Of a stretch of DNA of 64,000 nucleotides, positions 1 through 64,000 are shown in pieces (position 1 is the first letter of the stretch; the number at the start of each line of letters is the position of its first letter). The stretch lies in contig JAUICH010000006.1 in assembly GCA_030427505.1 (NCBI GenBank), positions 124,001 to 188,000 on the forward strand. The letters are read 5' to 3'. The stretch is from Verrucomicrobiia bacterium (lineage in GTDB: Bacteria; Verrucomicrobiota; Verrucomicrobiia; Verrucomicrobiales; DEV007). The notes below the pieces were generated by a model. That model ran no database searches. It was given only the letters and a program-made list of their open reading frames with translations, and was not told the origin of the DNA. Both the position numbers and the translations under genes were made by a program.

Positions 1-2
1 GC

Positions 3-3000
3 CTGGAGAACCGCCTGGTGGTGATCCTGGTAACGCTGCTTCTGATTTTCCAGGGGCTGCGGAACGCGCCCTTTGATTGGGACATCCCCGGCATCAAGTC
101 CGACCCGGTGGCGGTGGACGCCATTCCAGACATTGGAGAGAACCAGCAGATTGTCTTCACGGAATGGATGGGGCGCTCTCCGCAGGACGTGGACGACCAG
201 ATTACCTATCCGCTGACGGCGGCCCTGCTGGGCATTCCGAAGGTCAAGACGGTGCGGAGTTATTCCATGTTCGGCTTCTCCTCCATCTACGTGATCTTCG
301 AGGAAGACGCGGAGTTTTACTGGAGCCGCAGCCGCATCCTGGAGAAGCTCAATTCCCTGCCCATGGGCACGCTACCCCAGGACGTGACGCCCATGTTGGG
401 ACCGGATGCCACGGCGCTGGGCCAGGTCTTCTGGTACACGCTGGAAGGCCGGGACGAGCAGGGGAAACCAGCGCCCGGCTGGACGCCGCAGGAGTTGCGC
501 AGCATTCAGGATTACTATGTGCGCTATGGTCTGCAATCCGCGAAGGGCGTCTCGGAGGTGGCTTCCGTGGGTGGGTATGTGAAGGAATACCAGATAGACG
601 TGGACCCGGACGCGATGCGGGCCTACGGCGTGACGCTGGACCAGGTGTATAAGGCGGTGCAGGCCTCCAACGTGGAGGTCGGCGCCCGGACTATCGAGAT
701 CAACCGCGTGGAATACGTGGTGCGGGGAGAGGGGTTCCTGGAAAGCCTGGATGACCTGCGTAAGACTGTGGTGGCGGTGAATGACAACGTGCCCATCACA
801 CTGGAGCGGATCGCTTCCGTCCAGATGGGGCCGGCTCTGCGCCGGGGCGCATTGGACAAGGCGGGCGCGGAAGCCGTGGGCGGCGTGGTGGTGGCGCGCT
901 ATGGCGCGAACCCCATGAGCACCATCCAGGCGGTGAAGAAAAAGATCGAAGGCATCGCGCCAGGGCTGCCGAAGAAGGAGCTGGCGGATGGCCGCGTCAG
1001 CCAGGTGACCATTGTGCCGTTTTACGACCGGACGGGCCTGATCGACGAGACGTTGCAAACTCTGCGGGATGCCCTGGAGGAGGAGATCCTGGTGACCATC
1101 GTGGTGGTGCTGTTGTTAGTGTGGCACCTGCGCAGCGGCGCTTTGATTTCGCTGATGCTGCCGCTGGCGGTCTTGCTGACATTTATCGGCATGAAGCTTT
1201 TTGGCGTGGACGCGAATATTGTGGCTTTGTCAGGCATCGCCATTGCCATTGGGACCATTGTGGACATGGGCATCGTGGTGGTGGAGAACGTGCTGAAACG
1301 CATCGACGGCGCGCCACCGGGGGAAAGCCGGATGGAGTCCGTCTTTGTGGCCTGCCGGGAGGTGGGGGGGGCCGTACTGACCGCGGTGATGACCACCATT
1401 ATCGGATTCCTGCCGGTCTTCGCCATGGTGGGCGCGGAGGGCAAGCTGTTCCGGCCCCTGGCTTATACCAAGACCTTCGCCCTGGCGGCCGCCATTATTA
1501 TTACCCTGACCATCCTGCCGTCACTGGCCTTGAGCGTGGTTGGCAGAGGGAAAAAGCCCTCCGAGGAGAACACCAGGCAGAAGCGAGTGCGGCTGGGGAT
1601 TTGCGCGCTGCTGGCCCTGCTCATGATGTGGCTCCTTTCGGGCCGCTGGGAACCGCTCGGCCCTGGGCATCCTTTTCTGAATGGGCTGTTCGTGTTCCTG
1701 ATCCTGGGAGGTATGATGCTGGCCGTGTGGGCGTTCATGCACTTTTACGAGTTCATGCTGCGCTTTTTCCTGAGGTTCAAAATTCTGCTCATCGGCCTGG
1801 CCGCGTCGGTGGTCTGTTTTGGAATGCTCATCTGGACTCACCTGGGCCGGGAATTCATGCCCGCGCTGGATGAGGGCTCCTTTCTCTGGATGCCGTCCAT
1901 CATGCCACACGGTTCCATCGGAGAAGCCCTGGATGTCTTGCGGCAGCAGGATCAAGCGATCAACGCGATTCCTGAAGTCGAGTCCGTGGTGGGCAAAATC
2001 GGCCGGGTGGACAGTCCGCTGGACCCGGCGCCCATCGGCATGATGGAGACGGTCATCAACTACAAGCCCGAGTTTGGCGTGAACGAAAAGGGAGAACGCG
2101 TCCGTTTGTGGCGGGACCACATCCGCACGCCGGAAGACATCTGGCAGGAAATTGCGTCCGCCGCCCAACTGCCTGGCGTGACCATGGCGCCTAAGTTGCA
2201 ACCCATCGAAACCCGTCTGATCATGCTGCAAACCGGGATGCGGGCTTCCATGGGCCTGCGGGTGAAAGGACCAGACCTGGAGACCATCGAGAAGACCGCG
2301 TTCGAGTTGGAGGAACTGCTGCGCGAAGTTCCGTCCGTCCGGCCGGAAACGGTGTTTGCCGACCGCATCGTGGGCAAACCCTACCTGGAGATCGATATCG
2401 ACCGGGAAGCGATCGCGCGCTACGGCATTTCGGTTCGCGCGGTGCAGGATGTTATCGAAGTAGCCGTGGGCGGTCGCCGGCTCACCACCACGGTGGAAGG
2501 GCGGGAGCGCTACCCTGTGCGAGTCCGCTACCAGCGAGAGCTGCGGGACTCCATAGAAGAGCTACCCGAGATCCTCGTCCCCGCGCCCAATGGCGCACAG
2601 ATACCGCTGGGTCAGTTGGCGCACATTGATTACGTGCGGGGCCCCATGGAGATCAAGAGCGAGAACACCTTCAAGTTCGGTTACGTGATTTTCGATAGGA
2701 AACCGGACCTGGCGGAAGTGGACGTGGTGGAAGAAGTGCAGAGATTCCTGAAAGAGAAGGAAGACTCGGGAGAGTTTGTCCGGCCCGCCGGCGTGGAGAT
2801 CGAATTTACCGGCACGTATGAAAACCAGCAGCGCGCCGCGGAGACACTCAGCTACGTCATGCCCGTGGCGCTGGTGTTGATCTTCCTGATCATCTACCTT
2901 CAGTTCCGCCGCGTTTCGACCAGTCTGCTGGTCTTCAGCGGAGTGTTCGTGGCCTGGGGTGGGGGTTTCATCATGATCTGGCTCTACAACCAGCCCTGGT

Positions 3001-3446
3001 TCCTGGACGTGAACCTGCTGGGCGCAAACCTGCGGGACGTGTTCCACATTGTACCGGTAAACATGAGCGTGGCGGTCTGGGTGGGCTTTCTGGCGCTGTT
3101 CGGCATTGCCACGGACGATGGCGTCCTGATGGGGACATACCTGAAGCAACTCTTCGCGGAACGGAAGCCCGCCACCCTGGAGGCCATCCGGGAAACCACC
3201 ATTGAGGCGGCGAAGAAGCGCAACCGCCCCGCCATGATGACCACCGCCACCACGCTACTCGCGCTGCTGCCGGTGCTGACCTCCAGCGGCCGGGGGTCCG
3301 ACGTCATGATCCCGATGGCCATTCCCACCTTTGGTGGCATGGTGGCGGCGATTCTGACGGTCTTCGTCGTGCCGACGCTCTACTGCGAGATTGAAGAGTT
3401 CCGCTACCGGCGGAGTCTGAGAAGAGGAACCGCTTTCCCCGAATAG
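3..3446 (+). CDS. cusA: CusA-type heavy-metal RND efflux pump (5' end outside window)
   Basis: This is an inner-membrane proton-driven RND transporter of the heavy-metal (HME) class that should pump Cu(I)/Ag(I) from periplasm or cytosol to an outer-membrane duct. The reading frame is open to the window edge, so the first few residues are missing; counting below starts at the GTG at 18. The three methionines that bind Cu/Ag in E. coli CusA appear to be conserved as M625 (in FLWMPS), M675 (in PIGMMET) and M736 (in RLIMLQTG). The TM4 proton-relay aspartate is D416 in GTIVDMG. The protein is longer than the usual ~1040 residues: an insertion around 515-580 adds two hydrophobic segments in the central cytoplasmic linker, and about 12 residues are added between M675 and M736. 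The partner genes cusB/cusC would lie upstream, outside the window. The metal-binding lipoprotein follows after 36 nt. Cu/Ag specificity is inferred from the methionines. Confidence 0.93.
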   Translation: MENRLVVILVTLLLIFQGLRNAPFDWDIPGIKSDPVAVDAIPDIGENQQIVFTEWMGRSPQDVDDQITYPLTAALLGIPKVKTVRSYSMFGFSSIYVIFEEDAEFYWSRSRILEKLNSLPMGTLPQDVTPMLGPDATALGQVFWYTLEGRDEQGKPAPGWTPQELRSIQDYYVRYGLQSAKGVSEVASVGGYVKEYQIDVDPDAMRAYGVTLDQVYKAVQASNVEVGARTIEINRVEYVVRGEGFLESLDDLRKTVVAVNDNVPITLERIASVQMGPALRRGALDKAGAEAVGGVVVARYGANPMSTIQAVKKKIEGIAPGLPKKELADGRVSQVTIVPFYDRTGLIDETLQTLRDALEEEILVTIVVVLLLVWHLRSGALISLMLPLAVLLTFIGMKLFGVDANIVALSGIAIAIGTIVDMGIVVVENVLKRIDGAPPGESRMESVFVACREVGGAVLTAVMTTIIGFLPVFAMVGAEGKLFRPLAYTKTFALAAAIIITLTILPSLALSVVGRGKKPSEENTRQKRVRLGICALLALLMMWLLSGRWEPLGPGHPFLNGLFVFLILGGMMLAVWAFMHFYEFMLRFFLRFKILLIGLAASVVCFGMLIWTHLGREFMPALDEGSFLWMPSIMPHGSIGEALDVLRQQDQAINAIPEVESVVGKIGRVDSPLDPAPIGMMETVINYKPEFGVNEKGERVRLWRDHIRTPEDIWQEIASAAQLPGVTMAPKLQPIETRLIMLQTGMRASMGLRVKGPDLETIEKTAFELEELLREVPSVRPETVFADRIVGKPYLEIDIDREAIARYGISVRAVQDVIEVAVGGRRLTTTVEGRERYPVRVRYQRELRDSIEELPEILVPAPNGAQIPLGQLAHIDYVRGPMEIKSENTFKFGYVIFDRKPDLAEVDVVEEVQRFLKEKEDSGEFVRPAGVEIEFTGTYENQQRAAETLSYVMPVALVLIFLIIYLQFRRVSTSLLVFSGVFVAWGGGFIMIWLYNQPWFLDVNLLGANLRDVFHIVPVNMSVAVWVGFLALFGIATDDGVLMGTYLKQLFAERKPATLEAIRETTIEAAKKRNRPAMMTTATTLLALLPVLTSSGRGSDVMIPMAIPTFGGMVAAILTVFVVPTLYCEIEEFRYRRSLRRGTAFPE

Positions 3447-3482
3447 AACCAAACCAAGCAAACCAAACCAAACTAGATAAAC

Positions 3483-3872
3483 ATGAAGTACCTGAAACAT
3501 AGCCTGATTGCGATGCTGGGAATCTCTTTGCTGGCCCTGACGGCCTGCTCGGAGAAGCCTACCCCTGAAGCCGAACCCAAAGAAACCACCGCGGCCCCGG
3601 CCACCGAACCCAAGGCGGAAGATGAAGTGGTGTCCGCGGAGGAAATCGCGGCCGCCTTGTCCGCTCCTGAAGCAGGCAGCAGCGCCTACCCGTTGACGGT
3701 GTGCGTCGTCTCCGGAGAAGACCTGTTTTCCATGGGAGAGCCGGTCACCATCGTGCATGAAGGCACCACGGTGAAGTTCTGCTGCGACAGCTGCGTGGAC
3801 GACTTCAAGGATGATCCCGCGAAGTATCTCGCGAAGCTGGAAGAAGCGAAGAAGAAGAAGCCGCAGGACTAA
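3483..3872 (+). CDS. Small lipoprotein with YHS/TRASH-like metal-binding domain
   Basis: This 129-residue protein starts with a lipoprotein signal peptide ending in a lipobox (LLALTAC, Cys at about residue 22), so it should be lipid-anchored on the periplasmic side. A Glu/Pro/Ala-rich spacer (about 25-60) is followed by a compact domain with YPLTVCVVSG and FCCDSCVDDFKDDPAKYL. This resembles YHS/TRASH metal-binding domains, with cysteines placed to bind a soft metal such as copper. It sits 36 nt after the CusA-type pump, in the same direction and before a strong terminator. The likely role is a periplasmic metal sensor, scavenger or chaperone feeding the pump; that role is inferred from context and cysteines. 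Confidence 0.8.
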   Translation: MKYLKHSLIAMLGISLLALTACSEKPTPEAEPKETTAAPATEPKAEDEVVSAEEIAAALSAPEAGSSAYPLTVCVVSGEDLFSMGEPVTIVHEGTTVKFCCDSCVDDFKDDPAKYLAKLEEAKKKKPQD

Positions 3873-3896
3873 AACCATTGATTCGCCAGAAAGAGG

Positions 3897-3940
3897 GGTG
3901 ATTGGCGGGAGGCTTTCTCGCCGGTCACCCTTTTTCTTTT
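3897..3940. terminator. Strong rho-independent terminator, probably bidirectional
   Basis: A 15-bp stem with three G-T wobbles pairs GGGTGATTGGCGGGA with TCTCGCCGGTCACCC around a five-base loop, and is followed by TTTTTCTTTT. It lies between the end of the lipoprotein gene and the convergent glycosyltransferase gene. It should end the metal-efflux operon and may serve both directions. Confidence 0.85.
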
Positions 3941-4003
3941 AAAAGGGGCCGATTCTTGGCGATCGCGGAAAGGGTTTCCCTCTACACATTTTCAGGAAAC
4001 GGC

Positions 4004-5572
4004 CTACCGCGCCGCTGTTATTCCCGGTGTACGGAGGTCGTAGAGGCGGAAGCCGTCGTGGCTTTCGGCGACGACGCGGAAGGTGGAGTCCACCGCGTCG
4101 CGGAAGGCTGGATCGGTTAACTGGTTGGGGTAGGCTACCCAATAGCGGGCGCCGCGGTGGGCCATGGACTGGAGCGTTTCCAGGTTGCGGGATTCCTTGG
4201 GGTAGTTGAAGCCCCGGCGGTCCAGCCAGGCGAAGATCATGGATTCGTTGTAGGCCACGGGCCGTCCGTGCTCGTCAAAGGCGCGGCCGCCTTCCACCAC
4301 GATGGAGTCGTTGATGCCGATGCGGTCCGCGAAGGGCAGGACGTTTTCCCGGACGTGGTTCAGGCTGTAGAGGCCGGGTCTCTTTTCGTGCAGGGCCCAG
4401 AGCCGGCTGACCGTGGACAGGCTGAGCAGCGCGATCACGGAGATCGAGACCGAGGCGGGCAGGGCCGTCCGCAGCCACGGGATGCTGAGCCTTTCGCGCA
4501 ACCGCTCGCGGGCGGCCTTTGCGCCCAGACCCATCAGGAGCGTGGCTGGGACGACGGACATGGCGTGGTAGTACCAGGCCCAGCCGTCACCAGACGTCCG
4601 TCCGGCGATGATGTAAAACACGCCCACCGCGCCGTACCAGACCAGCAGGAAATTCCGCAGCCGGGCGTCTTTCTTGGTGACGAAGCAGGCGGCGATCAAC
4701 AGCGCCACTCCGGACAGCGAGAGGATGGTGGCGGCTTCCTGCCGGAGGTTCCGCAGCAGGAATCCCGGAGGGAACAGCATGTCCAGGCCGATGAGATGGC
4801 TTTCGTTGGAAACGCCCAGGGAGTTTCCGTAGTCCAGCCAGAAATGGTGGGTCCAGCCATACCAGGCCAGGGGAGGGGCCAGGGTGAGCGCGGCGGCCAG
4901 GTAGATCCGCGGCCGGCGCAGGCATTTCCAGCCATAGACCGACAGGACCACGAAGCCGAAGAGGATGCCCAGGTGCAGGGCGGGCAGCTTTGCCAGAATG
5001 GCCGCGCTGGTGGCCAGCGCGGCCAGGAAGAGATTCCGCGGGGCCGGATCTTCATAGTAGCGCCAGAGGGCGATACCGGCGAGAAGGCAGAAGAGAACCA
5101 GCACGGACTCTGGCTGAATGGCGGTGGCCAGTGGCACGAGTTGTGGGCTGATGGCGAAGACCGCCCCGGCAAACAGCGCGGACCAGCGGGGTAGTACCTT
5201 TACGGCGAAGGCCAGGAAGATGGCGAAACTGAAGACGGACGCCGCCAGGGAAACCATCCGGAGCCACACTTCGTTGTACCCTAGCGCTCGGTAGCACAGG
5301 GCCCCCAGCCAGGGCAGGAAGGGGAACTCCATTTCCACGTAGCCCGGTGTGTCCGCATTCCAATCCACCCGGGGCAGGGTGGGGTTCATCCCTTCCCTGT
5401 AGAAGTTCCGGGCGATCTGGGCGTAGTCCGCCGCCCGCCAGGCGGAGAGAAGCCGGCCGTCCAAGGGGTGATCCACATACCACGCCCGCCAGAGGACTCC
5501 GGCTGCCAGAATCACCAAAAGCCATCCAGCGAACACCCGGTTGCCAAGAGAATTGGTAGATCCCGTTTTCAA
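4004..5572 (-). CDS. GT39/PMT-like integral membrane glycosyltransferase
   Basis: This 522-residue polytopic membrane protein has about ten hydrophobic segments and the GT-C layout of the dolichyl-phosphate-mannose mannosyltransferase/ArnT superfamily. The acidic first periplasmic loop after TM1 holds SAWRAADYAQIARNFY, where the aspartate is expected to contact the lipid-linked sugar donor. A soluble C-terminal periplasmic domain follows from about residue 400 (RPVAYNESMIFAWL and RYWVAYPNQLTDPAF). Members of this family transfer sugars from polyprenyl-phosphate carriers to protein or lipid A; the acceptor here is unknown. The gene stands alone, convergent with the metal-efflux genes and divergent from the CLC gene. 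A second protein of this type lies at 49733-51364. Confidence 0.75.
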   Translation of the reverse strand: MKTGSTNSLGNRVFAGWLLVILAAGVLWRAWYVDHPLDGRLLSAWRAADYAQIARNFYREGMNPTLPRVDWNADTPGYVEMEFPFLPWLGALCYRALGYNEVWLRMVSLAASVFSFAIFLAFAVKVLPRWSALFAGAVFAISPQLVPLATAIQPESVLVLFCLLAGIALWRYYEDPAPRNLFLAALATSAAILAKLPALHLGILFGFVVLSVYGWKCLRRPRIYLAAALTLAPPLAWYGWTHHFWLDYGNSLGVSNESHLIGLDMLFPPGFLLRNLRQEAATILSLSGVALLIAACFVTKKDARLRNFLLVWYGAVGVFYIIAGRTSGDGWAWYYHAMSVVPATLLMGLGAKAARERLRERLSIPWLRTALPASVSISVIALLSLSTVSRLWALHEKRPGLYSLNHVRENVLPFADRIGINDSIVVEGGRAFDEHGRPVAYNESMIFAWLDRRGFNYPKESRNLETLQSMAHRGARYWVAYPNQLTDPAFRDAVDSTFRVVAESHDGFRLYDLRTPGITAAR

Positions 5573-5855
5573 ATTTTGAGATGCGTAATTGGGGTTTTTA
5601 TACCATTTGATAAAAATTGCAATCTCAATTCGTAAAATTCATAAGTTCTGGTTTTGAGTAGAGAATCTGTAAGAACTTTGGGTCATCGCGGGGTTTCCGG
5701 GCGGACCGGTGCCCGGCGGGTTGCAATCCGGGACGTTCCACGCCAAGGTGCCCGGCGTCCGGTTTTCGCCCCCTTTTCACGGGGTGGCTCGCCCCAGTGG
5801 GAGCGGCCTTGAGCCAGAAGTAGCGAAGTACGTGGCGGGACGATCGATTTTTTTC

Positions 5856-7724
5856 ATGGAGCAAAACACGAGTCAGAAGAAAGGACCGGCTGCTCCGGAC
5901 GAACCCGCCCAGCTACCCTATGCCGACAAGGGGCTGGCGGGCTGGTTGCGCTCTCGCTTTTCAGATGCCCACCGGTTCCTGATTCTCTGCCTCATCGCGG
6001 GCGTGTTGTGCGGCTTGGCGGCGGTGCTTTTTCACCTGTCCATCCACTGGCTGTTCGAAACGGTGTGGCATCTTTCCCACGCGCTGGAGGACCGGGGCAT
6101 TCACTGGTGGTGGATCATGCCATGGGCGCCGCTGGTGGGCGGGCTGCTGGTGGGAATCGCCCTGCATCGCTTCGCGCCGAAGGCGGTGGGCAGCGGCATT
6201 CCGCAGACCAAGGCGTCTTACTTCAACGAGTTTGGTGACATTCCGCTTTCCACGGCGGCATGGCGTTTCGTGCTGGGCACGCTCTACATCGGCAGCGGCA
6301 ACAGCCTGGGGCGGGAAGGGCCCACGGTGCACATGTGCGCGGGCATCGCATCCAAGCTGGGCCGGGTCTTCGGTTTGGCGAAGGTGCGCGTCCAGGCCAT
6401 GGTGCCGGTGGGCGTGGCGGCGGGCATCGCGGCGGCCTTCAACGCGCCCATCTCCGCCATTACCTTTGCCTTCGAGGAGATTCTGGACGACTTCAGCAGT
6501 AAGGCGCTGGCGGGCGTGGTCGTCGCGGTGGTGGCGTCCGAAGCCGTGGCCCGCAGCATCCTGGGGGAGGATCCCGTGCTTCAGGCGCACCTGAGTCCGC
6601 GCTACGGGGTGGATTGGTGGATGCTGGTGGCCGTGCCGCTGGGCATTTCAGCGGCGCTCATCGGGCACATCTTTGTGGGAAGTGTCCTGGGCCTGCGGGA
6701 CTGGATCGCGCGGCGGGTGCGGATTCACTCCGCCGTGAAGCCGGCCCTGGGCGGGCTCCTGGTGGGCCTGCTGGCCACGGGCGCGTTTTACGTAACCGGG
6801 CATTTTGGCGAACCGCAGAACACGGTCTTCAGTATTGGTTACGAGAGCCTGGAGTCCGCCTTTGAAGGCAGGCTGGCGGTGGGCGCCATGCTTACCCTGC
6901 TGATCGTGAAGTTTGTGGCCGTGGTGATCAACTACGCCAGCAAGGGGAGTGGCGGTCTGTTTTCGCCCACGCTGTTTTTCGGCGGCATGCTGGGGGGGCT
7001 GTGGGGCGCCGGGCTGCTCTGGTTCGCGAACAACGTCATCCAATCGCCCTTCGACCGGCCGGAACCCATCGTGGGGGCCTGCGTGCTCTTGGGCATGGGG
7101 GCATCGTTTGCCTCCATCATCCGCTGCCCCTTTACCTCTATCTTCATCATCTTTGAAATGACGGGGAACTATTCCCTCATCCTGCCGCTGATGGCGGGGA
7201 ACATCCTGTCCTACGCCCTGGCCGGGCGGCTGCGGCACATCCCGATCTACAACGCCATTCTGCTCCAGGACAAAGTGAGCCTGCGCAAGATGCCCGCCTA
7301 CCAGGGGGCGCGGGACTACCGGAACCTGCCGGTCAGCGCCATCATGCAGCACGACGTCATTACCGTTTCGGGAACGGAAACGCCTGAGGAATTCCTCAAG
7401 CGGATCGATCACGATTCGGAAAACTACCGCCGGAGCTATCCCGTGGTGGACGAGGAAAACCGGCTGCTGGGCGTGATCATGCACCACCAGTTGGAGGAAA
7501 AGTGCGAGGCCGGCGTCCCGGTGGCGGATCTGGTGGGCGACCAGAATGTTTACACCGTGCCGCCCGAGACCTCCATTCGCGACGCCGCCATGCTGATGGT
7601 GAAAGTCGATATCCGGCAATTGCCCATCGTCAGCGCCAAGGATCAGTCGAAGCTGCTCGGTATTTTGACGCTGAACGACATTGCCCGCCAGCAGAATACG
7701 ATGATAGGTCAGGTGGGGCGTTAG
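5856..7724 (+). CDS. clcA: CLC-family chloride/proton antiporter with C-terminal CBS pair
   Basis: This is a 622-residue CLC protein. The selectivity-filter signatures are present: GSGIPQ near residue 113, GREGPTVHM with gating glutamate E154, and [13 protein letters not shown] second acidic pair in [10 protein letters not shown] occupies the position of the inner proton glutamate of E. coli ClC, which suggests an exchanger rather than a channel. Two CBS domains follow from about residue 480 to 615 ([10 protein letters not shown]... and [18 protein letters not shown]...), a common nucleotide-sensing add-on. I chose the ATG at 5856. The frame stays open back to a GTG at 5709, but that stretch is unlike CLC N-termini and follows an AT-rich region (5573-5650) likely to hold divergent promoters. 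The 5573-5855 gap otherwise shows nothing I recognise apart from a repeated GTGCCCGGCG. Confidence 0.93.
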
Positions 7725-7764
7725 GGGTATTTGGAGAAATAGGGAGAGGTCTTTTGAACTCCGG

Positions 7765-8517
7765 CTACTCTTTCACCGGTGGATTCGCGGCGAGGTAGAC
7801 TTCCAGTTCCAGGCCGCCGCTGGTGGTGAAGACTTGCTTGTTCAGGAAGTCGGGCCAGATGTAGCCTTCCCAGACGTCGTTGGGGCGGAATTTTACGTCT
7901 CCCGTCGCGGGTTTTAGGAAAATGGGACCGTCGCCGAAGGAGACGTATTTGCGTTTCCAGGGGCCATCGACGACGAAGCCCAGCTTGGACCGGGTCTTGG
8001 TGCGGATGAAGGCCACCCGGTCGCACCAGGCGACGGCGCCTTCTTTTTTGAGAGTGGTGATTCGGGCCCGGACGGCGATCCATCTTGCTTCCACTTCCTG
8101 GTTCAGATCCTTGCGCCGCTCGGCGGCGGCTTGTTCCGCTTCGTAGCGCAGTTTTTCCTGAACCATCACCTTGCGCAGTTCGCGCTGGGCTTCGAAACGT
8201 TTTTCGTAGTGCTCGACCGCCGCTACGGGATCGAAGCCGTAGCGGTCCTGGATGTCTTTCGGCAGGTCGAAGAAGGAGATGCGGGCCACGCCGTTGGTGT
8301 GCTGCACCACCATGGAGTCTGGCTCCAGGCTGACCACGGTGCAGTCCGTGTAGATGACGCCTTTGGTGGTTTCCAGGCGTTCGTAGTGTTGGCCTTTGGG
8401 TTCGAGCGCCGCGGAAGCGGCGGGGGACTCCTCTCCAGAGGTGGAGGTTTCCGCGAACGAGGGCGGGGCAAACGCCAGGCTGAGGGTCAGGGGGAGAAAG
8501 AGACGGAGGCAGCGCAT
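7765..8517 (-). CDS. Secreted hypothetical protein
   Basis: This 250-residue protein has a clear Sec signal peptide (hydrophobic core LFLPLTLSLAFA, probable cleavage after SFA). A short domain follows that reads like a small beta-barrel (YTDCTVVSLEPDSMVVQHTNG), then FFDLPKDIQDRYGFDP, then a charged helical stretch (about 105-150). I know this pattern only as a recurrent uncharacterised secreted type in Verrucomicrobia and cannot assign a function. Its start overlaps the end of the metallophosphoesterase gene by 31 nt, so the two are probably translated from one message. Confidence 0.65.
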   Translation of the reverse strand: MRCLRLFLPLTLSLAFAPPSFAETSTSGEESPAASAALEPKGQHYERLETTKGVIYTDCTVVSLEPDSMVVQHTNGVARISFFDLPKDIQDRYGFDPVAAVEHYEKRFEAQRELRKVMVQEKLRYEAEQAAAERRKDLNQEVEARWIAVRARITTLKKEGAVAWCDRVAFIRTKTRSKLGFVVDGPWKRKYVSFGDGPIFLKPATGDVKFRPNDVWEGYIWPDFLNKQVFTTSGGLELEVYLAANPPVKE

Positions 8518-9527
8518 TTGGTCAGGGTTTGTTCGAGGAGAGCTTCACGCGTGACGAGCCGTTCTGGCCGGCCCCGGCCTCCGGTCCAGCGCACCAGGCG
8601 GATCTGGCCGTTGGCGATTTCGAGTCCGGTGATGGTGCCGTCATTATAGGAACAGCAGCCAGTATTAAAATAGCATGGCTGGGGAGCGTCGGGCAATAGC
8701 GAGCGTTTTTCGTCGATGTCGGCGAGGACCCAGTGCAGTTCCGCGTTGGCCATGGCGATGGCTTCCGGGGCGGCATTCTCCCGGCGGAGGCGTTCGAGTT
8801 TGTCGCGCGAGTACTGTTCCAGGGCGGTGGACATGAACACCGGGTGGTGAGTGTGCCCGCAAATGAGGATGAGCGGGTGCGGCTGGCGGGCCGCCCATCC
8901 GTAGAGAGCCTGCTCGTGGGACTGGCGCAGGCTGTGGTCGCTGGAGGGGATACCGACACCCCAGCCGGTGAGCTTCTGAATGGGCGCCCAGAAACGCCGC
9001 ACCAGGAACTTGTCCAGCAGCGAGTATTCGATGCCCTGGTGACCGTGGGCGAAGAACAGTTCGCCAATCTTTTGGTCTTCCGAGGTGACTTCCAGGGTCA
9101 GGCTGTCGCGCAGTTCCTTGCCGCCCAGGTATTTTTCCAACTGGCTCCAGTTCCACGGCAGGCGCAGGGATTCGTCGTGGTTTCCGATGAAGCGCTCGCA
9201 GCGGCCTTCCTCGAAGAAACGCCTTTCCAGTTCTAAAGTGCCTTGGTAACGGGTGAGAATGTTGGGCAGGATGCGTTCCCAGAGTTCCTCCACGTCGCCG
9301 AGGAGGAAGAGGCGGTAGCCGGCTTCGTAGTAGTACGCCAAGGCGGCGTGATAGACCTTCCGGCAGGGGCGGAAGTCGTCCGCGCCGTCTCCGGCGCCGC
9401 GGTGGAGGTCGGAAAAGACGATGAGCCTTAGGTCGTCCAGCGCCACCGTTTCCCGCAGGCTCTGGGAGTAGGCCTCGCGCAATCCGGCTTCGATCTGTTC
9501 CCGGTAAGCGTGATTGTTCTGGGCCAT
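8487..9527 (-). CDS. Calcineurin-like metallophosphoesterase
   Basis: This 346-residue protein carries the full metallophosphoesterase motif set: VFSDLHRG (D-x-H), LLGDVEELWE (G-D), FIGNHDES (G-N-H-D), FAHGHQG and ICGHTHHP. These residues form the two-metal centre that hydrolyses phosphomonoesters or diesters. It lacks a signal peptide or membrane anchor, so it should be cytosolic. The general layout recalls LpxH/UDP-2,3-diacylglucosamine hydrolase-like enzymes, but the protein is longer than LpxH (about 240 residues), so the substrate is open. It is followed by the overlapping secreted hypothetical gene and preceded on the same strand by the YjbR-like gene. Confidence 0.85.
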   Translation of the reverse strand: MAQNNHAYREQIEAGLREAYSQSLRETVALDDLRLIVFSDLHRGAGDGADDFRPCRKVYHAALAYYYEAGYRLFLLGDVEELWERILPNILTRYQGTLELERRFFEEGRCERFIGNHDESLRLPWNWSQLEKYLGGKELRDSLTLEVTSEDQKIGELFFAHGHQGIEYSLLDKFLVRRFWAPIQKLTGWGVGIPSSDHSLRQSHEQALYGWAARQPHPLILICGHTHHPVFMSTALEQYSRDKLERLRRENAAPEAIAMANAELHWVLADIDEKRSLLPDAPQPCYFNTGCCSYNDGTITGLEIANGQIRLVRWTGGRGRPERLVTREALLEQTLTKCAASVSFSP

Positions 9528-9557
9528 GCGGTGCGGGAGTCGCGTTGGGACTTTCTC

Positions 9558-9920
9558 TTAGACGTCCTGGCTGCTCAATTCTTCACGGACTTTCCGGGGC
9601 AGGCCCGCAAAGACGAGTTCGTAGGAGTGATCCACCAGCGAGGTGACGAGCTTCGGGGGCAGGGAACCGTTCAGGACCAGGGTGTTCCAGTGCCGCTTGT
9701 TCATGTGGTAGCCGGGCTGGATGGCTTCGTACTGTTCGCGGAGATCCTCGGCGCGTTCGGGATCGCATTTCAGGTTCATGCGGGCGGGGACGTTGTCCGG
9801 AATCAGCAGGGCGAACATCTTGCCGCCCACTTTGTAGACCAGGGCCTCCGGGCCGAAGGGCGTTTCCTCGGTGCAGTGCGGTTTGGCCAGGAGCAGGTCG
9901 CGGGCTTCGTCGGCGTACAT
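9558..9920 (-). CDS. MmcQ/YjbR-like protein
   Basis: This 120-residue protein matches the YjbR/MmcQ fold by sequence pattern: an N-terminal helix followed by KPHCTEETPFGPEALVYKVGGKMFAL, split here as CTEETPFGPEALVYKVGG and KMFALLIP, then MNLKCDPERAEDLREQY, GYHMNKRHWNTLVL and a C-terminal SYELVFAGLPRK. The family has a double-wing DNA-binding-like fold and is often found near transport or stress genes; its biochemical role is not settled. It lies 30 nt upstream of the metallophosphoesterase on the same strand and is probably the first gene of that three-gene operon. Confidence 0.85.
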   Translation of the reverse strand: MYADEARDLLLAKPHCTEETPFGPEALVYKVGGKMFALLIPDNVPARMNLKCDPERAEDLREQYEAIQPGYHMNKRHWNTLVLNGSLPPKLVTSLVDHSYELVFAGLPRKVREELSSQDV

Positions 9921-10423
9921 GGGAAGAGGGGTGTCTGGCTTATTCTACGAGTGGCGAAGACTACCAGAGCTTTACGAGAAATCGACTGGTTCTGGCAATA
10001 GGGAATCCGGTTGGTTTAGCTGAGCTTGAAAGTTAAATGAACTGAGAAGGCGGCTGGAGAGTTTTCCCGTAGAAATCTCCTCTTGCCCATTCAACCGTCG
10101 TCGTGCACTTTGGTTCCGTGTTTATTCCGGGTACACTCATGGCAACCTGCGGCACAACGCCGCCGTGAGTCTCTTCTAAGTAGCCGGGCGCCCTGGTGAG
10201 CCGAGGAGATGGCTTCCGGTGTTCCTGGCTTTGCGGTTTGTTTTGAATCGTGGCTTTCTCATGGCCCTCCCGGTTCGGCCAGCTTTCCCACGCCAAGTGC
10301 TCTGCCCATATGTCCCTGAAGGGCAGGGCGGTTTTGAAGAAGCGATTCGGCTCCCGGAAGAAGGGGAGCGGCAAACGGGCGGCCCATCCATTAGCCGAAT
10401 CATCCAATCTGTTTCTTCGAAAA
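9921..10423. other. 503-bp intergenic region with several inverted repeats, no recognised gene
   Basis: The region separates two divergent genes and must hold both promoters. It contains short stems: GCGGC/GCCGC at 10149-10163, the self-complementary GGGCGCCC at 10186-10193, and CTGCCC/GGGCAG at 10302-10326. A 124-codon open frame runs on the minus strand across 10033-10407 but has no domain I recognise. The GC-rich part (about 10140-10400) has the look of a structured or repeated element rather than a plain promoter region. I cannot name it. Confidence 0.4.
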
Positions 10424-13009
10424 ATGTACAGTCATACCCTCTCCAAAGTTTTTATCATTACCCTGGTAGTCGCCTTCATGGGGCGGGCTTCCGAGGTTTC
10501 AGCCCAATTGCACCTTCGCATCAATGTGGGGGGCGGCGACGTCCGCGACAGCGAGGGTCGCGTCTGGCACTCGGACAAGGGCTTCGCCCGCCATGGCCAA
10601 CCCTTTGTTTTTCCGGAGGAAAAGAGCACGGAGGGGGTGGAAGGCCCGGCTCCCGCCGAAGTCTATCGGACGGTCCGCCACCAGGATCATTCCTTCGGGT
10701 TTCCCCAGGTGCCGAACGGCAGCTACCTGATCCGGCTGCATCTTCTGGACGGCTTTCCCAGCCGCTCGCGGCGGATGGACTTTCATGCCGAGGGCGAACT
10801 GCGGCTGGGGTCGGTGAACCCATTTGAAGCGGCGGGAGACAAGGTGAATCAGGTGATCGTCCGGGAGTTTCCCGTCACCATTACGGAAGGGCAGGGGCTG
10901 CGCATGGCTTGTCTGAAGGGGCCAGGCGACGATGTGTTTGAGGCGGCGATCGAGATTATCGAGGTGGCGCCTTTACCGGCGCCGGAATACACAGCGCTGG
11001 ACCTGGAGGGAGTGTCAGGTCAGGACGCCGGGGACCAGATCCGGGACGAAGTCCTGAAACTTACGGAAGGCCGGGAAACCCGCCTGGTGTGGGTGCGCAG
11101 CAGCGACCCGGGTGACTTCATGGTCCGGAACGACGCGACGGCGGCGCTCATGGGCTTCGGTACGGGGAACGGAGGCGGGTTTGAAATCGTCAGTGGGATG
11201 GGGCCTATTCAGAAGCCCCTGTTGAGTCCGGACGGGACCCGTGTGGTGTTCACGACCGCCCAGGACAACGAGAGCTACGTGGTCGGCTGGAATGGCGAAG
11301 GGCTGCGGAAGTTGGGCTTTGGATTCGCGGCGGATGTCTGGGAGGACCCGGAAACGGGGATCGAATGGGTTTACCAGAAAGTCTCCCTGAACCGGGACGA
11401 GGCCCGGCTGGTGCGCCGGCAACTGGACGCTCCGGAAATGGAGGAAGAGATCTGGGCGAAATATCCCGCCAACGGCCACATCCCCTGGCTGCAACTGTCC
11501 GCGGACGGCACCCGGGCCACGGAGGCCTTCCCCTGGCCGAAGTGCGGCGTGGCCATGCTCGACCGGCCGGACTTTGAATGGGATCTGTTCAGCAACGGCT
11601 GCTGGCCGGGCATGGCGCCAAACAACACAGGCCGCTTCTACATCTTTGAGGGGAACCACGAGTCGGTTTCCATGTTCGAGCCAGGAGATCGCAATAGCCA
11701 CACGGTGCCGGTGAACAGCATCCCGGAGCTCAACGGCGGGAAAGTGTATCACCCCCGGTGGTCGAACCATCCCCGTTACCTGACGGTCACGGGGCCCCAG
11801 AGAAGCCTGGAAACCGAACTGTACCTGGGCCGTTTTGACGAGGCATATACCCATGTGGAGGCGTGGGTGAGGTTAACGCATAATCATCAGCCGGATTTCT
11901 ACGGCGACGCCTGGGTGGAACCCCGCGCCTCAGACAGTCTTCCGGAAGGTCCGTCTCTGACGCGGGCGGGCGAGCGCCGGGCTGCCGGCGCCGCGGCGAA
12001 CGGGCCCAGCGTGTCCGAGAAGGGCCTGATCTTTCAGTGGGTTAGCAGCCGCAGCAAGAATGAGGTGCAACTGGAAGGTTCGGACTCCAAGGAGACGTGC
12101 GCTGGAGAATTGAGGGGTGGCGGTGCTTTTGGCCGGCACTTTGATCTGGACCTGAGGGAGGGATGGTTTGAGGTGACGAGTTCCACGGACGCATGGCACG
12201 AGCGCCTGACTCAGACGGGTGAGATGACGCTCGCGGCCGTTATTACGCCCAGCGCGCTGAACCAGGAAGGCCCCGCGAGGATCATCTCGTACTCCTCCGG
12301 GTCCGCGGTGCGGAACTTTACGCTGGGCCAGGAAGGGGAACAGTTGATCTTCCGGCTGCGCACGTCCGACACGGACCTGAATGGTGTGCGGAGAGAGGTC
12401 GCGTTTGGCCAGTTGGAAGCCGGGGTGCCGGTGGTGCTGGTTCTGCGTTACCAGGATGGAAAGCTGGTGGCCAGCCTGAATGGAGAGGAAGCCTTTCGCA
12501 CCAACGGAGTCACGGGAGACTTCTCCAACTGGACCCGGCAACACCTGCTCTTTGGCGACGAATGGGGTGGAGACCGCAACTGGCGGGGTAATCTGGAAGA
12601 TGTGCTGATATACAGCCGCTTCCTGGCGGATGAAGAAACGGCGCAGATTTATCATGCGGTAGGCAGCCAACTGAAGGAGCGCCAGCGGGTGCCTCAGGTC
12701 GTGGTGGACGCCGAATTGATCGAAGCCACGCCGCTGCCGGATCCGTCCGAGCTGGATACCTACCGCAGGGGATTGGTGGCGAATCACTACCGGGTCACCC
12801 AGGTCCATTCCGGGAACGCGCCCGAGGAATTCGTCGCGCTCCAGTGGGCGGTCCTGGACGGACAGGCCTTGAGTGATTTGCCCGTGGAAGGGGACGTGGT
12901 GCGTCTGGTCCTGGAACCGGAAGGGGATCACCCTCAACTCAAGAGCGAGTGGCGAAAGAATACGCTGTCCGTGTTTACGCTGCCGAGCTATTACCGGGTG
13001 GGGCCTTGA
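10424..13009 (+). CDS. Secreted malectin / beta-propeller / LamG-like multidomain protein
   Basis: This 861-residue exported protein begins with a signal peptide (residues 1-27, cleavage near VSAQ). The first domain (about 28-165) resembles malectin, a carbohydrate-binding fold: LRINVGGGDVRDSEGRVW and YRTVRHQDHSFGFPQVPNG are typical. The middle (about 190-490) has repeated WD40/TolB-like beta-propeller blades, for example PLLSPDGTRVVFTTAQ and PWLQLSADGTRATEAF. The third region (about 590-750) is a concanavalin/LamG-type jelly roll (GEMTLAAVITPSALNQEG and NLEDVLIYSRFLADEE). The C-terminal stretch is beta-rich and unassigned. The combination suggests binding of surface or extracellular polysaccharide. 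I chose the ATG at 10424 because it gives the signal peptide; the frame stays open upstream. Confidence 0.8.
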   Translation: MYSHTLSKVFIITLVVAFMGRASEVSAQLHLRINVGGGDVRDSEGRVWHSDKGFARHGQPFVFPEEKSTEGVEGPAPAEVYRTVRHQDHSFGFPQVPNGSYLIRLHLLDGFPSRSRRMDFHAEGELRLGSVNPFEAAGDKVNQVIVREFPVTITEGQGLRMACLKGPGDDVFEAAIEIIEVAPLPAPEYTALDLEGVSGQDAGDQIRDEVLKLTEGRETRLVWVRSSDPGDFMVRNDATAALMGFGTGNGGGFEIVSGMGPIQKPLLSPDGTRVVFTTAQDNESYVVGWNGEGLRKLGFGFAADVWEDPETGIEWVYQKVSLNRDEARLVRRQLDAPEMEEEIWAKYPANGHIPWLQLSADGTRATEAFPWPKCGVAMLDRPDFEWDLFSNGCWPGMAPNNTGRFYIFEGNHESVSMFEPGDRNSHTVPVNSIPELNGGKVYHPRWSNHPRYLTVTGPQRSLETELYLGRFDEAYTHVEAWVRLTHNHQPDFYGDAWVEPRASDSLPEGPSLTRAGERRAAGAAANGPSVSEKGLIFQWVSSRSKNEVQLEGSDSKETCAGELRGGGAFGRHFDLDLREGWFEVTSSTDAWHERLTQTGEMTLAAVITPSALNQEGPARIISYSSGSAVRNFTLGQEGEQLIFRLRTSDTDLNGVRREVAFGQLEAGVPVVLVLRYQDGKLVASLNGEEAFRTNGVTGDFSNWTRQHLLFGDEWGGDRNWRGNLEDVLIYSRFLADEETAQIYHAVGSQLKERQRVPQVVVDAELIEATPLPDPSELDTYRRGLVANHYRVTQVHSGNAPEEFVALQWAVLDGQALSDLPVEGDVVRLVLEPEGDHPQLKSEWRKNTLSVFTLPSYYRVGP

Positions 13010-13034
13010 GGGGGGGGGGAGCGTGCGCCTACCC

Positions 13035-13409
13035 TTAAAACTGGCCCGTGTTCAGCAGGACCAGGGTGCAGGCTTCTTCGCAGGGAATCCCGGCCTCCGT
13101 CAGGGCGGAGGCGAGGGCGGGCGTTTCCGTGCCGGGGTTGAAGATGACGCGACCGGGTTTGAGGGCGAGGATGTCGTCCCGCAGCGGTTCCAGGCGTTCT
13201 GGGCTGAGGTAGAGGGTTAGGGTGTCCACGGGCTCCTCTATATCGCCCAGGGAGGGCGCCACGGGCAGGTCTTCCACCTTTTCCAACCGGGGATTGACGG
13301 GAATGGGGTGGTGACCGTGTTCGAGCAGGAGCCGCACAGCCCGGTTGGAGTAGCGTTCGGGATTGTCGCTGGCTCCCAGGACGGCCACGGTTTCGCTTTT
13401 CTTTTTCAT
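13035..13409 (-). CDS. CoA-binding (YccU-like) Rossmann protein
   Basis: This 124-residue protein has the CoA_binding Rossmann fold: VAVLGASDNPERYSNRAVRLL at the N-terminus (split VAVLGASDNPER and YSNRAVRLL), then HHPIPVNPR, LTLYLSPE and VIFNPGTE. These match the YccU family of single-domain CoA-binding proteins related to succinyl-CoA synthetase alpha. The physiological role of the family is unknown. It stands alone, convergent with the malectin gene. Confidence 0.88.
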   Translation of the reverse strand: MKKKSETVAVLGASDNPERYSNRAVRLLLEHGHHPIPVNPRLEKVEDLPVAPSLGDIEEPVDTLTLYLSPERLEPLRDDILALKPGRVIFNPGTETPALASALTEAGIPCEEACTLVLLNTGQF

Positions 13410-13501
13410 AGGCTAAAGAATCGGACGTGGGTCTGGCGGCCGGCCTTGCATTGGAAGGGAGGGGTCGCGCAACTTTTCAGCCAGTAAGGGGTTTTCATCT
13501 A

Positions 13502-13713
13502 GTGTGGTGTTTGCGAAATAGGTGGACGAAATTCGCGGGGATTCTATTTCAAATTCAAGGCGCGAGGAGGGAGTTGAGCATGCTCAACGACTGATCGAGC
13601 CACGCGGAAATTGGAAAAGAAGACCGCGATCATAAAAATTTCCGAGCGAAGCGAGCCAATTTCCGGCTCTAAAACTTAATTGATTTTGTCTAGATATTTC
13701 GCAAACACCACAC
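13502..13713. mobile_element. 212-bp MITE with 19-bp terminal inverted repeats and TA duplication (IS630-type)
   Basis: The ends GTGTGGTGTTTGCGAAATA (13502-13520) and its exact reverse complement (13695-13713) are perfect 19-bp terminal inverted repeats. They are flanked by TA at 13500-13501 and TA at 13714-13715, with C at 13499 and G at 13716, so removing the element and one TA restores CTAG. CTAG with TA duplication is the known target of IS630/Tc1-mariner transposases. Inside lie a perfect 16-bp palindrome GTTGAGCATGCTCAAC (13573-13588) and a 10-bp inverted repeat (CGGAAATTGG at 13605-13614, CCAATTTCCG at 13656-13665). There is no open frame of useful size, so it would depend on a transposase elsewhere. 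The rest of the 13410-13786 gap shows no gene. Confidence 0.8.
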
Positions 13714-13786
13714 TAGCGAATGGCCATCTATTTTGCGGACGACAATTCCGCGAATGGGCTGGCGGTTCGGGGAGGCGCGTATTGGC

Positions 13787-14779
13787 ATGAAACAAACTGG
13801 TAACGTTATCACACTGGTCGCAACGATCCTCCTGGCCGGTTGGCTGGGGGTTCTGCCCGTTTCCGGGCAGGAAGGCGACAAGGAAAAGGGGGACAAGCGT
13901 TCTCCGAAGGAAGAGCGGGGCCGTCCGCCGGGCGAACCGCCACGCGGCGGGGACTGGGGCCCGGGCGACAATCTGACTCCGGAAGAACGGGCACGAATCC
14001 GCGCCACGCTGTCGGAGGTCTGGAATGACGAAGCCGTGGTGCTGGCCCGGCAGGAGGTGAAGACGGCGACGGATCAGTTCCGCAAGACGATTGAGGACGC
14101 CGTGCTCCGCATCGACCCCGAAGTGGCGGAACTGATGAAGAAAATGCACGAGGGCAGCCAGAGTCACGAACTGGAGCACCGGGGCCGCGGCGGTGGTCCC
14201 TTTGGAGGGCCCGGAGGCCGGGAGGAGGGCCCGCCCCGTGGCGGACCATTTGACGGCAAGGGCGGCCCGGACGGGGGACGGACCCAGCGTTCCGGGGGGC
14301 GCGACTGGCTTCCCTATGACCTTTCGGTGGTGCTGGCCCGCCCGCCTTTCTGGAACGGCCTGAGTGACGAGCAGAAGCAGTCCTACGATCAGGCCCGGAA
14401 AGACGCGCTGGAGTCGGAGCCCGTGAAAGCGGTGCGCGAGCGCATCGGCGAGTCCTACAAGCAGTATCAAAACGTGCGCCGCCGGCAGATCGAAAGTTTG
14501 AAAGAGCTGCGTCGCACCGTCATGGCGGAGATCGCGAAATCTCAGCCGGAACTGGCGGATAAGATGAAAGCCTGGGAAGAGGAAGAAGCGCGCCGGGAAG
14601 CCGATTCCCGCGGCGGTCCGCCCCGTGGTCCCATGCCACCGCCGGACGGAGGCCCCGGTTTTGGCCCTGGCGGTCCCGGAGCCCCAGGGGGACCGGGAGG
14701 CCCCGGTGGTCCCCGTGGGGAAAAGCCCGAAAAGGTGGAAAAACCGGACGAGCCGCGGGTAGAAGCCCCACTTCAGTAA
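13787..14779 (+). CDS. Secreted Pro/Gly-rich hypothetical protein
   Basis: This 330-residue protein has a signal peptide (MKQTGNVITLVATILLAGWL, cleavage near VSGQ), a charged Pro/Gly/Arg-rich segment, and two helical segments. The first starts NLTPEERARIRATLSEVW; the second is LSDEQKQSYDQARKDALES followed by a basic coiled coil. A C-terminal tail from about residue 280 is dominated by PGGPGG-type repeats. The LTPEE/LSDEQK helices recall periplasmic Spy/CpxP-like proteins, but I do not consider that established. The ATG at 13787 has GGAGG 11 nt upstream and gives the signal peptide. It lies directly downstream of the MITE and upstream of the dcw cluster. Confidence 0.65.
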   Translation: MKQTGNVITLVATILLAGWLGVLPVSGQEGDKEKGDKRSPKEERGRPPGEPPRGGDWGPGDNLTPEERARIRATLSEVWNDEAVVLARQEVKTATDQFRKTIEDAVLRIDPEVAELMKKMHEGSQSHELEHRGRGGGPFGGPGGREEGPPRGGPFDGKGGPDGGRTQRSGGRDWLPYDLSVVLARPPFWNGLSDEQKQSYDQARKDALESEPVKAVRERIGESYKQYQNVRRRQIESLKELRRTVMAEIAKSQPELADKMKAWEEEEARREADSRGGPPRGPMPPPDGGPGFGPGGPGAPGGPGGPGGPRGEKPEKVEKPDEPRVEAPLQ

Positions 14780-15335
14780 GGGGAGGGGCGCCGTCCCGTT
14801 TTGACTGGTCGCGCCGTTGGTTAAGGTGGAACGCGATCTTCGAGCGCGTTCGGGTATGCGGTTAGAGGTGGCGGAGAGGAGATTTGGACCTGAGGAGGTC
14901 ATTCCGGTATTGATCGGTCGGGCGGTTTGCGAGTTCTTCGCGCGGAGGTTGAGGACCACCTTGGAGCGTTCCCTCGCGTGATTGGCAAAGCGGAACGCGA
15001 CCTCCCCGCGGATTCGCGAGAGCGGATGACGGCGATGGGGAGATTCCCGTCCCGGAGGGGGCTCTGGAATTGACCAACTGCGTGGTTCGCGGGGGCTCCC
15101 GCCGGTCCTGGGCCTAAGGGAGGCCCAAAAAAAGGAATGGAATTTCCCCATTTTCCGAGGGAATTCACGGACTCAACTACTTAAGCAATCCGTAATTTTT
15201 GAACTTGCTTATAAATTCAAGAGGACCCTATAATAAAGCGGCCAAATCCGGGGTATTCTATAATTTTTGAGACTTCTCGCGATATGGAAATCGGAATGGC
15301 CAGAATTTCTATACAAATCTGCAATTTCTATTTGT
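14780..15335. other. 556-bp region upstream of the dcw cluster, no gene recognised
   Basis: The first 340 bases are GC-rich with a 7-bp stem (GAACGCG 14829-14835, CGCGTTC 14845-14851) and a GGGCCT/AGGCCC hairpin just before an A-tract near 15125. Base composition then drops sharply to AT-rich from about 15175, where promoter-like sequences occur. No mraZ gene and no array of MraZ-type TGGG boxes was seen here. Confidence 0.5.
15205..15234 (+). promoter_or_regulatory. Candidate sigma-70-type promoter of the dcw cluster
   Basis: TTGCTT (15205-15210) and a perfect TATAAT (15229-15234) are separated by 18 bases in an AT-rich stretch ahead of rsmH. A second perfect TATAAT occurs at 15259-15264, 30 bases further on, without a clear -35 box. 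Either could start the long cell-wall transcript. The second would place the start of transcription just upstream of the start codon preferred for rsmH. Confidence 0.4.
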
Positions 15336-16427
15336 ATGAGCCTGAACGTCAACGCCTTAGCGATGCCGGTTCCTGGGATGGCTGTTCCAGGGGCTGCTTT
15401 GGCGTGGCCGTTTCAGCGGGGGACCGCGGCTCCCATCTTTCGCTGGTTGTCTGAAAATCTCTCTGGACCGGAGGCGGAATCTTCGGCTTCCACGCCTGCC
15501 GGGGAAAGTCCGGGCTTTGCCCATATTACCGTTTTGCGGGATGAGGCCGTGGAATGGCTGCGGCCCGGTCCGGGGAAGGTGATCGTGGACGGCACCCTCG
15601 GAGGCGGGGGGCACAGCGAAGCGCTGCTTGAGGCCGGCGCGACGGTGATCGGGATGGACAAAGACCCCGCCGCCCTGGCCCATGCGAGAGGCCGGCTGGC
15701 GAAATTCGGCGACCGGTTTTCGGCGCATCATGGGGATTTTGCGGGGATGCGAACGCTCTTGGAATCGCTCGGGATCGAGAAGGTGGATGGCATTTTGCTC
15801 GATCTCGGGGTGTCTTCGCACCAGTTGGACACGGCGGAGCGGGGTTTTTCCTTTCAGCAGGAAGGCCCACTGGACATGCGGATGAATCCGGAAGCGGATG
15901 TGACAGCCGCCACGCTGGTGAACGAGGCAGATGAAGTCGAGCTGGCCCGCGTTTTCTGGGAGTATGGCGAAGAAAACGCCTCCCGCCGCATTGCCCGCTC
16001 TATTGTGAAAACGCGGGAAGACCGGCCTCTGGCGACCACGGGCGACCTGGCGGCGGCGGTGGAAAAGGTGTCACCGCGAAGGGGAAAGAAGCACCCGGCC
16101 ACGAAAGTCTTTCAGGCGCTGCGCATCGCGGTGAATGACGAACTGGGTGCCCTGGAGACCGCGTTGCGGGATTCGGTGGACCTGCTGTCCCCGGGCGGCA
16201 GGCTGGCGATTATCTCCTTTCACTCCCTGGAGGACCGTTGCGTGAAACGCTTCTTTCGCGACCACAGCCAGCGCTGGCTGGACCGTCCCGAGTGGCCGGA
16301 GCCGAAGCTGAATCCTGATTTTCATTTTTCCCTGCCGTTAAAGAAAGCCCTCGCGCCAGGCGAGGTGGAAGTACGGGCCAACCCGCGGTCCCGCAGCGCG
16401 CGGCTTCGCGTGGCTGAGAAACTCTAA
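15336..16427 (+). CDS. rsmH: 16S rRNA (cytosine-1402-N4)-methyltransferase RsmH
   Basis: RsmH (MraW) methylates N4 of C1402 in the 30S P site using S-adenosylmethionine. The family motifs are all present: HITVLRDEAVEWLRP, VDGTLGGGGHSEALLE (SAM loop), GMDKDPAALA, LLDLGVSSHQLD, NDELGALE and IISFHSLEDRCVKRFF. Homology to the family begins only about 65 residues into the protein. The N-terminal part is hydrophobic and alanine/proline-rich and not typical. The frame opens at 15267, but the candidate promoters point to the ATG at 15336 or a later codon (15363, 15378). It is the first gene of the dcw cluster and is followed after 15 nt by the ftsL-like gene. Confidence 0.93.
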   Translation: MSLNVNALAMPVPGMAVPGAALAWPFQRGTAAPIFRWLSENLSGPEAESSASTPAGESPGFAHITVLRDEAVEWLRPGPGKVIVDGTLGGGGHSEALLEAGATVIGMDKDPAALAHARGRLAKFGDRFSAHHGDFAGMRTLLESLGIEKVDGILLDLGVSSHQLDTAERGFSFQQEGPLDMRMNPEADVTAATLVNEADEVELARVFWEYGEENASRRIARSIVKTREDRPLATTGDLAAAVEKVSPRRGKKHPATKVFQALRIAVNDELGALETALRDSVDLLSPGGRLAIISFHSLEDRCVKRFFRDHSQRWLDRPEWPEPKLNPDFHFSLPLKKALAPGEVEVRANPRSRSARLRVAEKL

Positions 16428-16442
16428 CCCAAGCTGAAACAA

Positions 16443-16790
16443 ATGAAGCGAAACCAACGTTACCGTAACCCTTTGAAAGTGGACTCCATGGTCGGCTCGG
16501 TGTTGGTCATTTTGACACTGGGAGCCGTCGGTTCCGCTTACGTTTATATGAAGAACCGGCATGTGAAAACCGGCGACGCCATCCATGCCATCGAAAGCGA
16601 GATCCGGGACATCGACAAAGAGGTCCAGATGCTTCGCACCCGGCTCGCGGAGGCGGAGGCCCTGCCGAACCTGGAGCGCCGCCTGGCCGAGGCAGGCAGC
16701 GTGCTGTCGGAAATCGACCCTGGCCGGGTCGTGGAGATTTCGCCCCATACAGGAGGCGGAGAGGTCGCCATGACAGTGGTACAACCCTGA
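16443..16790 (+). CDS. ftsL: FtsL-like bitopic division protein
   Basis: This 115-residue protein has a short basic cytoplasmic N-terminus, one transmembrane segment (about 16-36, MVGSVLVILTLGAVGSAYVY) and a periplasmic coiled coil (about 45-90, AIESEIRDIDKEVQMLRTRL). Sequence identity to FtsL is low as usual for this family. The assignment rests on size, topology and position between rsmH and ftsI, which is the standard ftsL slot. FtsL forms a complex with FtsQ/B and activates FtsWI in the septal machinery. Confidence 0.75.
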   Translation: MKRNQRYRNPLKVDSMVGSVLVILTLGAVGSAYVYMKNRHVKTGDAIHAIESEIRDIDKEVQMLRTRLAEAEALPNLERRLAEAGSVLSEIDPGRVVEISPHTGGGEVAMTVVQP

Positions 16791-16824
16791 GGTTTTTGTC
16801 CGGAACGAACTGACCGAAACACAC

Positions 16825-18666
16825 GTGGACATTGCCTTACAGCGCCGGGCCTTGTTGATCTGCGCCACCCTGGTGGGGCTGCTCAGCCTGCTTTCGTTTC
16901 GCCTGGTGTACGTGCAGGTGGTCCGGCACCAGGACTACCTGACGCGGGCGGAAGACTACTACCTGGCCGAGGTGACCGTGCCCGCCACCCGGGGCATCAT
17001 TACCGACCGCTATGGCGAGCCGCTGGCGATGAATCAGATCGTTTACACCCTGGAGGCCGACCGCTACCACCTGGCGGAACGGCGCATTTCCAGTCAGGGA
17101 GTGGCTCGGGCGGAAGGGTTGGACGTAAGGGAAGTCCGCCGCCGTTATTCTCAGGAAGAGATCAAGGACAAGTATCTCTCCTGGATGGTCAACGTGCTGT
17201 CCGATCCGTTGGAGACGCCCGCGTGGCAACTCCGCAAATACATCGACGAAACGCGGGGCGCCAACTTGGTGCTGGCCCGTGGCATTGAGGAGGATCTATC
17301 CCGTCAGATCCAGAGTGCCATGGATGACAATGACGTGGGCGGCGTCTATCTCCGGGCCGGTACGCGCCGGTTTTATCCCTACCCGGAAGCGCTCACCCAT
17401 GTGACCGGTTTCGTGAATGGCGAAGGCGAAGGAAAGGCGGGGATCGAAGCGATTCTTGACGAAGAGATGAAGGGCAAGGACGGGGTGCGCTACATCGAGC
17501 GGGACAACCGGAAGCGCGAGATCGTGGCCTTCCGCCACCAGACCCGGCTGCCTCGCGACGGGAACAACGTGCGCCTGACGGTGGACATGGCCTTGCAGTG
17601 CGACGTGGAGGAGATCATCCAGGAAGCGAATCAGCTCTATCAGCCCGAAAAGATCACCGCCATTGTCATGGATCCGAACACCGCCGAGGTGCTCGCCATT
17701 GCCAGCCGCCCCCACTACGACCTGCGCAACCCCACGGGGAACTGGCGGAACGTGGCCATCAGCGACCGTTACGAACCTGGCTCCACTTTCAAGATCGTGG
17801 CCCTGTCCGCGGCCCTGGAGCGCGACTTGGTCAGCCTGAACACGGAGATTTTCTGCCACTGGGGGAACTACCAGGAAGGCAAGCTGCACCTGCGAGATCA
17901 CCACCCCTACGGCGAATTGACCGTGGCAGGGGTACTGGCGAAGTCGAGCAACATCGGTATCTACAAGATCGCCCGCCAATTGGGCGCGGACTCGTTTCAC
18001 GACTATATGCGCGCCTTTGGCTTCGGTTCGGAAACCGGGGTGGGGCTGACGGGGGAAAACTCCGGAATGATCAAGCCGGTTTCCGACTGGAGCGGCACCT
18101 CTTTCTCCAGCATGGCCATGGGCTATGAGGTAGCGGTCACGCCCATCCAGATGATTACCGCCCTGAGCGCCATCGCGAACGGTGGGGAACTGCTCAAGCC
18201 ACGTATCATTGCCGATGTCACCAGTCCCGATGGCAAGGTCATTCACAAGACCGGGCGCGAAGTGGTGCGCCGTGTCATCAGTGAGCGAACCGCCGAACTG
18301 GTGCGGATGGCGCTGGAAGACGTGATCAGCGACTACGGCACCGGCGAGCGCGCTGCCGTGGAAGGCTACCGCGTGGCCGGGAAGACCGGTACCGCCAAGA
18401 AGTACTCCGTCCCCCGGGGGTGCTACCTGGACGGTCACTACGTGGTGTCCTTCATGGGCTTTTTACCGGCGGACGATCCAAAGGTGGCGGTGCTAGTGAT
18501 GGTGGACGATCCGAAGGCCGAAGACATGCAGCTCTATGGAGGCACCGTGGCGGCGCCGATTTTTGCCGACATCATGCGCCGGGCCGTGAAACGGCTCCGC
18601 ATTTCTTCCACTCTGGTGACGACCTCCGCCGAACATCCGGACGCGCCGCTGCCGCGGGTGAACTAG
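16825..18666 (+). CDS. ftsI: Septal penicillin-binding protein (FtsI/PBP3 transpeptidase)
   Basis: This 613-residue class B penicillin-binding protein cross-links septal peptidoglycan. It has an N-terminal membrane anchor (about 8-27), the dimerisation/pedestal domain starting PATRGIITDRYGEPLA, and a transpeptidase domain. The catalytic motifs are S320-T-F-K (nucleophile S320), S374-S-N376 and K520-T-G522. No PASTA domains are present. The start is a GTG at 16825, chosen because it places the anchor at the usual distance. The gene follows ftsL by 34 nt and precedes murE, the standard dcw order. Confidence 0.95.
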   Translation: MDIALQRRALLICATLVGLLSLLSFRLVYVQVVRHQDYLTRAEDYYLAEVTVPATRGIITDRYGEPLAMNQIVYTLEADRYHLAERRISSQGVARAEGLDVREVRRRYSQEEIKDKYLSWMVNVLSDPLETPAWQLRKYIDETRGANLVLARGIEEDLSRQIQSAMDDNDVGGVYLRAGTRRFYPYPEALTHVTGFVNGEGEGKAGIEAILDEEMKGKDGVRYIERDNRKREIVAFRHQTRLPRDGNNVRLTVDMALQCDVEEIIQEANQLYQPEKITAIVMDPNTAEVLAIASRPHYDLRNPTGNWRNVAISDRYEPGSTFKIVALSAALERDLVSLNTEIFCHWGNYQEGKLHLRDHHPYGELTVAGVLAKSSNIGIYKIARQLGADSFHDYMRAFGFGSETGVGLTGENSGMIKPVSDWSGTSFSSMAMGYEVAVTPIQMITALSAIANGGELLKPRIIADVTSPDGKVIHKTGREVVRRVISERTAELVRMALEDVISDYGTGERAAVEGYRVAGKTGTAKKYSVPRGCYLDGHYVVSFMGFLPADDPKVAVLVMVDDPKAEDMQLYGGTVAAPIFADIMRRAVKRLRISSTLVTTSAEHPDAPLPRVN

Positions 18667-18708
18667 CCACCGAACCTTTCAATCGCCCGCCTCTTTTATT
18701 CTCGTCCC

Positions 18709-20202
18709 ATGGAACTCGACGTGTTGCTCAACGCGATCAAACCCAGATCGGTCAGCGGTCCAGTGAAGACTGACATCGGTGGCATTCGCCATGACTCACG
18801 CGCGGTGGAGCCGGGGGATTTGTTTGCCGCCTTGCGCGGGTTGAAGGTGGATGGGCACCAGTATGTGGACACCGCGATGGAGAAAGGGGCCGCCGCGGTC
18901 TTGGCCGAGGCTCCCGTGCCGGAAGATTTCAGAGCGCCCTGGGTGCAGGTGGAAAACTCCCGGGCCGCCATGGCGGCGCTGTCGGATGCCTTTTATGGTA
19001 AGCCTTCTGAAGAACTCGTGGTGGCGGGCATTACCGGCACGAACGGAAAGACAACCACCGCGTTTCTGCTGAATCACCTGCTGAAGTGCGCCTGGCGCCG
19101 CGGCGGATTGATCGGCACCGTTCAGTATGAAGTGGCGGATGAAATCCGGCCCGCGCCGCTGACGACGCCTGAGTCCGTGGAGGTGCATGCCCTGCTGGCC
19201 GAGATGCGCGACGCCGGGTGCCGTTCCGCCGTGATGGAAGTGTCCTCCCAGGGCTTGGTGCAGCACCGCGTGGGCGGGGTACGTTTTGACGTGGGGGTCT
19301 ATACGAATCTTAGCCAGGACCATCTCGACTATCATGGCACGATGGAACAATACTTCGCCGCGAAGCGGATGCTGTTCGAACAGATCGAAGCCCGGCAGGG
19401 AGTAGCCAAGCATGGCATTGTTCCGGCCATGGTGGTGAACCGCGACGACCGTTTTGGCGAACGCCTCGCGAAGGCGGAGTTTCCGAACACCCGGCTGCTG
19501 ACCTATGGCATGGGAGCGCACTGCGACTTCCGGGCCATCAACCCGGTCTCCGATTTTTCCGGCACCCGCTACCAGGTGGAAGCGAACAAGCGTTCTTTCC
19601 TGCTGACCCTGCCACTGATCGGCCGGTTTAACGTGTATAATTCCCTGGCCGCGTTGGCGGCCTCCTATGCGTTGGGCCTGAACCTGCGGGAGTCCGTCCG
19701 GAACTTGGCGGAATGTCCCCAGGTGCCGGGCCGCCTGGAATCCGTGGGGCAGCACCTCAATTTCCGGGTATATGTCGACTACGCCCACACGCCCGATGCC
19801 TTGGAAAAAGTGCTCGAAACCGTGCGCGAATTGAAGCCGAAGCGGCTCATCACCGTCTTTGGCTGTGGGGGAGACCGGGACAAGGCGAAGCGCCCCCTCA
19901 TGGGCGCCGCTGTGCAGCGCGTCAGCGACGTGGCCATTGTCACGTCCGACAATCCGCGCACCGAAGACCCCGCCGCCATCATCCGCGACATCGAAGCCGG
20001 CATGACGAAGGGGCGTTACGCCGCCATCGTGGACCGCCGGGAAGCCATTTATGAAGCCATTACCCGGGCGGGCGAAAAAGACATCGTCCTCATCGCGGGC
20101 AAAGGGCACGAAACCTACCAGGAAATCGGCGGCGTCCGCCACGATTTCGACGACCGCAAGGTGGCGCTGAACGCCATCGCCAGCCGTCCGCCCTCTTTTT
20201 AG
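18709..20202 (+). CDS. murE: UDP-MurNAc-tripeptide ligase MurE (meso-DAP type)
   Basis: MurE adds the third amino acid to UDP-MurNAc-L-Ala-D-Glu in the cytosol using ATP. The protein (497 residues) shows the Mur ligase ATP loop GITGTNGKTTTAFL near residue 106, the central-domain motif TNLSQDHLDYHGTME and the C-terminal substrate motif D414-N-P-R417. The DNPR motif is diagnostic for enzymes that add meso-diaminopimelate, so the peptidoglycan should be of the DAP type. It lies 42 nt after ftsI and 17 nt before murF. Confidence 0.96.
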   Translation: MELDVLLNAIKPRSVSGPVKTDIGGIRHDSRAVEPGDLFAALRGLKVDGHQYVDTAMEKGAAAVLAEAPVPEDFRAPWVQVENSRAAMAALSDAFYGKPSEELVVAGITGTNGKTTTAFLLNHLLKCAWRRGGLIGTVQYEVADEIRPAPLTTPESVEVHALLAEMRDAGCRSAVMEVSSQGLVQHRVGGVRFDVGVYTNLSQDHLDYHGTMEQYFAAKRMLFEQIEARQGVAKHGIVPAMVVNRDDRFGERLAKAEFPNTRLLTYGMGAHCDFRAINPVSDFSGTRYQVEANKRSFLLTLPLIGRFNVYNSLAALAASYALGLNLRESVRNLAECPQVPGRLESVGQHLNFRVYVDYAHTPDALEKVLETVRELKPKRLITVFGCGGDRDKAKRPLMGAAVQRVSDVAIVTSDNPRTEDPAAIIRDIEAGMTKGRYAAIVDRREAIYEAITRAGEKDIVLIAGKGHETYQEIGGVRHDFDDRKVALNAIASRPPSF

Positions 20203-20219
20203 CCGATTTCCAGGAACGC

Positions 20220-21581
20220 ATGAATCTCACCAGTCTGAAAGACATCGCCAGCATGTGCGGTGGGCAGCTCCTCCAGGGGCGCCCTTCGGACCTCGTGTCC
20301 GAGGTGTCCACGGATTCGCGTTCCGTCCGTGACGGGCAGTTGTTCGTGGCCTTGAAGGGCGACAACTTTGACGCGCACGACTTTCTGGCTGAGGTGGATG
20401 AGAAAGGCGCCGCCGCCATCATCGTGAGCGATCTGAACGCCGCCACGGAGGGGGTGAAGTGCGCCATTATTCACGTTAGAGACACGCTGACCGCCCTGCA
20501 GCAACTGGCGCTGTTTTACCGCCGGAAACTGGATCTTTTCACCGTGGGGGTGACCGGCAGCAACGGAAAGACCTCGACGAAAGATTTCATCGTGTCCGTG
20601 TTGTCCCAGCGCTACGGGGTGAATGGCACGGCGGGAAATTTCAACAATCACATCGGCCTGCCGCTGACGGTTTTGAAAACCGACCAGCGCCACCAGTGCG
20701 GCGTGTGGGAGATGGGAATGAGCCACCCTGGAGAAATTGAGATCCTGGCCGAGATCGCGGCCCCGACGACGGGGGTGATCACCAACGTGGGACGGGCGCA
20801 CATCGAATTCATGAAGACCCGCGAAGCCATCGCGGAGGAAAAAGGCATGCTGGCCGAGGCCCTGCCGCAGGACGGCCTGCTGGTGCTGGGCGCGGCGGAC
20901 GACTTTACCCAAGCCATCAGTGGCCGCAGCGCGGCGCGCACCGTGACCGTGGGCATCGAGCTGGGCGACATCCAGGCCCGGAACCTGGCGAACACGGAAA
21001 CCGGCCAGCGGTTTGACCTGGTGATGGATGGGGAGACCACGGCGGTGGAGATCCCGGTGCCGGGCCGGCACATGGTGATGAACGCGTTGTTCGCGGCGGC
21101 GGTGGGCCGGGAACGCGGCCTGTCCCGGCACGACATCGCCGAAGGGCTCCGCGGCGTGCGGTTGGCCGGCGGGCGGCTGCAGAAGAAGGATGTCCGGGGC
21201 GTGATCGTCATCGACGACAGCTACAACGCGAACCCCGACTCCATGCGGGCGGCGCTCTCGGTTCTGAAGGACCAGCCCTGCACGGGCAAGCGGGCGGCCG
21301 TTTTTGGAAAGATGGGGGAACTCGGGGATACCTCGGAAGCCGAGCATCGTTCCCTGGGCGAGGCCGTGGGGGCGTCGGGCATCGATTTGCTGGTCACGGT
21401 CGGAGAAGACGGAAAAGTCATTGGCGACGGCGCTGGAGGTGCGTTAGATGCAGCCACCTTCGCCAGCCACGAAGAGGCCGGGGCGTTTCTCCGGGAAACG
21501 CTGCGGCCGGGCGACGTGATGCTGGTGAAGGGAAGCCGCTCCGCAGCGATGGAAAAAGTAATCAAAGCCTTCGCAGACTAA
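20220..21581 (+). CDS. murF: UDP-MurNAc-pentapeptide synthetase MurF
   Basis: MurF joins D-Ala-D-Ala to UDP-MurNAc-tripeptide, the last cytosolic step of nucleotide precursor synthesis. The 453-residue protein has the ATP loop GVTGSNGKTSTKDF, the WEMGMSHPGEIEILAEI region and IDDSYNANPDSMRAAL, all typical of MurF. An AGGAA ribosome-binding site precedes the ATG. The stop codon overlaps the mraY start by one base (TAATG), which suggests translational coupling. Confidence 0.96.
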   Translation: MNLTSLKDIASMCGGQLLQGRPSDLVSEVSTDSRSVRDGQLFVALKGDNFDAHDFLAEVDEKGAAAIIVSDLNAATEGVKCAIIHVRDTLTALQQLALFYRRKLDLFTVGVTGSNGKTSTKDFIVSVLSQRYGVNGTAGNFNNHIGLPLTVLKTDQRHQCGVWEMGMSHPGEIEILAEIAAPTTGVITNVGRAHIEFMKTREAIAEEKGMLAEALPQDGLLVLGAADDFTQAISGRSAARTVTVGIELGDIQARNLANTETGQRFDLVMDGETTAVEIPVPGRHMVMNALFAAAVGRERGLSRHDIAEGLRGVRLAGGRLQKKDVRGVIVIDDSYNANPDSMRAALSVLKDQPCTGKRAAVFGKMGELGDTSEAEHRSLGEAVGASGIDLLVTVGEDGKVIGDGAGGALDAATFASHEEAGAFLRETLRPGDVMLVKGSRSAAMEKVIKAFAD

Positions 21582-22708
21582 TGCTCTACTACCTCTCCGA
21601 ACTCAGGGACCATCTACAGGTGCTGAACGTGTTTCAGTACCAGACCTTCCGCGCCGCTGGCGCGGGGTTGACGGCCTTTGTCTTCTGTCTCCTGTTTGGA
21701 AACCGCGTCATCCTGAAGCTTACCTCGCTGAAAGTGGGCCAGCCCATCCGCACCAAGGAAGAGGTGCACCGGCTGGCGGAACTGCACGGCGGGAAGGGCG
21801 GCACGCCCACGATGGGCGGCATCCTGATCATCGGCGCGCTGCTGACCGCCACCCTGCTGTGGGCCCGGCCGACGAACCCGTTTATCTGGGCCCTGGTCTT
21901 TACCACTCTGGGGCTCGGCGCTCTCGGGTTCATGGACGACTACCTGAAAGTCACCCGGAAGAAATCGGCCGGTGCGAGTGGGAAGATGAAGCTGATTGTC
22001 CAGTTCATCGTCGCCATCATTGCAGTCGGTATTGTCTATTTTGAAGAGCGCAACGCGATGGCCCAGGCGGGCGAGGCCGTGAAGCCCTTCATCAGTGCTT
22101 TTTATGTGCCCTTTATGAAAGACCCGCTGATCAAGGACATGGGTCTGTTTACCTTTGTGCTGCTGCCGGTGATCATCGTGGGCGCTTCAAACGCGGTGAA
22201 CCTGACCGACGGCTTGGACGGGCTGGCGGCGGGCTGCACCGTGAGCGTGGCCTTTGCCTATGCCCTCTTTACCTACGTGGCGGGCCACTCGGAAGTGGCG
22301 GAGTATCTCCTGCTGCCGCACAACCAGCACTCCGGAGAGGTGGCGGTTTTCTGTGCGGCCCTGATCGGGTCCGGCCTGGGTTTCCTGTGGTTCAATTGCC
22401 ACCCGGCGCGCGTCTTCATGGGGGACACCGGCTCCCTGGCACTCGGCGGCATCCTTGGGATGGTCGCCATTTGCTGCAAACAGGAACTGCTGCTGGCCGT
22501 GGTGGGCGGTGTGTTCGTCATCGAGGCCCTGTCCGTCATTCTCCAGGTCGGCAGCTTTAAGCTGACCGGCAAACGCATTTTCAAAATGGCGCCCATTCAC
22601 CACCACTTTGAACTCATGGGCTGGAGCGAGAGCCGGGTGATCATCCGCTTCTGGATCGTGTCCATCATGTTCGCCCTTTTTGGATTGATGACCTTGAAAC
22701 TTCGTTAG
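21581..22708 (+). CDS. mraY: Phospho-MurNAc-pentapeptide translocase MraY
   Basis: MraY transfers phospho-MurNAc-pentapeptide to undecaprenyl phosphate to form lipid I at the inner membrane. The 375-residue polytopic protein contains the family signatures: GGKGGTPTMGGILI, FMDDYLKVTRK (the aspartate pair), NAVNLTDGLDGLAAG, FMGDTGSLALGGILG and APIHHHFELMGWSE. The length matches the family. It overlaps murF by one base, and murD starts one base after its stop. Confidence 0.97.
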   Translation: MLYYLSELRDHLQVLNVFQYQTFRAAGAGLTAFVFCLLFGNRVILKLTSLKVGQPIRTKEEVHRLAELHGGKGGTPTMGGILIIGALLTATLLWARPTNPFIWALVFTTLGLGALGFMDDYLKVTRKKSAGASGKMKLIVQFIVAIIAVGIVYFEERNAMAQAGEAVKPFISAFYVPFMKDPLIKDMGLFTFVLLPVIIVGASNAVNLTDGLDGLAAGCTVSVAFAYALFTYVAGHSEVAEYLLLPHNQHSGEVAVFCAALIGSGLGFLWFNCHPARVFMGDTGSLALGGILGMVAICCKQELLLAVVGGVFVIEALSVILQVGSFKLTGKRIFKMAPIHHHFELMGWSESRVIIRFWIVSIMFALFGLMTLKLR

Positions 22709-22709
22709 G

Positions 22710-24050
22710 ATGACCGTAGCCGGAAAACAGATTGCCGTCCTGGGGGCGGGGGAGAGCGGAGTCGCGGCGGCGCGGCTGGCCAAGGCGCATGGCGCGGAGG
22801 TCACCGTGTACGACACGGGCGACGCCGCGCGCCTGGAACCGGCCCGGGAACGCCTGGCGGCGGAGGGCATTTCCCTGGTGGCGGGAGAGGCTGCCCTGTC
22901 GCCCGAACCCGGCACGGACCTGGCGGTGGTGAGCCCCGGCATTGACCTGAAATGGCCCATCGCGAAGAACTTCAGCGATAGTGGGGTGAAGGTCATCGCG
23001 GAGATCGAGTTTGCCTTCCTGTTCTGCGACGCGCCGGTCATCGCCATTACCGGCACGAATGGGAAGACCACCACGACGGAACTGGTGGCGCGCATCTTGA
23101 ATCACGCCGGTCAGAGTACCGTGCCCACTGGCAACTACGGACGCGCGTTTTCCGACGTCATCCGCGCCAGCGAGAAGCACGACGCCTACACGCTGGAGGT
23201 CAGTTCCTTCCAGTTGGAGGGCATCCGCACTTTCCGGCCCGCCATCAGCGTGTGGATGAACTTCGCGCCCGACCATATGGACCGCTATGAAACGGTGGAT
23301 GACTACCGGGACGCGAAGCTGCGCATTTTCGAAAACCAGCAGGAAGGCGACGCCGCCGTGGTGAACACCGCGGACCCGCCAAAAGGGACGCCGGAGACGA
23401 CCCTGACCTTCAGCGCCTTCGAAGAGGGCGGAAACTTTACCTACTGCGACGGCATCATTTCCTTTAACGGCACGGCGGTGCTGGACTTCAAGTCCACCCG
23501 GCTGCGGGGCCGCCACAACGTGGAAAACCTGATGGCCGCGATGGGCGTGGCGCACCTGCGGGGCATCTCCTTTGAGTCCGTGGCTGAAGCCGTCCGCGAA
23601 TACACCCCGCCGCCCCACCGCTGCGAACTGGTGGACACTATCGGCGGTTGCGCCTTCATCAACGATTCCAAGGCCACCAACCTGCACGCGCTGGAAAGCA
23701 GCCTGCGTGGCCAGGAAGAATCCGTGGTACTGATCGCCGGCGGCAAGGACAAGGGCCTGGACTTCGGGGAGATCGTCCAGGTGGTGGCGGACAAAGTCAC
23801 GCATGTGGTGGCCATCGGCCAGATGGCCGGACACATCCGCGAAGCGTGGGGCGCCGCGGTACCCTGCGAAATGGCGGCCACCCTGGACGAAGCGGTGGTG
23901 TCAGCCGCCCGGGCCGCGAACCCCGGCCAAACCGTACTCTTTTCTCCCGGAACCTCCTCCTTCGACATGTTCGCCAATTACGGCGAACGAGGAGCGGCGT
24001 TCCGGGAGGCAGTAAAAAAGATGGGAACCCAAAGACATGAGCAACAATAA
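22710..24050 (+). CDS. murD: UDP-MurNAc-L-Ala:D-Glu ligase MurD
   Basis: MurD adds D-glutamate to UDP-MurNAc-L-Ala. The 446-residue protein shows an N-terminal Rossmann fold (IAVLGAGESGVAAARLA), the ATP loop AITGTNGKTTTTELVAR, the VWMNFAPDHMDRY region and a C-terminal domain with FINDSKATNLHAL and FSPGTSSFDMFANYGERG. These match MurD throughout. The last 14 bases overlap the start of the LysM gene. Confidence 0.96.
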   Translation: MTVAGKQIAVLGAGESGVAAARLAKAHGAEVTVYDTGDAARLEPARERLAAEGISLVAGEAALSPEPGTDLAVVSPGIDLKWPIAKNFSDSGVKVIAEIEFAFLFCDAPVIAITGTNGKTTTTELVARILNHAGQSTVPTGNYGRAFSDVIRASEKHDAYTLEVSSFQLEGIRTFRPAISVWMNFAPDHMDRYETVDDYRDAKLRIFENQQEGDAAVVNTADPPKGTPETTLTFSAFEEGGNFTYCDGIISFNGTAVLDFKSTRLRGRHNVENLMAAMGVAHLRGISFESVAEAVREYTPPPHRCELVDTIGGCAFINDSKATNLHALESSLRGQEESVVLIAGGKDKGLDFGEIVQVVADKVTHVVAIGQMAGHIREAWGAAVPCEMAATLDEAVVSAARAANPGQTVLFSPGTSSFDMFANYGERGAAFREAVKKMGTQRHEQQ

Positions 24051-25020
24051 ACGCAGCAAGTCGCGAGACAGCGGCGGCGAGGGATTCATCGGCAATCTCT
24101 TTGGCCGCGGAAAGATGCTCTCCGCTGAAGTCACGGAAGAGCAGGACTGGTACATGGACGTGCCCAATCTCCGCCTGACGCGGATCTTCAGCATCGTGCT
24201 GATCCTCCATGTGGTGGCGGTCGGGGGCATTTTGGCCTTTAAGATGATCGAAAAGGCCTCCTCGCCCGTGGAAGAAGTCGTCAAGACCACCCCGAAGGAA
24301 AACAAGAAAGAACAGGCGCAGCCCGCCACAACGGGTGGCGAACTGGCCCATACGGCGGCAACCGGGGCGAAGGTGGTGCCCGAGAAGGAAGACTCCCTCA
24401 TCGTGGACGACCCTTCCCGTGACGGCATGCAGCAGTATCGCGTACGCTCTGGCGAAACCGTGGCGGACATCGCCCGCGAGCTTCAAGTCAGCGCGGCGGA
24501 GTTGATGCACCTGAACCAACTGGACAAGGGCGACAAGCTTTACCCCGGAAAGTGGCTGACCATTCCCGAGCGGAAGGTTTCCACCCAGGTGCCCGGCAGC
24601 GCGGACGAGTTGCTGACCCGCACCTCGGCTCCGGAAGCGCCGGTGGCGCGCCCGGTCCAGCAGGAGCCCATTCAGGCCAAGCCAGTGTCCGCACCTCCAA
24701 AGGCCACTCCTCAACCGCGGCCAGAAGCTCCGCAGGTGGTCGCACAGCAGACCCCGAAGGTGGAGACGCCGGCTCCCGGCGGTCCGGTGAAACTGCGCCC
24801 CGTGCAACCGGTGGGCCGTACCGCGACTCCCGCGCCAGCGCCCGCTCCCGTGGCCAGCCCTGGGAGCAACAAGGGTACTTACGTCGTGAAACCGGGGGAC
24901 ACCGCCTACCGTATCGCTCGGAAATACGGTGTGGATCTCCAGAATCTCCTGGCCGTGAATGGCATCGAAGACGCCAGCCGCATGCAGGCCGGGCAGGTGC
25001 TGACTATTCCCCAGCACTAG
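24037..25020 (+). CDS. Membrane-anchored protein with two LysM domains
   Basis: This 327-residue protein has a cytoplasmic N-terminus of about 50 residues, one transmembrane segment (about 49-69, IFSIVLILHVVAVGGILAF) and a periplasmic part with two LysM domains. The first is at about 131-178 (YRVRSGETVADIARELQV) and the second at about 282-327 (YVVKPGDTAYRIARKYGV). A Pro/Ala-rich linker of about 100 residues joins them. LysM domains bind peptidoglycan glycan strands. The gene sits inside the dcw cluster, overlaps murD by 14 nt and precedes ftsW by 42 nt, so it is very probably co-expressed. A role as a peptidoglycan-binding division factor is inferred from this placement; no catalytic domain is visible. 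Confidence 0.85.
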   Translation: MSNNKRSKSRDSGGEGFIGNLFGRGKMLSAEVTEEQDWYMDVPNLRLTRIFSIVLILHVVAVGGILAFKMIEKASSPVEEVVKTTPKENKKEQAQPATTGGELAHTAATGAKVVPEKEDSLIVDDPSRDGMQQYRVRSGETVADIARELQVSAAELMHLNQLDKGDKLYPGKWLTIPERKVSTQVPGSADELLTRTSAPEAPVARPVQQEPIQAKPVSAPPKATPQPRPEAPQVVAQQTPKVETPAPGGPVKLRPVQPVGRTATPAPAPAPVASPGSNKGTYVVKPGDTAYRIARKYGVDLQNLLAVNGIEDASRMQAGQVLTIPQH

Positions 25021-25062
25021 GCTGGGGGCGTTTGTTCAAACTTAGGTTTCTGGGTTCCCCTC

Positions 25063-26229
25063 ATGTATAACCGCAGCGCCCTCCTCGTCGTCCTGTCAGT
25101 GGTATTCCTGGTGTCGATCGGCATTGTCATGCTGATCAGCACCAGTGCGTTTGAGGCGGGAGTGGCCAGCGTGGAGGACCCGTACCGGGACGTGTGGCGC
25201 CAGCTGTGGTGGCTGGGGCTGGGCGCCGTGGCGTGTCTGTTTTTTGCCAGTGTCGACTACCACGTCTGGCAGCGCTTTGCCTGGGTGATCTACCTTTTTG
25301 CCATTGTGCTGCTGGCGCTGTGTTTTGTTCCCCTCATAGGCCAGAGGATCAATGGAGAGTACCGCTGGATCAGCGCCAAGTCGCTGGGCCTTCCGGATCT
25401 GAGCATGCAGCCCTCCGAGTTTGGCAAGCTGGCGCTGGTGATCGTGGTCTCTTTCTGGCTGGCGAAGTTCAAGGAGTTCTCCGGTACTTTCTTCAAAGGC
25501 TTTGTCCTGCCGCTGAGCGTGGCCGGGGTGCTGATTTCCCTGGTGCTGGCGGAGGTGGATATGGGCACGTCCGCTATCATGTCGGCGGTCTGTCTTTCTC
25601 TCCTCTTCCTGGCCGGGACCCGCTGGTATTATCTGGCCGGCGTTTGCGGAGCCGGCGCGATGGGCTTTGCCACCCTGGTTACCTCCATGCCCGACCGGAT
25701 GGAACGGCTGACCGCCTTCATGGACCTGGAGGCGCACCGCGCCGGCGCCGGCCTCCAGCAGTTCCTGGCCCTGATGGCCTTTGGCTCCGGCGGCATTTCC
25801 GGGATGGGCCTGGGCAATGGCCGCCTGAAGATGGCCTACATGCCTTTCGCCAATACCGACTTCATCTTTCCCATGGTGGGGGAGGAACTGGGCCTGGGCT
25901 TCACTCTACTGGTCGTTTTTGCTTTCGTGCTTTTCGCCGTGGCGGGGATCCTGATTTCCTTTCATGCTCCTGACGCATTTGGGAAACTCCTTGGCATGGG
26001 CATTGTCTGCCTGGTGGTGTTTCAGGCCATTCTGAATATCGGCGTCACCACGGCGGTCCTGCCCAACACGGGGCTGCCGCTGCCCTTCGTCAGCAAGGGG
26101 GGGTCGAACCTGATGGCTGCCTTGATGGGGGTGGGCATTCTCCTGAATATTTACCGGCAAGGCGTGCGGATCGAGCCCGGCACCATCACCAAACTTCAGC
26201 GGGAACGGCGATACACACCTCGTGTTTGA
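25063..26229 (+). CDS. ftsW: SEDS peptidoglycan polymerase FtsW
   Basis: FtsW polymerises lipid II into septal glycan together with FtsI. The 388-residue protein has about ten transmembrane segments and SEDS signatures: GEYRWISAKSLGLPDLSMQP, PSEFGKLALVI, the catalytic-aspartate motif EVDMGTSAI (usually EPDFGT), and FVSKGGSNLMAALMGVGIL near the C-terminus. FtsW rather than RodA is chosen because of its place between murD and murG. It follows the LysM gene by 42 nt. Confidence 0.94.
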   Translation: MYNRSALLVVLSVVFLVSIGIVMLISTSAFEAGVASVEDPYRDVWRQLWWLGLGAVACLFFASVDYHVWQRFAWVIYLFAIVLLALCFVPLIGQRINGEYRWISAKSLGLPDLSMQPSEFGKLALVIVVSFWLAKFKEFSGTFFKGFVLPLSVAGVLISLVLAEVDMGTSAIMSAVCLSLLFLAGTRWYYLAGVCGAGAMGFATLVTSMPDRMERLTAFMDLEAHRAGAGLQQFLALMAFGSGGISGMGLGNGRLKMAYMPFANTDFIFPMVGEELGLGFTLLVVFAFVLFAVAGILISFHAPDAFGKLLGMGIVCLVVFQAILNIGVTTAVLPNTGLPLPFVSKGGSNLMAALMGVGILLNIYRQGVRIEPGTITKLQRERRYTPRV

Positions 26230-26258
26230 CGTAGCCGCCGGGTGGGGTAGGGGTTGCC

Positions 26259-27356
26259 ATGGCAAAGCACGTCGTCATCGCCTGCGGCGGTACCGGGGGA
26301 CACCTTTTCCCCGGCATAGCCGTGGCGGAAGAACTCCGGAAAGCGGGGCACGAAGCCCTGCTCCTGATCTCCGAAAAAGAGATCGATAAGCTCGCCACCG
26401 AAGGCTACGGGCACCTCCGCTTTCGGACCGTGCCGTCCATCGGCATGCCGAAGCTGTTTTCGCCCAAGATGATCTCCTTCCTCTGGGGCTTTTTCAAAAG
26501 CGCCCTGCAGTGCCGGACGATTTTGAAGGACTTCGGGGCGGACACGGTGCTGGGCATGGGTGGCTTTACCTCCACGGGACCGCTCATGGCGGGCCGGTGG
26601 GCCAAGTGCCGGACCTTCATTCATGAGTCCAACGCCATTCCCGGCCGCGCGAACCGGCTGAACGCGAAATTTTCCGACGTGGTGCTGCTGGGCCTGAAAG
26701 AATGCGCCGCCTTTTTCCCCGCCGGGAAGACCCGGGTGGTGGGCACGCCGCTGCGGCCGGCGATTCTGAACCGGCCCTCCCGCGAGGAGGGCCTGGCGAA
26801 GTTCGGCCTGAACCCGGAACTGAAAACCATCCTGGTCATGGGGGGCAGCCAAGGCGCGCGCGGGGTGAACGACCTGTTCCGCAAGGCCTTTTCCATGCTG
26901 CCGCAGGACCAAGTGCAGGTGCTCCACATTGCCGGGCCACAGGATTACGAGGCGGTGAAAATGTCCTTCGAAATTTCCGGCATGGAGGGCGCGGTGCTGC
27001 CCTTTTGCCAGGAAATCCAGTATGCCTACGCGGCCTCCGATTTGGCGGTGGCGCGTTCCGGCGCGTCCAGCCTGGCGGAGCTGTGTTACTTCGGGCTTCC
27101 GGCCATTCTCATTCCATACCCTTTCGCGGCGGATGATCACCAGACACGAAATGCTGAAATATTCGACCGCGCCGGAGCGTGTTATCTGTGGCCGCAAAAC
27201 GAGATCCAGGCACGGGAGCTGGCGGACAAGGTCATTGACATGTTGAGCGATCAAACGAGTCTTTCCGGATTTTCGGCCCGCATGCGGGAACTGGCGGTGG
27301 CGGACTCCGCCGCCCAGGTCCGGAAAGCCATCGAGGAGATTGAGCAGGGGAAGTAG
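26259..27356 (+). CDS. murG: UDP-GlcNAc:lipid I transferase MurG
   Basis: MurG adds GlcNAc to lipid I to form lipid II at the cytoplasmic face of the inner membrane. The 365-residue GT-B protein has the N-terminal glycine loop CGGTGGHLFPGIAVAEEL, FIHESNAIPGRANRL, the second glycine loop VMGGSQGARGVND, and the donor-binding segment SGASSLAELCYFGLPAILIP followed by YPFAADDHQ. All are typical. It is followed by the murC-murB fusion eight bases later. Confidence 0.96.
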   Translation: MAKHVVIACGGTGGHLFPGIAVAEELRKAGHEALLLISEKEIDKLATEGYGHLRFRTVPSIGMPKLFSPKMISFLWGFFKSALQCRTILKDFGADTVLGMGGFTSTGPLMAGRWAKCRTFIHESNAIPGRANRLNAKFSDVVLLGLKECAAFFPAGKTRVVGTPLRPAILNRPSREEGLAKFGLNPELKTILVMGGSQGARGVNDLFRKAFSMLPQDQVQVLHIAGPQDYEAVKMSFEISGMEGAVLPFCQEIQYAYAASDLAVARSGASSLAELCYFGLPAILIPYPFAADDHQTRNAEIFDRAGACYLWPQNEIQARELADKVIDMLSDQTSLSGFSARMRELAVADSAAQVRKAIEEIEQGK

Positions 27357-27363
27357 CAGCAAG

Positions 27364-29682
27364 ATGAATCAGGAGTGGACAGGCGCGCTGGATCTTAGCC
27401 GGGAAGGGAACCCGCCTCTCTGGATTCACCTCATCGGCGTGGCCGGTTCGGGCATGAGCGGGCTGGCCCTGCTGCTGATGGGCATGGGCCACCGGGTGAG
27501 CGGTTCGGATCGGGTGACGACCCAGGAGACCGAGCGGATGGAACGGCTGGGCCTGGACTTTACCTGTCCTCACACTGCGGAGTCGGTGGAAGGCGCGGAC
27601 TTGGTGGTGTATTCCTCCGCCATCCGGCCCGGGAACGCGGCCTATGACGCCGCGGTGAGCCTGGGGATTCCCATGATCCGCCGGGCCGAAGCGCTGGCGG
27701 CGATCCTGAACGCGAAGAAGGGCATCATCGTGGCGGGCACGCATGGCAAGACCACGACCTCTTCCCTCTGCGCCCATGCCCTGCGGGCCGGGGGGCGCCA
27801 GCCGTCGCACTACGTGGGGGCGGAGATTCCCATCCTGGGCAGCAACGCGCTGTGGGTGCCGGAGACGCCGTGGATGGTCGCGGAAGGAGACGAAAGCGAC
27901 GGCACCCTGGTGAACTACCGGCCGGAGCACGGCATTCTGCTCAATATCGAGGCCGAGCATCTGGATCATTACAAAGACTTGGACGCGATCAAAGACGTGT
28001 TCGCGACCCTGCTGGATCAGACGGCGGGCAGCATTGTCTATTGCGGGGAAGACCCTGTCGCCACGGAGCTGGCCGGGCCCCGGGAGCGGTCTGTCTCATA
28101 CGGCTGGAGCAAGAGCCAGGACTACAGCGCCCACGAATTGAAGATGGGCGCCGCCGAGTCCGAGTTTGACGTATTTGCCCGGGGCCAGTCCCTGGGCCGG
28201 GTGCGGCTGAACATTCCCGGCCGGCACAACGTGCTGAACGCGTTGGCGGTGATCGCGCTAACCACGGAAATGGGTGTGCCCTTTGACAAAGTGGCCGAGG
28301 CCCTCGGTTCCTTCCAGGGCGCGCGGCGGCGTTTCGAGCGGAAGTACGAATCCGAAACCTACGCCGTGTTTGACGACTACGGCCATCACCCGAGCGAGAT
28401 CCGCGCAACGCTGCAAACCGCGCGGTCCTGCCAGCCGAAGCGCCTGATTTGCCTATTCCAGCCGCATCGCTACACCCGCACCCAACTGATGAAAGATGAG
28501 TTCGGGGCGGCCTTTGACGCGGCGGACCGGCTCTACGTGGCGGATATTTATCCCGCGAGCGAGCCGCCGATTCCCGGCATTTCCGGCGAGACCATCGTGG
28601 ATGCCGTGAAGGCCTCTGGTGGGGTGGAGGCGTTTTCACATCCTGATAAGAAGACCATTCACTGGCCGGTGGGGAACCAGGTGACACCGGGAGATTTCAT
28701 TCTCACCCTGGGTGCGGGGGACATCCATGAAGCGGGGACCCGCTTGGCGGCGGACCTGAAGACTCTGGAAAAACTGCGGACCGCATTGGACGAGGAAGAC
28801 GCCGTGATCCGGCTCTATGAACCGATGCGGCGGCATACCACGCTGAAAGTGGGGGGACCCGCGCAGTTCTGGGTGGAACCTTCGACTGCAAGGGGGCTCT
28901 CCCGCCTGATCGTCTTTTGCAAAGAAGTTGGACTGCCGCTGAGCTTCGTGGGGCGGGGGTCGAACCTGCTGGTGCGCGACGGCGGCATCCCTGGCGTGGT
29001 GGCCCACCTGGACCGGGGCGAGTTCAGCGAGTTCGATGTCAACGGCGGCGACACGATTCGGGCTGGGGCGGGTATCCGTTTCAAGAAGTTGAGCGCCATC
29101 GCGCAGAACGCGGGACTGGGTGGCTTTGAGTGGATGGAGGGTATTCCCGGAAACGTGGGCGGCGGCATCCGGATGAACGCCGGGGCCATGGGCTCGGCGA
29201 CGTTCGACCAGGTGGTGTCCGTCCGTTTCGTGGACGAGACGGGTGAGATTCGCGAGAAGACCGTGACCGAGATCGAGCCGCGTTACCGCGACACGCCGGA
29301 GTTTGAAGACCAGCCCGTGGTGTCCGTCGTCTTCCGGGGGCGTCCCGCGACGGACGCGGCGGAGATCAGCCGCCTTCTTGACGCTTCCAAGGAAAAGCGC
29401 AAGACCAGCCAGCCGGTGGCCGCCTGCGCGGGCTGCATTTTCAAGAACCCGGAAACCGTTCCGGCGGGCATGCTGGTGGATCAGCTGGGCCTGAAGAACC
29501 AGGGCGAAGGCCGGGCCCGTGTGTCCGAAGTTCATGGCAACTTCATCGTGAACGATGGGGACGCGACGGCGCGCGACGTGCTGGACCTGATTGCCCGCAT
29601 CCAGGAAACCGCCCGCCAGGAACGGGGGATCGAGCTGGAGACCGAGGTGAAGATCGTCGGCGTGGATGCCCCCAGTTTTTGA
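27364..29682 (+). CDS. murC/murB: MurC-MurB fusion: UDP-MurNAc-L-Ala ligase plus UDP-GlcNAc-enolpyruvate reductase
   Basis: This 772-residue protein joins two cytosolic precursor enzymes. Residues 1 to about 460 are MurC: HLIGVAGSGMSGLALLL, the ATP loop G125-THGKTTTSS, AEGDESDGTLVNY and DDYGHHPSEIRATL. Residues from about 480 are MurB: the FAD-binding HTTLKVGGPAQFWVEPST and VGRGSNLLVRDGGIPGVV, GIPGNVGGGIRMNAGAMGS, and a C-terminal part with CAGCIFKNP and VSEVHGNFIVNDGDAT. The proton-donating serine of MurB (SAGSVFKNP in most enzymes) is cysteine here, C691. MurB makes UDP-MurNAc and MurC uses it, so consecutive steps are joined although MurC comes first. I chose the ATG at 27364, preceded by AGGGGAAG; an in-frame TTG at 27340 would overlap murG. 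Confidence 0.95.
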   Translation: MNQEWTGALDLSREGNPPLWIHLIGVAGSGMSGLALLLMGMGHRVSGSDRVTTQETERMERLGLDFTCPHTAESVEGADLVVYSSAIRPGNAAYDAAVSLGIPMIRRAEALAAILNAKKGIIVAGTHGKTTTSSLCAHALRAGGRQPSHYVGAEIPILGSNALWVPETPWMVAEGDESDGTLVNYRPEHGILLNIEAEHLDHYKDLDAIKDVFATLLDQTAGSIVYCGEDPVATELAGPRERSVSYGWSKSQDYSAHELKMGAAESEFDVFARGQSLGRVRLNIPGRHNVLNALAVIALTTEMGVPFDKVAEALGSFQGARRRFERKYESETYAVFDDYGHHPSEIRATLQTARSCQPKRLICLFQPHRYTRTQLMKDEFGAAFDAADRLYVADIYPASEPPIPGISGETIVDAVKASGGVEAFSHPDKKTIHWPVGNQVTPGDFILTLGAGDIHEAGTRLAADLKTLEKLRTALDEEDAVIRLYEPMRRHTTLKVGGPAQFWVEPSTARGLSRLIVFCKEVGLPLSFVGRGSNLLVRDGGIPGVVAHLDRGEFSEFDVNGGDTIRAGAGIRFKKLSAIAQNAGLGGFEWMEGIPGNVGGGIRMNAGAMGSATFDQVVSVRFVDETGEIREKTVTEIEPRYRDTPEFEDQPVVSVVFRGRPATDAAEISRLLDASKEKRKTSQPVAACAGCIFKNPETVPAGMLVDQLGLKNQGEGRARVSEVHGNFIVNDGDATARDVLDLIARIQETARQERGIELETEVKIVGVDAPSF

Positions 29683-29713
29683 AAGAAGAAGACTTTCTCA
29701 CAGTATTTAGACA

Positions 29714-30622
29714 ATGGATTTTACACAGCTGAAAGTTGCCGTGCTGGCGGGTGGACCGGGCTCCGAGCGGAAGATTTCTCTGCGCTCCGCCGCCAGCGTT
29801 CAGGAAGCGATTTCCGATAAGGTGGGCCAGTCGCTCCTGGTGGATGTCACCGGCTCAGACTTCGAACTGCCGCCGGGCACGGACATCGCCTTCAACGTCA
29901 TTCACGGCACCTATGGGGAAGACGGCAGCTTGCAGGCCGAGTTGGAACGGCGGGGCGTGCCCTACACCGGCGCCCGGGAAGTCAGCAGCCGGCTGGCCTT
30001 CGACAAGATCAAGAGCAAGGAACGCTTTGTTGCGGCCGGGGTTTCCACACCCACTTCGCTGGTGGCGATGCTGGACGAACTGGATCAGGGTACCGTGGCG
30101 CTGCCTTGCGTGGTAAAACCGCCCCGGGAGGGGTCCAGCGTGGGCGTGAGTATCGTCCAGGATGCGGCGGAGCTGGAAAAAGCGCTCGAAGAAGCGGCTA
30201 AATATAGTCCGGATATCTTAATTGAGTCTTTTATTCGCGGAAAAGAACTGACCGTGGGGGTCCTGGGGGGCGAGGCCTTGCCCATTGTCCACATCCAGCC
30301 GCGGAGCGGGTTCTACGACATCAAGAACAAATACCCCTGGCTGATGGCGGACGGGGGGACCGATTATTTCTGTCCGGCGGACCTGTCCGATTCCGTGACG
30401 CAAGAGGTTCAGAGACAGGCGCTTATGGCGCACAATTCCCTGGGAATCGAAGTGTATTCCCGGGTGGACGTCTTGCTGGACGGTGATGAAAAGCCGTGGG
30501 TGCTGGAGGTCAACACCATCCCCGGAATGACCGAGTCCAGCCTGCTGCCGAAAGCCGCCGCTGCGATTGGAATTGACTTTGCGACTCTTTGTTTGAAAAT
30601 TATAGAATTTTCGTTACCTTAG
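29714..30622 (+). CDS. ddl: D-alanine:D-alanine ligase
   Basis: Ddl makes the D-Ala-D-Ala dipeptide used by MurF. The 302-residue ATP-grasp protein has VLAGGPGSERKISLRSAAS (active-site glutamate in SER), FNVIHGTYGEDGSLQAEL, YTGAREVSSRLAFDK, VVKPPREGSSVGVSIV and VLEVNTIPGMTESSLLPKA. The length fits the DdlB class. It lies 31 nt after murC-murB and 17 nt before ftsQ, the usual dcw position. Confidence 0.96.
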   Translation: MDFTQLKVAVLAGGPGSERKISLRSAASVQEAISDKVGQSLLVDVTGSDFELPPGTDIAFNVIHGTYGEDGSLQAELERRGVPYTGAREVSSRLAFDKIKSKERFVAAGVSTPTSLVAMLDELDQGTVALPCVVKPPREGSSVGVSIVQDAAELEKALEEAAKYSPDILIESFIRGKELTVGVLGGEALPIVHIQPRSGFYDIKNKYPWLMADGGTDYFCPADLSDSVTQEVQRQALMAHNSLGIEVYSRVDVLLDGDEKPWVLEVNTIPGMTESSLLPKAAAAIGIDFATLCLKIIEFSLP

Positions 30623-30639
30623 AATCGCTAAATCAAGAT

Positions 30640-31671
30640 ATGTCCCGCGAATTCTTTACCCGCCGGCGGCGTCTCGAAAACCAGCGAGTCAACCGCCCGA
30701 GGCGAAAACGCCTTGCGTCTCATCAGCTCGATGTGCGGATGAGCACAAAAAAGACATCGCGGCAGCGCCTTGTACAGCAGTCTTGCTGGGTCATTAAGAT
30801 TGCGGCGGTGGCGCTGACGCTGCTGAGCCTGACGGCCTCTGTGAAGTGGGTCTACCGGAAGGTCTTCTTTGAAAATACCGACTTCCGGCTGCGGGAGCTG
30901 ACTATCCACTCCAATGGGGTGCTTTCCGGCGCCCAGGTTCTGGCGGCCTCCGGAATTTCCGAGGGGATGAACCTGATCGAGATCGATCTGGTGGAGTTGC
31001 GGGAGAAGATCGAGTCCCTTCCTCTGGTCGAAGAGGCGGTCGTGACCCGGGAACTGCCCAACCGCTTGAGCGTGGAAATTTCCGAACGGCGCCCCGTTGC
31101 GTGGCTGTCCTGCCCGCCGAAAGGCATCCGGCCCCGCAGCACGACGGGTGGGGTGATTCTGGATGGGGAGGGAATTGTAATTCCCTGCGAATCGCTGGCG
31201 CGAGAATTCCTGAAGCTGCCGATTATTGAGAGCCATACCCTGTCCCGCCTGGTTCCGGGCTCGAAAATTGACTCGCCACAGATTCAGTCAGCGCTCAAAC
31301 TGCTGGCCCTGACAAACCACCGGTTTATGGCCCGTGGAATCGATGTCAGGGAGGTGCGGATCCGAAACGATTATTCGCTGACGGCTTTGTTTAATAATGA
31401 TATGATGGTGACGGTCGGATTGCCGGACATGGATCGCGCCATGGGGGACTTGGAATTGATTCTCGAACATTCCGTGCGTGAGAACCGGAATTTGGCTACC
31501 GTTAACTTGATGCCTGAGAAGAATATTCCGGTCACCTATTTCGAAGCACCTGTTCATTTGGATGTGCCCGTATTACCGTCCTCGGTAGATGTGGAAGCGA
31601 ACGCGGAAGGGTCCTCCGGCGGCGATCAACGGGCAAAACACCTGCGCGCGATCTTAAGCCGCGGCGGATGA
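30640..31671 (+). CDS. ftsQ: FtsQ/DivIB-like division protein
   Basis: This 343-residue protein has a long, highly basic cytoplasmic tail (RRRRLENQRVNRPRRKR), one transmembrane segment at about 50-70, and a periplasmic POTRA domain. The POTRA domain starts FRLRELTIHSNGVLSGAQVL and ends near VTRELPNRLSVEISERRPVA. A beta domain and a C-terminal tail follow. This is the layout of FtsQ, which recruits FtsB/L and controls FtsWI. I chose the ATG at 30640, just after the ddl stop; the frame opens earlier inside ddl. Sequence similarity is modest, but the position between ddl and ftsA is standard. Confidence 0.88.
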   Translation: MSREFFTRRRRLENQRVNRPRRKRLASHQLDVRMSTKKTSRQRLVQQSCWVIKIAAVALTLLSLTASVKWVYRKVFFENTDFRLRELTIHSNGVLSGAQVLAASGISEGMNLIEIDLVELREKIESLPLVEEAVVTRELPNRLSVEISERRPVAWLSCPPKGIRPRSTTGGVILDGEGIVIPCESLAREFLKLPIIESHTLSRLVPGSKIDSPQIQSALKLLALTNHRFMARGIDVREVRIRNDYSLTALFNNDMMVTVGLPDMDRAMGDLELILEHSVRENRNLATVNLMPEKNIPVTYFEAPVHLDVPVLPSSVDVEANAEGSSGGDQRAKHLRAILSRGG

Positions 31672-31737
31672 GGATGGTTATTTCCTCTCCAGCCAGTCAG
31701 GCGACTCAACGAAGAAATACAGCGGAAAGTATCAACC

Positions 31738-32967
31738 ATGGCAAAAAGCAACATATACGTGGGTTTGGAGATTGGTACCTCCAAGATCTGCGTTGTGGTG
31801 GGTGAAGTCCGCGGAGATGGCGCCATTAAGATTTTGGGCGTGGGGCAGCACCCGTCCGCCGGAGTGCGGAAGGGGGAGATCACGGATTTTGAAACCGCGC
31901 AGACCTGCCTGCACGACGCCTTGGTGAAGGCGGAAGACCGTAGCGACGTCATGGTCAAGAATGTGTTCTTGGCGGTGACTGGCGCGCACATCGAAAGCCT
32001 GAACAATCGCGGCTGCATTCGCATTGCGGACGATCAGAACGAGATCACCGCCGATGACCTGGAAGAAGTAAAAGAGATCGCCCGGGACGTGGCGATTCCC
32101 CAGAGCAATGCCTTTATCCACAGCATCGTTCAGCACTACTATGTGGACGGGCAGGAAAAAGTGGTAAACCCGGTGAGCATGCTGGGTCAGAAGCTGGAGG
32201 CGGACTACCACATCATTCACGGGGTGCGGAACCGCATTCAGAACGCCATCCGTTGCGTGCGGGAAGCTCCGCTGGAAGTGGAAGACATTGTGTTCAGCCC
32301 CATCGCGGCGGCGCAGGTGGTGTTGAACCGGGAAGCGAAGCAGCAGGGCGCCATTTTGATCGACATCGGTGGGGGCACGGCGGACTATGTGCTCTATGTG
32401 GACGGCGCGGTGGTGGCCTCCGGCTGCCTGGGCCTGGGGGGCGACCACATTACCAATGACCTTTCTATCATATTGAAAGTACCGCTAGCCAAAGCGGAGA
32501 AGCTGAAGAAAGAGCACGGCAGCGTGCGGCTGGACAAAGCCGAGCCGGGCGAGATGATCGTGCTGGAGGGGGATACCCATTTCGTGGGCACCAAAGTGGA
32601 GAAAGCCCTGGTGAATCAGGTGGCCTACATGCGCGCCCGGGAAATCCTGGAACTGATCCAGAAGAAGCTGTCCGCCACCGGCTACCTGAATCGGGTGGGG
32701 AAGGGCATTTACCTGACCGGCGGCACGAGTCTGCTGGATGGGCTGGATGTGTTGGCGGAAGAGATCTTCGAGTTGCCGGTGCAGCGGGCAAACGCCGCTG
32801 CCATGACGGGTCCGGCGGCGATCTTCGAGAACCCGCAATACGCCACGCCGGTGGGGCTGATTCGCTACGCCCAACTCATCGACGAGCAACGTCCCGCCAA
32901 GGGACCGATTCAGTCACTGGGCAAGAAAGTGGCCGGATTTTTCGGGGCCGTCCGGTCCATGTTTTGA
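31738..32967 (+). CDS. ftsA: Actin-like division protein FtsA
   Basis: FtsA is the actin-like ATPase that ties FtsZ filaments to the membrane. The 409-residue protein has the phosphate-1 loop YVGLEIGTSKICVVVGE, the 1C subdomain (VTGAHIESLNNRGCI), phosphate-2 LIDIGGGTADYVLY and the adenosine motif GIYLTGGTSLLDG. The C-terminus (LGKKVAGFFGAVRSMF) is an amphipathic helix, the usual membrane-targeting sequence. It follows ftsQ by 66 nt and is separated from ftsZ by an unusually long 310-bp gap. Confidence 0.96.
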   Translation: MAKSNIYVGLEIGTSKICVVVGEVRGDGAIKILGVGQHPSAGVRKGEITDFETAQTCLHDALVKAEDRSDVMVKNVFLAVTGAHIESLNNRGCIRIADDQNEITADDLEEVKEIARDVAIPQSNAFIHSIVQHYYVDGQEKVVNPVSMLGQKLEADYHIIHGVRNRIQNAIRCVREAPLEVEDIVFSPIAAAQVVLNREAKQQGAILIDIGGGTADYVLYVDGAVVASGCLGLGGDHITNDLSIILKVPLAKAEKLKKEHGSVRLDKAEPGEMIVLEGDTHFVGTKVEKALVNQVAYMRAREILELIQKKLSATGYLNRVGKGIYLTGGTSLLDGLDVLAEEIFELPVQRANAAAMTGPAAIFENPQYATPVGLIRYAQLIDEQRPAKGPIQSLGKKVAGFFGAVRSMF

Positions 32968-33277
32968 GACGCCTTCATCCATGTGGAGAGCCATTCGAAT
33001 ATAGTTGAAAATAATTAATATTAGGCGTCACCATCCGCTTGTCTGAAACGTAATGCGGCCCGTTGTTTTGACTGTGTCGAAAATGGAGGGTTGTCCGGAA
33101 GGCAGGTAGTTCTGGCCGCCGCGAAGTTTCCTATTTTCGAAAATGTCATTGAGGCAGGTACCAAGGCCCGCCGTCCAAACTTCTAAAGACCATAGCAAAC
33201 CTATAATCCCGAAAGTGAGTGGTGGAAGGGCCCGGTGTACTGCCCTGAAACTGGCTTGAGAGGGAACCCACTGACTT
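32968..33277. promoter_or_regulatory. 310-bp ftsA-ftsZ intergenic region with candidate ftsZ promoter
   Basis: This gap is far larger than the others in the cluster (mostly under 70 nt). It holds no open frame I can support. A perfect TATAAT lies at 33202-33207, about 70 nt ahead of the ftsZ start; a good -35 box at standard spacing is not visible. The motif TTCGAAAATG (or TCGAAAATG) occurs twice, near 33077 and 33135. Separate control of ftsZ is a reasonable inference. Confidence 0.45.
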
Positions 33278-36025
33278 ATGATAGAATACAGCCTAGCCGA
33301 ACAATCGGAGATGCCCGAGACTTCGGGATTTTCGGTCAAGATTATTGGCGTCGGTGGCGCGGGGGCGAATGTCCTGGACCGGATGGCGCTGGAAGGCGCC
33401 GATGACGCGGATCTCCTGACCATTAATACCGATGTCCGGGCCCTGACCACTTCGGTTTCCAATCACAAAATTCAGTTGGGCAAGCGGCTGCTCATGGGTA
33501 TGGGCGCGGGCGGCGATCCGGACCTGGGCCGTCAGGCGGCGCAGGAAGCGGAGGAAGAAATCCGCGCGGCGGTGAAGGGGCACAACATGATCTTCGTGTG
33601 CGCGGGCTTGGGCGGCGGCACCGGTTCCGGTTCCACCCCCGAGATCTGCCGCATCGCCCGTGAGGAAGGGGTCTTCCTGGTGGTGTTCGCGACGCTGCCG
33701 TTCACCTTCGAAGGCAGGCGCCGGATGGAGCAGGCCAAGGTGTCCCTGAAAAAAATCGGAGAGTTTGCCAACGCCATCGTCACGTTCGAGAACGACCGGA
33801 TGGGCGAATTGATCGTGGCGAAGGAGGGCATTCAGCAGGCCTTTGCCGCGGCGGACCGCATTATCAGCCAGAGCATTCGAGCCACTACCAGCGTGGTAAC
33901 GCAGCCGGGCATCATCCGCATTGGCATGGACGACCTGTTGTCCGCCCTGCGGAGCCGGGATTCGCGCTGCCTGTTCGGCTTTGGCCAGGCCAAGGGCGAC
34001 AACCGGGCGCAGGAGGCACTGAATCAGGCCCTGAAGAGTCCGTTGCTGGACCGGGGCCGCATGCTGAACTCCTGTCACAATGTGCTGATCCACATTGCGG
34101 GTGGGGAGTCGATGACGCTTTACGAAGTAGAATTGCTCATGAAAGAGCTGTCCCGCCATGTTAGCGAGCAGACCCAGATCCTGTTTGGGGCTGCCGTGGA
34201 CAAGAAGCTGGGCGCCACCCTGAACGTCACGGTCATCAGTTCCCTGGCCGGAGATCCGGTGGAAGATTTTCATTTGCCCGAGGCGAAAGAGGAGGCGGTT
34301 TCCGAGACGGAAGAAAAAAAGCCTGAGACAGCTCCGGAACCCGCGGGCGCGGCCGTGAGCGAAGAGACGCCGAAAGCGGAAGCGCCGCGGCAGAAGGAAG
34401 CTCCGAAAGAAGAAGCGGTAGCAGCGGCAAAGTCTGAGCCGGTAGAGGCCCCGGAAAAAACGGAAGAACGCACGTCCAGAACGTCGTTCCCGTCTTTCCT
34501 TACGGCGGTGGTGCCTCCCCAGGAGTCCGGCGAATCCCAAGAAAAGCAAGCCGCCCCCAAGTCTGAAAAACCCGCGGCTGAAGACCAGCCGAAAGCGGAA
34601 GCCAAATCCAAAGCGGAACCAAGGCCGGAGGCGAAACCCGAGCCCAAGCCTGAACCGAAGGCGGCGAAGGAAGAGGCTCCAACCCCCACTCCGGAAAAGA
34701 AACCGGCGGCGGAAGCTGCTCCGGCTGAAACGAAGATGCCGGAGAAGCCGCGCGGAGAGAAGTCGAGCCTCTTTACCGAGGAACCGGCTTCTAAGTCCAG
34801 CTCGTTGCCCGGGTTTGAAATGGATTCTGGCGAGTTTCCAGAAGATCTGGACTCCATTGGCGGTGAGACTAGCCGGCCCGCGGAACCGCGGTCCGCTCCC
34901 GCCAGCCTGCCAAAGGAAAGCCAGCCGGCGGCCGCGCCGGGCGAACTGGATGGAGATCCTTTGCCGCCGAACTGGAGCGCTCCCCAGTCCGCTTCCGGAC
35001 TGTCGCAGATGTCTCCCTTTGAAGTGGTGGAAGGCGATGACGATTTTCCGCCGGCCAATGAGGAGCCGAAGAAGACGAACCGGAAGAGCAGCACCGGCTA
35101 CCCGACTTCCTATGAGTCTTCCTCCAGCACTGGCGACGGAGGCGGAGATCCCTGGACGAAATCGAAGTCTCCGGGCATGTCCGGTCTGGACATGGATAGC
35201 TACGAGCCTTCCGCTCCGGCCAATCCCGGTACCGGTGGCGGCGGATCGGGGCTCCCGTGGATCGACAGCGTGATTCCCACCGTAAAAAAGAAGGAGGAGG
35301 GGAAGGATGACTCCCCCTCCAACACCAAGCAGGCGGATTCGCCAGTTTCACGCGGACCGGCATCGGACTTTGCTTCGTACGAACCGGCTATCGGCCGCCG
35401 GGAGGAAGGGAGTAGCGGCAGCAAGGCGTCGAAAGAGTTTTCCCAACCGCTTCACCAGAAAAGCGCCAGTCTGGGACCCATTGGGGGAGGCGAAAGTCCG
35501 TTTGGAGGACCCTCCGCGCCAGACTCGAAGAGTGAAACCGGCGGTGGCCTGCAGCCTCCGCCGCTGGACCCGAGTGCTCCCGCGCCTTTTGGAGGCTCTT
35601 CTCCGGCGGTGGGAAGCGGCGGAGGATTTGTCCTGGAACTGGGGTCGGAATCTCAGTCCATTACCCTGACGGAAGTCGGCGCCGGAGGTTTTGAAGACAG
35701 CCCTGTCGCCAAAGAGACTTTGGGTAGCGGAAAGAGCCCGGAAAGCAGCCCGTCACGGGAACCGGCATCCAAGCCTTTGTTCGAAGAAGAGGGTAAATCG
35801 CCCAAGGAAGAAGCTCCTGTCCAGAGCGGGGCCGAGACCCCGCCGGAATTTTCTGGCGCGGCACCTGCCTCCAGTGAAGGTGGGGAAAGAAAGCCACCCT
35901 CCCACCAAGGGATGCTCCCGCTCGATCCAGTGGCGAAGGGGCGCTTTGCGAAGACCGAGCCGACCATCGTGGATGGCGAGGACATGGACGTGCCGACCTT
36001 TCTGCGGAAGCGGAAGATTGGCTGA
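33278..36025 (+). CDS. ftsZ: FtsZ with very long disordered linker and altered T7 loop
   Basis: FtsZ is the tubulin-like GTPase that forms the division ring. The core occupies about residues 18-325: KIIGVGGAGANVLDRM, the GTP signature G112-GGTGSGS119 (usually GGGTGTG), and NAIVTFENDRMGEL. The catalytic T7 loop, NxDxxD in nearly all FtsZ, reads R214-I-G216-M-D-D219, so the asparagine and the first aspartate are replaced. Residues about 326-895 are a disordered linker rich in Glu, Lys, Pro, Ala and then Ser and Gly, roughly ten times the usual length. The last 14 residues (DMDVPTFLRKRKIG) are an intact C-terminal peptide for FtsA binding with a basic tail. An alternative ATG at 33311 has CGGAG upstream. 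Confidence 0.95.
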   Translation: MIEYSLAEQSEMPETSGFSVKIIGVGGAGANVLDRMALEGADDADLLTINTDVRALTTSVSNHKIQLGKRLLMGMGAGGDPDLGRQAAQEAEEEIRAAVKGHNMIFVCAGLGGGTGSGSTPEICRIAREEGVFLVVFATLPFTFEGRRRMEQAKVSLKKIGEFANAIVTFENDRMGELIVAKEGIQQAFAAADRIISQSIRATTSVVTQPGIIRIGMDDLLSALRSRDSRCLFGFGQAKGDNRAQEALNQALKSPLLDRGRMLNSCHNVLIHIAGGESMTLYEVELLMKELSRHVSEQTQILFGAAVDKKLGATLNVTVISSLAGDPVEDFHLPEAKEEAVSETEEKKPETAPEPAGAAVSEETPKAEAPRQKEAPKEEAVAAAKSEPVEAPEKTEERTSRTSFPSFLTAVVPPQESGESQEKQAAPKSEKPAAEDQPKAEAKSKAEPRPEAKPEPKPEPKAAKEEAPTPTPEKKPAAEAAPAETKMPEKPRGEKSSLFTEEPASKSSSLPGFEMDSGEFPEDLDSIGGETSRPAEPRSAPASLPKESQPAAAPGELDGDPLPPNWSAPQSASGLSQMSPFEVVEGDDDFPPANEEPKKTNRKSSTGYPTSYESSSSTGDGGGDPWTKSKSPGMSGLDMDSYEPSAPANPGTGGGGSGLPWIDSVIPTVKKKEEGKDDSPSNTKQADSPVSRGPASDFASYEPAIGRREEGSSGSKASKEFSQPLHQKSASLGPIGGGESPFGGPSAPDSKSETGGGLQPPPLDPSAPAPFGGSSPAVGSGGGFVLELGSESQSITLTEVGAGGFEDSPVAKETLGSGKSPESSPSREPASKPLFEEEGKSPKEEAPVQSGAETPPEFSGAAPASSEGGERKPPSHQGMLPLDPVAKGRFAKTEPTIVDGEDMDVPTFLRKRKIG

Positions 36026-36032
36026 GGAAAGT

Positions 36033-36054
36033 GGAGAAGTTTTGAAGCTTCTCC
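36033..36054 (+). terminator. Weak hairpin after ftsZ
   Basis: GGAGAAG (36033-36039) pairs with CTTCTCC (36048-36054) 8 nt after the ftsZ stop. There is no T-tract after the stem, so it may only protect the 3' end or be inactive. It marks the end of the dcw cluster. Confidence 0.25.
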
Positions 36055-36217
36055 GCGTTCCGTAGCGCTTGACAGGCCAGCCCGGGGCGCGGAGACTGCG
36101 GCATTCTCCGGTCCAGGCGGGCTGGCGGCGGCTCCGGCGAGAGGTGATGTGGACAGGGTAGTAGGAATGCGCTGGCGAGCCATCGGTATCGCCTGTCCGC
36201 ATCTTGCAATCCCCGCT

Positions 36218-37531
36218 ATGAAACGCCTCCTCCGCCTCTCTATTTTTGTTGTTACTCTTGGTTTGGGCATGCCCGCGCTCCGGGCTGAAAACTGGCCCAA
36301 CTGGCGCGGCCCGAACCTGAATGGGTCCACCTCGGAAAAAGGACTGCCCACGAGTTTTTCCAAAACGGAGAACGTGTTGTGGGTGGCGCAACTGCCGGGA
36401 CCGGGAGCCTCCACGCCGGCAGTCTGGGAAGACAGTGTGTTCCTGACCTCGGTGGACGACTCCCTGGGCGGAGTCGTGGCGATCAAGCTGGACCGGAAGA
36501 CCGGCAAGGAAGTCTGGCGCAAGAAGTTTGCTGAAGGCACCTTCGTGGACGACCGGTCCAACTTTGCCTCTCCCTCGCCCGTGACGGACGGCAAAGCCGT
36601 GTATTTCTTCGCGGGCTCCGGGGACTTGGTCTGCTTTGACATGGACGGCAAGGAAATCTGGAGCCGGAATATTCAGAGTGACTACGGCGAGTTTGCCTTT
36701 AACTGGACGTTTTCCAGCAGCCCGCTGCTTTTTGGCGGAAAGCTGTACCTGCAGATCTTGCAACGGAACAAGCCCGCGCGGGATCGGGGGAAAGAGGGAG
36801 CGGAATCGTTCCTTCTGGCCATGGATCCGGCCACGGGTAAGGAACTATGGCGTCACGTGCGCCCCTCTGACGCGGTGGAAGAGTCCCTGGAAGCCTTTTC
36901 AACGCCCATTCCATTTACCCACGAAGGGCGGGAGATGATCGCGATTGCCGGGGGCGACTGCCTGACGGCGCACGACCCCGCGGACGGCAAAGAGATTTGG
37001 CGCTGGGGGACCTGGAACCCGAAGCGCGTGGAACACTGGCGCCTGGTGCCTTCACCCGTTTACGGTCAGGGCGTGGTGCTGGTGTGCGCCCCGAAGGGCG
37101 AGCCGATCTTCGCGGTGAAGGCTGGGGGCAAAGGAAAGCTGAGCGATACGGCGCTGGCATGGAAGAATGACAGCAAGGGAATCACCAGCGACGTACCGAC
37201 GCCGCTCTTCTACAAAGGCCGGTTCTACGTGCTGGACGGCAACGGCAAGTTCATCAACTGTCTGAACCCGGAAACAGGGCAGCCGATCTGGAGCGAACGC
37301 TTGGACGCGAAGACGAAGTTCGAGGCTTCGCCCACCGGCGCGGACGGCCGCGTCTACCTGATGAATCACTTGGGCGAAGTGTTCGTTCTCGCGGCGGGAG
37401 ACAAGTTTGAGATCCTTTACCGGACGGTCATGGGAGAGGACCAAAGCACGAACTTGCGCACCCCGATTGTGCCGGCGCAGAACCACTTGTTCATTCGCAC
37501 GGATGACAAGCTGTACTGCATCGGTTCCTGA
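36218..37531 (+). CDS. Secreted PQQ-type beta-propeller protein
   Basis: This 437-residue exported protein has a signal peptide (MKRLLRLSIFVVTLGLG, cleavage near LRAE). The rest consists of repeated propeller blades of the PQQ/BamB type: WPNWRGPNLNG at the start, VAIKLDRKTGKEVWRKKF, VCFDMDGKEIWSRN, LAMDPATGKELWRH and CLNPETGQPIWSERL. The WRGPN opening is common in a planctomycete and verrucomicrobial family of secreted propellers; the ligand is unknown and the usual BamB partners are not nearby. I chose the ATG at 36218 for the signal peptide; the frame opens at 36149. Confidence 0.85.
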   Translation: MKRLLRLSIFVVTLGLGMPALRAENWPNWRGPNLNGSTSEKGLPTSFSKTENVLWVAQLPGPGASTPAVWEDSVFLTSVDDSLGGVVAIKLDRKTGKEVWRKKFAEGTFVDDRSNFASPSPVTDGKAVYFFAGSGDLVCFDMDGKEIWSRNIQSDYGEFAFNWTFSSSPLLFGGKLYLQILQRNKPARDRGKEGAESFLLAMDPATGKELWRHVRPSDAVEESLEAFSTPIPFTHEGREMIAIAGGDCLTAHDPADGKEIWRWGTWNPKRVEHWRLVPSPVYGQGVVLVCAPKGEPIFAVKAGGKGKLSDTALAWKNDSKGITSDVPTPLFYKGRFYVLDGNGKFINCLNPETGQPIWSERLDAKTKFEASPTGADGRVYLMNHLGEVFVLAAGDKFEILYRTVMGEDQSTNLRTPIVPAQNHLFIRTDDKLYCIGS

Positions 37532-37670
37532 CGGGGAAAAAAATCGCGGGATTTTCTTCGATTATTTCAGCCGTGAACGGGTCGCGAAACGCAACTTGTT
37601 TCGGATCATGAACTTTTCCATTGTCGGAATGGCTCCGTGGTGTTGAATACGCGGACAGATCAACCCCATC

Positions 37671-38672
37671 ATGTCTCTTAGTTCCACTCTGGCCTCCAGC
37701 AAGAAACCGATTTCGATTGTCACCGGAGGGGCGGGTTTTCTTGGATCGCACCTTTCCGACCGTTTGTTGGCCGAGGGGCACAAGGTCATCGGGATCGACA
37801 ATCTCATCACCGGATCGATCGACAACATCGGCCACCTGTCCGGGAATCCCGACTACGAGTTTATCAAACACGACGTCACGAAGTACCTGTTCATTCCGGG
37901 CCGGGTGGACTGCATTTACCACTTTGCGTCTCCCGCCAGTCCCATGGACTACTTGGAACTACCCATCCAGACGCTGAAGGTCGGCGCGCTGGGCACGCAC
38001 AATGCCCTGGGTCTGGCGAAGGAAAAGAACGCCACCTTTTTGTTGGCCTCCACCTCGGAGGTGTATGGAGACCCGCTCATCCATCCGCAGCAGGAGGACT
38101 ACTGGGGCAACGTGAACCCCATTGGACCCCGCGGAGTGTATGACGAAGCGAAGCGCTTTGCCGAGGCCATCACGATGGCCTACCACCGCTACCACGGCAT
38201 CGACACAAAGATCGTCCGTATTTTTAACACCTACGGCCCGCGCATGCGGCTGAAGGATGGGCGGGTGGTACCGGCCTTCATCGGACAGGCTTTGGAGGGA
38301 GAGCCGCTGACGGTGTTTGGCGACGGTTCGCAGACGCGGAGCTTCTGTTTTGTCTCCGACCTGATCGACGGCATTTTCCGGCTCTCCATGCACGCCACGC
38401 ACAACCCCGTGAACATCGGGAACCCGGGGGAGATGACCATCAAGCAGTTCGCGGAGAAGGTGTTGTCGCTGCTGGATACCAAGTCCGCCATCGAATACCG
38501 GCCGTTGCCGGAGGACGATCCCAAAGTGCGGCAGCCGGACATCGGCCTGGCCAAGGAACTATTGGGATGGGAGCCGAAGGTAAGCTTCGACGAAGGGCTC
38601 GAGGCCACGATCGACTATTTCCGGGGCCGTGTGGAGCCCACCGCGGGGGTGGAGGGAACTTCCACCCTTTAA
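37671..38672 (+). CDS. uxs: UDP-glucuronate decarboxylase (UDP-xylose synthase)-like SDR
   Basis: This 333-residue extended short-chain dehydrogenase should convert UDP-glucuronate to UDP-xylose using tightly bound NAD. The motifs are the Rossmann loop [60 protein letters not shown], the catalytic [10 protein letters not shown] (Tyr and Lys), and [18 protein letters not shown]. The SPASP and YDEAKR features separate this group from 4-epimerases. It precedes the Amuc_1102-like gene on the same strand. UDP-xylose is used for surface glycans. Confidence 0.9.
38647..38671 (+). terminator. Possible weak terminator at the end of the uxs gene
   Basis: GGGTGGA (38647-38653) pairs with TCCACCC (38661-38667) and is followed by TTTAAATGTTT. 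The stem overlaps the last codons of the gene and the T-tract is poor. It may reduce read-through into the next locus. Confidence 0.35.
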
Positions 38673-38775
38673 ATGTTTAACAAAACTGGAGAATAGTATT
38701 GCCAAGAAAAATCATCTCGCCTTAAAACGAGAACCTTTGCACACTGGCAAAGATCCCTACAAAATTTTGAACGAA

Positions 38776-39387
38776 ATGAAAGCCCTCCCCATATCCGCTC
38801 TTTTCGCCCTTGTGACTCTGATTGGCGCGCACAACGCGTTCGCGCAGGTGCCCCAAGTGAAAGTTGACGTTCAGGAGATTGAAGTTCAGGTCCAGAACAC
38901 CCCCAGCTTTGAGGCGGGAAACGTCAAAGATAAGAAGATCCCCAACCCGAAAGAATGGTTGGAAGTGGAAGTGAAATTCGAGTGCCAGACGACGTCTCCG
39001 GACGGCTTGGTGCCCTCTTTGGACCTCCGCTACTACATTGCCATCAAAGGGGATGGCAAGACGACGATGTTCCAGGGCGATGTGCGGCATGTGAACATCC
39101 CGGCCAAGGAGGAGATGTATTCCGTGGTTTACCTGTCTCCGTCCTCCCTGATCAAAGCGACCGGAAAACCGCGTGGGTTTTCCACCAGCGATCTCTATGG
39201 CGTGGCGGTGGAAGTGACGTATGACGGACGGGTGGTTACCGGGATGTCTGAAGGCGGCTCGGGCTCATGGTGGAAGTCCGCGAGCGTTTCTCCGGTAATG
39301 GAAGTGCTTCCGAAGAGTGAAACTCCTTTCGCGCTGCTCTGGCTGGATCGCTACGCGGACACGCAGGATGACGGCCGGGGCCGCTAA
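38776..39387 (+). CDS. Secreted protein, Amuc_1102-like
   Basis: This 203-residue exported protein has a signal peptide (MKALPISALFALVTLIG, cleavage at AFAQ) and a beta-rich mature domain (VKVDVQEIEVQVQNTPSFEA, WLEVEVKFECQTTSPDGLVP and YGVAVEVTYDGRVV). In size, signal and position before a PilM-type gene it corresponds to Amuc_1102 of Akkermansia muciniphila. Amuc_1102 lies in the gene set linked to pilus-like structures and is, as I recall, an Ig-like outer-membrane-associated protein. The ATG at 38776 gives the signal peptide; the frame opens at 38629. Confidence 0.75.
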   Translation: MKALPISALFALVTLIGAHNAFAQVPQVKVDVQEIEVQVQNTPSFEAGNVKDKKIPNPKEWLEVEVKFECQTTSPDGLVPSLDLRYYIAIKGDGKTTMFQGDVRHVNIPAKEEMYSVVYLSPSSLIKATGKPRGFSTSDLYGVAVEVTYDGRVVTGMSEGGSGSWWKSASVSPVMEVLPKSETPFALLWLDRYADTQDDGRGR

Positions 39388-39479
39388 GCATTCCCGCGCT
39401 GGTTCCGCCGGTTGGGAAGCTATCCGGTCTATGCGGTTCCGAAGCGATCAAGCTCATCACGCGGCATCAATATTTTAGT

Positions 39480-41234
39480 ATGGCTGACAAGAACACGACA
39501 ACCGTCTTTAACTTTGGCTCGCAGACCGTCAGTGGCGCGGTGTTTTCCACGTCGGGCGGAACTTTGACCCTCCAGCGGTACCAGTCCACGGAGATCATGG
39601 GCGATCCCACTGCCGAGGGGGCGTATCCGTCTCAACTAAAGGTGGCGCTGACCGAAATCAGCAAGCCGCTCAAGGCAAAGGGAGAAAGAGTTCGCTACGC
39701 GATTTCGAGCCAGTCCGTGTTTGTGCGGTTCGTCAGCCTGCCGCCGCTGGACGAGGAAAAGGTCGACCAGATCGTCGAGTTTGAGGCGCAGCAGAACGTG
39801 CCGTTCCCGATCAATGAGGTGGCGTGGAACTACCAGTTGATCGGCGACGAGGACGACCCGGAAGTGGAAGTCGCCCTAGTGGCCATCAAGCTGGACGAGC
39901 TGAATGACATCAGCGCGACCGTGGGTGGCGTGGGACTGGGAACCAGCGGGGTGGACATTGCCCCGGCGGCCTTGTTCAACGCCTTCCGCTACAACTACGC
40001 GGACGTTACCGGCGTCACCCTGATCATCGATATTGGCGCCCGGACCACCAACCTGATTTACGTGGAAGGCGGCAAGGCCTTCATTCGCGTGATCAAGATT
40101 GGGGGCGCGGACATCACGAAGAACATCGCCAAGGAGTTCAACGTGAACTTTATCGAGGCGGATCAACGGAAAGCCGCGGACGGTTTTGTCGCGTTGGGCG
40201 GGCCTTATGCCGAGCACGAAGACCCGGTCATTGCCGGACTTTCCAAAGTCATCCGGAATTCCCTGACGAGGCTGCATTCCGAGATTGTCCGGACGACGAA
40301 CTTTTTCCGCAGCCAGCAGGGCGGCAGCGCGCCCGAACTGGTGCTGCTGGCGGGCGCTTCCGCCGGCATGCCGTTCATGCGTGAGTTTTTCGCTGAAAAG
40401 CTGAGCCTGCCCATCGATCATTTTAATGCTTTCCGGAACGTCAAGATTGCCGGCAAGGTGAACAAGGAAGAGATCCAGGCCAAGTCTCACACCATGGGCG
40501 AACTGGTGGGGCTGGCGCTGCGCGACGCGGGGCCGTGCCCGATGGAGATCGACCTGGTGCCGGACGACGTTCGCGAAGAGCGCGACGTGAATTCCCGGAA
40601 GCCGGCCCTGGTTGGGGCGGCGGTGATCTTGGGGCTCTTGCTGGTGGCGGTTGGATTCTACTTCCAGCAAGCCGCAAACCTGGCCAAACAAGAGACCAAA
40701 CGGCGGGAAAGCGAATATCAGACCCTGAAGAACTTCAACGACAAGATCAAGGACCAGAAGGAACGGATCGAGGAGATGGAGGCTAAGCAGAAGCCCTACA
40801 CCCAGGCGGTGATTGCTCGCGCCTACTGGCCGGAAATTTTCCGCGATCTCAATAGCCGGATGACGTCCGATCTGATCTGGATCACCCAGTTGGAACCGCT
40901 GGCAAAAGGGGAGGCCATCACCGAACCGGTGGTGCAGCGCAGCGACGATCAGCCAGTGTTCGAGGATCTGGAGCAGAATGAGGAATCCGGGTATGTGGAT
41001 GCCATCCTGCTGAAAGGACTTTGGCGCGACAACGATCAGGTGGGTTCCCAAGTGGTTCACCAGTACCTGGACGCCTTGGAGAAGTCTCCCTACTTCGCCC
41101 TGGAAGGCGTGGACACGAACCAGATCTTGAGAACGCTCGAGGTGGGCGGAGGTGGAGGCCGTTATGCCTGGCAGTTTGAAATGTATCTGCCGCTGCCGGA
41201 TGACGAGAACATGAGAATTCAGTACACCAAGTAA
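39480..41234 (+). CDS. PilM-PilN fusion, Amuc_1101-like
   Basis: This 584-residue protein combines an actin-like PilM domain (about 1-350) with a PilN-like part. The PilM part includes KVDQIVEFEAQQNVPFPINE, LIIDIGARTTNLIYVEGG and LVLLAGASAGMPFM. The second part has a transmembrane segment (375-395), a coiled coil (about 398-440) and a periplasmic alpha/beta domain. In type IV pili PilM and PilN are separate and PilM binds the PilN tail; here they are one chain. The first phosphate loop reads FNFGSQTVSG, with Asn11 where PilM normally has Asp, which may affect ATP use. It corresponds to Amuc_1101 by order and is followed after 38 nt by the Amuc_1100-like gene. Confidence 0.85.
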   Translation: MADKNTTTVFNFGSQTVSGAVFSTSGGTLTLQRYQSTEIMGDPTAEGAYPSQLKVALTEISKPLKAKGERVRYAISSQSVFVRFVSLPPLDEEKVDQIVEFEAQQNVPFPINEVAWNYQLIGDEDDPEVEVALVAIKLDELNDISATVGGVGLGTSGVDIAPAALFNAFRYNYADVTGVTLIIDIGARTTNLIYVEGGKAFIRVIKIGGADITKNIAKEFNVNFIEADQRKAADGFVALGGPYAEHEDPVIAGLSKVIRNSLTRLHSEIVRTTNFFRSQQGGSAPELVLLAGASAGMPFMREFFAEKLSLPIDHFNAFRNVKIAGKVNKEEIQAKSHTMGELVGLALRDAGPCPMEIDLVPDDVREERDVNSRKPALVGAAVILGLLLVAVGFYFQQAANLAKQETKRRESEYQTLKNFNDKIKDQKERIEEMEAKQKPYTQAVIARAYWPEIFRDLNSRMTSDLIWITQLEPLAKGEAITEPVVQRSDDQPVFEDLEQNEESGYVDAILLKGLWRDNDQVGSQVVHQYLDALEKSPYFALEGVDTNQILRTLEVGGGGGRYAWQFEMYLPLPDDENMRIQYTK

Positions 41235-41272
41235 AGGGGAGACAGTCTCCAGACCGCCGTTCTTTTTTTGTA

Positions 41273-42271
41273 ATGAAAGCCAAGCAGTTTTATGCCGTTT
41301 ACGGGGTTATCCTGGCCCTGATCGTGGGGGGAGCCGGGTTCTTCCTGTATCGCGGTTTCTCCGCCTATTCCGCAGCCGTCGAGGAGTTTGACAACCGGGA
41401 TGCCACCATCAAAACCCTGAAGAAGGCGGCTCCCTTCCCGAACGCGGCCAACCTGGACAAGCTCACGGCTCAGGTCGACGACTACCAGCAGCAGATCGAG
41501 GAACTCAACAAGGCGCTGCTGAGGTTTCAGAAACCGCTGAACATGAATGTTAAGGATCGGGAGTTTCAGCAGATCCTGAAAAACAAAATAAGAGAGTTCA
41601 AAGAGTATGCCAAGGCCCGGGGGATGGGGCTGCCCGACACGGAGTCCGATCCTTTCTACATGGCCATGGACCGGTATGAGACGGAACTGCCGGAAAGCGA
41701 AATCGTGCCCTTGTTGGTATATCAGCTGGATGCCGTCGAACGTCTCCTGAAGATGTTGGCGGACTCCCGGGTGGAGCAACTTACCACTTTGAGCCGCGAG
41801 ACCCTGCCGGGAGAAGGGGACAACCCCCCTGCGGAGGAAGGCACCGTGGTGCAGAAGTACCCCATCAGCTTGACCTTTTCCGCCACGCACTCGGGCTTCC
41901 AGAGTTTCATCAATGCCCTGAGCAACGACGACGAGTTTTTCTTTATCCTGCGGATCATCCGGGTGGAGAACGAGAAACAGGAGGGACCGATCAAGGGGGC
42001 AGCCGACGTGGGGGTCTCGAGAATTCTCAACAAGGAAGGCGTCGAGATTCCCCAGACCGAGAAGGACGAACTCTACCAGCTTCCCTATGATGAGATGATG
42101 GCGATCATCGAGGAGCGAGGCTATCGCGTCGAAAGCCAGGATGCCCAGGTCATCATGGGGCAGGAGAAAGTGCACGCCTATTGCATCATCGACTTGGCGC
42201 GGTTCGAGGAATTCATAGATACGGAAGAGGGGGCTGGCGAGGCCGGTGGCCCGGAGAAAAAGAAGAAGTAA
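41273..42271 (+). CDS. PilO-like inner-membrane protein, Amuc_1100-like
   Basis: This 332-residue protein has a short cytoplasmic start, one transmembrane segment (about 7-28, AVYGVILALIVGGAGFFLY), a coiled coil (about 60-90, LDKLTAQVDDYQQQIEELNK) and a periplasmic domain. Within that domain PISLTFSATHSGFQSFINAL resembles the second PilO/GspM-type ferredoxin-like fold. Length, topology and neighbours match Amuc_1100, the well-studied A. muciniphila envelope protein with host immune effects. The likely role is the PilO-like alignment protein between inner membrane and secretin. Primary sequence identity is low; the call rests on order and architecture. Confidence 0.75.
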   Translation: MKAKQFYAVYGVILALIVGGAGFFLYRGFSAYSAAVEEFDNRDATIKTLKKAAPFPNAANLDKLTAQVDDYQQQIEELNKALLRFQKPLNMNVKDREFQQILKNKIREFKEYAKARGMGLPDTESDPFYMAMDRYETELPESEIVPLLVYQLDAVERLLKMLADSRVEQLTTLSRETLPGEGDNPPAEEGTVVQKYPISLTFSATHSGFQSFINALSNDDEFFFILRIIRVENEKQEGPIKGAADVGVSRILNKEGVEIPQTEKDELYQLPYDEMMAIIEERGYRVESQDAQVIMGQEKVHAYCIIDLARFEEFIDTEEGAGEAGGPEKKKK

Positions 42272-42355
42272 TGCAGCAGCGGGCCAATACCGGCCCGAGT
42301 GTTCTCCATCGAGGAAAGATCGCGGAATCAATTTTTAGTCAACCGGACATCGATA

Positions 42356-43348
42356 ATGGACTGGGTTTCAAACAAGTGGGATAAGGTCATTCTTTTGGTC
42401 GTGGCGCTGATCGCCATCGGCTTGTCAGTTAAGTTTGTCTTGGACAGTCTCGCCTACGGCGACCGCTTCCAAACCAGCACCGTGGCGCAGGACGACACCT
42501 TTCCCGAGATGGCCTCGGAACGGGTGCAGCAGTGCACCCTGCTGGTGGCGCAGAACACGGAATGGAAACTTCCGTCCCTGGGCCCCGAGGGGGGAGAGAA
42601 GCAAATCCCGCTCTTCAAGTCGGTGCCGATTGTGACGGTTTCCGGCCAGTTGATCGACATGCTCGATCCCAACGCCCGGCCGCTGCGTCCGCCGGTCACC
42701 AACGCGTGGTTGATGGAATACAACTTGGACTTCCTGAAGAGCAGCGTGCTGGACGACGACAATGATGACGACGGTTTTAGAAACCTCGAAGAGTGGGAGG
42801 CGAAGACGGATCCGACGGACAAGGCCAGCCACCCATCGTTTGCCAACAAGCTGGAACTGGTGTCCCGCCGCCAGCAAAACTATGTGGCGGAATTCGCGGC
42901 GAAGCCGGATGCCGAGCGTTACCAGATTATCCGCTACCCTTCTTCCCTGTTTAACAGCCGGGACACTTTCATCTTGGCGATTGGGGAGATTTCCAGTGAC
43001 GAACAGCTTCGCGTGGACTCATATGTGGAGAAGGAGGAAAAAGACGGCGCGGGCATCACGCGTGACTCTTCAGAGCTGTCCGTGACCTACAAACCGAACA
43101 CCCCGGACGCCGAACAACACGTCCTCAAGAAGGGGAACAAGACCGTCATCCCGACTTATTTCGCCCAGTTCCGGTTTTTGCTTGATAAGGGAGAAGACAT
43201 TTATGTAAAGGAAGGGGCCACGTTTAAACTGAGTCTCGATCCTGAGACCGAGTATAAACTCGTTGACATTGAAGAAGATAAAGCCGTAATCTCGTACCGC
43301 CCGGAGCCGGGAGCGGATGAGGTAACCGTCGAGATAAATAAGAAATAG
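42356..43348 (+). CDS. Membrane-anchored periplasmic protein, Amuc_1099-like, with calcium-type loop
   Basis: This 330-residue protein starts MDWVSNKWDKVILLVVALIA, an N-terminal membrane anchor like that of Amuc_1099, and continues as a periplasmic protein. Residues 133-160 hold an acidic loop (DDDNDDDGFRNLEEWE, then AKTDPTD) that has the form of a thrombospondin type 3/EF-hand-like calcium site. The C-terminal half is beta-rich (FRFLLDKGEDIYVKEGATFK). A PilP-like linker between PilO and the secretin is a reasonable inference from position. I chose the ATG at 42356; the frame opens at 42299 without a plausible membrane anchor at the start. Confidence 0.7.
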   Translation: MDWVSNKWDKVILLVVALIAIGLSVKFVLDSLAYGDRFQTSTVAQDDTFPEMASERVQQCTLLVAQNTEWKLPSLGPEGGEKQIPLFKSVPIVTVSGQLIDMLDPNARPLRPPVTNAWLMEYNLDFLKSSVLDDDNDDDGFRNLEEWEAKTDPTDKASHPSFANKLELVSRRQQNYVAEFAAKPDAERYQIIRYPSSLFNSRDTFILAIGEISSDEQLRVDSYVEKEEKDGAGITRDSSELSVTYKPNTPDAEQHVLKKGNKTVIPTYFAQFRFLLDKGEDIYVKEGATFKLSLDPETEYKLVDIEEDKAVISYRPEPGADEVTVEINKK

Positions 43349-43393
43349 CCGCAGTAATCTGCTCCTCGAAAAAAGAGGGGAATTTTCCAAACA

Positions 43394-43424
43394 GGCCGCT
43401 GAAATGGCGGCCAATTAGTTTTTT
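43394..43424 (+). promoter_or_regulatory. Hairpin plus T-tract between the Amuc_1099-like and secretin genes (attenuator candidate)
   Basis: GGCCGC (43394-43399) pairs with GCGGCC (43407-43412) around a seven-base loop; six bases later comes TTTTTT (43419-43424), 18 nt before the secretin start codon. An A-rich loop hairpin (CCTC/GAGG) lies just upstream. It could act as a partial terminator that lowers secretin expression relative to the inner-membrane genes. Confidence 0.4.
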
Positions 43425-43442
43425 GTCATCCAGCGAAGAAAA

Positions 43443-46001
43443 ATGAGTACCATGTTGCTGACTAGAGGGGCCAAATTGATCGGTGGAAGCCTATTGGTTT
43501 CAATGCTTGCCGCCGCCGGCAATGTTGCGGTTTGGGCGGAAGCCGGAGGAGGGGGAGCTCCCGGCGGCAGTGCCGACGGAGGAGCCCCATCGGTAGCCAG
43601 CCGTTATGTCATCCGCATGCAAGAGCGGGTCAAACAGGCGGACGATGCCGCGAACCGGGCGGCTCAGTTGCTCAGTGACGGGGACTATGAAGGGGCGATC
43701 AAGGAATTTCGCGCCGCTTTGGATTTGCTGCCGGATGCGCCGATGACGGAAGACCGCCGCGAGGCTTACACGAAGCGATTTGCCGACGCCAGTGTCCGCT
43801 TGGCGGAGCAACGCGCCGAACAGGCCCGCTATGACGACGCCATCACCCTGCTGGAAGCGGTGCTGGCCCCGGACGTGGACCCGGACAACGTGGAAGCCAA
43901 GCGTCTGCTCGAAAAGCTTCAGGACCCCGAATACTACTCCCCGGCCGTGACGCCGGAGCACTTGGATCGGGTGCGTCAGGTGGAGCGAGCCCTGGAAGTA
44001 GCTCGTGGCTACTACAACATCGGCGACTTTGACGGGGCTATCGACGAGTACCACAAGGTGCTCAATCTGGACCCCTACAATAAAGCGGCCCGCGGGGCGA
44101 TGGAAGACGTCCGGCACGAGCAGATCAACTACTACGACGTGGCCTACAACGAAACCCGGGCTCACATGATGATGGAGATCGCGCGCAGCTGGGAGATGCC
44201 GGTTCCGCAGTCTCTGGAAATCGAAGCCCCGCCGGAAGGGGTCGTGTCCGAATCTGACTCCGTCCGGATCATTGAAGACAAGCTTCGCAAGATTCAGATT
44301 CCGAGCATTGAGTTTGTGAACACACCGCTTTCGAGCGCGCTGGAGTTCCTCTCCATGAGAGCTTATGAGCTGGACCCGGATCCCGATCCGGCCACCAAGG
44401 GGGTGAACATCATTCTCAACGCTGGCGGTTCCGGCGGTGGCGGGGGCGCGCCCAGTGGTGGTGGCGGTACTTCTTCTTCTTCCTTTGACGATCCGGCGGG
44501 CGCAGCCCAGGCTTCTTCCTCCTTTGGCGGAGCGGGCGTGGAAAACACCCCGATCAATTTGAAAGTGTCTCAGGTGCCGCTGGGTGAAGCGCTTCGCTAC
44601 ACAACCAACCTGGCGAATTTGAAATACAAAGTGGAACCCCACGCCGTGGTGGTGGTGCCTCTGTCAGAGCCCACCAGTGATCTGTTTTCCAAGGTGTTTT
44701 CCGTACCGCCGACTTTCCTGTCTTCCGGTGGTGGCGGTAGCTCCAGCGATGCGGCCCCGGCGGATCCGTTCGCTGACCCGGTCGAATCGACTGGCTCCGG
44801 TATTTCTCAACGGCGTTCGGCCAAGGAGGTGCTTTCCGATGCGGGCGTAACCTTCCCTCCGGGCGCCAGCGCGATCTACAATAAAGGCAACTCTCAGCTG
44901 ATTGCCACCAACACGCAGGCGAACCTGGATCTGATCCAGATCTACGTGGAGTCCATCCGGGGTGAAGCGGAGAAGCAGATCTACATCAGCTCCCGCTTTG
45001 TGGAGATTGCGCAGGAAGACGGGAAGGAGCTGGGCTTCGACTGGCTTTTGGGTCCCTTCGACATTCCTACCTCTGGCGAAAAAGTGTTCGGTAGTGGTGG
45101 CACGCTGGGCAATCAGCGCACGGACCTGAGTCCTTCCGACTTTTCGTTCACGCAGCCGGGTACCACGGTTCCGGTGGGGGGGAATCCCGTGACCTCGGGG
45201 CTTCGTTCGGGTAGCTTGGGTGTTTCCGCGGATTCCATTGACGGCCTGATCGCGGAAGCGGCTGGCGCGGCGCAGTCCGCTTCCAGCTTGGCTCCGGCGA
45301 TCTTTGGCGTGGCGGGTGTGTTTACCGATCCTCAGTTCCAGGTGGTCATCCGGGCGCTGAACCAGCAAAAGGGTACGGACCTGCTGTCCGCCCCGAGCGT
45401 CATGGCCCGTAGCGGTCAGCGCGCCAAGGTGGAGGTGATTCGCGAGTTCATCTATCCGACGGAATACGATCCGCCGGAAATTCCGAACGAAGTGGGTACC
45501 GGTTTTGGTGCGGGCGTTTCCACTTTCCCGGTGACTCCGGCTAACCCGACTGCGTTCGAAACACGGAACACTGGGGTGACCTTGGAAGTGGATCCGGTGA
45601 TCGGCGCGGACGGCTTCACCATCGACTTGAACCTGTCTCCGGAAGTGGTCGAGTTTGAGGGCTTCATCAACTACGGGAGCCCGATTCAGACGGGTGCGAC
45701 CAACAACGTGACAGGCGCACCGACGACGATCGTATTGACCGAGAACCGGATTGAGATGCCGGTCTTCAATACCCGGAAAGTGACCACGCAGGTCACGATC
45801 TGGGACGGCCAGACCGTTGCCATTGGTGGTCTGATCCGGGAAGACATTCAGGACATCGAAGATAAGGTGCCGTTGCTGGGAGACATTCCGGTGGCTGGCC
45901 GCCTGTTCCGGTCCAGCACCGAGCTGCACCTGAAGCGGAACCTGACGGTGTTCGTCAAAGCTGACATTCAGGATCCGTCCGGTCAGAAGATCAATCCGTA
46001 A
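43443..46001 (+). CDS. TPR-containing outer-membrane secretin (PilQ/GspD superfamily), Amuc_1098-like
   Basis: This 852-residue protein should form the multimeric outer-membrane channel of the locus. After a signal sequence (cleavage probably near VWAE) it has TPR-like helices (about 57-230, for example GDYEGAIKEFRAALDLLPD and GDFDGAIDEYHKVLNLDPYN). N-domain repeats with Gly/Ser-rich inserts (about 280-440) follow. The secretin homology domain starts at about 515 (QIYISSRFVEIAQEDGKELG). It contains MARSGQRAKVEVIREFIYPT from residue 654, and the signature VPLLGDIPVAGRLFRS near the C-terminus. The order TPR, N-domains, secretin matches Amuc_1098. It is the last gene of the locus and is followed by a strong terminator. 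Its C-terminal domain is the clear relative of the three mini-secretins further on. Confidence 0.9.
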   Translation: MSTMLLTRGAKLIGGSLLVSMLAAAGNVAVWAEAGGGGAPGGSADGGAPSVASRYVIRMQERVKQADDAANRAAQLLSDGDYEGAIKEFRAALDLLPDAPMTEDRREAYTKRFADASVRLAEQRAEQARYDDAITLLEAVLAPDVDPDNVEAKRLLEKLQDPEYYSPAVTPEHLDRVRQVERALEVARGYYNIGDFDGAIDEYHKVLNLDPYNKAARGAMEDVRHEQINYYDVAYNETRAHMMMEIARSWEMPVPQSLEIEAPPEGVVSESDSVRIIEDKLRKIQIPSIEFVNTPLSSALEFLSMRAYELDPDPDPATKGVNIILNAGGSGGGGGAPSGGGGTSSSSFDDPAGAAQASSSFGGAGVENTPINLKVSQVPLGEALRYTTNLANLKYKVEPHAVVVVPLSEPTSDLFSKVFSVPPTFLSSGGGGSSSDAAPADPFADPVESTGSGISQRRSAKEVLSDAGVTFPPGASAIYNKGNSQLIATNTQANLDLIQIYVESIRGEAEKQIYISSRFVEIAQEDGKELGFDWLLGPFDIPTSGEKVFGSGGTLGNQRTDLSPSDFSFTQPGTTVPVGGNPVTSGLRSGSLGVSADSIDGLIAEAAGAAQSASSLAPAIFGVAGVFTDPQFQVVIRALNQQKGTDLLSAPSVMARSGQRAKVEVIREFIYPTEYDPPEIPNEVGTGFGAGVSTFPVTPANPTAFETRNTGVTLEVDPVIGADGFTIDLNLSPEVVEFEGFINYGSPIQTGATNNVTGAPTTIVLTENRIEMPVFNTRKVTTQVTIWDGQTVAIGGLIREDIQDIEDKVPLLGDIPVAGRLFRSSTELHLKRNLTVFVKADIQDPSGQKINP

Positions 46002-46032
46002 CGGGTATCCGTTTCTCCTAAGAGAATCGATG

Positions 46033-46065
46033 AAAAGGCGCCGCGTGAATCACGGCGCCTTTTTT
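46033..46065 (+). terminator. Rho-independent terminator of the pilus-type locus
   Basis: AAAAGGCGCCG (46033-46043) pairs perfectly with CGGCGCCTTTT (46053-46063) over 11 bp around a nine-base loop, and the T-tract continues as TTTTTTGTTTTT. It lies 32 nt after the secretin stop codon. Confidence 0.9.
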
Positions 46066-46177
46066 GTTTTTCCGTTGAGGGAGGACGGCGAGGTGAACGA
46101 GGTTATTTCTGGCGTCCTTACGCTTCTCGTTCAAGCATTTGCATGCTAAGTCATGGTCTCTCTTTTATTGGAGTTCG

Positions 46178-47263
46178 ATGATTCGTGCATTGGACAAATG
46201 GCTTTGGTCTTACGTGACCCGATACCGGCGGAAGCGGGTGTCCGGGCCGGTTCATGTCATGATCGCTATTTGCGATCACTTCGAACCGCTCCATGACGCG
46301 GACAAAGAGACCGCTCTGAGACGCTTGGCGGAGTGGCGGAAGCTATATCCCGACATCTCCAGTTCTTTTCCGGGCGAGGATGGGGTGGGGCCCAGGCACA
46401 CGTTCTTCTATCCGGTGGAGCAGTACATGCCGGAGTTGTTGACCGCCTTGGAGCCGGTGTGCGAAAAGACGGGGTCCGAGGTGGAGGTTCACCTGCATCA
46501 TGCGGACAGCAACGCGGACGAGATGACGGAAGTGCTGCGGAAGGGGGTGAAGGATCTTTCCTCTCACGGATTTCTGAGCCGGGATGGGAAGGGCAATCCC
46601 GCATTCGGATTTGTGCATGGGAACTGGGCCCTGGACAACTCCCACCCCAAAGGGCGGCACTGTGGAGTGAGCGAGGAACTGAAGGTCCTGAAGCGGGCGG
46701 GTTGTTACGCGGACTTCACATTGCCCTCCGCGCCCAGCCCCTGCCAGACGCGGACCATCAACAGTCTCTACTACGCGGAAAGCACGTCGCGACCGAAGTC
46801 TCACGATCATGGCATTCCGGTGTCGGCCGGCGAAACCTCTTCGCTACGCAATCTGGACGACTGGCTGCTCATGGTTCAGGGTCCGCTGGGATTGAACTGG
46901 CAACGCCGGAAATTGGGGCTTCTTCCCCGAATTGAGAACGCGGACCTGACGCGGGCAAACCCTCCGAGCCTGCAGCGGTTCCGCATCTGGTGCGACTTGG
47001 GGGTGCATGTCAGGAACCGGCCGGACTGGTTGTTTGTAAAGCTGCACACCCATGGCGGCATTCCCGAGAACTACGGGATGCTCTTGGGAGAGCCGATGCA
47101 GAATTTTTACAAGAGCGTGGGCTGGCACGCGGCCAACGGCTCGCGGGAGTCCTACTGCATTCATTATGTCACCGCGCGGGAGATGGTGAACCTCATTCAC
47201 GCGGCGGAGGACTTGCAGGAAGGCCCGCCGGAGAGCTTTCGGAACTATTTGTTCAAGCGCTGA
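46178..47263 (+). CDS. Polysaccharide deacetylase-like protein
   Basis: This 361-residue cytosolic-looking protein begins MIRALDKWLWSYVTRYRRKR. It contains segments like those of NodB-type deacetylases and related metal-dependent enzymes: AICDHFEPLHDAD, RHTFFYPVEQYMPELL, VEVHLHHADSN, FVHGNWALDNSHP and LFVKLHTHGGIPENY. The aspartate and histidines in these segments could form the metal site. Related proteins occur in exopolysaccharide loci of several phyla. Activity is not established and the motif spacing is not the standard NodB one. The ATG at 46178 has TTGGAG close upstream. Confidence 0.6.
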   Translation: MIRALDKWLWSYVTRYRRKRVSGPVHVMIAICDHFEPLHDADKETALRRLAEWRKLYPDISSSFPGEDGVGPRHTFFYPVEQYMPELLTALEPVCEKTGSEVEVHLHHADSNADEMTEVLRKGVKDLSSHGFLSRDGKGNPAFGFVHGNWALDNSHPKGRHCGVSEELKVLKRAGCYADFTLPSAPSPCQTRTINSLYYAESTSRPKSHDHGIPVSAGETSSLRNLDDWLLMVQGPLGLNWQRRKLGLLPRIENADLTRANPPSLQRFRIWCDLGVHVRNRPDWLFVKLHTHGGIPENYGMLLGEPMQNFYKSVGWHAANGSRESYCIHYVTAREMVNLIHAAEDLQEGPPESFRNYLFKR

Positions 47264-47379
47264 CGGAGGACCTTGTTCTGAATATTGAGCATTCCAGACT
47301 GAATCACTGCCACGCTCTGGAAGCACTTGGTTGGCCGGAAAATGAAGCGGCGCTGAGCGGGTGAGGCTTAGGAAGAGCG

Positions 47380-48567
47380 TCAGTTGATGCTTTTCAAATG
47401 GAGCAGGGCGGCGACGGCGCGGTGCTGGGAAGGACGGTCGGGCTCGGCAATGCTTTGGACGATACCCCAGTCATCGTTGGCGAAGATGTAGTCGATACGC
47501 ATCCAAGGTTGGCGCAGGCTGAGCGGGTTTCTCGTCACACCGGGAAAGCTGAATCCGAATCCGGAACCAGCTTTCTGGTGGGAGTCCTGAAAGTGGTCTG
47601 ACACGACCTGGAAGATGTGGCCGGATTGAGGAGAGTTGAAGTCACCCAATAGAATTACGGGCATGGTCTCGGCTTCGGCGCGCTCCAGAAGCTGGTCGAT
47701 CATGGCCATGCGGTGGTTCCAGAACTCCTGCAATTCCTGGCGGCGCTGACTAAAGGGCGTGCCGGGGATCAGGCCGAGCACGCCGTAGAGGGCGGCGCCC
47801 CGGGTGTAGTAGTAGAGGGTATCTCGCGGACTGGGAAGGTGGACGTTGTAAACGGCGATGTCCGTGCCGGCGGCCCGGATCTGAAAGCGCACCGCGAACT
47901 GGGTGGGGCGGCTGCCGGAGCCGGTGTACTCGAGCGCTTCCCGGGCGGTGATGGGGTAGTGGCTAAGCAGGAGGAATTCGCCCTCGTTTTCAGCATAGCC
48001 GTAGTGACCGTACTCCGGCGCCGCCAGATAGCCGGCGGCTCGCCCGGCGGCCTCCTGCATCGCGATCAGGTGGGGCTTGGTTTGCCGGATGAAAGGCTGG
48101 AGACTCTGGTTGAGGTGCTGGCCCCGGTTGTAAGTCATGACGCTCAACAGTCCGGAGACCTCGAAAGATTTTCTAGGTTTCAGACCACCGAGAGGGATCC
48201 GGTTTCCGGGACCGAACTGCCAGCCCATGGGAATGAAAGGGAAGAGCAGGCAGGCGGCCAGGATCAGGAAGAAAGTCCTGGACCGGGCCAGGGCGGTGGC
48301 GAGCAGGGCCACGGGCGCGGGAGTGAGCCAGACGAGGGGTGGCAGGAACAGCAGGTAGGCGGTGGTGACGTTTCGTTCGCCTACCCACCGCATGCCGAAG
48401 ATGACGGCCAACAGAGACACCGCGTAGAGAAGTCCGGCGGTGGAGCACAGGAGTCGTAACCAGCGCAGGAGCCGGGTCAAGTTGATCTGCACCAGCACTT
48501 CCCGCCGGTTAGGCTCCGGATCGCCGGGGTAAGGGTCTCTGCCTTCCGTGAAGTGTTCCCCTCTCAT
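47380..48567 (-). CDS. Membrane-anchored endonuclease/exonuclease/phosphatase-family protein
   Basis: This 395-residue protein has three predicted N-terminal transmembrane segments (about 30-130) and a C-terminal EEP domain. The EEP motifs are present: MTYNRGQHL, PHLIAMQEAAGR (metal glutamate), VYNVHLPSP (Asn/His), ILLGDFNSPQSG (GDFN), and RIDYIFANDDW; the C-terminal histidine may be in PSQHRAVAA. EEP enzymes cleave phosphoester bonds in nucleic acids, lipids or sugars; the three-helix membrane anchor favours a lipid or envelope substrate. An alternative GTG start lies about 22 codons further in. Neighbours are surface-glycan genes on the same strand. Confidence 0.8.
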   Translation of the reverse strand: MRGEHFTEGRDPYPGDPEPNRREVLVQINLTRLLRWLRLLCSTAGLLYAVSLLAVIFGMRWVGERNVTTAYLLFLPPLVWLTPAPVALLATALARSRTFFLILAACLLFPFIPMGWQFGPGNRIPLGGLKPRKSFEVSGLLSVMTYNRGQHLNQSLQPFIRQTKPHLIAMQEAAGRAAGYLAAPEYGHYGYAENEGEFLLLSHYPITAREALEYTGSGSRPTQFAVRFQIRAAGTDIAVYNVHLPSPRDTLYYYTRGAALYGVLGLIPGTPFSQRRQELQEFWNHRMAMIDQLLERAEAETMPVILLGDFNSPQSGHIFQVVSDHFQDSHQKAGSGFGFSFPGVTRNPLSLRQPWMRIDYIFANDDWGIVQSIAEPDRPSQHRAVAALLHLKSIN

Positions 48568-48657
48568 TGTGGGTAAAGCGGCGGCGCGTGGCGAAGGTTG
48601 AGAATGGAAATACGGGGGACTTTTGAAACGGCCTGATAGGAAGGTTTGGCAAAGGAG

Positions 48658-49704
48658 CTAAGCCTCCCGGCTGGCGGCCTGGGCCTGCTGGTGGTACCAG
48701 CCGATGGCTTCCTTCAGCCCTTCCCCGATGCGGTATTCCGGCGCGAAACCGAGGTGGTGTTCTGCCCGGGAGATGCTGGCCATGGAATGCTTTACGTCGC
48801 CGGCGCGGAAGTCGCGGTAGATGGGGTCCGGGATGTCCAGGCGGGGGTCGCGTTCGGTCAGCAGGTCGCGCAGGTGGTGGAAGAGTTCGTTTAAGGTGGT
48901 GGATTCGCCGACGGCGATGTTGAAGGCCTGGATGGTGGGATCCAGGCCGGGGATCGTGGCGGCGAGGAGGTTGGCCTGCACCACGTTGGCCACGTAGCAG
49001 AAGTCGCGGGTGGTGGAGCCGTCGCCATTGATGTGGACGGGTTTTCCGCTGAGCATGGCGTCTACCCAGAGGGGGATGACCGCGGCGTAGGGGCCAGAGG
49101 GGTCCTGGCGGGGGCCGAAGACGTTAAAGTAGCGCAGCCCGACGATTTCCTGCCCGTAGCAGCGCTGGAAGACCTGGGCGTAGACTTCGCAGATGGCCTT
49201 GGTGGCGGCGTAGGGGGAGAGGAGGTTCCCGGTCTTTTCTTCCACGGCGGGGACGCCGGGCTCATCGCCATAGACGGCGCTGCTGGAGGCATAGACCACG
49301 CGTTTGACCCCGGCGTCGCGGGCTGCGGTGAAGATGTTGATGCTGCCGGTCACGTTATAGTCGTGACTTCTCAGTGGATCGTGGATGGACCAGGGTACGG
49401 AGCCCAGGGCGGCCTGGTGCAGGACGTAGTCCACGCCTTCGCAGGCGGACTGGCAGGTGGCGGCGTCTTCCACATTGCCTTCGCGGATCTCCAGGCGGGT
49501 GGCGGTGGTGTCTCCGGCCTGGGCGGTGACGGCATCCAGATTTTCGCGGAAGCCGGTAACGAAGTTGTCCAGGCAGCGGACTTCCTGGCCCAGGGAGAGC
49601 AGGGTGTGAATGAGATGGGAGCCGATGAATCCGGCGCCGCCGGTAACCAGCCACCGCCTGGGGTTTGCGCTGAGTTCTTGCTTCAGGGTGGTATAGGCGC
49701 TCAT
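48658..49704 (-). CDS. UDP-N-acetylhexosamine/UDP-glucose 4-epimerase (WbpP/TviC-like SDR)
   Basis: This 348-residue extended short-chain dehydrogenase interconverts UDP-sugars at C4. Motifs: LVTGGAGFIGSHLIHTLL, LDNFVTGFRENLDAV, VLHQAALGSVPWSIHDPL, ASSSAVYGDEP, the catalytic SPYAATKAICEVYA (Tyr and Lys) and GLRYFNVFGPRQDPSGPYAA. The SVPWSI and FGPRQDP features match the WbpP/TviC group that prefers UDP-GlcNAc/GalNAc types. It is on the same strand as the GT39 gene, 28 nt downstream of it, so sugar supply and transfer are probably linked. Confidence 0.88.
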   Translation of the reverse strand: MSAYTTLKQELSANPRRWLVTGGAGFIGSHLIHTLLSLGQEVRCLDNFVTGFRENLDAVTAQAGDTTATRLEIREGNVEDAATCQSACEGVDYVLHQAALGSVPWSIHDPLRSHDYNVTGSINIFTAARDAGVKRVVYASSSAVYGDEPGVPAVEEKTGNLLSPYAATKAICEVYAQVFQRCYGQEIVGLRYFNVFGPRQDPSGPYAAVIPLWVDAMLSGKPVHINGDGSTTRDFCYVANVVQANLLAATIPGLDPTIQAFNIAVGESTTLNELFHHLRDLLTERDPRLDIPDPIYRDFRAGDVKHSMASISRAEHHLGFAPEYRIGEGLKEAIGWYHQQAQAASREA

Positions 49705-49732
49705 GAAATGCGGGTAGGCCGGAGAGAAACAG

Positions 49733-51364
49733 TCACGGGTTGGTCTTGTAGATCTTCCAATGGGCGGGGGAGCGGTTTTTTCTCAAAGATTCTTCCGTGG
49801 CCACCGGTAGTAATACAGCGCTTTCTTCACCGTCCCGTCTGGCCGCCACTTCATTCATCAACCGGTGGTAGGGTAAAACCTGCTGTTTGGGAATGCCATC
49901 GTCGATCACGACGAAGTCGATCTCCGAACCCCGGATGTATTCCGAAACTTGCATCGGGTCGTCAAACTTGTCTTGATAGTCACGCCCGAGCCAATCGCTG
50001 GAAGACAGCACCTTGCTTCCACGCAGGATGTGAACACGGTCCGGCGCCTGGAAGGCGGCCGCCGCGATGAGGGCGCCTTCGCCGGTGGCATCGGAGGAGA
50101 CCAGCACGCGCGTTTTGTTCTGCCCAGCGGGAGACGGCGCGTCCTTGACGATCCGGGTGATCACTTTGTCACTGCCGGTGAAGAGCTTCGTGACCGGGCG
50201 CCAGGTTTCCGCCGCCGCGATGACGCCGAAGATTGTGACGAGGGCAAACTTCCATTTGGGCGATTGCTTGAACCGGCTAGCCAGGGAAAAACGATCGAGC
50301 AGCCGGAGGGCCAGGATGAAGAAGACGGGCGCGGCCGGGAGGAGGTAGCGCTCATCCACGCCTGCCGGGATCAAGAGCACGATGGCGCCGAGTCCGGCGA
50401 GGAGCGACCAGAGGGCGGCCTCGTCCGGGTCCAGCCAGCGGCGTCTGAAGATCTGGTAGGCGGCGAAACAAAGGGCGGCGAGGACCAGGAGCGGCAGGGC
50501 GTAGCCGAACTCGTGCGGCAGGGCTTCGGAATAAAAGGCGGCGGCGTGGGTGGCGAACTCGGCGAGACCCATTTCCACCATGCCTTCCTGGGTGATGCCA
50601 CGAGTGAAGAGCATCCAGGGAAAGGCCAGCAGGACGACGGGTAGGGGAGCCAGCCAGAGGCGGCGATCCAGGAGGAGTCGCAGTTTTCCGGTTAGAAGGA
50701 GCGATGCCGGGGGCACGACGGCGAGCATGAGACCGGCGCCCTTGGTCAGGATGGCGGCGGTGGCCAGGAAGCCGAAGGCCAGGGACCAGCGGGCGGAAGG
50801 GGTCTTCAAGAAACGGGCGAAGGCCATGGCAGCGCCCAGGCAGAAGAAGGTCAGGAGCAGGTCGGACATCACGATGGCGGTGTAGGTCCGGACCAGAGGG
50901 AGCAGGCAGAAGAGGGCGGCAGCCAGGGCCGCGGAGCAGGCGGGCAAGACGGTCCGGGCCCAGCGCCAGGTGAGCCAGGCGGCCAGGGCGGAAAGCAGGG
51001 TGCATAGCACCAGGACGGCGGCAGGGGTTCGGAAGGGCAGCAGCCAGAGACCCTCCACCAGGTAGAAGCCGGGTGGGTAGTGGCCGAGGGCCACCTTGGG
51101 GAACTGGTCGTAGTAGGCCTGGGCAAAGCGCAGAGGATGCCATTCGTCCAGGAAGCCCCCGGCCATATAGTCGCGCACCATGAGGCCGGTCACCACGTGG
51201 GCCGGTTCGTCGGAGTGGCCGCCGAAGTCGCTTCGGTAAGCGCCGCTGTGCCACTGAAACCCGGCTGTAACCGCCAGGAGAACCAGCAGGGTCGTGGCGG
51301 AGGTCCAGAACTTGGGCGCGGATTTTTCGGGTGACAGGGGAGGAGCAGTCGTGGAGTCTTTCAC
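49733..51364 (-). CDS. GT39/PMT-like membrane glycosyltransferase
   Basis: This 543-residue polytopic membrane protein has the GT-C pattern: a TM1 segment, an acidic first periplasmic loop with SDFGGHSDEPAHVVTGLMVR (the SDEP motif), then VALGHYPPGFYLVEGLWLL and about ten hydrophobic segments. A C-terminal soluble domain starts near 400 (VLVSSDATGEGALIAAAAFQ, FVVIDDGIPKQQVLPYHRL). It should transfer a sugar from a polyprenyl-phosphate donor on the periplasmic side. It is divergent from the methyltransferase gene with only 17 bases between start codons. Confidence 0.8.
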   Translation of the reverse strand: MKDSTTAPPLSPEKSAPKFWTSATTLLVLLAVTAGFQWHSGAYRSDFGGHSDEPAHVVTGLMVRDYMAGGFLDEWHPLRFAQAYYDQFPKVALGHYPPGFYLVEGLWLLPFRTPAAVLVLCTLLSALAAWLTWRWARTVLPACSAALAAALFCLLPLVRTYTAIVMSDLLLTFFCLGAAMAFARFLKTPSARWSLAFGFLATAAILTKGAGLMLAVVPPASLLLTGKLRLLLDRRLWLAPLPVVLLAFPWMLFTRGITQEGMVEMGLAEFATHAAAFYSEALPHEFGYALPLLVLAALCFAAYQIFRRRWLDPDEAALWSLLAGLGAIVLLIPAGVDERYLLPAAPVFFILALRLLDRFSLASRFKQSPKWKFALVTIFGVIAAAETWRPVTKLFTGSDKVITRIVKDAPSPAGQNKTRVLVSSDATGEGALIAAAAFQAPDRVHILRGSKVLSSSDWLGRDYQDKFDDPMQVSEYIRGSEIDFVVIDDGIPKQQVLPYHRLMNEVAARRDGEESAVLLPVATEESLRKNRSPAHWKIYKTNP

Positions 51365-51381
51365 CTGTGAGCAGCAGAACT

Positions 51382-52089
51382 ATGGAAGGGCAGAATAGCG
51401 CCGAAACAACCGAATTTGATGCCTATGCCGCTGACTATGATCAGGCGCTGAGCAAGGGACTCGCCATCAGCGGCGAGGGCAAGGAGTTTTTTGCCTCGGG
51501 CCGGATGACGTGGCTGGCCGGGCTGGTGGAAAAGCGCGGGGAGCGTCCGTCCGTAGCGCTGGACTTTGGCTGTGGCACGGGCAGCGCGACGCCGTTCTTC
51601 TTCGAGCATTTTCGACTGGAAACGCTGTATGGCACGGATGTGTCGGAAGAGTCACTGACGTTGGCGCGGGACACATGGAAGGAGCTTCCGTGCCGGTTTT
51701 CCGCTGTGGGCACGGAGCCGGAGGAGGCGGTGGACCTGGCCTACTGCAATGGGGTGTTTCACCACATCCCGGTAGCGGAACGGGCGGAGGCGATTTCGCG
51801 AGTGTTTCGCAGCCTGAAGCCGGGTGGTCTGTTCGCGTTGTGGGAGAACAATCCATGGAACCCGGTGACGCGCTACGCGATGAGCAAGGTGCCTTTTGAC
51901 CGGGACGCGATTCTGTTGTGGCCGGGGGAGACGCGCCGGCTACTGGAGGCGGGCGGGTTCGAGGTGTTGAGAACGGATTTTGTGTTCTTCTTTCCCCGCA
52001 GCCTGCGGGTGTTTCGCGGGGTGGAACCCTGGTTGTGCAAGGTGCCGTTTGGGGGGCAGTACCTGGTGCTGGCGCGGAAGGGGGGGTAG
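51382..52089 (+). CDS. SAM-dependent methyltransferase (class I)
   Basis: This 235-residue protein has the class I methyltransferase fold: ALDFGCGTGSATPFFFEHF (motif I), YGTDVSEESLTLARD, VDLAYCNGVFHHIPVAERAE (motif II region) and FRSLKPGGLFALWENNPWNP (motif III). These features are typical of Methyltransf_11/12 proteins acting on small molecules or sugars. The ATG at 51382 removes a short implausible extension. The neighbours suggest a glycan or nucleotide-sugar substrate; this is not shown by the sequence. Confidence 0.85.
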   Translation: MEGQNSAETTEFDAYAADYDQALSKGLAISGEGKEFFASGRMTWLAGLVEKRGERPSVALDFGCGTGSATPFFFEHFRLETLYGTDVSEESLTLARDTWKELPCRFSAVGTEPEEAVDLAYCNGVFHHIPVAERAEAISRVFRSLKPGGLFALWENNPWNPVTRYAMSKVPFDRDAILLWPGETRRLLEAGGFEVLRTDFVFFFPRSLRVFRGVEPWLCKVPFGGQYLVLARKGG

Positions 52090-52153
52090 CGGCTTGTTTT
52101 GGTTTTTCCAGGACTCCTGGCCTCTGATGCGGATGGTGGATATGTCAGGACTA

Positions 52154-55100
52154 CTAGGGCTGGGGCCAGCGGTATTCGAGGCGTTCGACGGTGGGAAGGG
52201 CGTTGGTGAGGAGGTAGGTTCTGGTTTGCTGAGTCTGGGACTTGGTGCCCCAGTGAGTGTAGTAGGTGACCCGAAGGGTGAGGGGGGGCAGGCTTTTAAG
52301 GGAATCCACCTTTACGCCGGCGAATTCGATCTGGGCTTCCGAGCGGCAGAGACTGAACTGGTAGGCGCCGGGGATGCCGTGACGGATCTGGTATTCCTGC
52401 ACGCGTGGGCTTAGGTCGAGACGCCCACCATTGGGGCTGATGCCCTGGCTGAAGACGAGGGTGTTGTCCTTGTAGCCGGGTTCCAGGACTTTCACGTCCA
52501 CGTCTCCGCCGCAGGCGGTGATGACGACGCGCAGGTCCGAGGACATGGCATTGATGGGGAACTGGCGCAGGTTTCCGCCGGGACGGCCGCCGTTTCCGAA
52601 GAAATCGGTCAGGGCTATGGTGGCGAGGGCGCCGGGATCGCCGCTGTCGATTTCGCGTTCCACGGCTTTGGCGAAGGCGTTGGCCTGGCTTTTCAGGGCG
52701 GCCAGATCGTACTGAATGAGGGCGCGCGTGCTGGTGTCCGCCACGAAACGGTCCAACTCTTCAAGCAGACTGACGGCGCGGCTGGTGGCGCCCACTTCGG
52801 CGAGCCAGAAGGCGAAGGCACGGGTGGCTTCCACGGGGTTGGGTTCGACTTCGAGGAAGTTGGAAAGGATGCGTTCGGCCAGGGCGGAATGGCCTTTGGC
52901 CATGAACAGGCGGGCCATTTCCACCCAGGTGGCGGGAGCAGGAGTCTGCTCGTGAAACGTTTCGCGCAGGAGTTTATCGTAGGTGGCGGCGGGGTCCGCG
53001 CTGTTCTGGAGTTCTGTCAGGATGGCCGGGTCCGCCTGGGAGCTGGAGGCGGTTTCGATGGAGGGTCCCGCCTGGAGGTGAAAACTGGGCTGGTTCCTGG
53101 AAGGGACCTTGGGTTTGAAAGATTTGGCGGGCGGTCGTGGGGGAACGTAGTCGCCCGGCTTTTCAAAGACGCGAGAACCGCCGGACGCGGGAGCCGCGAA
53201 GGGATCGGCAAAGTAGTCGAGATCGTAGCGCGGTGTGGTTTCGACCACGATCATGTCTCCCCAGCGGAGGGGGACGGGTTGGGGCTTCAGGCCGAAGTTT
53301 TCCAGGTCGTAGCCAGTTCGGGCGCCGTCCCGGTAAAGGAAGATGCGCGACCACGAGCCCCAGGGATCGCGGGGACCTCCGGCGCGTTCCACGGCTTCTT
53401 TCAAGGTAAAGGGCGCCGGGGCGGTGATGATGCCGCGTTGAGGTACAAAGCCGCGAACGGAAACGTGGAGCGGCTTTCCGGGTGGCGGGCCGGCCGGACG
53501 GGCGCGGATTTCGGTCAGGCGCTGGAGACGTTGATCGATTTCCTTTTTCCACTGGTCGAAAGCGGCCTGACTTTTGAGTTGGGACTTGGCATTGATGGTA
53601 GCCTGGGCTTCGGGAAGCCAGGCGTCGAAGGGGGCGAGGCGTTCCTGGTTGAGCTGTTCCGGGGGGAAGGCCTGCCGGGAGGCTTTCAGCCAGATGCCGA
53701 CGGTGGTGATCTCCTGCTCCAGCCGCCAATCCACCCAGGGAAAGGAGGTGCGGTACCAGATCTCTTTGGCTTGCCAGGCCGTGGCCGCCCTGCTGAAGGC
53801 CCGTGAGTGATTGATGTTGAGGAGTAATTCGTTGTAGCGGGTCAGCAGTTCCGGCTCGGGCGGGGGGATGCGGTAGCGGAGGTGGTCTTCGAAACGTTCC
53901 AGGACGATGAGGGAGGTGTGGTCGCTGACAAGGCGTTCGGCGATGGCGTAGTCCTTGATGGCGGCTTCGTCGCCGAGAGTTTCCAGGGCGGCGAGGCGTT
54001 GTTGAGCCCAGGCGCGGCGGGCAAAGCCCCAGCCGGTCTTGTCTTCAGTGGCTTCGGAGCGGTTGAGGGTGAGTTCTTCTCCGTCGTCGAAGCGAATCTT
54101 TACCGCCTGGTTCCAGTTACGTTCGATGTGTCCTGACACCAGTACCAAGTGATCTCGCCGGGTGAGTTCGCAATCCGAGCGGGGCAGGTTTCGCACCTGA
54201 GCACCGTGGGGGTATTGGGTGAGTTCTTTCCAGGCATCTTCTTCCAGCACATTGATGTGGGCCTCGGCGAAACCGGTCAGGCTGGAGCTGATGGGACCGG
54301 TGGTGGAGGTGAGGATGAAGAGTTCCCGGTCCTGGAGGGGATTTGGTGGCAGGGTCCAGGCGGGGGAACTGAGTAGGCCATCAGTGACAAGAAGGGTGAC
54401 GCCCGCGAGCGGGCCCAGGGCGGAGAAGTCCGCCGCGCCGTCGTAGGGGATGTCCCGGAGAAAGGCGTCGAGCTCCGCGCTTTTTCCGTCCACCAGGGAA
54501 AACTTGTGGGCCGGCTCGAGCGCGGTGCGGAGGAGTTGGACGGATACTTCGGCATTGCCCAGCCATTGCCAGTAGAGGGCCAGGGCCTCCAGTTCTTTGG
54601 CATGGTCGCGATACTTTCCGGAGAGAGAGGCGTCCCAGATAAGGTGGATCTTGCCGGGCTTTTTCCGTGGGCTTACTTTCGTGGTGTCCGGCAGCGTTCT
54701 TTGGACAACAAAGTGGGTCACGCTGTCAGGGGCTTTTTCGAGACGGACCAGGGTTTCGCCCGGCGCGGGCAGGGCGGGCCGCAGGGAGAAGTCTCCCGCC
54801 AGGTTGATGACGGAGCCTTTCCAGGTTTGCTCCAGCGTACCACCGGTCTTACGGGGTGGCGACGCGGTTAAGCCGGGGGTCGTGATGGCGGCGCTCTTGA
54901 CTCCGCGAACCTGGCAGGTGAAGGACTGCAGGAGCGTGGGGTGGTCCAGGGGAAGGAAGTATTCGGCGTTTCCCAAGTATTGGAGGTAGCCGATGCGGAC
55001 GCGCTTCGGCGCGCGGGGTTCCAGGGGGAAGATGCGGGTGCGGTAAACATTTCCTTCCTCGCGCTCGACCAATCCGGGATCCACCCGGCGGCGCTTGATG

Positions 55101-55483
55101 GCTTCGTATGCGTTCCGGGCCTGCTCCTTGTCCACCGAGATGGCGGGGCGCAGGTGGCCATTGACCTCCAGGGCGTAGGTGGAAACCGTGGCGCCTTCCG
55201 GGAGGGTCATGACGAACTCGCCCTCCGTCCGGCGCTCGGCGTGGTTGAAAAACTCCAGTTCGAAGATGGTTTCGACCAGGGCGCCTTCGCCTTCCACGCT
55301 GATGGAGACCGAGGTCAGTTCCAGGGGCTGGCCGTCGCTCTGGGAGATGAGGACGGGGAAGGCGCCCGACGGGGGAGTGGAGGCTGGCGGGTCCGTTTGC
55401 GCTTCCGCCCGGAGCGGGCGCAGTACTCCGGCCCCGGCCAGGAGAATGGCGCAGAGAATGGCGTGCTTCGCCCAGGCGTTCAT
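52154..55483 (-). CDS. Large secreted VIT / vWA / SLBB / TPR protein
   Basis: This 1109-residue exported protein has a signal peptide (cleavage near AEAQ). An inter-alpha-trypsin VIT domain follows (about 35-170: VSISVEGEGALVETIFELEF, EGEFVMTLPEGATVSTYAL). Next is a vWA-like domain with an intact MIDAS pattern, D284-x-S-x-S288 in HLIWDASLSGK and D368 in VTDGLLSS. A helical middle comes next, then an SLBB domain (about 670-750: VSVRGFVPQRGIITAPAPF, RIFLYRDGARTGYDLENFG) of the kind found in polysaccharide-export Wza-type proteins. TPR-like helices (about 810-930) are followed by a C-terminal beta domain resembling DUF2135 (DLRVVITACGGDVDVKVLEP). VIT/vWA/DUF2135 proteins are known in bacteria; an added SLBB domain is unusual to me. 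It follows the mini-secretin gene by 4 nt and is surely co-transcribed with it. Confidence 0.85.
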   Translation of the reverse strand: MNAWAKHAILCAILLAGAGVLRPLRAEAQTDPPASTPPSGAFPVLISQSDGQPLELTSVSISVEGEGALVETIFELEFFNHAERRTEGEFVMTLPEGATVSTYALEVNGHLRPAISVDKEQARNAYEAIKRRRVDPGLVEREEGNVYRTRIFPLEPRAPKRVRIGYLQYLGNAEYFLPLDHPTLLQSFTCQVRGVKSAAITTPGLTASPPRKTGGTLEQTWKGSVINLAGDFSLRPALPAPGETLVRLEKAPDSVTHFVVQRTLPDTTKVSPRKKPGKIHLIWDASLSGKYRDHAKELEALALYWQWLGNAEVSVQLLRTALEPAHKFSLVDGKSAELDAFLRDIPYDGAADFSALGPLAGVTLLVTDGLLSSPAWTLPPNPLQDRELFILTSTTGPISSSLTGFAEAHINVLEEDAWKELTQYPHGAQVRNLPRSDCELTRRDHLVLVSGHIERNWNQAVKIRFDDGEELTLNRSEATEDKTGWGFARRAWAQQRLAALETLGDEAAIKDYAIAERLVSDHTSLIVLERFEDHLRYRIPPPEPELLTRYNELLLNINHSRAFSRAATAWQAKEIWYRTSFPWVDWRLEQEITTVGIWLKASRQAFPPEQLNQERLAPFDAWLPEAQATINAKSQLKSQAAFDQWKKEIDQRLQRLTEIRARPAGPPPGKPLHVSVRGFVPQRGIITAPAPFTLKEAVERAGGPRDPWGSWSRIFLYRDGARTGYDLENFGLKPQPVPLRWGDMIVVETTPRYDLDYFADPFAAPASGGSRVFEKPGDYVPPRPPAKSFKPKVPSRNQPSFHLQAGPSIETASSSQADPAILTELQNSADPAATYDKLLRETFHEQTPAPATWVEMARLFMAKGHSALAERILSNFLEVEPNPVEATRAFAFWLAEVGATSRAVSLLEELDRFVADTSTRALIQYDLAALKSQANAFAKAVEREIDSGDPGALATIALTDFFGNGGRPGGNLRQFPINAMSSDLRVVITACGGDVDVKVLEPGYKDNTLVFSQGISPNGGRLDLSPRVQEYQIRHGIPGAYQFSLCRSEAQIEFAGVKVDSLKSLPPLTLRVTYYTHWGTKSQTQQTRTYLLTNALPTVERLEYRWPQP

Positions 55484-55487
55484 GCCC

Positions 55488-56327
55488 TTATTCCTTCTTC
55501 TTTGCGGAGGTTTTCTTGGGCTCTTCCAGGGGCAGGCCAGTGACGACGATATCCGCCTTCACCATGACCATGACCTTCCGTCCGTAGTCGGGCATGCCGG
55601 ATTCCAGGTTGAGAGGGGAGCAGGCGCCGAAGAGGAAGTATTCACCGGCGAGGAGTGTCACTTGGGTGGTGACTTTCATGGTGTAGAAGGTGGGCATCTG
55701 GATGTCCAACTCGCCTTCCTTGGATTTGTAGGTGCCCCACATGCTGTGATCGGCGAGGTAAACGATCTCGGGGCTCATGTTGAGATCGATGGTGATTCCG
55801 TCCGCGCCGAGGACGGGATCGACTTCAAAGGTGGAGCCGACGTGCCGGGTTTCGAAGGCGGCGGGGATGGGGAGGCGGTTGCCGTATTCCTTCGGTTTGG
55901 CGGGCGGCCCGTCTTTCGGTGGGGGTGAGGTGACGAGGAACGGAGGATCGTATTCCGTGGGATAGATGTATTCGTGGATGGACTCCACCTTGGCGCGCTG
56001 GCCGCTGCGCGCGACGACCATCATGGTGTCGAGGAGCTTGGCCTCGCCCTTTTTCATGAGGGCGGAGAGATCCTCGCGCAGGGGGCCATCGTTGGAAGGT
56101 TTATAGGTGACGGGCCTGGTGGAATCGGTTTCCGCGAGGAGGGCGGTGTACTGTTCGTGGGAGACTTCGATCCATTCGACCTGGATGCGGAGCTGTTTTT
56201 CCATCTCCTCCAGGGGCACCTCGCGACCGAGGGGATTGAAGGCGTCCGCGTCCTGTCCCCGGGCGGAAGCCGTCCAGACAAGAGAGAGGAGGAATAAGAA
56301 GAGGCAAAGGGGGTTTACCAATTTCAT
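55488..56327 (-). CDS. Mini-secretin 1: secreted stand-alone secretin homology domain
   Basis: This 279-residue protein has a signal peptide (MKLVNPLCLFLFLLSLVWTA, cleavage near ARGQ) and one domain that aligns with the C-terminal half of the secretin at 43443-46001. Shared segments are QVEWIEVSHEQ (first strand), VVARSGQRAKVESIHEYIYP and TEYDPP, AAFETRHVGSTFEVDP, GITIDLNMSPEIVY, FYTMKVTTQVTLLAGEYF and MVMVKADIV. The N0-N3 domains are absent, and the segment with the VPLLGDIPVxGRLF signature is replaced by a shorter one. The C-terminus is lysine-rich. It precedes the VIT/vWA/SLBB gene by 4 nt. A full-size gated pore seems unlikely; a small outer-membrane-associated or periplasmic ring, a secretin modulator or an adaptor is possible. 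Confidence 0.8.
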   Translation of the reverse strand: MKLVNPLCLFLFLLSLVWTASARGQDADAFNPLGREVPLEEMEKQLRIQVEWIEVSHEQYTALLAETDSTRPVTYKPSNDGPLREDLSALMKKGEAKLLDTMMVVARSGQRAKVESIHEYIYPTEYDPPFLVTSPPPKDGPPAKPKEYGNRLPIPAAFETRHVGSTFEVDPVLGADGITIDLNMSPEIVYLADHSMWGTYKSKEGELDIQMPTFYTMKVTTQVTLLAGEYFLFGACSPLNLESGMPDYGRKVMVMVKADIVVTGLPLEEPKKTSAKKKE

Positions 56328-56635
56328 GGAATTCAGGTTCGGGATTCGCAGGGGAAACTGCAAGCCTTTTAGGGCGACCTTCGCTGGGGTGGGTTGGTGA
56401 TGTGTGATCTCACGCATGAGAGTGCCAATAAGCAGTCCCATCCAAGCGTTGTCTTGGGGATTGGTCTTGGCGGGCTGAGTGCTCTGAGGGTATAGAGGCC
56501 GGGCTCACTTTCCTGGAGGACCTTCCGGTCTCAACCATCGCAACGGCCTGTCTCTCGAGCTCTGCACCGTGGCGTTCCGGGGATCTTGCCGCACCTCGGG
56601 TCTGGCAGAGGGGCGAAGCCTTCGCTTCCTTCTTG

Positions 56636-58810
56636 CTACATCAAAAATGACGGAGGCCGGCTGCCGGTGGCCCAGTCGGTGGGCTCGGGCCCCATTTCCA
56701 GGGTGAGCTCGGCTTCGGCTTCGAACTCGGTGAGCTTCAGGTAGCTGCGGTGGAGGGGCTTGCCATTGAGCCAGGCGCGCTGGACGAAGGGGTGATTGGG
56801 CGCCTGATTCAGGGCGGTCACGATGAAGTCGCCGGCCCACATGTGGAGTTTCACCTGGTCAAAGAGGGGACTGCCGATGAGCATGATGGGCAGCCCGGTG
56901 GCTGGGAAGAGGCCCATGGCGCTCCACACAAACCAGGAGGACAGGCCGCCGGAGTCGTCGTTTCCGGGCAGGCCGCCTTTTCCAGTGGTGAACTGGTAGT
57001 CCATGACGCCACGAACGATCTCCGCCGTGCGGGCGTGTTTTCCCACCCACAGGTAGGCGTAGGGCGTCTCCATGTCGGGCTCGTTGTTGAGCCCTTCGAA
57101 GCGGTGCACGGTTTGACCTTCTTCGGGGTCCGCGAAACCGAAGAACTGGTCTAGCAGGTGGGCAAAGCGGTCCTCTCCACCGGCCAGCTCTATCCGGGCG
57201 ACCATGTCATGCAGAAAGCGGAAGGAGTAGTTCCAGTTTTCGCCTTCGTAGTAGTCGGAGTCTGCGCTGAGGAGACCGGTTTCCTTGTCGAAGGCGTTTC
57301 GCCAGTGGAAGGAAAGCGGGATGCTCTTGTCGTAGATGGTCTGGTCGCCGATGCGCTTGGCCATCTGGGCGATGCACCAGTTGGCATACGCGATGTCCAG
57401 AGTGTGGGAGAGGGGGTGAACCACCTGATTGCGGGCGAACTCCGCGAATTTTCCGCGACGGCCTTTGCCGCTGAGACTGGTATTCCAGAGCAGCATGAGG
57501 ACTTCCTCCCAGTCCGCGGAGATGCCGCGCATGTGGGCGTCGCTGAGGATAATGTGGCAGAGACCGGTGGCCTGCTTGGCGAAGCGTTCCGGCGCGTTGT
57601 CGATAAGGTAACTGACCGGGAAGCCGCCTTCGCGCTGGGCGACTTCGCAGAGAAAGGCAACGAAGTCCGCGCCAAACTCCGGCCACAGAGTCATGACGAG
57701 GGGGAGCTGGGTCTTGTAAAGGTCCCAGAGGGTCGAGAGATCGAAGAAAAAAGGACCAGCCTCTCCGGTGAAGGGATTCTCGTCGCGGAAATCACCGGGC
57801 TTGATCGTGGAATGGTAGAACGCAGTGTAGAAGATCTGGCGCTGTTCGTCGGTGCCGCCGGAGACGGAGATCTTTCCGAGGATGGAGTCCCAGGCTTTGC
57901 TCGCGTCAGCGGCGGTTTCATCAAACGACTTGGGCAGGGTGAGCTTCAGCCCGTCGGTCGCCCGTTCCCGGCTGACCAGGGAAAAGCCGATGCGCAGGTC
58001 CACGGTGGCGCCGGGCTCATCGGTCTCGAACCAGACGCCAAACGGTTTCTGCGCACCGAGAGTGGCGCCGGTGGCGTTGTAAATATCCGTGCCCTCGAGA
58101 ATATCTTCGCCCTCCCAGAAGCCGGCGGAGGAGGTGCCCGACACGGCTTCGATGTCGAAGTAAATGGCGATGCCCTCCATTTTGATACTCCCGGCGCAAA
58201 CCTTCTGATTTCTGAGGCGGGAGTGGCACTCCGTCGGGTAGGATTTCATCCCTTCAATGAGGAGACCGCCGCTGGAAAAATCGACAACGACTTTGCCGGA
58301 CTGGCCCTCGGGAAAGGTGTAGCGGTGCAGGGCGGTGCGCTTGGTACAGGTGACTTCGAACTGGACCTGAGACTCGGCAAACTCTCCGGCGTAGTAGCCA
58401 GCCTGGGAGGTCTCATTGACCAGTCCGTAGCGTTTACCCAGCCCGTCGAGGCCGCCGCCAACGATAGGGGTCGTGAGCAGGTAGTTGTAGTAAGTCCGGA
58501 TCCTTCCAGTACCAGACTGGTGAAAATGGGCCAGCCCGAGGGCTTCGTGGCGATCGAAGAGAATCGCGGGCGGGTCGCCCGTGAGCGAGACCTCGTATCT
58601 GCCATAGCCGGTCACGTAGGCGCCAGAGTAGGCGCAGACGGATACCATGCCAAAGGGGAGCACGGCGCCGGGGTGGGTATTTCCCACGGGCGGCTTGGCG
58701 CACCACCACTTTTTCGCTACGCCTTGCGGTTCCGGCAAGGCGGCGGATTCACACCCGATGAACGGATCTACCCATTGGGCGTATCCGTCTTTAGAGGTGG
58801 GAGGGGACAT
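56636..58810 (-). CDS. GH92 family alpha-mannosidase-like glycoside hydrolase
   Basis: This 724-residue protein matches glycoside hydrolase family 92, calcium-dependent exo-alpha-mannosidases. Typical segments are QWVDPFIG, GNTHPGAVLPFGMVSVCAYS, GLAHFHQSGTG, the acidic LNNEPDMETPYAYLWVGKH (E577, equivalent to the family general acid region) and GNDDSGGLSSWFVWSAMGLF (D618, D619, general base region). The length fits the family. Unlike most GH92 enzymes it shows no signal peptide at the chosen ATG, so it may be cytosolic. The upstream AGGAG-type sequence (complement near 58817) supports that start. It probably degrades host or algal mannans or N-glycans, in keeping with the nearby sulfotransferase and glycan genes. 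Confidence 0.92.
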   Translation of the reverse strand: MSPPTSKDGYAQWVDPFIGCESAALPEPQGVAKKWWCAKPPVGNTHPGAVLPFGMVSVCAYSGAYVTGYGRYEVSLTGDPPAILFDRHEALGLAHFHQSGTGRIRTYYNYLLTTPIVGGGLDGLGKRYGLVNETSQAGYYAGEFAESQVQFEVTCTKRTALHRYTFPEGQSGKVVVDFSSGGLLIEGMKSYPTECHSRLRNQKVCAGSIKMEGIAIYFDIEAVSGTSSAGFWEGEDILEGTDIYNATGATLGAQKPFGVWFETDEPGATVDLRIGFSLVSRERATDGLKLTLPKSFDETAADASKAWDSILGKISVSGGTDEQRQIFYTAFYHSTIKPGDFRDENPFTGEAGPFFFDLSTLWDLYKTQLPLVMTLWPEFGADFVAFLCEVAQREGGFPVSYLIDNAPERFAKQATGLCHIILSDAHMRGISADWEEVLMLLWNTSLSGKGRRGKFAEFARNQVVHPLSHTLDIAYANWCIAQMAKRIGDQTIYDKSIPLSFHWRNAFDKETGLLSADSDYYEGENWNYSFRFLHDMVARIELAGGEDRFAHLLDQFFGFADPEEGQTVHRFEGLNNEPDMETPYAYLWVGKHARTAEIVRGVMDYQFTTGKGGLPGNDDSGGLSSWFVWSAMGLFPATGLPIMLIGSPLFDQVKLHMWAGDFIVTALNQAPNHPFVQRAWLNGKPLHRSYLKLTEFEAEAELTLEMGPEPTDWATGSRPPSFLM

Positions 58811-59017
58811 TGCGAAAGGAGATGTAGATTTCTTTTACCAGCAAGTGGGATGCCATGATGTCGAGTTAAGCATTGCTTATAAATGGCTGCATCAGAACGC
58901 GCTAGGCTACCAGGTGGTGTCAGTGCTAGAGAGCAGGTGGGAGTAGCGTTACAGAACTTACCGTTGTGCGCGAGAATGGAAAGGAGATGGTGGTTTTTGG
59001 AAAGACAACTGTATATG

Positions 59018-59326
59018 TTAGGAAATTTCCGCCAGTTCCGGGCGGGTTGGGACGCCGGGAACGGATACGAACTTTCCAGGATAGAGCGCTGGTTCTCCAT
59101 CCGAACGGTAGGCCGCAAGTTGTCCGCCAGGTTGAAACACGGCGTAGTCCAGGCAGGCGGCATTGGGCGCGACCGGTTCCAGGGGCGAGCCTGCGGGCAC
59201 CCAGTAGTGACCGAAGAAGACCGGCGGCTCGTCCGCTCCGTAGGGGTCCCGATCCAGCAGTGCGGAGACCGGCAGCGGGACGTCTGGGGCGGTGGCTTCG
59301 CGGCAGGTTTTCCCCGCGAGCGGCTC
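59018..59326 (-). pseudogene. Decayed metallophosphoesterase C-terminal fragment
   Basis: The minus strand encodes PPVFFGHYWVPAGSP and then APNAACLDYAVFQPGGQLAA and YRSDGEPALYP, ending at a stop at 59018-59020. This is the C-terminal third of the protein-phosphatase-like metallophosphoesterases that carry GHYW and CLDY motifs. The frame is blocked upstream by stop codons at 59327-59329 and 59342-59344, and no good start exists. The N-terminal two-thirds with its metal motifs cannot be recognised upstream, although a degraded FRDVH segment near 59395 in another frame may be a trace. I call it a pseudogene remnant. Confidence 0.7.
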
Positions 59327-59569
59327 TTACAAGAGCGCGCATCATCCAACTTTTGACCTTGCGTGCTTTCTGAGGAGAAAGCGGATGCACGTCACGGAAG
59401 ACGATCATGGAATCGAGGCCAAAATCCAGGGCCGCCTCTGCCACGGAATCAATGGAAGGAGATTGCCCTGCCTTGGCCAGTTGCGCCGCGGCCGGAGGAT
59501 GTCCGTCCGGGTCCGGTAGCGCTTCTGTTTGGGAGAACTGAAAACGAGGGGAAAGAGAAAGAGGTTTGC

Positions 59570-59994
59570 TTAGCCCTGGGGCAATTGCCGTATCATGGAG
59601 GCGAGGTCCAGCCAGACTTGCCTGCGGGACATCTGAACCATCTTCGGTAAACTCAATGACGTGGAGGAGGCGGAACTTCAGGGGCCGGTAACGGCCCTCC
59701 AGGCCGAAGGGGCGTCCCACGGCGTGGCCTTCCCTGGCAGACTCGTCCACCATGAAATTGTCTCCTTAGAGGCGTTTGGTGGACTACACCGCGCCATCTT
59801 TCAGGCCGGCGAAAAGAGTTTCGTAAAAGTGTCGTGCCTGCTCTGGCGTGGTGCTGGGTCCCACGGGCCAGCCGGCGATGTCATGAACAAACTCGGGAGC
59901 GAGGGTAGCCAGGACGCCCTCCACGTTTGCCGATGGATTCGTGTTAAAAGTGCTCGGCCAATTTGGCGTCCATCTGTTGGGGAGAAAGGCTCAT
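59570..59994 (-). pseudogene. Decayed NTF2/SnoaL-like (polyketide cyclase-fold) gene
   Basis: Joining three frames on the minus strand restores a NTF2/SnoaL-like protein of about 140 residues: MSLSPQQMDAKLAEHF, then ANVEGVLATLAPEFVHDIAG and WPVGPSTTPEQARHFYETLF, then DNFMVDESAREGHAVGRPFG and LEGRYRPLKFRLLHVIEF, then RRQVWLDLASMIRQLPQG. There is a frameshift near 59947, two in-frame stops (59784-59786 and 59766-59768), and a second frameshift near 59650. The remaining protein logic is intact, so decay looks recent. Function of the intact family members is mixed, so no role is assigned. Confidence 0.75.
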
Positions 59995-60102
59995 GGGAAG
60001 CGAATGAGTGTGAGTTAGATTACTGCTACAAATTGAGACAGATGTCGCAGAAAAGAATAGTGATCTTGTTCAGCCAACACGGAAAACTTTTTTTGGCGAA
60101 AG

Positions 60103-60966
60103 TCAGCCTTTCGAGGAAGCGGCGGCAGCCGCGGTCAAGCGTTGCTGCAATGCTTCGCACCGGGTGGCGATGCGGGAGTCCACGGTGAAGGGAAACGACT
60201 CCCGTAGAGATTCCTGGTGGACGATAAGACCAAACCGTGACGGCAGAGAGAGACCAATGTGCAGGGAGATCCGTTCGAGAACCTGGGTGGGGTTCCGGAC
60301 ACAGTCCGCGTAGTTCAAGATGAGAAGCTCGTTCTCCAGGTCCTGCTGAAAGAGCACGGAGTTTCGCGCCAGCCAGTAGAGCGCGTAGGCGTTGTGATCT
60401 TCGATCTCTGGAAGGGGAAATTCAGCCAGCAGGCTGGCAACGTCTTCCGGGATGGACTGGTTCATCCAGGAATCGACAGAAACATCCCAGAGCGGACCGA
60501 TGCGCCGGCGAAAGTCTTCGTTCCTGAAGAAGCCTTTGTAGGACTGGATAACCTGCCGGTAGTCGCGAAAAATCCAGATGCCGCGGGCCTCCGGAAAGGC
60601 GGCAAGGAGTTCCCGGGCGCGCTGAGAATCGTGGAGGGGTTTGACGAGGGTGAAGGGATGCCGTTCCCGTGACAGTTCGCGGCTTAGGGTTCCGGACTCC
60701 TGGAGGCAGTAGTAGCGGGGACCGCGTTCGGGCACGAAGTACGGCGGATCTCCCTCCCCGTAGTCTTTGACGCGGGGGTCCAGTCCGATGAGGTCCTTCA
60801 GCATGGTGGTGCCCGAGCGGTTGCAGCCGAAGACGAAAATGAAACGAGACTTCTCGCTGGGAAAAATGGTCGCACGAATCCAGGTGCGGAGGCGGTTGAG
60901 CTTGCTCGAACCGATACACCTCCGGCGCAGGCCGCTGAGGGGAGACCAGGAAGACGGGCGCTTCAT
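60103..60966 (-). CDS. Sulfotransferase-family protein
   Basis: This 287-residue protein has the PAPS 5'-phosphosulfate loop FIFVFGCNRSGTTMLKDLIG and the likely 3'-phosphate motif region WIFRDYRQVIQSYKGFF. The ELLILNYADCVRNPTQVLE segment is typical of the sulfotransferase superfamily. It should move sulfate from PAPS onto a hydroxyl of a glycan or small molecule. I chose the ATG at 60966; the frame extends upstream to a GTG at 61038 with low-complexity sequence. It is divergent from mini-secretin 2. Confidence 0.82.
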   Translation of the reverse strand: MKRPSSWSPLSGLRRRCIGSSKLNRLRTWIRATIFPSEKSRFIFVFGCNRSGTTMLKDLIGLDPRVKDYGEGDPPYFVPERGPRYYCLQESGTLSRELSRERHPFTLVKPLHDSQRARELLAAFPEARGIWIFRDYRQVIQSYKGFFRNEDFRRRIGPLWDVSVDSWMNQSIPEDVASLLAEFPLPEIEDHNAYALYWLARNSVLFQQDLENELLILNYADCVRNPTQVLERISLHIGLSLPSRFGLIVHQESLRESFPFTVDSRIATRCEALQQRLTAAAAASSKG

Positions 60967-61100
60967 ATTCTGGATTGAGATAGGTGGACCGGAAGACTGA
61001 GGCTTTCGCCATTCTGGCGTCGTCTGCGTTTTACACAACTTTTACAGAGAGCGCACAGGCGGTTCACACATGATTTCTGAGTTTGTGACAAGATACCCGC

Positions 61101-61961
61101 ATGAAAACCCTAAGAGTGCATTGGTTTCGGGCTTGTTCAGCGAAAAGAGAATGGGTTGCGGAGAAGTGGCCGGTCATTTTCGCGGGAGTCTGGTTGGCCA
61201 TGGCGGCTATCTGTCCCGGAAGCGTATTTGGTCAGACGGAAAAGCCTGACACCAAGCCAAAGGAGGAAAAGAAGGCGGCGGCAAAGGATCCCTTCGCCGC
61301 GCCGAAGCAGGCCGAAGCCCAGAAGCGTGAAGATCGGGACATCGTCATCATGGTGGAGTTCCTCGAACTGGACTTGAAGAAGGCCCGAATGCTGATCCGC
61401 GAGCATGTGAGCAATGGGAACCAGGATCAGAATACGCTCTACGAAGAAGTGGAGAAACTCATTGCGGCAGGTCAGGCGACGCCCTTAGAGACGATGTGGA
61501 TGCGAACCCGTAGCGGGCAGCGCGCCCGGGTCGATTCCGTGGAGGAGATCATTTATGCCAAGGAGTTCGATCCGCCAAGACTGCCGAACAAAGTGGAGCT
61601 CGATAGTGTGGGGGAGATTGAGCGGCTACAGGGCAGGCCCGCGTTACCGGCTGCGTTCGAGACCCGAGAAGCAGGGTCCATACTTGAGGTAGATCCCGTC
61701 GCCGCGGGGGATGGCAGCGGGTGGATCGACCTGAATCTGTCCCCGGAGTTGGTTCATTTCAGGGGCATGCGTCCGGCGATCGCTGATGGATATAGGTCCG
61801 GTGAAGAAGAGACTACCGTGCTGCCGGATTTCCATACCATGAAATTGTGGACTCAAACAACGCTCCGGTCCGGGAACTACCATTTGCTGGGATTGTTGAA
61901 ACCGGACGGAAAACGCGAACACCGGGTCATGGTGTTCGTTCGGGCCGATCTGGCGGACTGA
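61101..61961 (+). CDS. Mini-secretin 2: secreted stand-alone secretin homology domain
   Basis: This 286-residue protein has a long signal peptide (hydrophobic part PVIFAGVWLAMAAICPG, cleavage near VFGQ), a charged linker, and a secretin homology domain. The domain starts IVIMVEFLELDLKKARML and continues with the shared core RTRSGQRARVDSVEEIIYAK, EFDPPRLP, AAFETREAGSILEVDP, WIDLNLSPELVHFRG, FHTMKLWTQTTLRSGNYH and RVMVFVRADL. The secretin signature loop and N-domains are missing. It is 48 nt upstream of mini-secretin 3 in the same direction; the two look like a diverged tandem duplication. Confidence 0.78.
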   Translation: MKTLRVHWFRACSAKREWVAEKWPVIFAGVWLAMAAICPGSVFGQTEKPDTKPKEEKKAAAKDPFAAPKQAEAQKREDRDIVIMVEFLELDLKKARMLIREHVSNGNQDQNTLYEEVEKLIAAGQATPLETMWMRTRSGQRARVDSVEEIIYAKEFDPPRLPNKVELDSVGEIERLQGRPALPAAFETREAGSILEVDPVAAGDGSGWIDLNLSPELVHFRGMRPAIADGYRSGEEETTVLPDFHTMKLWTQTTLRSGNYHLLGLLKPDGKREHRVMVFVRADLAD

Positions 61962-62009
61962 GAGAACCTGACTTCCCAAGACGCGGAATCTAGAGACTGA
62001 AAACTAACC

Positions 62010-62840
62010 ATGAAAACTTATAAATACTTCATCATAACGGCTATTCTGGGAACTTGTTTGCAGGCGCCAGTAATGGCTCAGGAAAGTTCCGCCGAGGGCG
62101 GAAAACGAAAAGACCCCTTCGTCGCCAAGGCGAACGCGGCGGCGGACCAGGGCACGGCGGGAGGAGCCGAACCTGAAAAGAGTCAGCCGAAGGAAAAACT
62201 GGAGAACGTGTCCGTACTCGCAACGGTGGACTGGATAGAAGCGGACTACGCGAAGATCCGGAAGTTGCTTCACGCGAACATGGGCAAGGCGGACGCGACT
62301 GAGATTCTGACGCAAATGGAGCGTTGGGTGAACACCGGCGAGGCAACGGTCCTGGAAAGTCTGTCTCTTGTGGCTCGAAGCGGACAGCGGGCCAAGGCGG
62401 ATTCCTCGGAAGGGTATATCTACGCCACGGAAGCGGATTCGCCGTACTATCCGGATGAGATCTCCCTCCGTGACAGTCCGTTTGACGGAAGGTTTCTGGG
62501 AACTCCGAGCAATCCCACCGCTTTTCAAACTCGCAATGTGGGGTCGATAGTCGAAATGGATCCAATCCTGTCCGCCGGATACACCGAAGCCTATTTGAAC
62601 ATTTCCGCGGAGATCGTCCGGTTGCTGCGGACTCAACCAGCAATGGACGTTAAGGTCGATGAAGCCTACGCCAAGATCATGGGAGGCTATGCAATGCCCA
62701 TTTTCTACCGGATGCAGGTGACGACTTCCGTCCATCCGGAGATGGGAAAACCCGCTCTGGTCAGTGTGCAGACGCCCTATGGGGCGTCAGACCGCCGGGT
62801 ACTGGTGTTTGTCACTGTCGAGGTGCCCGGTCTCAAGTAG
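62010..62840 (+). CDS. Mini-secretin 3: secreted stand-alone secretin homology domain
   Basis: This 276-residue protein has a signal peptide (MKTYKYFIITAILGTCLQA, cleavage near VMAQ), a charged linker starting ESSAEGGKRKDPFVAKANAA, and a secretin-like domain: LATVDWIEADYAKIRKLL, LVARSGQRAKADSSEGYIYA, TAFQTRNVGSIVEMDPILS, YLNISAEIVRLL, FYRMQVTTSVHPEMGKP and RRVLVFVTVEV. It is the most diverged of the three copies in this window (DSP for DPP, no DLN in the later strand). It follows mini-secretin 2 and precedes the histidine kinase by 71 nt. Confidence 0.77.
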   Translation: MKTYKYFIITAILGTCLQAPVMAQESSAEGGKRKDPFVAKANAAADQGTAGGAEPEKSQPKEKLENVSVLATVDWIEADYAKIRKLLHANMGKADATEILTQMERWVNTGEATVLESLSLVARSGQRAKADSSEGYIYATEADSPYYPDEISLRDSPFDGRFLGTPSNPTAFQTRNVGSIVEMDPILSAGYTEAYLNISAEIVRLLRTQPAMDVKVDEAYAKIMGGYAMPIFYRMQVTTSVHPEMGKPALVSVQTPYGASDRRVLVFVTVEVPGLK

Positions 62841-62911
62841 AGGAAAGTATTTTGGCCTTCTCTCCCCGGACAGATAGCTGATAGCTTTGTTAGTCGACGT
62901 TCCTCCGAAGA

Positions 62912-64000
62912 ATGAAGTCCCGCGTCCCCCATCTGCTCCTGGGCCTGCTCCTGGCGGGAGCGGTGGGGGTGCTGGTGGCGGGGTTTCTGGCCGCGGAACG
63001 GAAGGAAACGGAAGTGGTGCCGCGGGACCGGGGCGCTTTGACGGACTTGGCCGTGTATCTGGCGGGAGAGCTGCGGATGCTGGATGAGCTGTACACTTCC
63101 CACCTGAAGGAATTGGCCGGCGAAACGTCCCTACGGGAAGACTTTGCCATCAAAAAGCGCTGCGAGGAGATCGTCGGAATAGCGCAGTTTTCCATTCTCA
63201 GCCGGGCTCCTGACGGGCGGCGGGACCGGCACCTGAAGGTCCGGGACTGGACCGAACCCAGGGCACCCGCCCCGTCCTTTTCCGAGAGCGACCGCCTGGG
63301 AGCGGAGGTGATCAGGCTGTCCCCGGTTTCCGCTTATTTGGACGGGTTGGATGAGTCCGGCTGGATCGACGAACCGGGAAAACCGCTGATGTACTGGGCG
63401 CGGCGTTCTCCAAACGAGATCGTGGTACTGTTAGTGAATCGCGCGGAAGTAGCGGCGGCCATTACTGGGTGGTTGCGGGAGTATGAGGGCGAAGCTTTTG
63501 AAACCGTGGCCGTGGGTGGGGGGCCAGACGTCTTTCGCGCCGGGAATGGCGACACGTTGTTCGAAGTGGCGGAAGCGGAAACCGGGAAAGGTGTCCGGCC
63601 GGACTTGCTGCTGCCGCTCCGGACGCGGTATGGCGACTGGCACCTGGAGTCGTGGGACCGGCGGGTCACCACGGTTCGCTATGACCAGCGCGTCATTTCC
63701 GGGACCTGGCTGCTGGCACTGCTCCTGGCCTTGACCGGTGTGGCGCTTTTCCGGCACCAGCGGTCAGTCTTGAAACGGGCGGCCCAGCAGGTGTCCTTCG
63801 TCAACCGGGTGTCTCATGAGCTGAGAACCCCATTGACCAACATTATCCTCAACACCGACCTCGTTTCCGAAGCACTCTCGGAAAAGGCGCTCGCGGGCGG
63901 AGGAGTCGGGCGGCGTCTGTCCCTGGTGCGGGAGGAGTGCCGGCGCCTGAACCGGCTGATCGCCAATGTACTGAGCTTTTCCGGACGCGAGCAGAACCGG
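62912..64000 (+). CDS. Membrane sensor histidine kinase (3' end outside window)
   Basis: The frame is open from the ATG at 62912 to the window edge (363 codons) and continues beyond it. It has an N-terminal transmembrane segment (about 8-27, LLLGLLLAGAVGVLVAGFL), a periplasmic sensor region of about 235 residues without a recognised domain, and a second transmembrane segment (about 268-285, GTWLLALLLALTGVALF). The dimerisation/phosphoacceptor helix is FVNRVSHELRTPLTNIIL with the phosphorylated histidine at H302. The ATP-binding domain would lie outside the window. It may sense an envelope signal linked to the neighbouring mini-secretins; that link is only by position. Confidence 0.9.
   Translation, partial: MKSRVPHLLLGLLLAGAVGVLVAGFLAAERKETEVVPRDRGALTDLAVYLAGELRMLDELYTSHLKELAGETSLREDFAIKKRCEEIVGIAQFSILSRAPDGRRDRHLKVRDWTEPRAPAPSFSESDRLGAEVIRLSPVSAYLDGLDESGWIDEPGKPLMYWARRSPNEIVVLLVNRAEVAAAITGWLREYEGEAFETVAVGGGPDVFRAGNGDTLFEVAEAETGKGVRPDLLLPLRTRYGDWHLESWDRRVTTVRYDQRVISGTWLLALLLALTGVALFRHQRSVLKRAAQQVSFVNRVSHELRTPLTNIILNTDLVSEALSEKALAGGGVGRRLSLVREECRRLNRLIANVLSFSGREQNR

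Follow-up and report, generated by a model that had tools for sequence, protein, structure and literature searches.

The ftsZ gene of the window (the whole 64,000-nucleotide stretch of Verrucomicrobiia DNA analyzed here) raises the question of whether a protein whose T7 loop departs from the canonical motif is still an orthologous FtsZ, and how its filament-interface GTPase site may work. The first-pass annotation of this DNA had described the unusual loop and a very long linker, and had predicted ring dynamics different from the textbook case.

Identity of the protein and its active-site residues

The gene, its core and its upstream neighbor lie as follows.

31738..32967, + strand: ftsA, the immediate upstream partner of ftsZ (TIGR01174, 350 bits; cut-off 176)
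33278..36025, + strand: ftsZ ORF, 915 aa with an ATG start, the sole FtsZ found in the assembly
33329..34240, + strand: FtsZ core, residues 18-321, comprising the GTPase domain and the FtsZ_C domain (PF00091, 131 bits; PF12327, 75 bits)
33611..33634, + strand: T4 loop with the tubulin signature GGGTGSGS, read from the translation

The protein exceeded the Pfam cut-offs for both the Tubulin/FtsZ GTPase domain and FtsZ_C, the two domains expected of an FtsZ. Its score of 271.2 bits against the NCBIfam equivalog TIGR00065 was below the curated cut-off of 295.2, as a divergent ortholog lying under the NCBI threshold for automatic naming. The AlphaFold2 model of the core (pLDDT 86.4, pTM 0.84) gave B. 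subtilis and S. aureus FtsZ as the top Foldseek matches. The gene is single-copy and adjoins ftsA within a dcw cluster, as expected of an ortholog; the cluster also contains murF, mraY, murD, ftsW, murG, a murC-murB fusion, ddl and a gene of the FtsQ type with a POTRA domain. A murC-murB fusion (here at window positions 27340-29682) has also been reported for V. spinosum (PMC12283558). Searches of the 96.5% complete assembly with the Tubulin-family and FtsZ_C profiles gave one Tubulin-family match and one FtsZ_C match over its cut-off; therefore, no second, canonical FtsZ, a possibility raised in the first-pass annotation, was found there. The window protein is thus an FtsZ by domain, fold and context. 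BtubA/B and eukaryotic tubulins belong to the same superfamily and share the GGGTGSG signature, which is common within Verrucomicrobiota FtsZs, but they are not orthologous to it.

S. aureus FtsZ numbering is used for active-site positions, because the mechanism was worked out in that species. The S. aureus structures single out D46, Q48, R143, N208, D210 and D213 as key interface residues; D210 swings to place the water for attack, with D213 and G72 assisting in its retention, and a K+ ion is held by N208 and Q48 (PMC8936486). The mutations D210N and N208L abolish assembly of S. aureus FtsZ (PMC8936486). The corresponding residues of the window protein are listed below.

33431..33433, + strand: D52, equivalent to D46 (Mg2+ shell), retained; Asp in 63/63 sequences of the order
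33437..33439, + strand: R54, in the context INTDVRAL, replacing Q48, which secures K+ within the T7 loop of the neighboring subunit
33503..33523, + strand: T3 loop GAGGDPD, in which D80 replaces N74, adjoining a residue that binds the gamma-phosphate; Asp in 63/63 of the order
33722..33724, + strand: R149, equivalent to the catalytic arginine R143, retained; Arg in 62/63 of the order
33899..33934, + strand: T7 loop TQPGIIRIGMDD, with R214 (N208), G216 (D210), D218 (A212) and D219 (D213), read from the codons

The codons bore out the earlier reading of the T7 loop as RxGxxD instead of NxDxxD, with R214, G216, D219 and an additional Asp at 218. These four residues correspond to E. coli N207, D209, A211 and D212, so that N207 and D209 are indeed replaced (by R214 and G216), and the importance that the annotation had attached to them agrees with the structural work cited above. 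Its reading of the signature as GGGTGSGS was also correct. Two active-site changes were absent from it, namely R54 at the Q48 position and D80 at the N74 position; with R214, the former puts arginines where the Q48/N208 clamp for K+ would be. Compared with the canonical FtsZs of S. aureus, B. subtilis and E. coli, the window protein has the same fold, GTP-binding loops, D46, G72 (G78, unchanged), R143 and acid at 213, and has in common the C-terminal peptide and the dcw site beside ftsA, but differs by N208R, D210G, A212D, Q48R and N74D. Another register of the T7 loop was considered and rejected, as the PG anchor and the following helix leave a single alignment, and NxDxxD is not recovered by any shift. 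Loss of the RPF arginine was also rejected as a catalytic change; R143, the residue that matters, corresponds to the final arginine of EGRRR and is retained, and the RPF position is a different one.

Conservation and history of the altered site

The phylum sample comprised 161 FtsZ sequences from 160 Verrucomicrobiota genomes: the window's order contributed 63 sequences, the remaining orders of its class 26, and other classes 72. Repeated rows (L031, L072) and the second fragment at L027 were dropped, loci whose best ORF was identical to one already included were counted once, and the rows cover most, not all, of the 128 genomes that gave an FtsZ_C match in one of the scans. Among 17 genomes without such a match, 16 had a Tubulin-family match. 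The FtsZs of family f8 were too divergent for the T7 loop to be aligned; four of them, from 99% complete genomes (L267, L268, L270 and L272), have an intact C-terminal peptide and no FtsZ_C match.

The non-canonical T7 loop proved to be real, but not a peculiarity of this genome, since D210 is Gly in 62/63 sequences of the order (Glu in one). Q48 is Arg in 60/63, A212 is Asp in 58/63 (Glu in one) and an acid is found at 213 in 60/63, whereas position 208 varies (R 38, Q 8, K 7, N 5, S 2, H 2, G 1). D210 is lost from all 63 sequences, each of which has a basic residue (Arg or Lys) at position 48 or 208, with D46, G72 and R143 conserved in 63, 63 and 62 sequences, respectively. Columns 210, 212 and 48 ranked among the 13-18% of core columns with the least entropy, which is purifying selection on the new residues, and conservation of column 208 was ordinary. 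These replacement residues are conserved no less strictly than structural glycines, so the site in this order looks rebuilt rather than decayed.

For comparison, we used 22 FtsZs from seven phyla (Pseudomonadota, Bacillota, Actinomycetota, Fusobacteriota, Bacteroidota, Campylobacterota and Euryarchaeota), namely E. coli, B. subtilis and 20 from a plasmid collection (60 listed of 113 records), several of which are chromosomes judging by size. In this set, which is not balanced and includes several second or plasmid copies, D210 and D213 were present in 22/22, N208 and the full triad each in 20/22, Gln at position 48 in 19/22, and Asp at the N74 position in 3/22. The order-wide D210G, set against Asp in 22/22 of the control sequences, is more than chance.

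When the T7 loops were aligned across the phylum, the full N208, D210 and D213 triad was found in only 9 of the 161 FtsZs. Both acids were present in 23, exactly one in 132 and neither in 6, so that at least one T7 acid is kept in 155/161; N74 is replaced by Asp in 130/161. The other orders of the class are mostly the opposite of the window's order, keeping D210 (22/26) and losing the acid at 213 (present in only 4/26). In the other classes, D210 was found in 54/72, N208 in 18/72 and an acid at 213 in 38/72. Triad loss is thus a clade trait, not an oddity of one species, and the triad has been broken repeatedly across Verrucomicrobiota.

Planctomycetota and Chlamydiota lack FtsZ, and Verrucomicrobiota sits beside both; the verrucomicrobial changes therefore bear on the dispensability of FtsZ. 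One explanation of the broken triad is that FtsZ is simply decaying in this phylum under relaxed constraint, as a step towards its absence in those two neighbors. We consider this very unlikely as a full account. It would fit the at least 11, 12 and 14 changes of N208, D210 and the acid at 213, respectively, on the core tree, and the other classes, where columns 48 and 208 vary more than the median column does and column 213 lies close to it, a pattern that looks more like relaxed constraint. It would also fit G152, a 92% complete genome of another class with no Tubulin-family or FtsZ_C match, in which FtsZ loss or an assembly gap is possible. However, the new residues are fixed in the window's order, and ftsZ is essential in V. 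spinosum, whose cells divide by binary fission (PMC12283558). Rebuilding and relaxed constraint can both have occurred, in different lineages.

Named genomes were scanned through the best 80 of a longer list of matching loci, in which many entries bear MAG labels and some of the species names are plainly imprecise. Among these 80, position 210 is Gly in 76, 212 is Asp in 71, 213 is Asp or Glu in 77, and 48 is Arg in 58 and Gln in 18. Loci labeled Chthoniobacterales or Spartobacteria mostly have G210 with Gln still at 48, and G210 is combined with a retained N208 in Luteolibacter and many Akkermansiaceae; D210G/A212D therefore probably predates Q48R.

The core tree (164 rows, with the T7 columns and columns 44-50 left out) was built by a quick method with SH-aLRT support only and has several long branches. 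It requires at least 6 changes of the acid at 212. The first-pass annotation had allowed that D218 might replace E. coli D209, which would amount to relocation of the acid: D218, on helix H8, would take over the water positioning of D210 and leave the GTPase essentially normal. An acid at 212 does accompany D210G in 59/63 sequences of the order (Asp 58, Glu 1) and is found in 72 of the 79 named loci without D210 among the best 80. Nevertheless, of 8 independent pairs, loss of D210 coincided with gain of a 212 acid in 0.1 and ran counter to it in 0.4 (not significant); D210G and A212D amount to a single event, and the association is therefore not a repeated one. D218-for-D209 as a coupled change was thus rejected for want of support in the independent pairs. 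Moreover, Ala212 stands with G210 in two sequences of the order with Verrucomicrobium-type loops and in Verrucomicrobium sp. BvORR034 (T7 loop RMGIAD, with Ala at the D218 position), other D210-less lineages of the phylum mostly have no acid at 212, and a shift of two residues in a helix would be expected to face another side. Relocation therefore appears unlikely to us. Over 8 independent pairs for each comparison, loss of D210 showed no repeated tie with loss of the 213 acid (not significant), and it changed the same way as Arg or Lys at 48 or 208 in 1.6 and the opposite way in 0.6 (not significant); repeated pairing of D210 loss with a basic residue at these two positions was accordingly rejected.

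The linker and the C-terminal peptide

The part of the protein beyond the core is divided as follows.

34241..35980, + strand: linker, residues 322-901 (580 aa), rich in Pro, Ser, Glu, Ala and Gly, from profile alignment
35939..36022, + strand: extended conserved C-terminal peptide GRFAKTEPTIVDGEDMDVPTFLRKRKIG, from comparison with 17 relatives

The very long linker and the intact C-terminal peptide described in the first-pass annotation were both recovered, the C-terminus being DMDVPTFLRKRKIG. Linker ends were marked by this peptide, and rows without a recognizable one (6 of 49 complete rows of the order and 15 of 72 of other classes) were excluded. The linker had a median of 252 residues in the order (range 103-600; 43 of 49 complete rows measurable), exceeding 150 in 35 of the 43, as compared with a median of 93 and a maximum of 140 in the other orders of the class (26/26) and a median of 62 and a maximum of 105 in the other classes (57/72). 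Long linkers are an order-wide trait, and the window's is the second longest of the 43, after G020 (600). The E. coli linker has about 50 residues (PMC13170164), and E. coli FtsZ is reported to be functional only with linkers of about 43-95 (PMC9939409).

The whole C-terminal tail has a net charge of -40. Comparison with the 17 relatives gave no conserved motifs within the linker, save in the last ~40 residues, conserved as GRFxKTxPTIVDGEDLDVPTFLRKK. Segments of 14 residues in the extended peptide matched 15-17 of the 17 relatives (the last segment, 6/17), and the motif of the FtsA-binding peptide is present in the sequence. This conserved stretch is longer than the conserved peptide of model species, which has 8 residues (PMC9939409).

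Alphaproteobacterial FtsZs likewise have a long disordered linker before the C-terminal peptide, of more than 170 residues in Caulobacter and about 240 in Agrobacterium, so that the window's is more than twice as long; these long linkers promote FtsZ foci (PMC13170164). In contrast to the window protein, the alphaproteobacterial FtsZs sampled keep the triad (3/3: Paracoccus, Sphingomonas and a Rhizobium plasmid copy).

A possible mechanism and its context

To account for these features, we propose that the protein is an essential, sole FtsZ whose filament-interface GTPase site was remade in the order's ancestor and has been maintained since, a reading to which we give about an even chance. Hydrolysis would persist, probably slowly, with the single T7 acid D219 and R149, as suggested by the retained GTP-binding residues and catalytic arginine and by an acid, Asp or Glu, staying at D213. 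A tethered positive charge would replace K+, provided by R54 from the lower subunit and R214 from the upper one; activity should therefore be K+-independent. We infer this tethered cation from the residues themselves, and loss of D210 is not repeatedly paired with a basic 48 or 208 on the tree. The long disordered linker may act as an entropic spacer ending in the extended FtsA-binding peptide, and by analogy with A. tumefaciens it probably favors foci or condensates.

However, S. aureus FtsZ carrying D210N or N208L no longer assembles (PMC8936486), so a single acid could be insufficient. The protein could instead be a scaffold that binds GTP and assembles with scant hydrolysis, other factors driving turnover, and division would then proceed without hydrolysis-powered treadmilling. 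The loss of the water-positioning D210, the behavior of those S. aureus mutants, and the phylum-wide rarity of the triad, with six sequences having neither acid, are in favor of such a scaffold. We nonetheless doubt it, as 155/161 sequences keep at least one T7 acid, the order keeps R143 and D46 almost without exception, and the strongly conserved replacement residues argue for a working site. Yet another mechanism, evolved within Verrucomicrobiota, would act in cis: D80 (N74D, T3 loop) would supply an acid beside the gamma-phosphate, with arginine for K+, and the T7 residues would therefore be expendable, different lineages losing different ones. We give this little credence. If true, hydrolysis would depend less on the next subunit, GTP turnover would be uncoupled from filament assembly, and relaxation in the PVC group could have later permitted the loss of FtsZ in sister phyla.

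Taken together, the observation in the first-pass annotation is confirmed and its interpretation is partly supported; that ring dynamics would depart from the textbook case is plausible. In FtsZ generally, the T7 residues are regarded as indispensable, which is part of the reason why the T7 loop is a drug target (PMC8456036). A phylum whose single-copy FtsZ is missing parts of the triad suggests that these residues can be traded. Verrucomicrobiota FtsZs may thus be a natural test of how much GTPase motor division needs, and the natural variants without D210, without D213 or without both could be used to test whether division requires hydrolysis-driven treadmilling.

Linker length and the general divergence of these FtsZs are already published. 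Verrucomicrobial FtsZ is ranked among the most divergent (PMC9871819), and cell division in the superphylum has been reviewed (PMC5147048). V. spinosum FtsZ, compared here by its published description, is a divergent 673-aa protein in which eight positions are unusual and the signature serine is present, in a paper whose title calls it canonical (PMC1845146); a transposon study found its extension to be disordered yet essential (PMC12283558). It is thus similar to the window protein in phylum, signature serine, long C-terminal extension and divergent core, and both papers term V. spinosum FtsZ or division canonical. The available text of these four papers was not found to name loss of T7 catalytic residues, and in the accessible literature on verrucomicrobial FtsZ or division no title or abstract was found to report such losses, although Pilhofer et al. 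2008 may have noticed them.

Several other tubulin-family proteins were encountered in these genomes. Two loci in the window's family, outside the Prosthecobacter-like f4, contain bacterial tubulins: L033 (G022:C495:1-5500) and L035 (G010:C108:41000-45500). The former has a clear relative of BtubA (693 bits to BtubA, 2bto), a protein of 507 aa that matches nothing in Pfam, and a much more divergent second tubulin (242 bits), all in a row; in G010 a single site gave two Tubulin-family matches, and the one that was read matches Pfam Tubulin only. Three genomes of family f3 encode an extra tubulin-family protein of ~600 aa (L066, G053:C54; L067, G050:C326; L068, G044:C23), and in L066 the tubulin match begins only past residue 200. 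Finally, L065:366-2369 (G025:C97; also L254) encodes a second FtsZ-like protein without both T7 acids, in a genome whose other FtsZ (L051) has D210G, and its C-terminal end shows a Glyco_tran_28_C (MurG-type) match instead of the C-terminal peptide.

Follow-up and report, generated by a model that had tools for sequence, protein, structure and literature searches.

Secretins are known as outer-membrane gates, and two of their parts, the amphipathic helical loop (AHL) and the beta-lip, normally touch the membrane. The AHL is present in every structurally characterised secretin and is thought to start membrane contact (PMC6532946); it is essential for insertion and is kept by mitochondrial GspD, which itself lacks N-domains (PMC8134430). 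Similar to mitochondrial GspD, the mini-secretins (MS) described here have a secretin C-domain without N0-N3, and in both cases a second, divergent paralogue exists, but the mitochondrial protein keeps its AHL and makes pores (PMC8134430), whereas the MS have no AHL. The nearest described family is the Amuc_1098 type IV pilus secretin (NF042912), to whose C-terminal secretin domain the MS align, although its TPR, N-domains, AHL and most of its beta-lip are missing from the MS, which form a separate lineage. For the partner protein, the closest counterparts are bacterial VIT/vWA/TPR/DUF2135 proteins (Bacteroidota, Planctomycetota, Spirochaetota), which share its domain order and DxSxS site, but have neither an SLBB domain, nor a DPF linker (with one exception), nor an MS neighbor.

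The gene pair lies on the reverse strand of a 64,000-nucleotide stretch (hereafter, the window; contig C50:124001-188000) of a 6.4 Mb verrucomicrobial genome. The first gene, MS1 (55488..56327, - strand), encodes 279 amino acids comprising a Sec signal peptide and a secretin core (NF042912, PF00263, AF2, and fold matches), and the second (52154..55483, - strand) encodes a 1109-residue exported VIT/vWA/helical/SLBB/TPR/DUF2135-like protein (Pfam, a 16-sequence alignment, and AF2), here termed the VIT protein. The MS1 stop codon (55488-55490) and the ATG of the VIT gene (55481-55483) are separated by 4 nt, and an AAGGA-like ribosome site for the VIT gene is located inside the end of the MS1 gene. 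The coordinates, strand, gap, and protein length given in an earlier sequence-only reading of this locus are all exact.

MS1 matches NF042912 (3.6e-24, 84.9 bits) in its C-terminal part only (582-749 of 805), and accordingly fails the curated score of 750 bits, which applies over the full length; with the profile match starting at 582, N-terminal periplasmic domains were not found in MS1. The match to PF00263 (2.1e-4, 21.3 bits) is likewise below its cut-off of 27.5 bits. All 29 of the aligned MS relatives match NF042912, also C-terminally. The window additionally harbors an Amuc_1098-1101-type pilus cluster (39480-46001; NCBIfam), which marks the DNA as verrucomicrobial, including a full-length Amuc_1098-type secretin (43443..46001, + strand; NF042912 974 bits) with both the AHL and a DPFA motif, to which MS1 is 49% identical. 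Elsewhere in the genome (G000 contig C29, L226:7693-10284), another gene encodes a full-length Amuc_1098-like secretin, which likewise carries a DPFA motif. Two further mini-secretins, also C-terminal pieces of Amuc_1098 by NCBIfam, are encoded in the window: MS2 (61101..61961, + strand; NF042912 3.2e-20; 3.1e-31 to MS1; DPFA motif) and MS3 (62010..62840, + strand; NF042912 3.8e-10; 1.1e-19 to MS1; DPFV motif). These two genes (61101-62840, + strand) directly precede those for a histidine kinase and an OmpR-type response regulator (L066 2912-5193), and all four may constitute one operon.

Structure models were built from alignments of fetched relatives. In the MS1 model (pLDDT 86.9), a short disordered stretch at the start of the mature protein is followed by the secretin core (residues 43-267; 55527..56201, - strand), in which the long barrel strands of secretins are predicted. 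The top 40 Foldseek matches are all secretins (E to 1.3e-6, probability 0.99-1.00), and VIA-align places residues 43..267 on GspD, pIV, and PilQ, with Z scores for secretins of 9.0-13.8, in comparison with 4.7 for the next unrelated structure. The term mini-secretin, used in the sequence-only reading, is thus right as to fold, but the protein is a divergent and truncated secretin. In the phylogenetic tree, the MS form a lineage apart from the full secretins (branch support 99) with a long branch between them, which rules out that they are recent copies of the local Amuc_1098. The MS are a secretin core that shares ancestry with the Amuc_1098 pilus secretin but diverged from it long ago.

Mini-secretins from other genomes vary in size and arrangement. 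Subclasses A and B, which form separate clades, occur in tandem before the VIT gene at six loci (L072, L113, L115, L116, L118, and L119), a hint of hetero-oligomers; subclass A usually carries a DPLG-type motif, while subclass B is shorter and lacks it. Tandem arrays at L102-L105 encode MS that are longer (340-390 aa) and bear an additional VPPxFL region at the N-terminus, MS with lipoprotein-like signals are found in tandem arrays (L103:9900-10610 and L104:5551-6333), and two tandem MS cores seem to be contained in some open frames of 470-634 aa. A family of ∼360-470 aa proteins, weakly serpin-like in L083 (E 0.034), adjoins MS genes in L083, L084, and L101, and its members in L084 and L101 have DPFG motifs.

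The DPF[A/G] motif is common to the pilus secretins, the MS, and the linker of the VIT/SLBB protein, whereas few other proteins of the sampled genome carry it. MS1 itself has NPLG (56226..56237, - strand), a variant of DPF[AG]/DPLG; such variants (DPLG, DPFA, NPLG) occur at the N-terminus of 33 of 60 MS, where shuffling predicts 1.0. In full secretins, DPF[AG] is found in a Gly-rich loop, mostly 185-202 residues before the core (17/24 sequences). The VIT protein carries DPFA in a disordered linker after the SLBB domain (53195..53206, - strand), where the D and F columns are invariant in the 16-sequence alignment, and DPF is present in this linker in nearly all SLBB-containing rows, as opposed to one SLBB-less row. 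Among 322 proteins of the same genome (a 379-kb sample, in which carriers belonging to one family are related and not independent), the motif occurs in 5 of 6 secretin, MS, and VIT proteins and in 7 of 316 others (Fisher 1.7e-7). The sharing of this motif is a new finding, and its occurrence in three distinct sequence contexts is notable. An exported DUF6794 protein (L231:7958-8812) with DPFG in a low-complexity tail is a possible further carrier.

This shared motif, the closeness of the MS to Amuc_1098, and the presence of several MS per genome would all fit MS that act as regulators or decoys, either capping the Amuc_1098 secretin or co-assembling with it, while the VIT protein assists in this as chaperone or adaptor. 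We regard this as a serious but unlikely explanation, given the long branch that separates the MS from full secretins and the many genomes that have Amuc_1098 but no MS beside a VIT gene.

The VIT protein model (pLDDT 86.0, pTM 0.77) begins with a VIT domain (residues 56-166; 54986..55318, - strand; PF08487 8.1e-20) and a vWA domain (residues about 271-428; 54200..54673, - strand). The latter has no Pfam match in this protein and was assigned from its predicted fold, which aligns to the vWA domain of ANTXR2 (Z 15.1, rmsd 2.8, 148 aligned residues), such that both domains proposed in the sequence-only reading are borne out. Together, they resemble inter-alpha-trypsin inhibitor heavy chain 1 (Z 19.0, rmsd 11.6, 449 aligned), although this is a eukaryotic, secreted protein without SLBB or TPR. 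The metal site (MIDAS), previously described as intact, is so only in part: D284, S286, and S288 of the DxSxS motif are invariant in 91/91 homologues, and D368 is present, but column counts show that the Thr found at position 351 in 62 of 65 SLBB-less and 12 of 26 SLBB-containing rows is replaced by Ala351. Among SLBB-containing loci, those that keep the Thr mainly have at least two MS genes before the VIT gene, and those without it mainly a single one (Fisher 0.001), a pattern that follows phylogeny.

The SLBB domain (residues 674-747; 53243..53464, - strand) matches SLBB_2 just above the cut-off (PF22461, 2.5e-6, 27.9 bits vs. 27) and SLBB just under it (PF10531, 1.8e-5). A profile search of PDB sequences with this region gave weak matches to ComEA (0.004), PslD (0.04), and Wza (0.07), and Foldseek superimposes 83 columns of it on Wza at 2.2 A; the assignment is thereby upheld by both profile and fold, and misassignment is ruled out. 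Wza, PslD, and ComEA, which share the SLBB fold, are polysaccharide-export or DNA-uptake proteins, whereas the SLBB of this locus occurs singly and as part of a VIT protein, in which Poly_export (PF02563) has no match up to E 1. The TPR-like helices (residues about 817-963; 52595..53035, - strand) and the C-terminal, DUF2135-like beta domain (residues about 980-1104; 52172..52546, - strand) are less firm: their profile matches in this protein are sub-cut-off (TPR E 0.45; PF09906 E 0.022), but the helices are predicted by AF2, and PF09906 is matched at 1.3e-13 in the relative at L087. A function in anti-phage defence is unsupported, the only PADLOC match being to part of PDC-M71B in the TPR region (18.2 bits).

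The sequence-only reading regarded both proteins as outer-membrane conduit elements, and the MS in particular depart from this. At the site of the AHL (VPxLGxIP) of full secretins, MS1 has a shortened loop (55578..55628, - strand; from alignments), and the alignment of MS with the window's own Amuc_1098 shows one clean deletion, VPLLGDIPVAGRLFRSSTELHL. The AHL stretch has a median of 16 residues in MS, compared to 38 in full secretins (74 MS, 24 full secretins), and the VPxLGxIP motif (of VPxLGxIPxxGxLF) occurs in 0/74 MS; a strict regular expression finds it in 14 of the 24 full secretins, the remainder being partly variants (e.g., IPLLGDLP, TPIIGDIP). Furthermore, the beta-lip hairpin is reduced to 23 residues, 26% of them charged, as compared with 36 residues and 15% in full secretins. 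Given the missing AHL and the short, charged beta-lip, an outer-membrane pore should not be assumed from the outset, and because the AHL is universal among characterised secretins, tied to insertion, and retained in mitochondrial GspD (PMC6532946; PMC8134430), the MS should not be classed as outer-membrane secretin channels despite their secretin core. A conduit in which the MS form the outer-membrane pore and the SLBB of the VIT protein a periplasmic duct, as in polysaccharide export, would be consistent with the confirmed SLBB fold, its resemblance to Wza and PslD, and the predicted barrel strands. It would also fit the genome G219 (L087:8187-12013), where a VIT gene without SLBB has a 4-nt overlap with a gene for a 222-aa Poly_export+SLBB protein, so that SLBB and VIT are linked there in trans, without MS. 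The loss of the membrane-contacting elements nevertheless weakens this conduit, and we consider it distinctly unlikely.

The pair recurs well beyond this genome. Every SLBB-containing VIT locus with an upstream flank (25/25 distinct Verrucomicrobiota loci from several families; a 26th, L109, begins inside the gene) is preceded on the same strand by one to four MS genes, mostly within ∼25 nt or with a 4-nt overlap, while no MS was found in the flanks of 65 SLBB-less VIT relatives from several phyla (ten of them verrucomicrobial). Some of these verrucomicrobial genomes (for example, G021, G219, and G139) encode MS elsewhere. Relatives with the VIT-vWA-helical-TPR-DUF2135 arrangement extend to Bacteroidota, Planctomycetota, Spirochaetota, Acidobacteriota, Pseudomonadota, and Myxococcota. 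The tight coupling that had been proposed from one locus thus holds, and both chance adjacency (25/25 vs. 0/65) and a peculiarity of one genome are ruled out. In a tree computed without the SLBB columns, the 26 SLBB-containing VIT rows, all of them verrucomicrobial, group in a single clade (SH-aLRT 100); SLBB was therefore gained once, and its link to MS is one retained evolutionary event, not many. Distances among the MS increase with those among their VIT partners (Mantel r 0.72, p 0.0002, 18 pairs, with the shared species tree left in), as expected of a cassette inherited together, and since no recurrent third gene was found beside the pair among the loci compared, this cassette is self-contained. 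No MS-VIT fusion was found; an apparent 724-aa fusion at L080 is an over-extended reading frame. Together, the two genes make up a cassette that is conserved in Verrucomicrobiales. The dependence is one-sided: MS from VIT-operon lineages (L100, L098, and L099) persist in three genomes (G204, G035, and G075) that lack a VIT match, so that MS can act without a VIT partner. Mere co-expression, in which both genes answer the same envelope signal and act separately, would fit the other contexts in which MS genes occur (e.g., MS2-MS3 before the two-component genes, and arrays without VIT), but is improbable because no SLBB-VIT gene was seen without MS upstream, even as MS number and flanking genes vary.

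Our best, though tentative, explanation, to which we give somewhat less than an even chance, is that a secretin-derived periplasmic ring or cap docks to a VIT/SLBB scaffold and is possibly coupled to the Amuc_1098 pilus machine. The MS, as homo-oligomers or A/B hetero-oligomers, would assemble into a beta ring or cap resembling that of secretins, which would remain periplasmic and not insert unaided into the outer membrane. In Wza-type exporters, SLBB domains form stacked rings, and by analogy the SLBB of the VIT protein may dock on the MS ring, leaving the VIT/vWA/TPR parts to hold further partners. The DPF[A/G] motif could tether pilus secretin, MS, and VIT protein to one common partner, in which case the module is probably accessory to, or a spin-off of, the pilus/secretion machine. 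This docked-ring explanation draws on the 25/25 vs. 0/65 linkage, the single SLBB-containing clade, the separate MS lineage and the distance correlation, along with the secretin fold, the absent AHL, the short, charged beta-lip, and the motif enrichment. Against it stand the MS without VIT in three genomes, the single SLBB gain, the shortness of the motif, and the fact that MS1 has only the NPLG variant. A more specific version is doubtful, if quite possible: that the core of a pilus secretin was turned into a non-inserting periplasmic ring, serving as a platform for a VIT/vWA/SLBB scaffold. Such rings would represent a class of secretin relatives without their former membrane role, brought to machinery by the DPF[A/G] linear motif that they have in common with the parent pilus secretin.

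No matching family is named for the gene pair in Pfam, NCBIfam, or PADLOC, and a limited literature collection yielded no publication on bacterial VIT/vWA proteins with a secretin or on mini-secretins; within these sources, the earlier description of the complex as undescribed is supported. The parts are of known kinds, while their combination as a pair and the AHL-less secretin core are new. These observations point to the reuse of a secretin ring in a new envelope role, and the proposed module makes predictions regarding co-purification, ring size, and the partner of the DPF motif. If this holds true, the secretin fold would be reusable for another envelope task, with a large family of AHL-less cores tied to a scaffold that gained SLBB. 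Furthermore, the module may offer a way into the little-understood pilus machine of Verrucomicrobiota, including the much-studied Amuc_1098-1102 locus of Akkermansia.

Follow-up and report, generated by a model that had tools for sequence, protein, structure and literature searches.

Secretins are, to our knowledge, known only as giant outer-membrane channels, and the locus described here raises the question of what three short exported proteins that resemble just the C-terminal domain of a secretin might do in a bacterium that also encodes a full-length one. The locus belongs to a Verrucomicrobiales genome of 6.4 Mb (assembly GCA_030427505.1, contig JAUICH010000006.1, positions 124,001 to 188,000); this whole stretch of 64,000 nucleotides is hereafter called the window, and the short proteins, denoted mini-secretins, are named by the first coordinate of their genes (Table 1).

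Table 1. Genes of the two mini-secretin operons and the reference secretin (window numbering)
Feature	Coordinates	Strand	Description
Full-length Amuc_1098-family secretin	43443..46001	+	852 aa; NF042912 974 bits vs cut-off 750
Secreted VIT-SLBB protein	52154..55483	-	1109 aa; VIT, DxSxS-containing middle region, SLBB, weak DUF2135
Mini-secretin, VIT-SLBB operon	55488..56327	-	279 aa; signal peptide MKLVNPLCLFLFLLSLVWTASA-; NF042912 E 5.5e-24
Mini-secretin 1, operon A	61101..61961	+	286 aa; Sec-type signal-like N-terminus; NF042912 E 3.2e-20
Mini-secretin 2, operon A	62010..62840	+	276 aa; signal peptide-like N-terminus; NF042912 E 3.8e-10
Sensor histidine kinase	62912..64000 (end at 64507, beyond window)	+	531 aa; tandem-PAS/dCache-like periplasmic sensor, HisKA, HATPase_c
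Response regulator of window operon A	64504-65193 (beyond window; L046:2504-3193)		Response_reg + Trans_reg_C

Homology and predicted fold

An earlier note on this DNA had claimed three short secreted open reading frames (ORFs) without giving their strand; all three are real, and the 55488 frame is open on the minus strand only (ORF 55488-56441, with a probable ATG at 56327). The note had further aligned the three proteins with the C-terminal domain of the window secretin, and this is borne out by a family model, a genome search and the predicted fold. The NCBIfam model of the Amuc_1098 secretin (NF042912) aligns over positions 582-749, 599-694 and 592-690 of its 805 with the 55488, 61101 and 62010 proteins, respectively, at scores of 84, 72 and 38 bits, which are below the 750-bit cut-off for the whole protein. 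A search of the genome with the 55488 protein finds 61101 (E 5.5e-31), 62010 (E 1.7e-19) and the full-length secretin (E 4.2e-27), the nearest full-length relative of the mini-secretins and the reference for their losses. The homology is far above chance, and the window mini-secretins are true homologs of the C-terminal domain of the Amuc_1098-type secretin. The Pfam Secretin model (PF00263), which the note had proposed to search with, gives a divided result, with weak matches to two of the window proteins (20.8 bits, E 3.2e-4, and 17.3 bits, E 3.8e-3), none to the third, and none that reaches the gathering cut-off of 27.5; a tandem relative (L132) scores 39.8 bits over two stretches. None of the curated family models covers the mini-secretins, and a PHROGs search with them returned nothing.

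The mature 55488 protein was modeled with AlphaFold as a single chain from an input that included 31 relatives. In a PDB search with the 55488 model (pLDDT 87, pTM 0.79), the 28 best entries are all secretins (Z 9.1-14.1; next entry Z 4.4), with phage pIV as the best match (7ofh, Z 14.1, 2.3 A over 128 residues), and in a Foldseek search, 40 secretin chains come ahead of any other protein (E 8.5e-7). The earlier note had allowed that there might be no structural match to the secretin beta-domain; the monomer model does match it, and the mini-secretins are predicted to have this fold. Within the PDB, secretins were reached by fold only, a sequence search with the mini-secretin profile having found none.

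At the Pfam level, the genome encodes ten secretins, the majority of which do not score as Amuc_1098-type, and exactly three mini-secretins; several secretin machines seem to coexist in this bacterium. The full-length window secretin belongs to an Amuc_1098-1102-like operon (39480-46001) that also encodes an actin-like PilM-type protein and two membrane-anchored proteins preceded by a small protein, and no mini-secretin is encoded within this pilus operon. The two mini-secretin operons of the window are separated by genes for a GH92 glycosidase (56636-58810) and a sulfotransferase (60103-61038).

Modules lost and retained

In pIV, strand 1 is followed by the beta-lip (199-234) and then by the second outer strand, gate 1 is delimited by the pivots G267 and G297, gate 2 spans approximately residues 321-335, and each chain pairs its gate 1 with the gate 2 of the following chain (PMC8563730); in XcpD, the central gate comprises residues 466-496 (PMC10550240). 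A phmmer comparison aligned the segment DLLSAPSVMARSGQRAKVEVIRE of the window secretin with DILATPSIVTLDNMQATFNVGQE of PulD, and because of this alignment, we place the first gate pivot of the window secretin at I666 and the second one at the G of FETRNTG. Strand 1 and the helix are retained in the aligned mini-secretins, along with the two gate arms, the gate-2 segment and the final outer strands; the gate arms and loop read IYPTEYDPPE...AFETRNVG, and the best conserved positions over 82 mini-secretin domains are those of the gate arms (SGQRA, ESIxExIYPTE, AFETR, G and E-DP). By contrast, the stretch of approximately 95 residues from strand 1 to the conserved helix, comprising the beta-lip and the second outer strand, is reduced to a short helical link of about 20 residues.

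The N-domains and TPRs are absent from the window mini-secretins by both alignment and Pfam, as the earlier note had stated, and the note was also right about the VPLLGDIP stretch, the signature of which (VPLLGDIPVxGxLF) is found in none of the 83 complete mini-secretins versus 25 of the 28 full secretins (L154, a late-called full secretin, was set aside from the mini-secretins in this count). Its description of these proteins as lacking the pore gate is, however, the wrong way round, because the gate arms are among the most conserved parts whereas the membrane-facing lip and the second outer strand are missing; the gate positions in pIV and XcpD together with the PulD alignment rule out loss of the gate. 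The mini-secretins have the inner barrel and the central gate but no parts for a canonical outer barrel with a lip. Because the lip is missing and the N-termini are signal-like, we infer from the sequences that the products are probably soluble and periplasmic.

Several relatives (L057, L065/L132, L070 and L071) carry one or two ring-building N-domains ahead of the mini-secretin domain and are plausible intermediates in the shrinking of a secretin. The N-domain-plus-mini gene of L071 adjoins a gene (7556-8806) for a lipoprotein-like protein of 416 aa that combines two ring-building N-domains with a degenerate mini-secretin domain, another possible intermediate.

Distribution and phylogeny

Public contigs were scanned with the closer alignment set A4, the 18-row set A3 being too diverse. 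Mini-secretins are present in several copies per genome across the order, as single domains (230-300 aa), as gene arrays with two to four members and as ORFs with two domains in tandem (440-560 aa), and the named carriers are mostly metagenome-assembled genomes labeled Verrucomicrobiales, Verrucomicrobiaceae or Akkermansiaceae. In a phylum-wide draw, short-frame matches come nearly exclusively from Verrucomicrobiales, with one clear exception in another class (G191), and the full secretins, unlike the mini-secretins, are found throughout the phylum. An Akkermansia-like genus (g19, in our reading Akkermansia) is represented by nine genomes, which keep two full secretins and contain no mini-secretin. 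Several short ORFs (in L144, L151, L154 and L155) that were considered as mini-secretins are late-called full secretins, and an apparent fusion of 698 aa in L048 is an over-extended reading frame.

In a quick tree of 110 domains, the Amuc_1098-type secretins that were recovered along with the mini-secretins form one tight clade, the mini-secretins are on long branches, and those of the VIT operons are nearly a single clade. The first and second halves of the fused proteins fall into separate clades that are shared between genomes, indicating that the fusions are ancient and had more than one origin. The earlier note had treated the three window proteins as one set; in fact, 61101 and 62010 are a pair from a kinase operon, and 55488 is from the VIT-SLBB operon and a different branch of the family. 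In its broader outline, namely that secreted proteins with a re-employed secretin fold form a conserved family with multiple copies and consistent partners, the note is borne out by the genome searches, the neighboring genes and the tree, and the spread across Verrucomicrobiales, with operons conserved in four families, shows that these proteins are not the debris of one strain.

Arrays of two to four divergent mini-secretin genes occur without a kinase or VIT partner in L098, L102, L118 and L120. In three related genomes (L055, L105 and L109, one of them labeled Akkermansiaceae, UBA5020), a mini-secretin gene lies 22 nt ahead of a gene for a hydantoinase/5-oxoprolinase-like protein of 1261 aa, a possible third partner.

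Operon A: mini-secretins with a histidine kinase and a response regulator

Gene calls around the mini-secretins revealed a kinase (510-531 aa) followed by a response regulator directly 3' of them in 12-13 independent genomes, an arrangement to which the 61101/62010 pair belongs. Both proteins have the features of a two-component system, with HisKA and HATPase_c in the kinase and receiver and DNA-binding domains in the regulator. The kinases share a periplasmic region of approximately 240 residues without a Pfam match; its model (pLDDT 76) shows a tandem PAS/dCache fold, with a best Z of 8.8, just above chance arrangements, and a Z of 7.3 for LuxQ (2hje), such that we assign the sensor to the tandem PAS (double PDC)/dCache type with moderate confidence.

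The linkage was examined in reverse with a profile of the sensor region alone (A6), from which the kinase core was excluded. This region is present in 32 of 142 relatives; among 30 loci, a mini-secretin ORF lies directly upstream on the same strand in all 28 testable ones, the other two starting at contig ends, and the same holds for the four lowest-scoring matches (4/4). In the phylum-wide draw, a mini-secretin directly precedes the kinase in 5/5 and 4/4 loci, including G191. Altogether, all 41 kinase loci with upstream DNA, 33 of them not in the profile, have a mini-secretin directly upstream, and they span four families, one of which belongs to another class (G191, L225). This obligate linkage extends to gene order and spacing: the distance between the mini-secretin and the kinase is mostly 17-96 nt, and the response regulator lies downstream of the kinase in each of the 40 loci with enough DNA. 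Exactly two mini-secretin domains precede the kinase in 25 of the 30 loci that could be assessed among those of the A6 search and its lowest-scoring matches, as two genes in 6 and as a tandem ORF in 19, and five loci have a single domain. The divergence of the sensor is correlated with that of the adjacent mini-secretin domain (r 0.74 for tree distances, a value not reached in any of 2000 permutations), although shared descent alone can produce such a correlation. In L054, the mini-kinase operon is directly preceded by a second sensor gene, of hybrid type (5059-8181, 1040 aa).

Operon B: a mini-secretin with a VIT-SLBB protein

The 55488 gene is part of a different arrangement, in which the start codon of the VIT-SLBB gene lies 4 nt past the mini-secretin stop codon. 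A mini-secretin directly precedes the VIT-SLBB gene in all 11 full-length orthologs with upstream DNA, with some of the gene pairs overlapping in an ATGA-like spacing. Upstream of the genes for seven distant VIT proteins that lack the SLBB part (L209-L214 and L216), there is no mini-secretin, which excludes the VIT domain alone as the partner. The protein of the window, of VIT-SLBB-DUF2135-like architecture, contains in its middle part a MIDAS-like DxSxS motif, and it looks like a secreted family of its own, for which the mini-secretin is, at a guess, a binding partner. The neighbor listing that the earlier note had proposed thus yields two consistent sets of partners, the dCache-type kinase with its response regulator and the VIT-SLBB protein.

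Possible functions of the mini-secretins

In the explanation that we favor, with a probability of roughly one half, the mini-secretins are periplasmic co-sensor subunits of the operon A kinase, and the operon B branch was adopted by the VIT-SLBB protein. An Amuc_1098-type beta-domain stripped of the beta-lip, the second outer strand, the VPLLGDIP loop, the N-domain rings and the TPR would be exported from operon A to the periplasm as one or, usually, two domains, and would bind the tandem-PAS/dCache sensor domain of the kinase, the activity of which would change with whatever else is bound to the mini-secretin; the response regulator would then pass the signal on to transcription. The second branch would have been taken up by the secreted VIT-SLBB protein, presumably as its binding partner. 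The signal itself might, as a guess, be how far the secretin/pilus machine of the same cell is assembled or gated, perceived through the gate-like surface. The most specific version of this scheme, in which the secretin gate module is a soluble mimic of a protomer and the exported pair feeds a private dCache kinase for envelope surveillance of the own secretin/pilus state, is a long shot.

Co-operonic genes can encode a target and its regulator rather than a subunit and its receptor, and dCache sensors are able to bind small molecules without a partner. It is therefore conceivable, albeit clearly less probable, that the mini-secretins are the product of the circuit, that is, envelope or surface proteins under cis control by the adjacent two-component system, which would sense a small molecule via its own dCache domain. 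The rapid divergence, tandem arrays and fusions recall exported proteins on which selection varies, many copies lack a neighboring kinase, and, judging from the fold matches, small ligands are the usual ones for dCache domains. Yet, a regulator need not co-occur with an envelope protein in 41 of 41 loci, nor be paired with a private sensor domain that is absent elsewhere, and the fixed two-domain dosage ahead of the kinase fits a stoichiometric partner better; the five loci with a single domain count against the co-sensor role. We favor the co-sensor role because the sensor domain was never seen without a mini-secretin and because the dosage is about two domains per kinase. Sensing is not the sole use of the mini-secretin fold, given that most mini-secretins (in arrays, VIT operons and as orphans) adjoin no kinase.

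The role proposed in the earlier note, an adaptor, plug or modulator of the Amuc_1098 channel, has so far found no support, the consistent partners being those of operons A and B and not the pilus operon. Co-assembly of the mini-secretins with the full Amuc_1098 secretin or with each other, as a plug, a cap or an extra gate ring, would agree with the conservation of the gate arms common to the Amuc_1098 family, with the retention of ring-building N-domains in the relatives listed above, and with the pairing of gates between pIV chains (PMC8563730), whereby a loose gate module could dock on the edge of a protomer. Nevertheless, such co-assembly appears unlikely: the second outer-barrel strand and lip required for a canonical ring are absent, the pilus operon of the window contains no mini-secretin, and the nine Akkermansia-like genomes keep their full secretins without any. 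A role inside the pilus operon is rejected because no mini-secretin adjoins a full secretin. Loss of several secretin modules and long branches could also be expected of truncated remnants of decaying secretin genes; this origin is highly improbable, and we reject it because 82 of the sequences have open frames with conserved gate arms, and because the linkage is maintained in operons across four families, with the halves of the tandem fusions forming separate clades common to several genomes.

Comparison with known systems

The pairing of the mini-secretins with a kinase suggests recruitment of a pore protein into signal sensing. If so, this would be a large conserved family that has the fold and the gate of secretins but is unable to form such an outer-membrane channel and is tied to a private kinase; we know of no earlier use of the secretin fold in signaling. 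It would offer a concrete handle on envelope sensing in Verrucomicrobiales, as well as a naturally occurring construct of the secretin gate that may be soluble. We found no description of mini-secretins in the open-license literature that was searched.

Among the known families, the Amuc_1098 type IV pilus secretin (NF042912) shares with the mini-secretins the C-terminal domain, with strand 1, the helix and the stretch from the gate arms to the last strand, and the motifs ARSGQRAKVE, IYPTEYDPPE, AFETRNxG, EVDP and DLNLSPE; unlike that family, the mini-secretins lack the TPR and the N-domains as well as the beta-lip, the second outer strand and the VPLLGDIP loop, and diverge far faster. The more distant members of the superfamily, GspD, PilQ, InvG and pIV, have the beta-domain fold that is predicted for the mini-secretins (Z 9-14), but in the latter, a canonical outer barrel with a lip is impossible, and the window proteins score below the Pfam gathering threshold. 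The operon B protein has the VIT domain in common with the VIT proteins of the XrtN system and marine sortase targets (TIGR04477 and TIGR03788), but falls far below their cut-offs, contains SLBB and comes after a mini-secretin.

In the TorT-TorS system, a kinase works with a periplasmic co-sensor protein, and both TorT and LuxP have periplasmic-binding-protein folds. LuxQ, a kinase of the tandem PAS/dCache class, reads its signal via the periplasmic protein LuxP (PMC8534201). As in LuxP-LuxQ, operon A combines a gene for an exported protein beside that of the kinase, a predicted LuxQ-like tandem PAS sensor and a response regulator; what sets it apart from both LuxP-LuxQ and TorT-TorS is that its exported protein has the beta-domain of a secretin and is usually present twice. 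Thus, the parts, a secretin fold and a two-component system, are of known kinds, and it is their combination that appears to be new.
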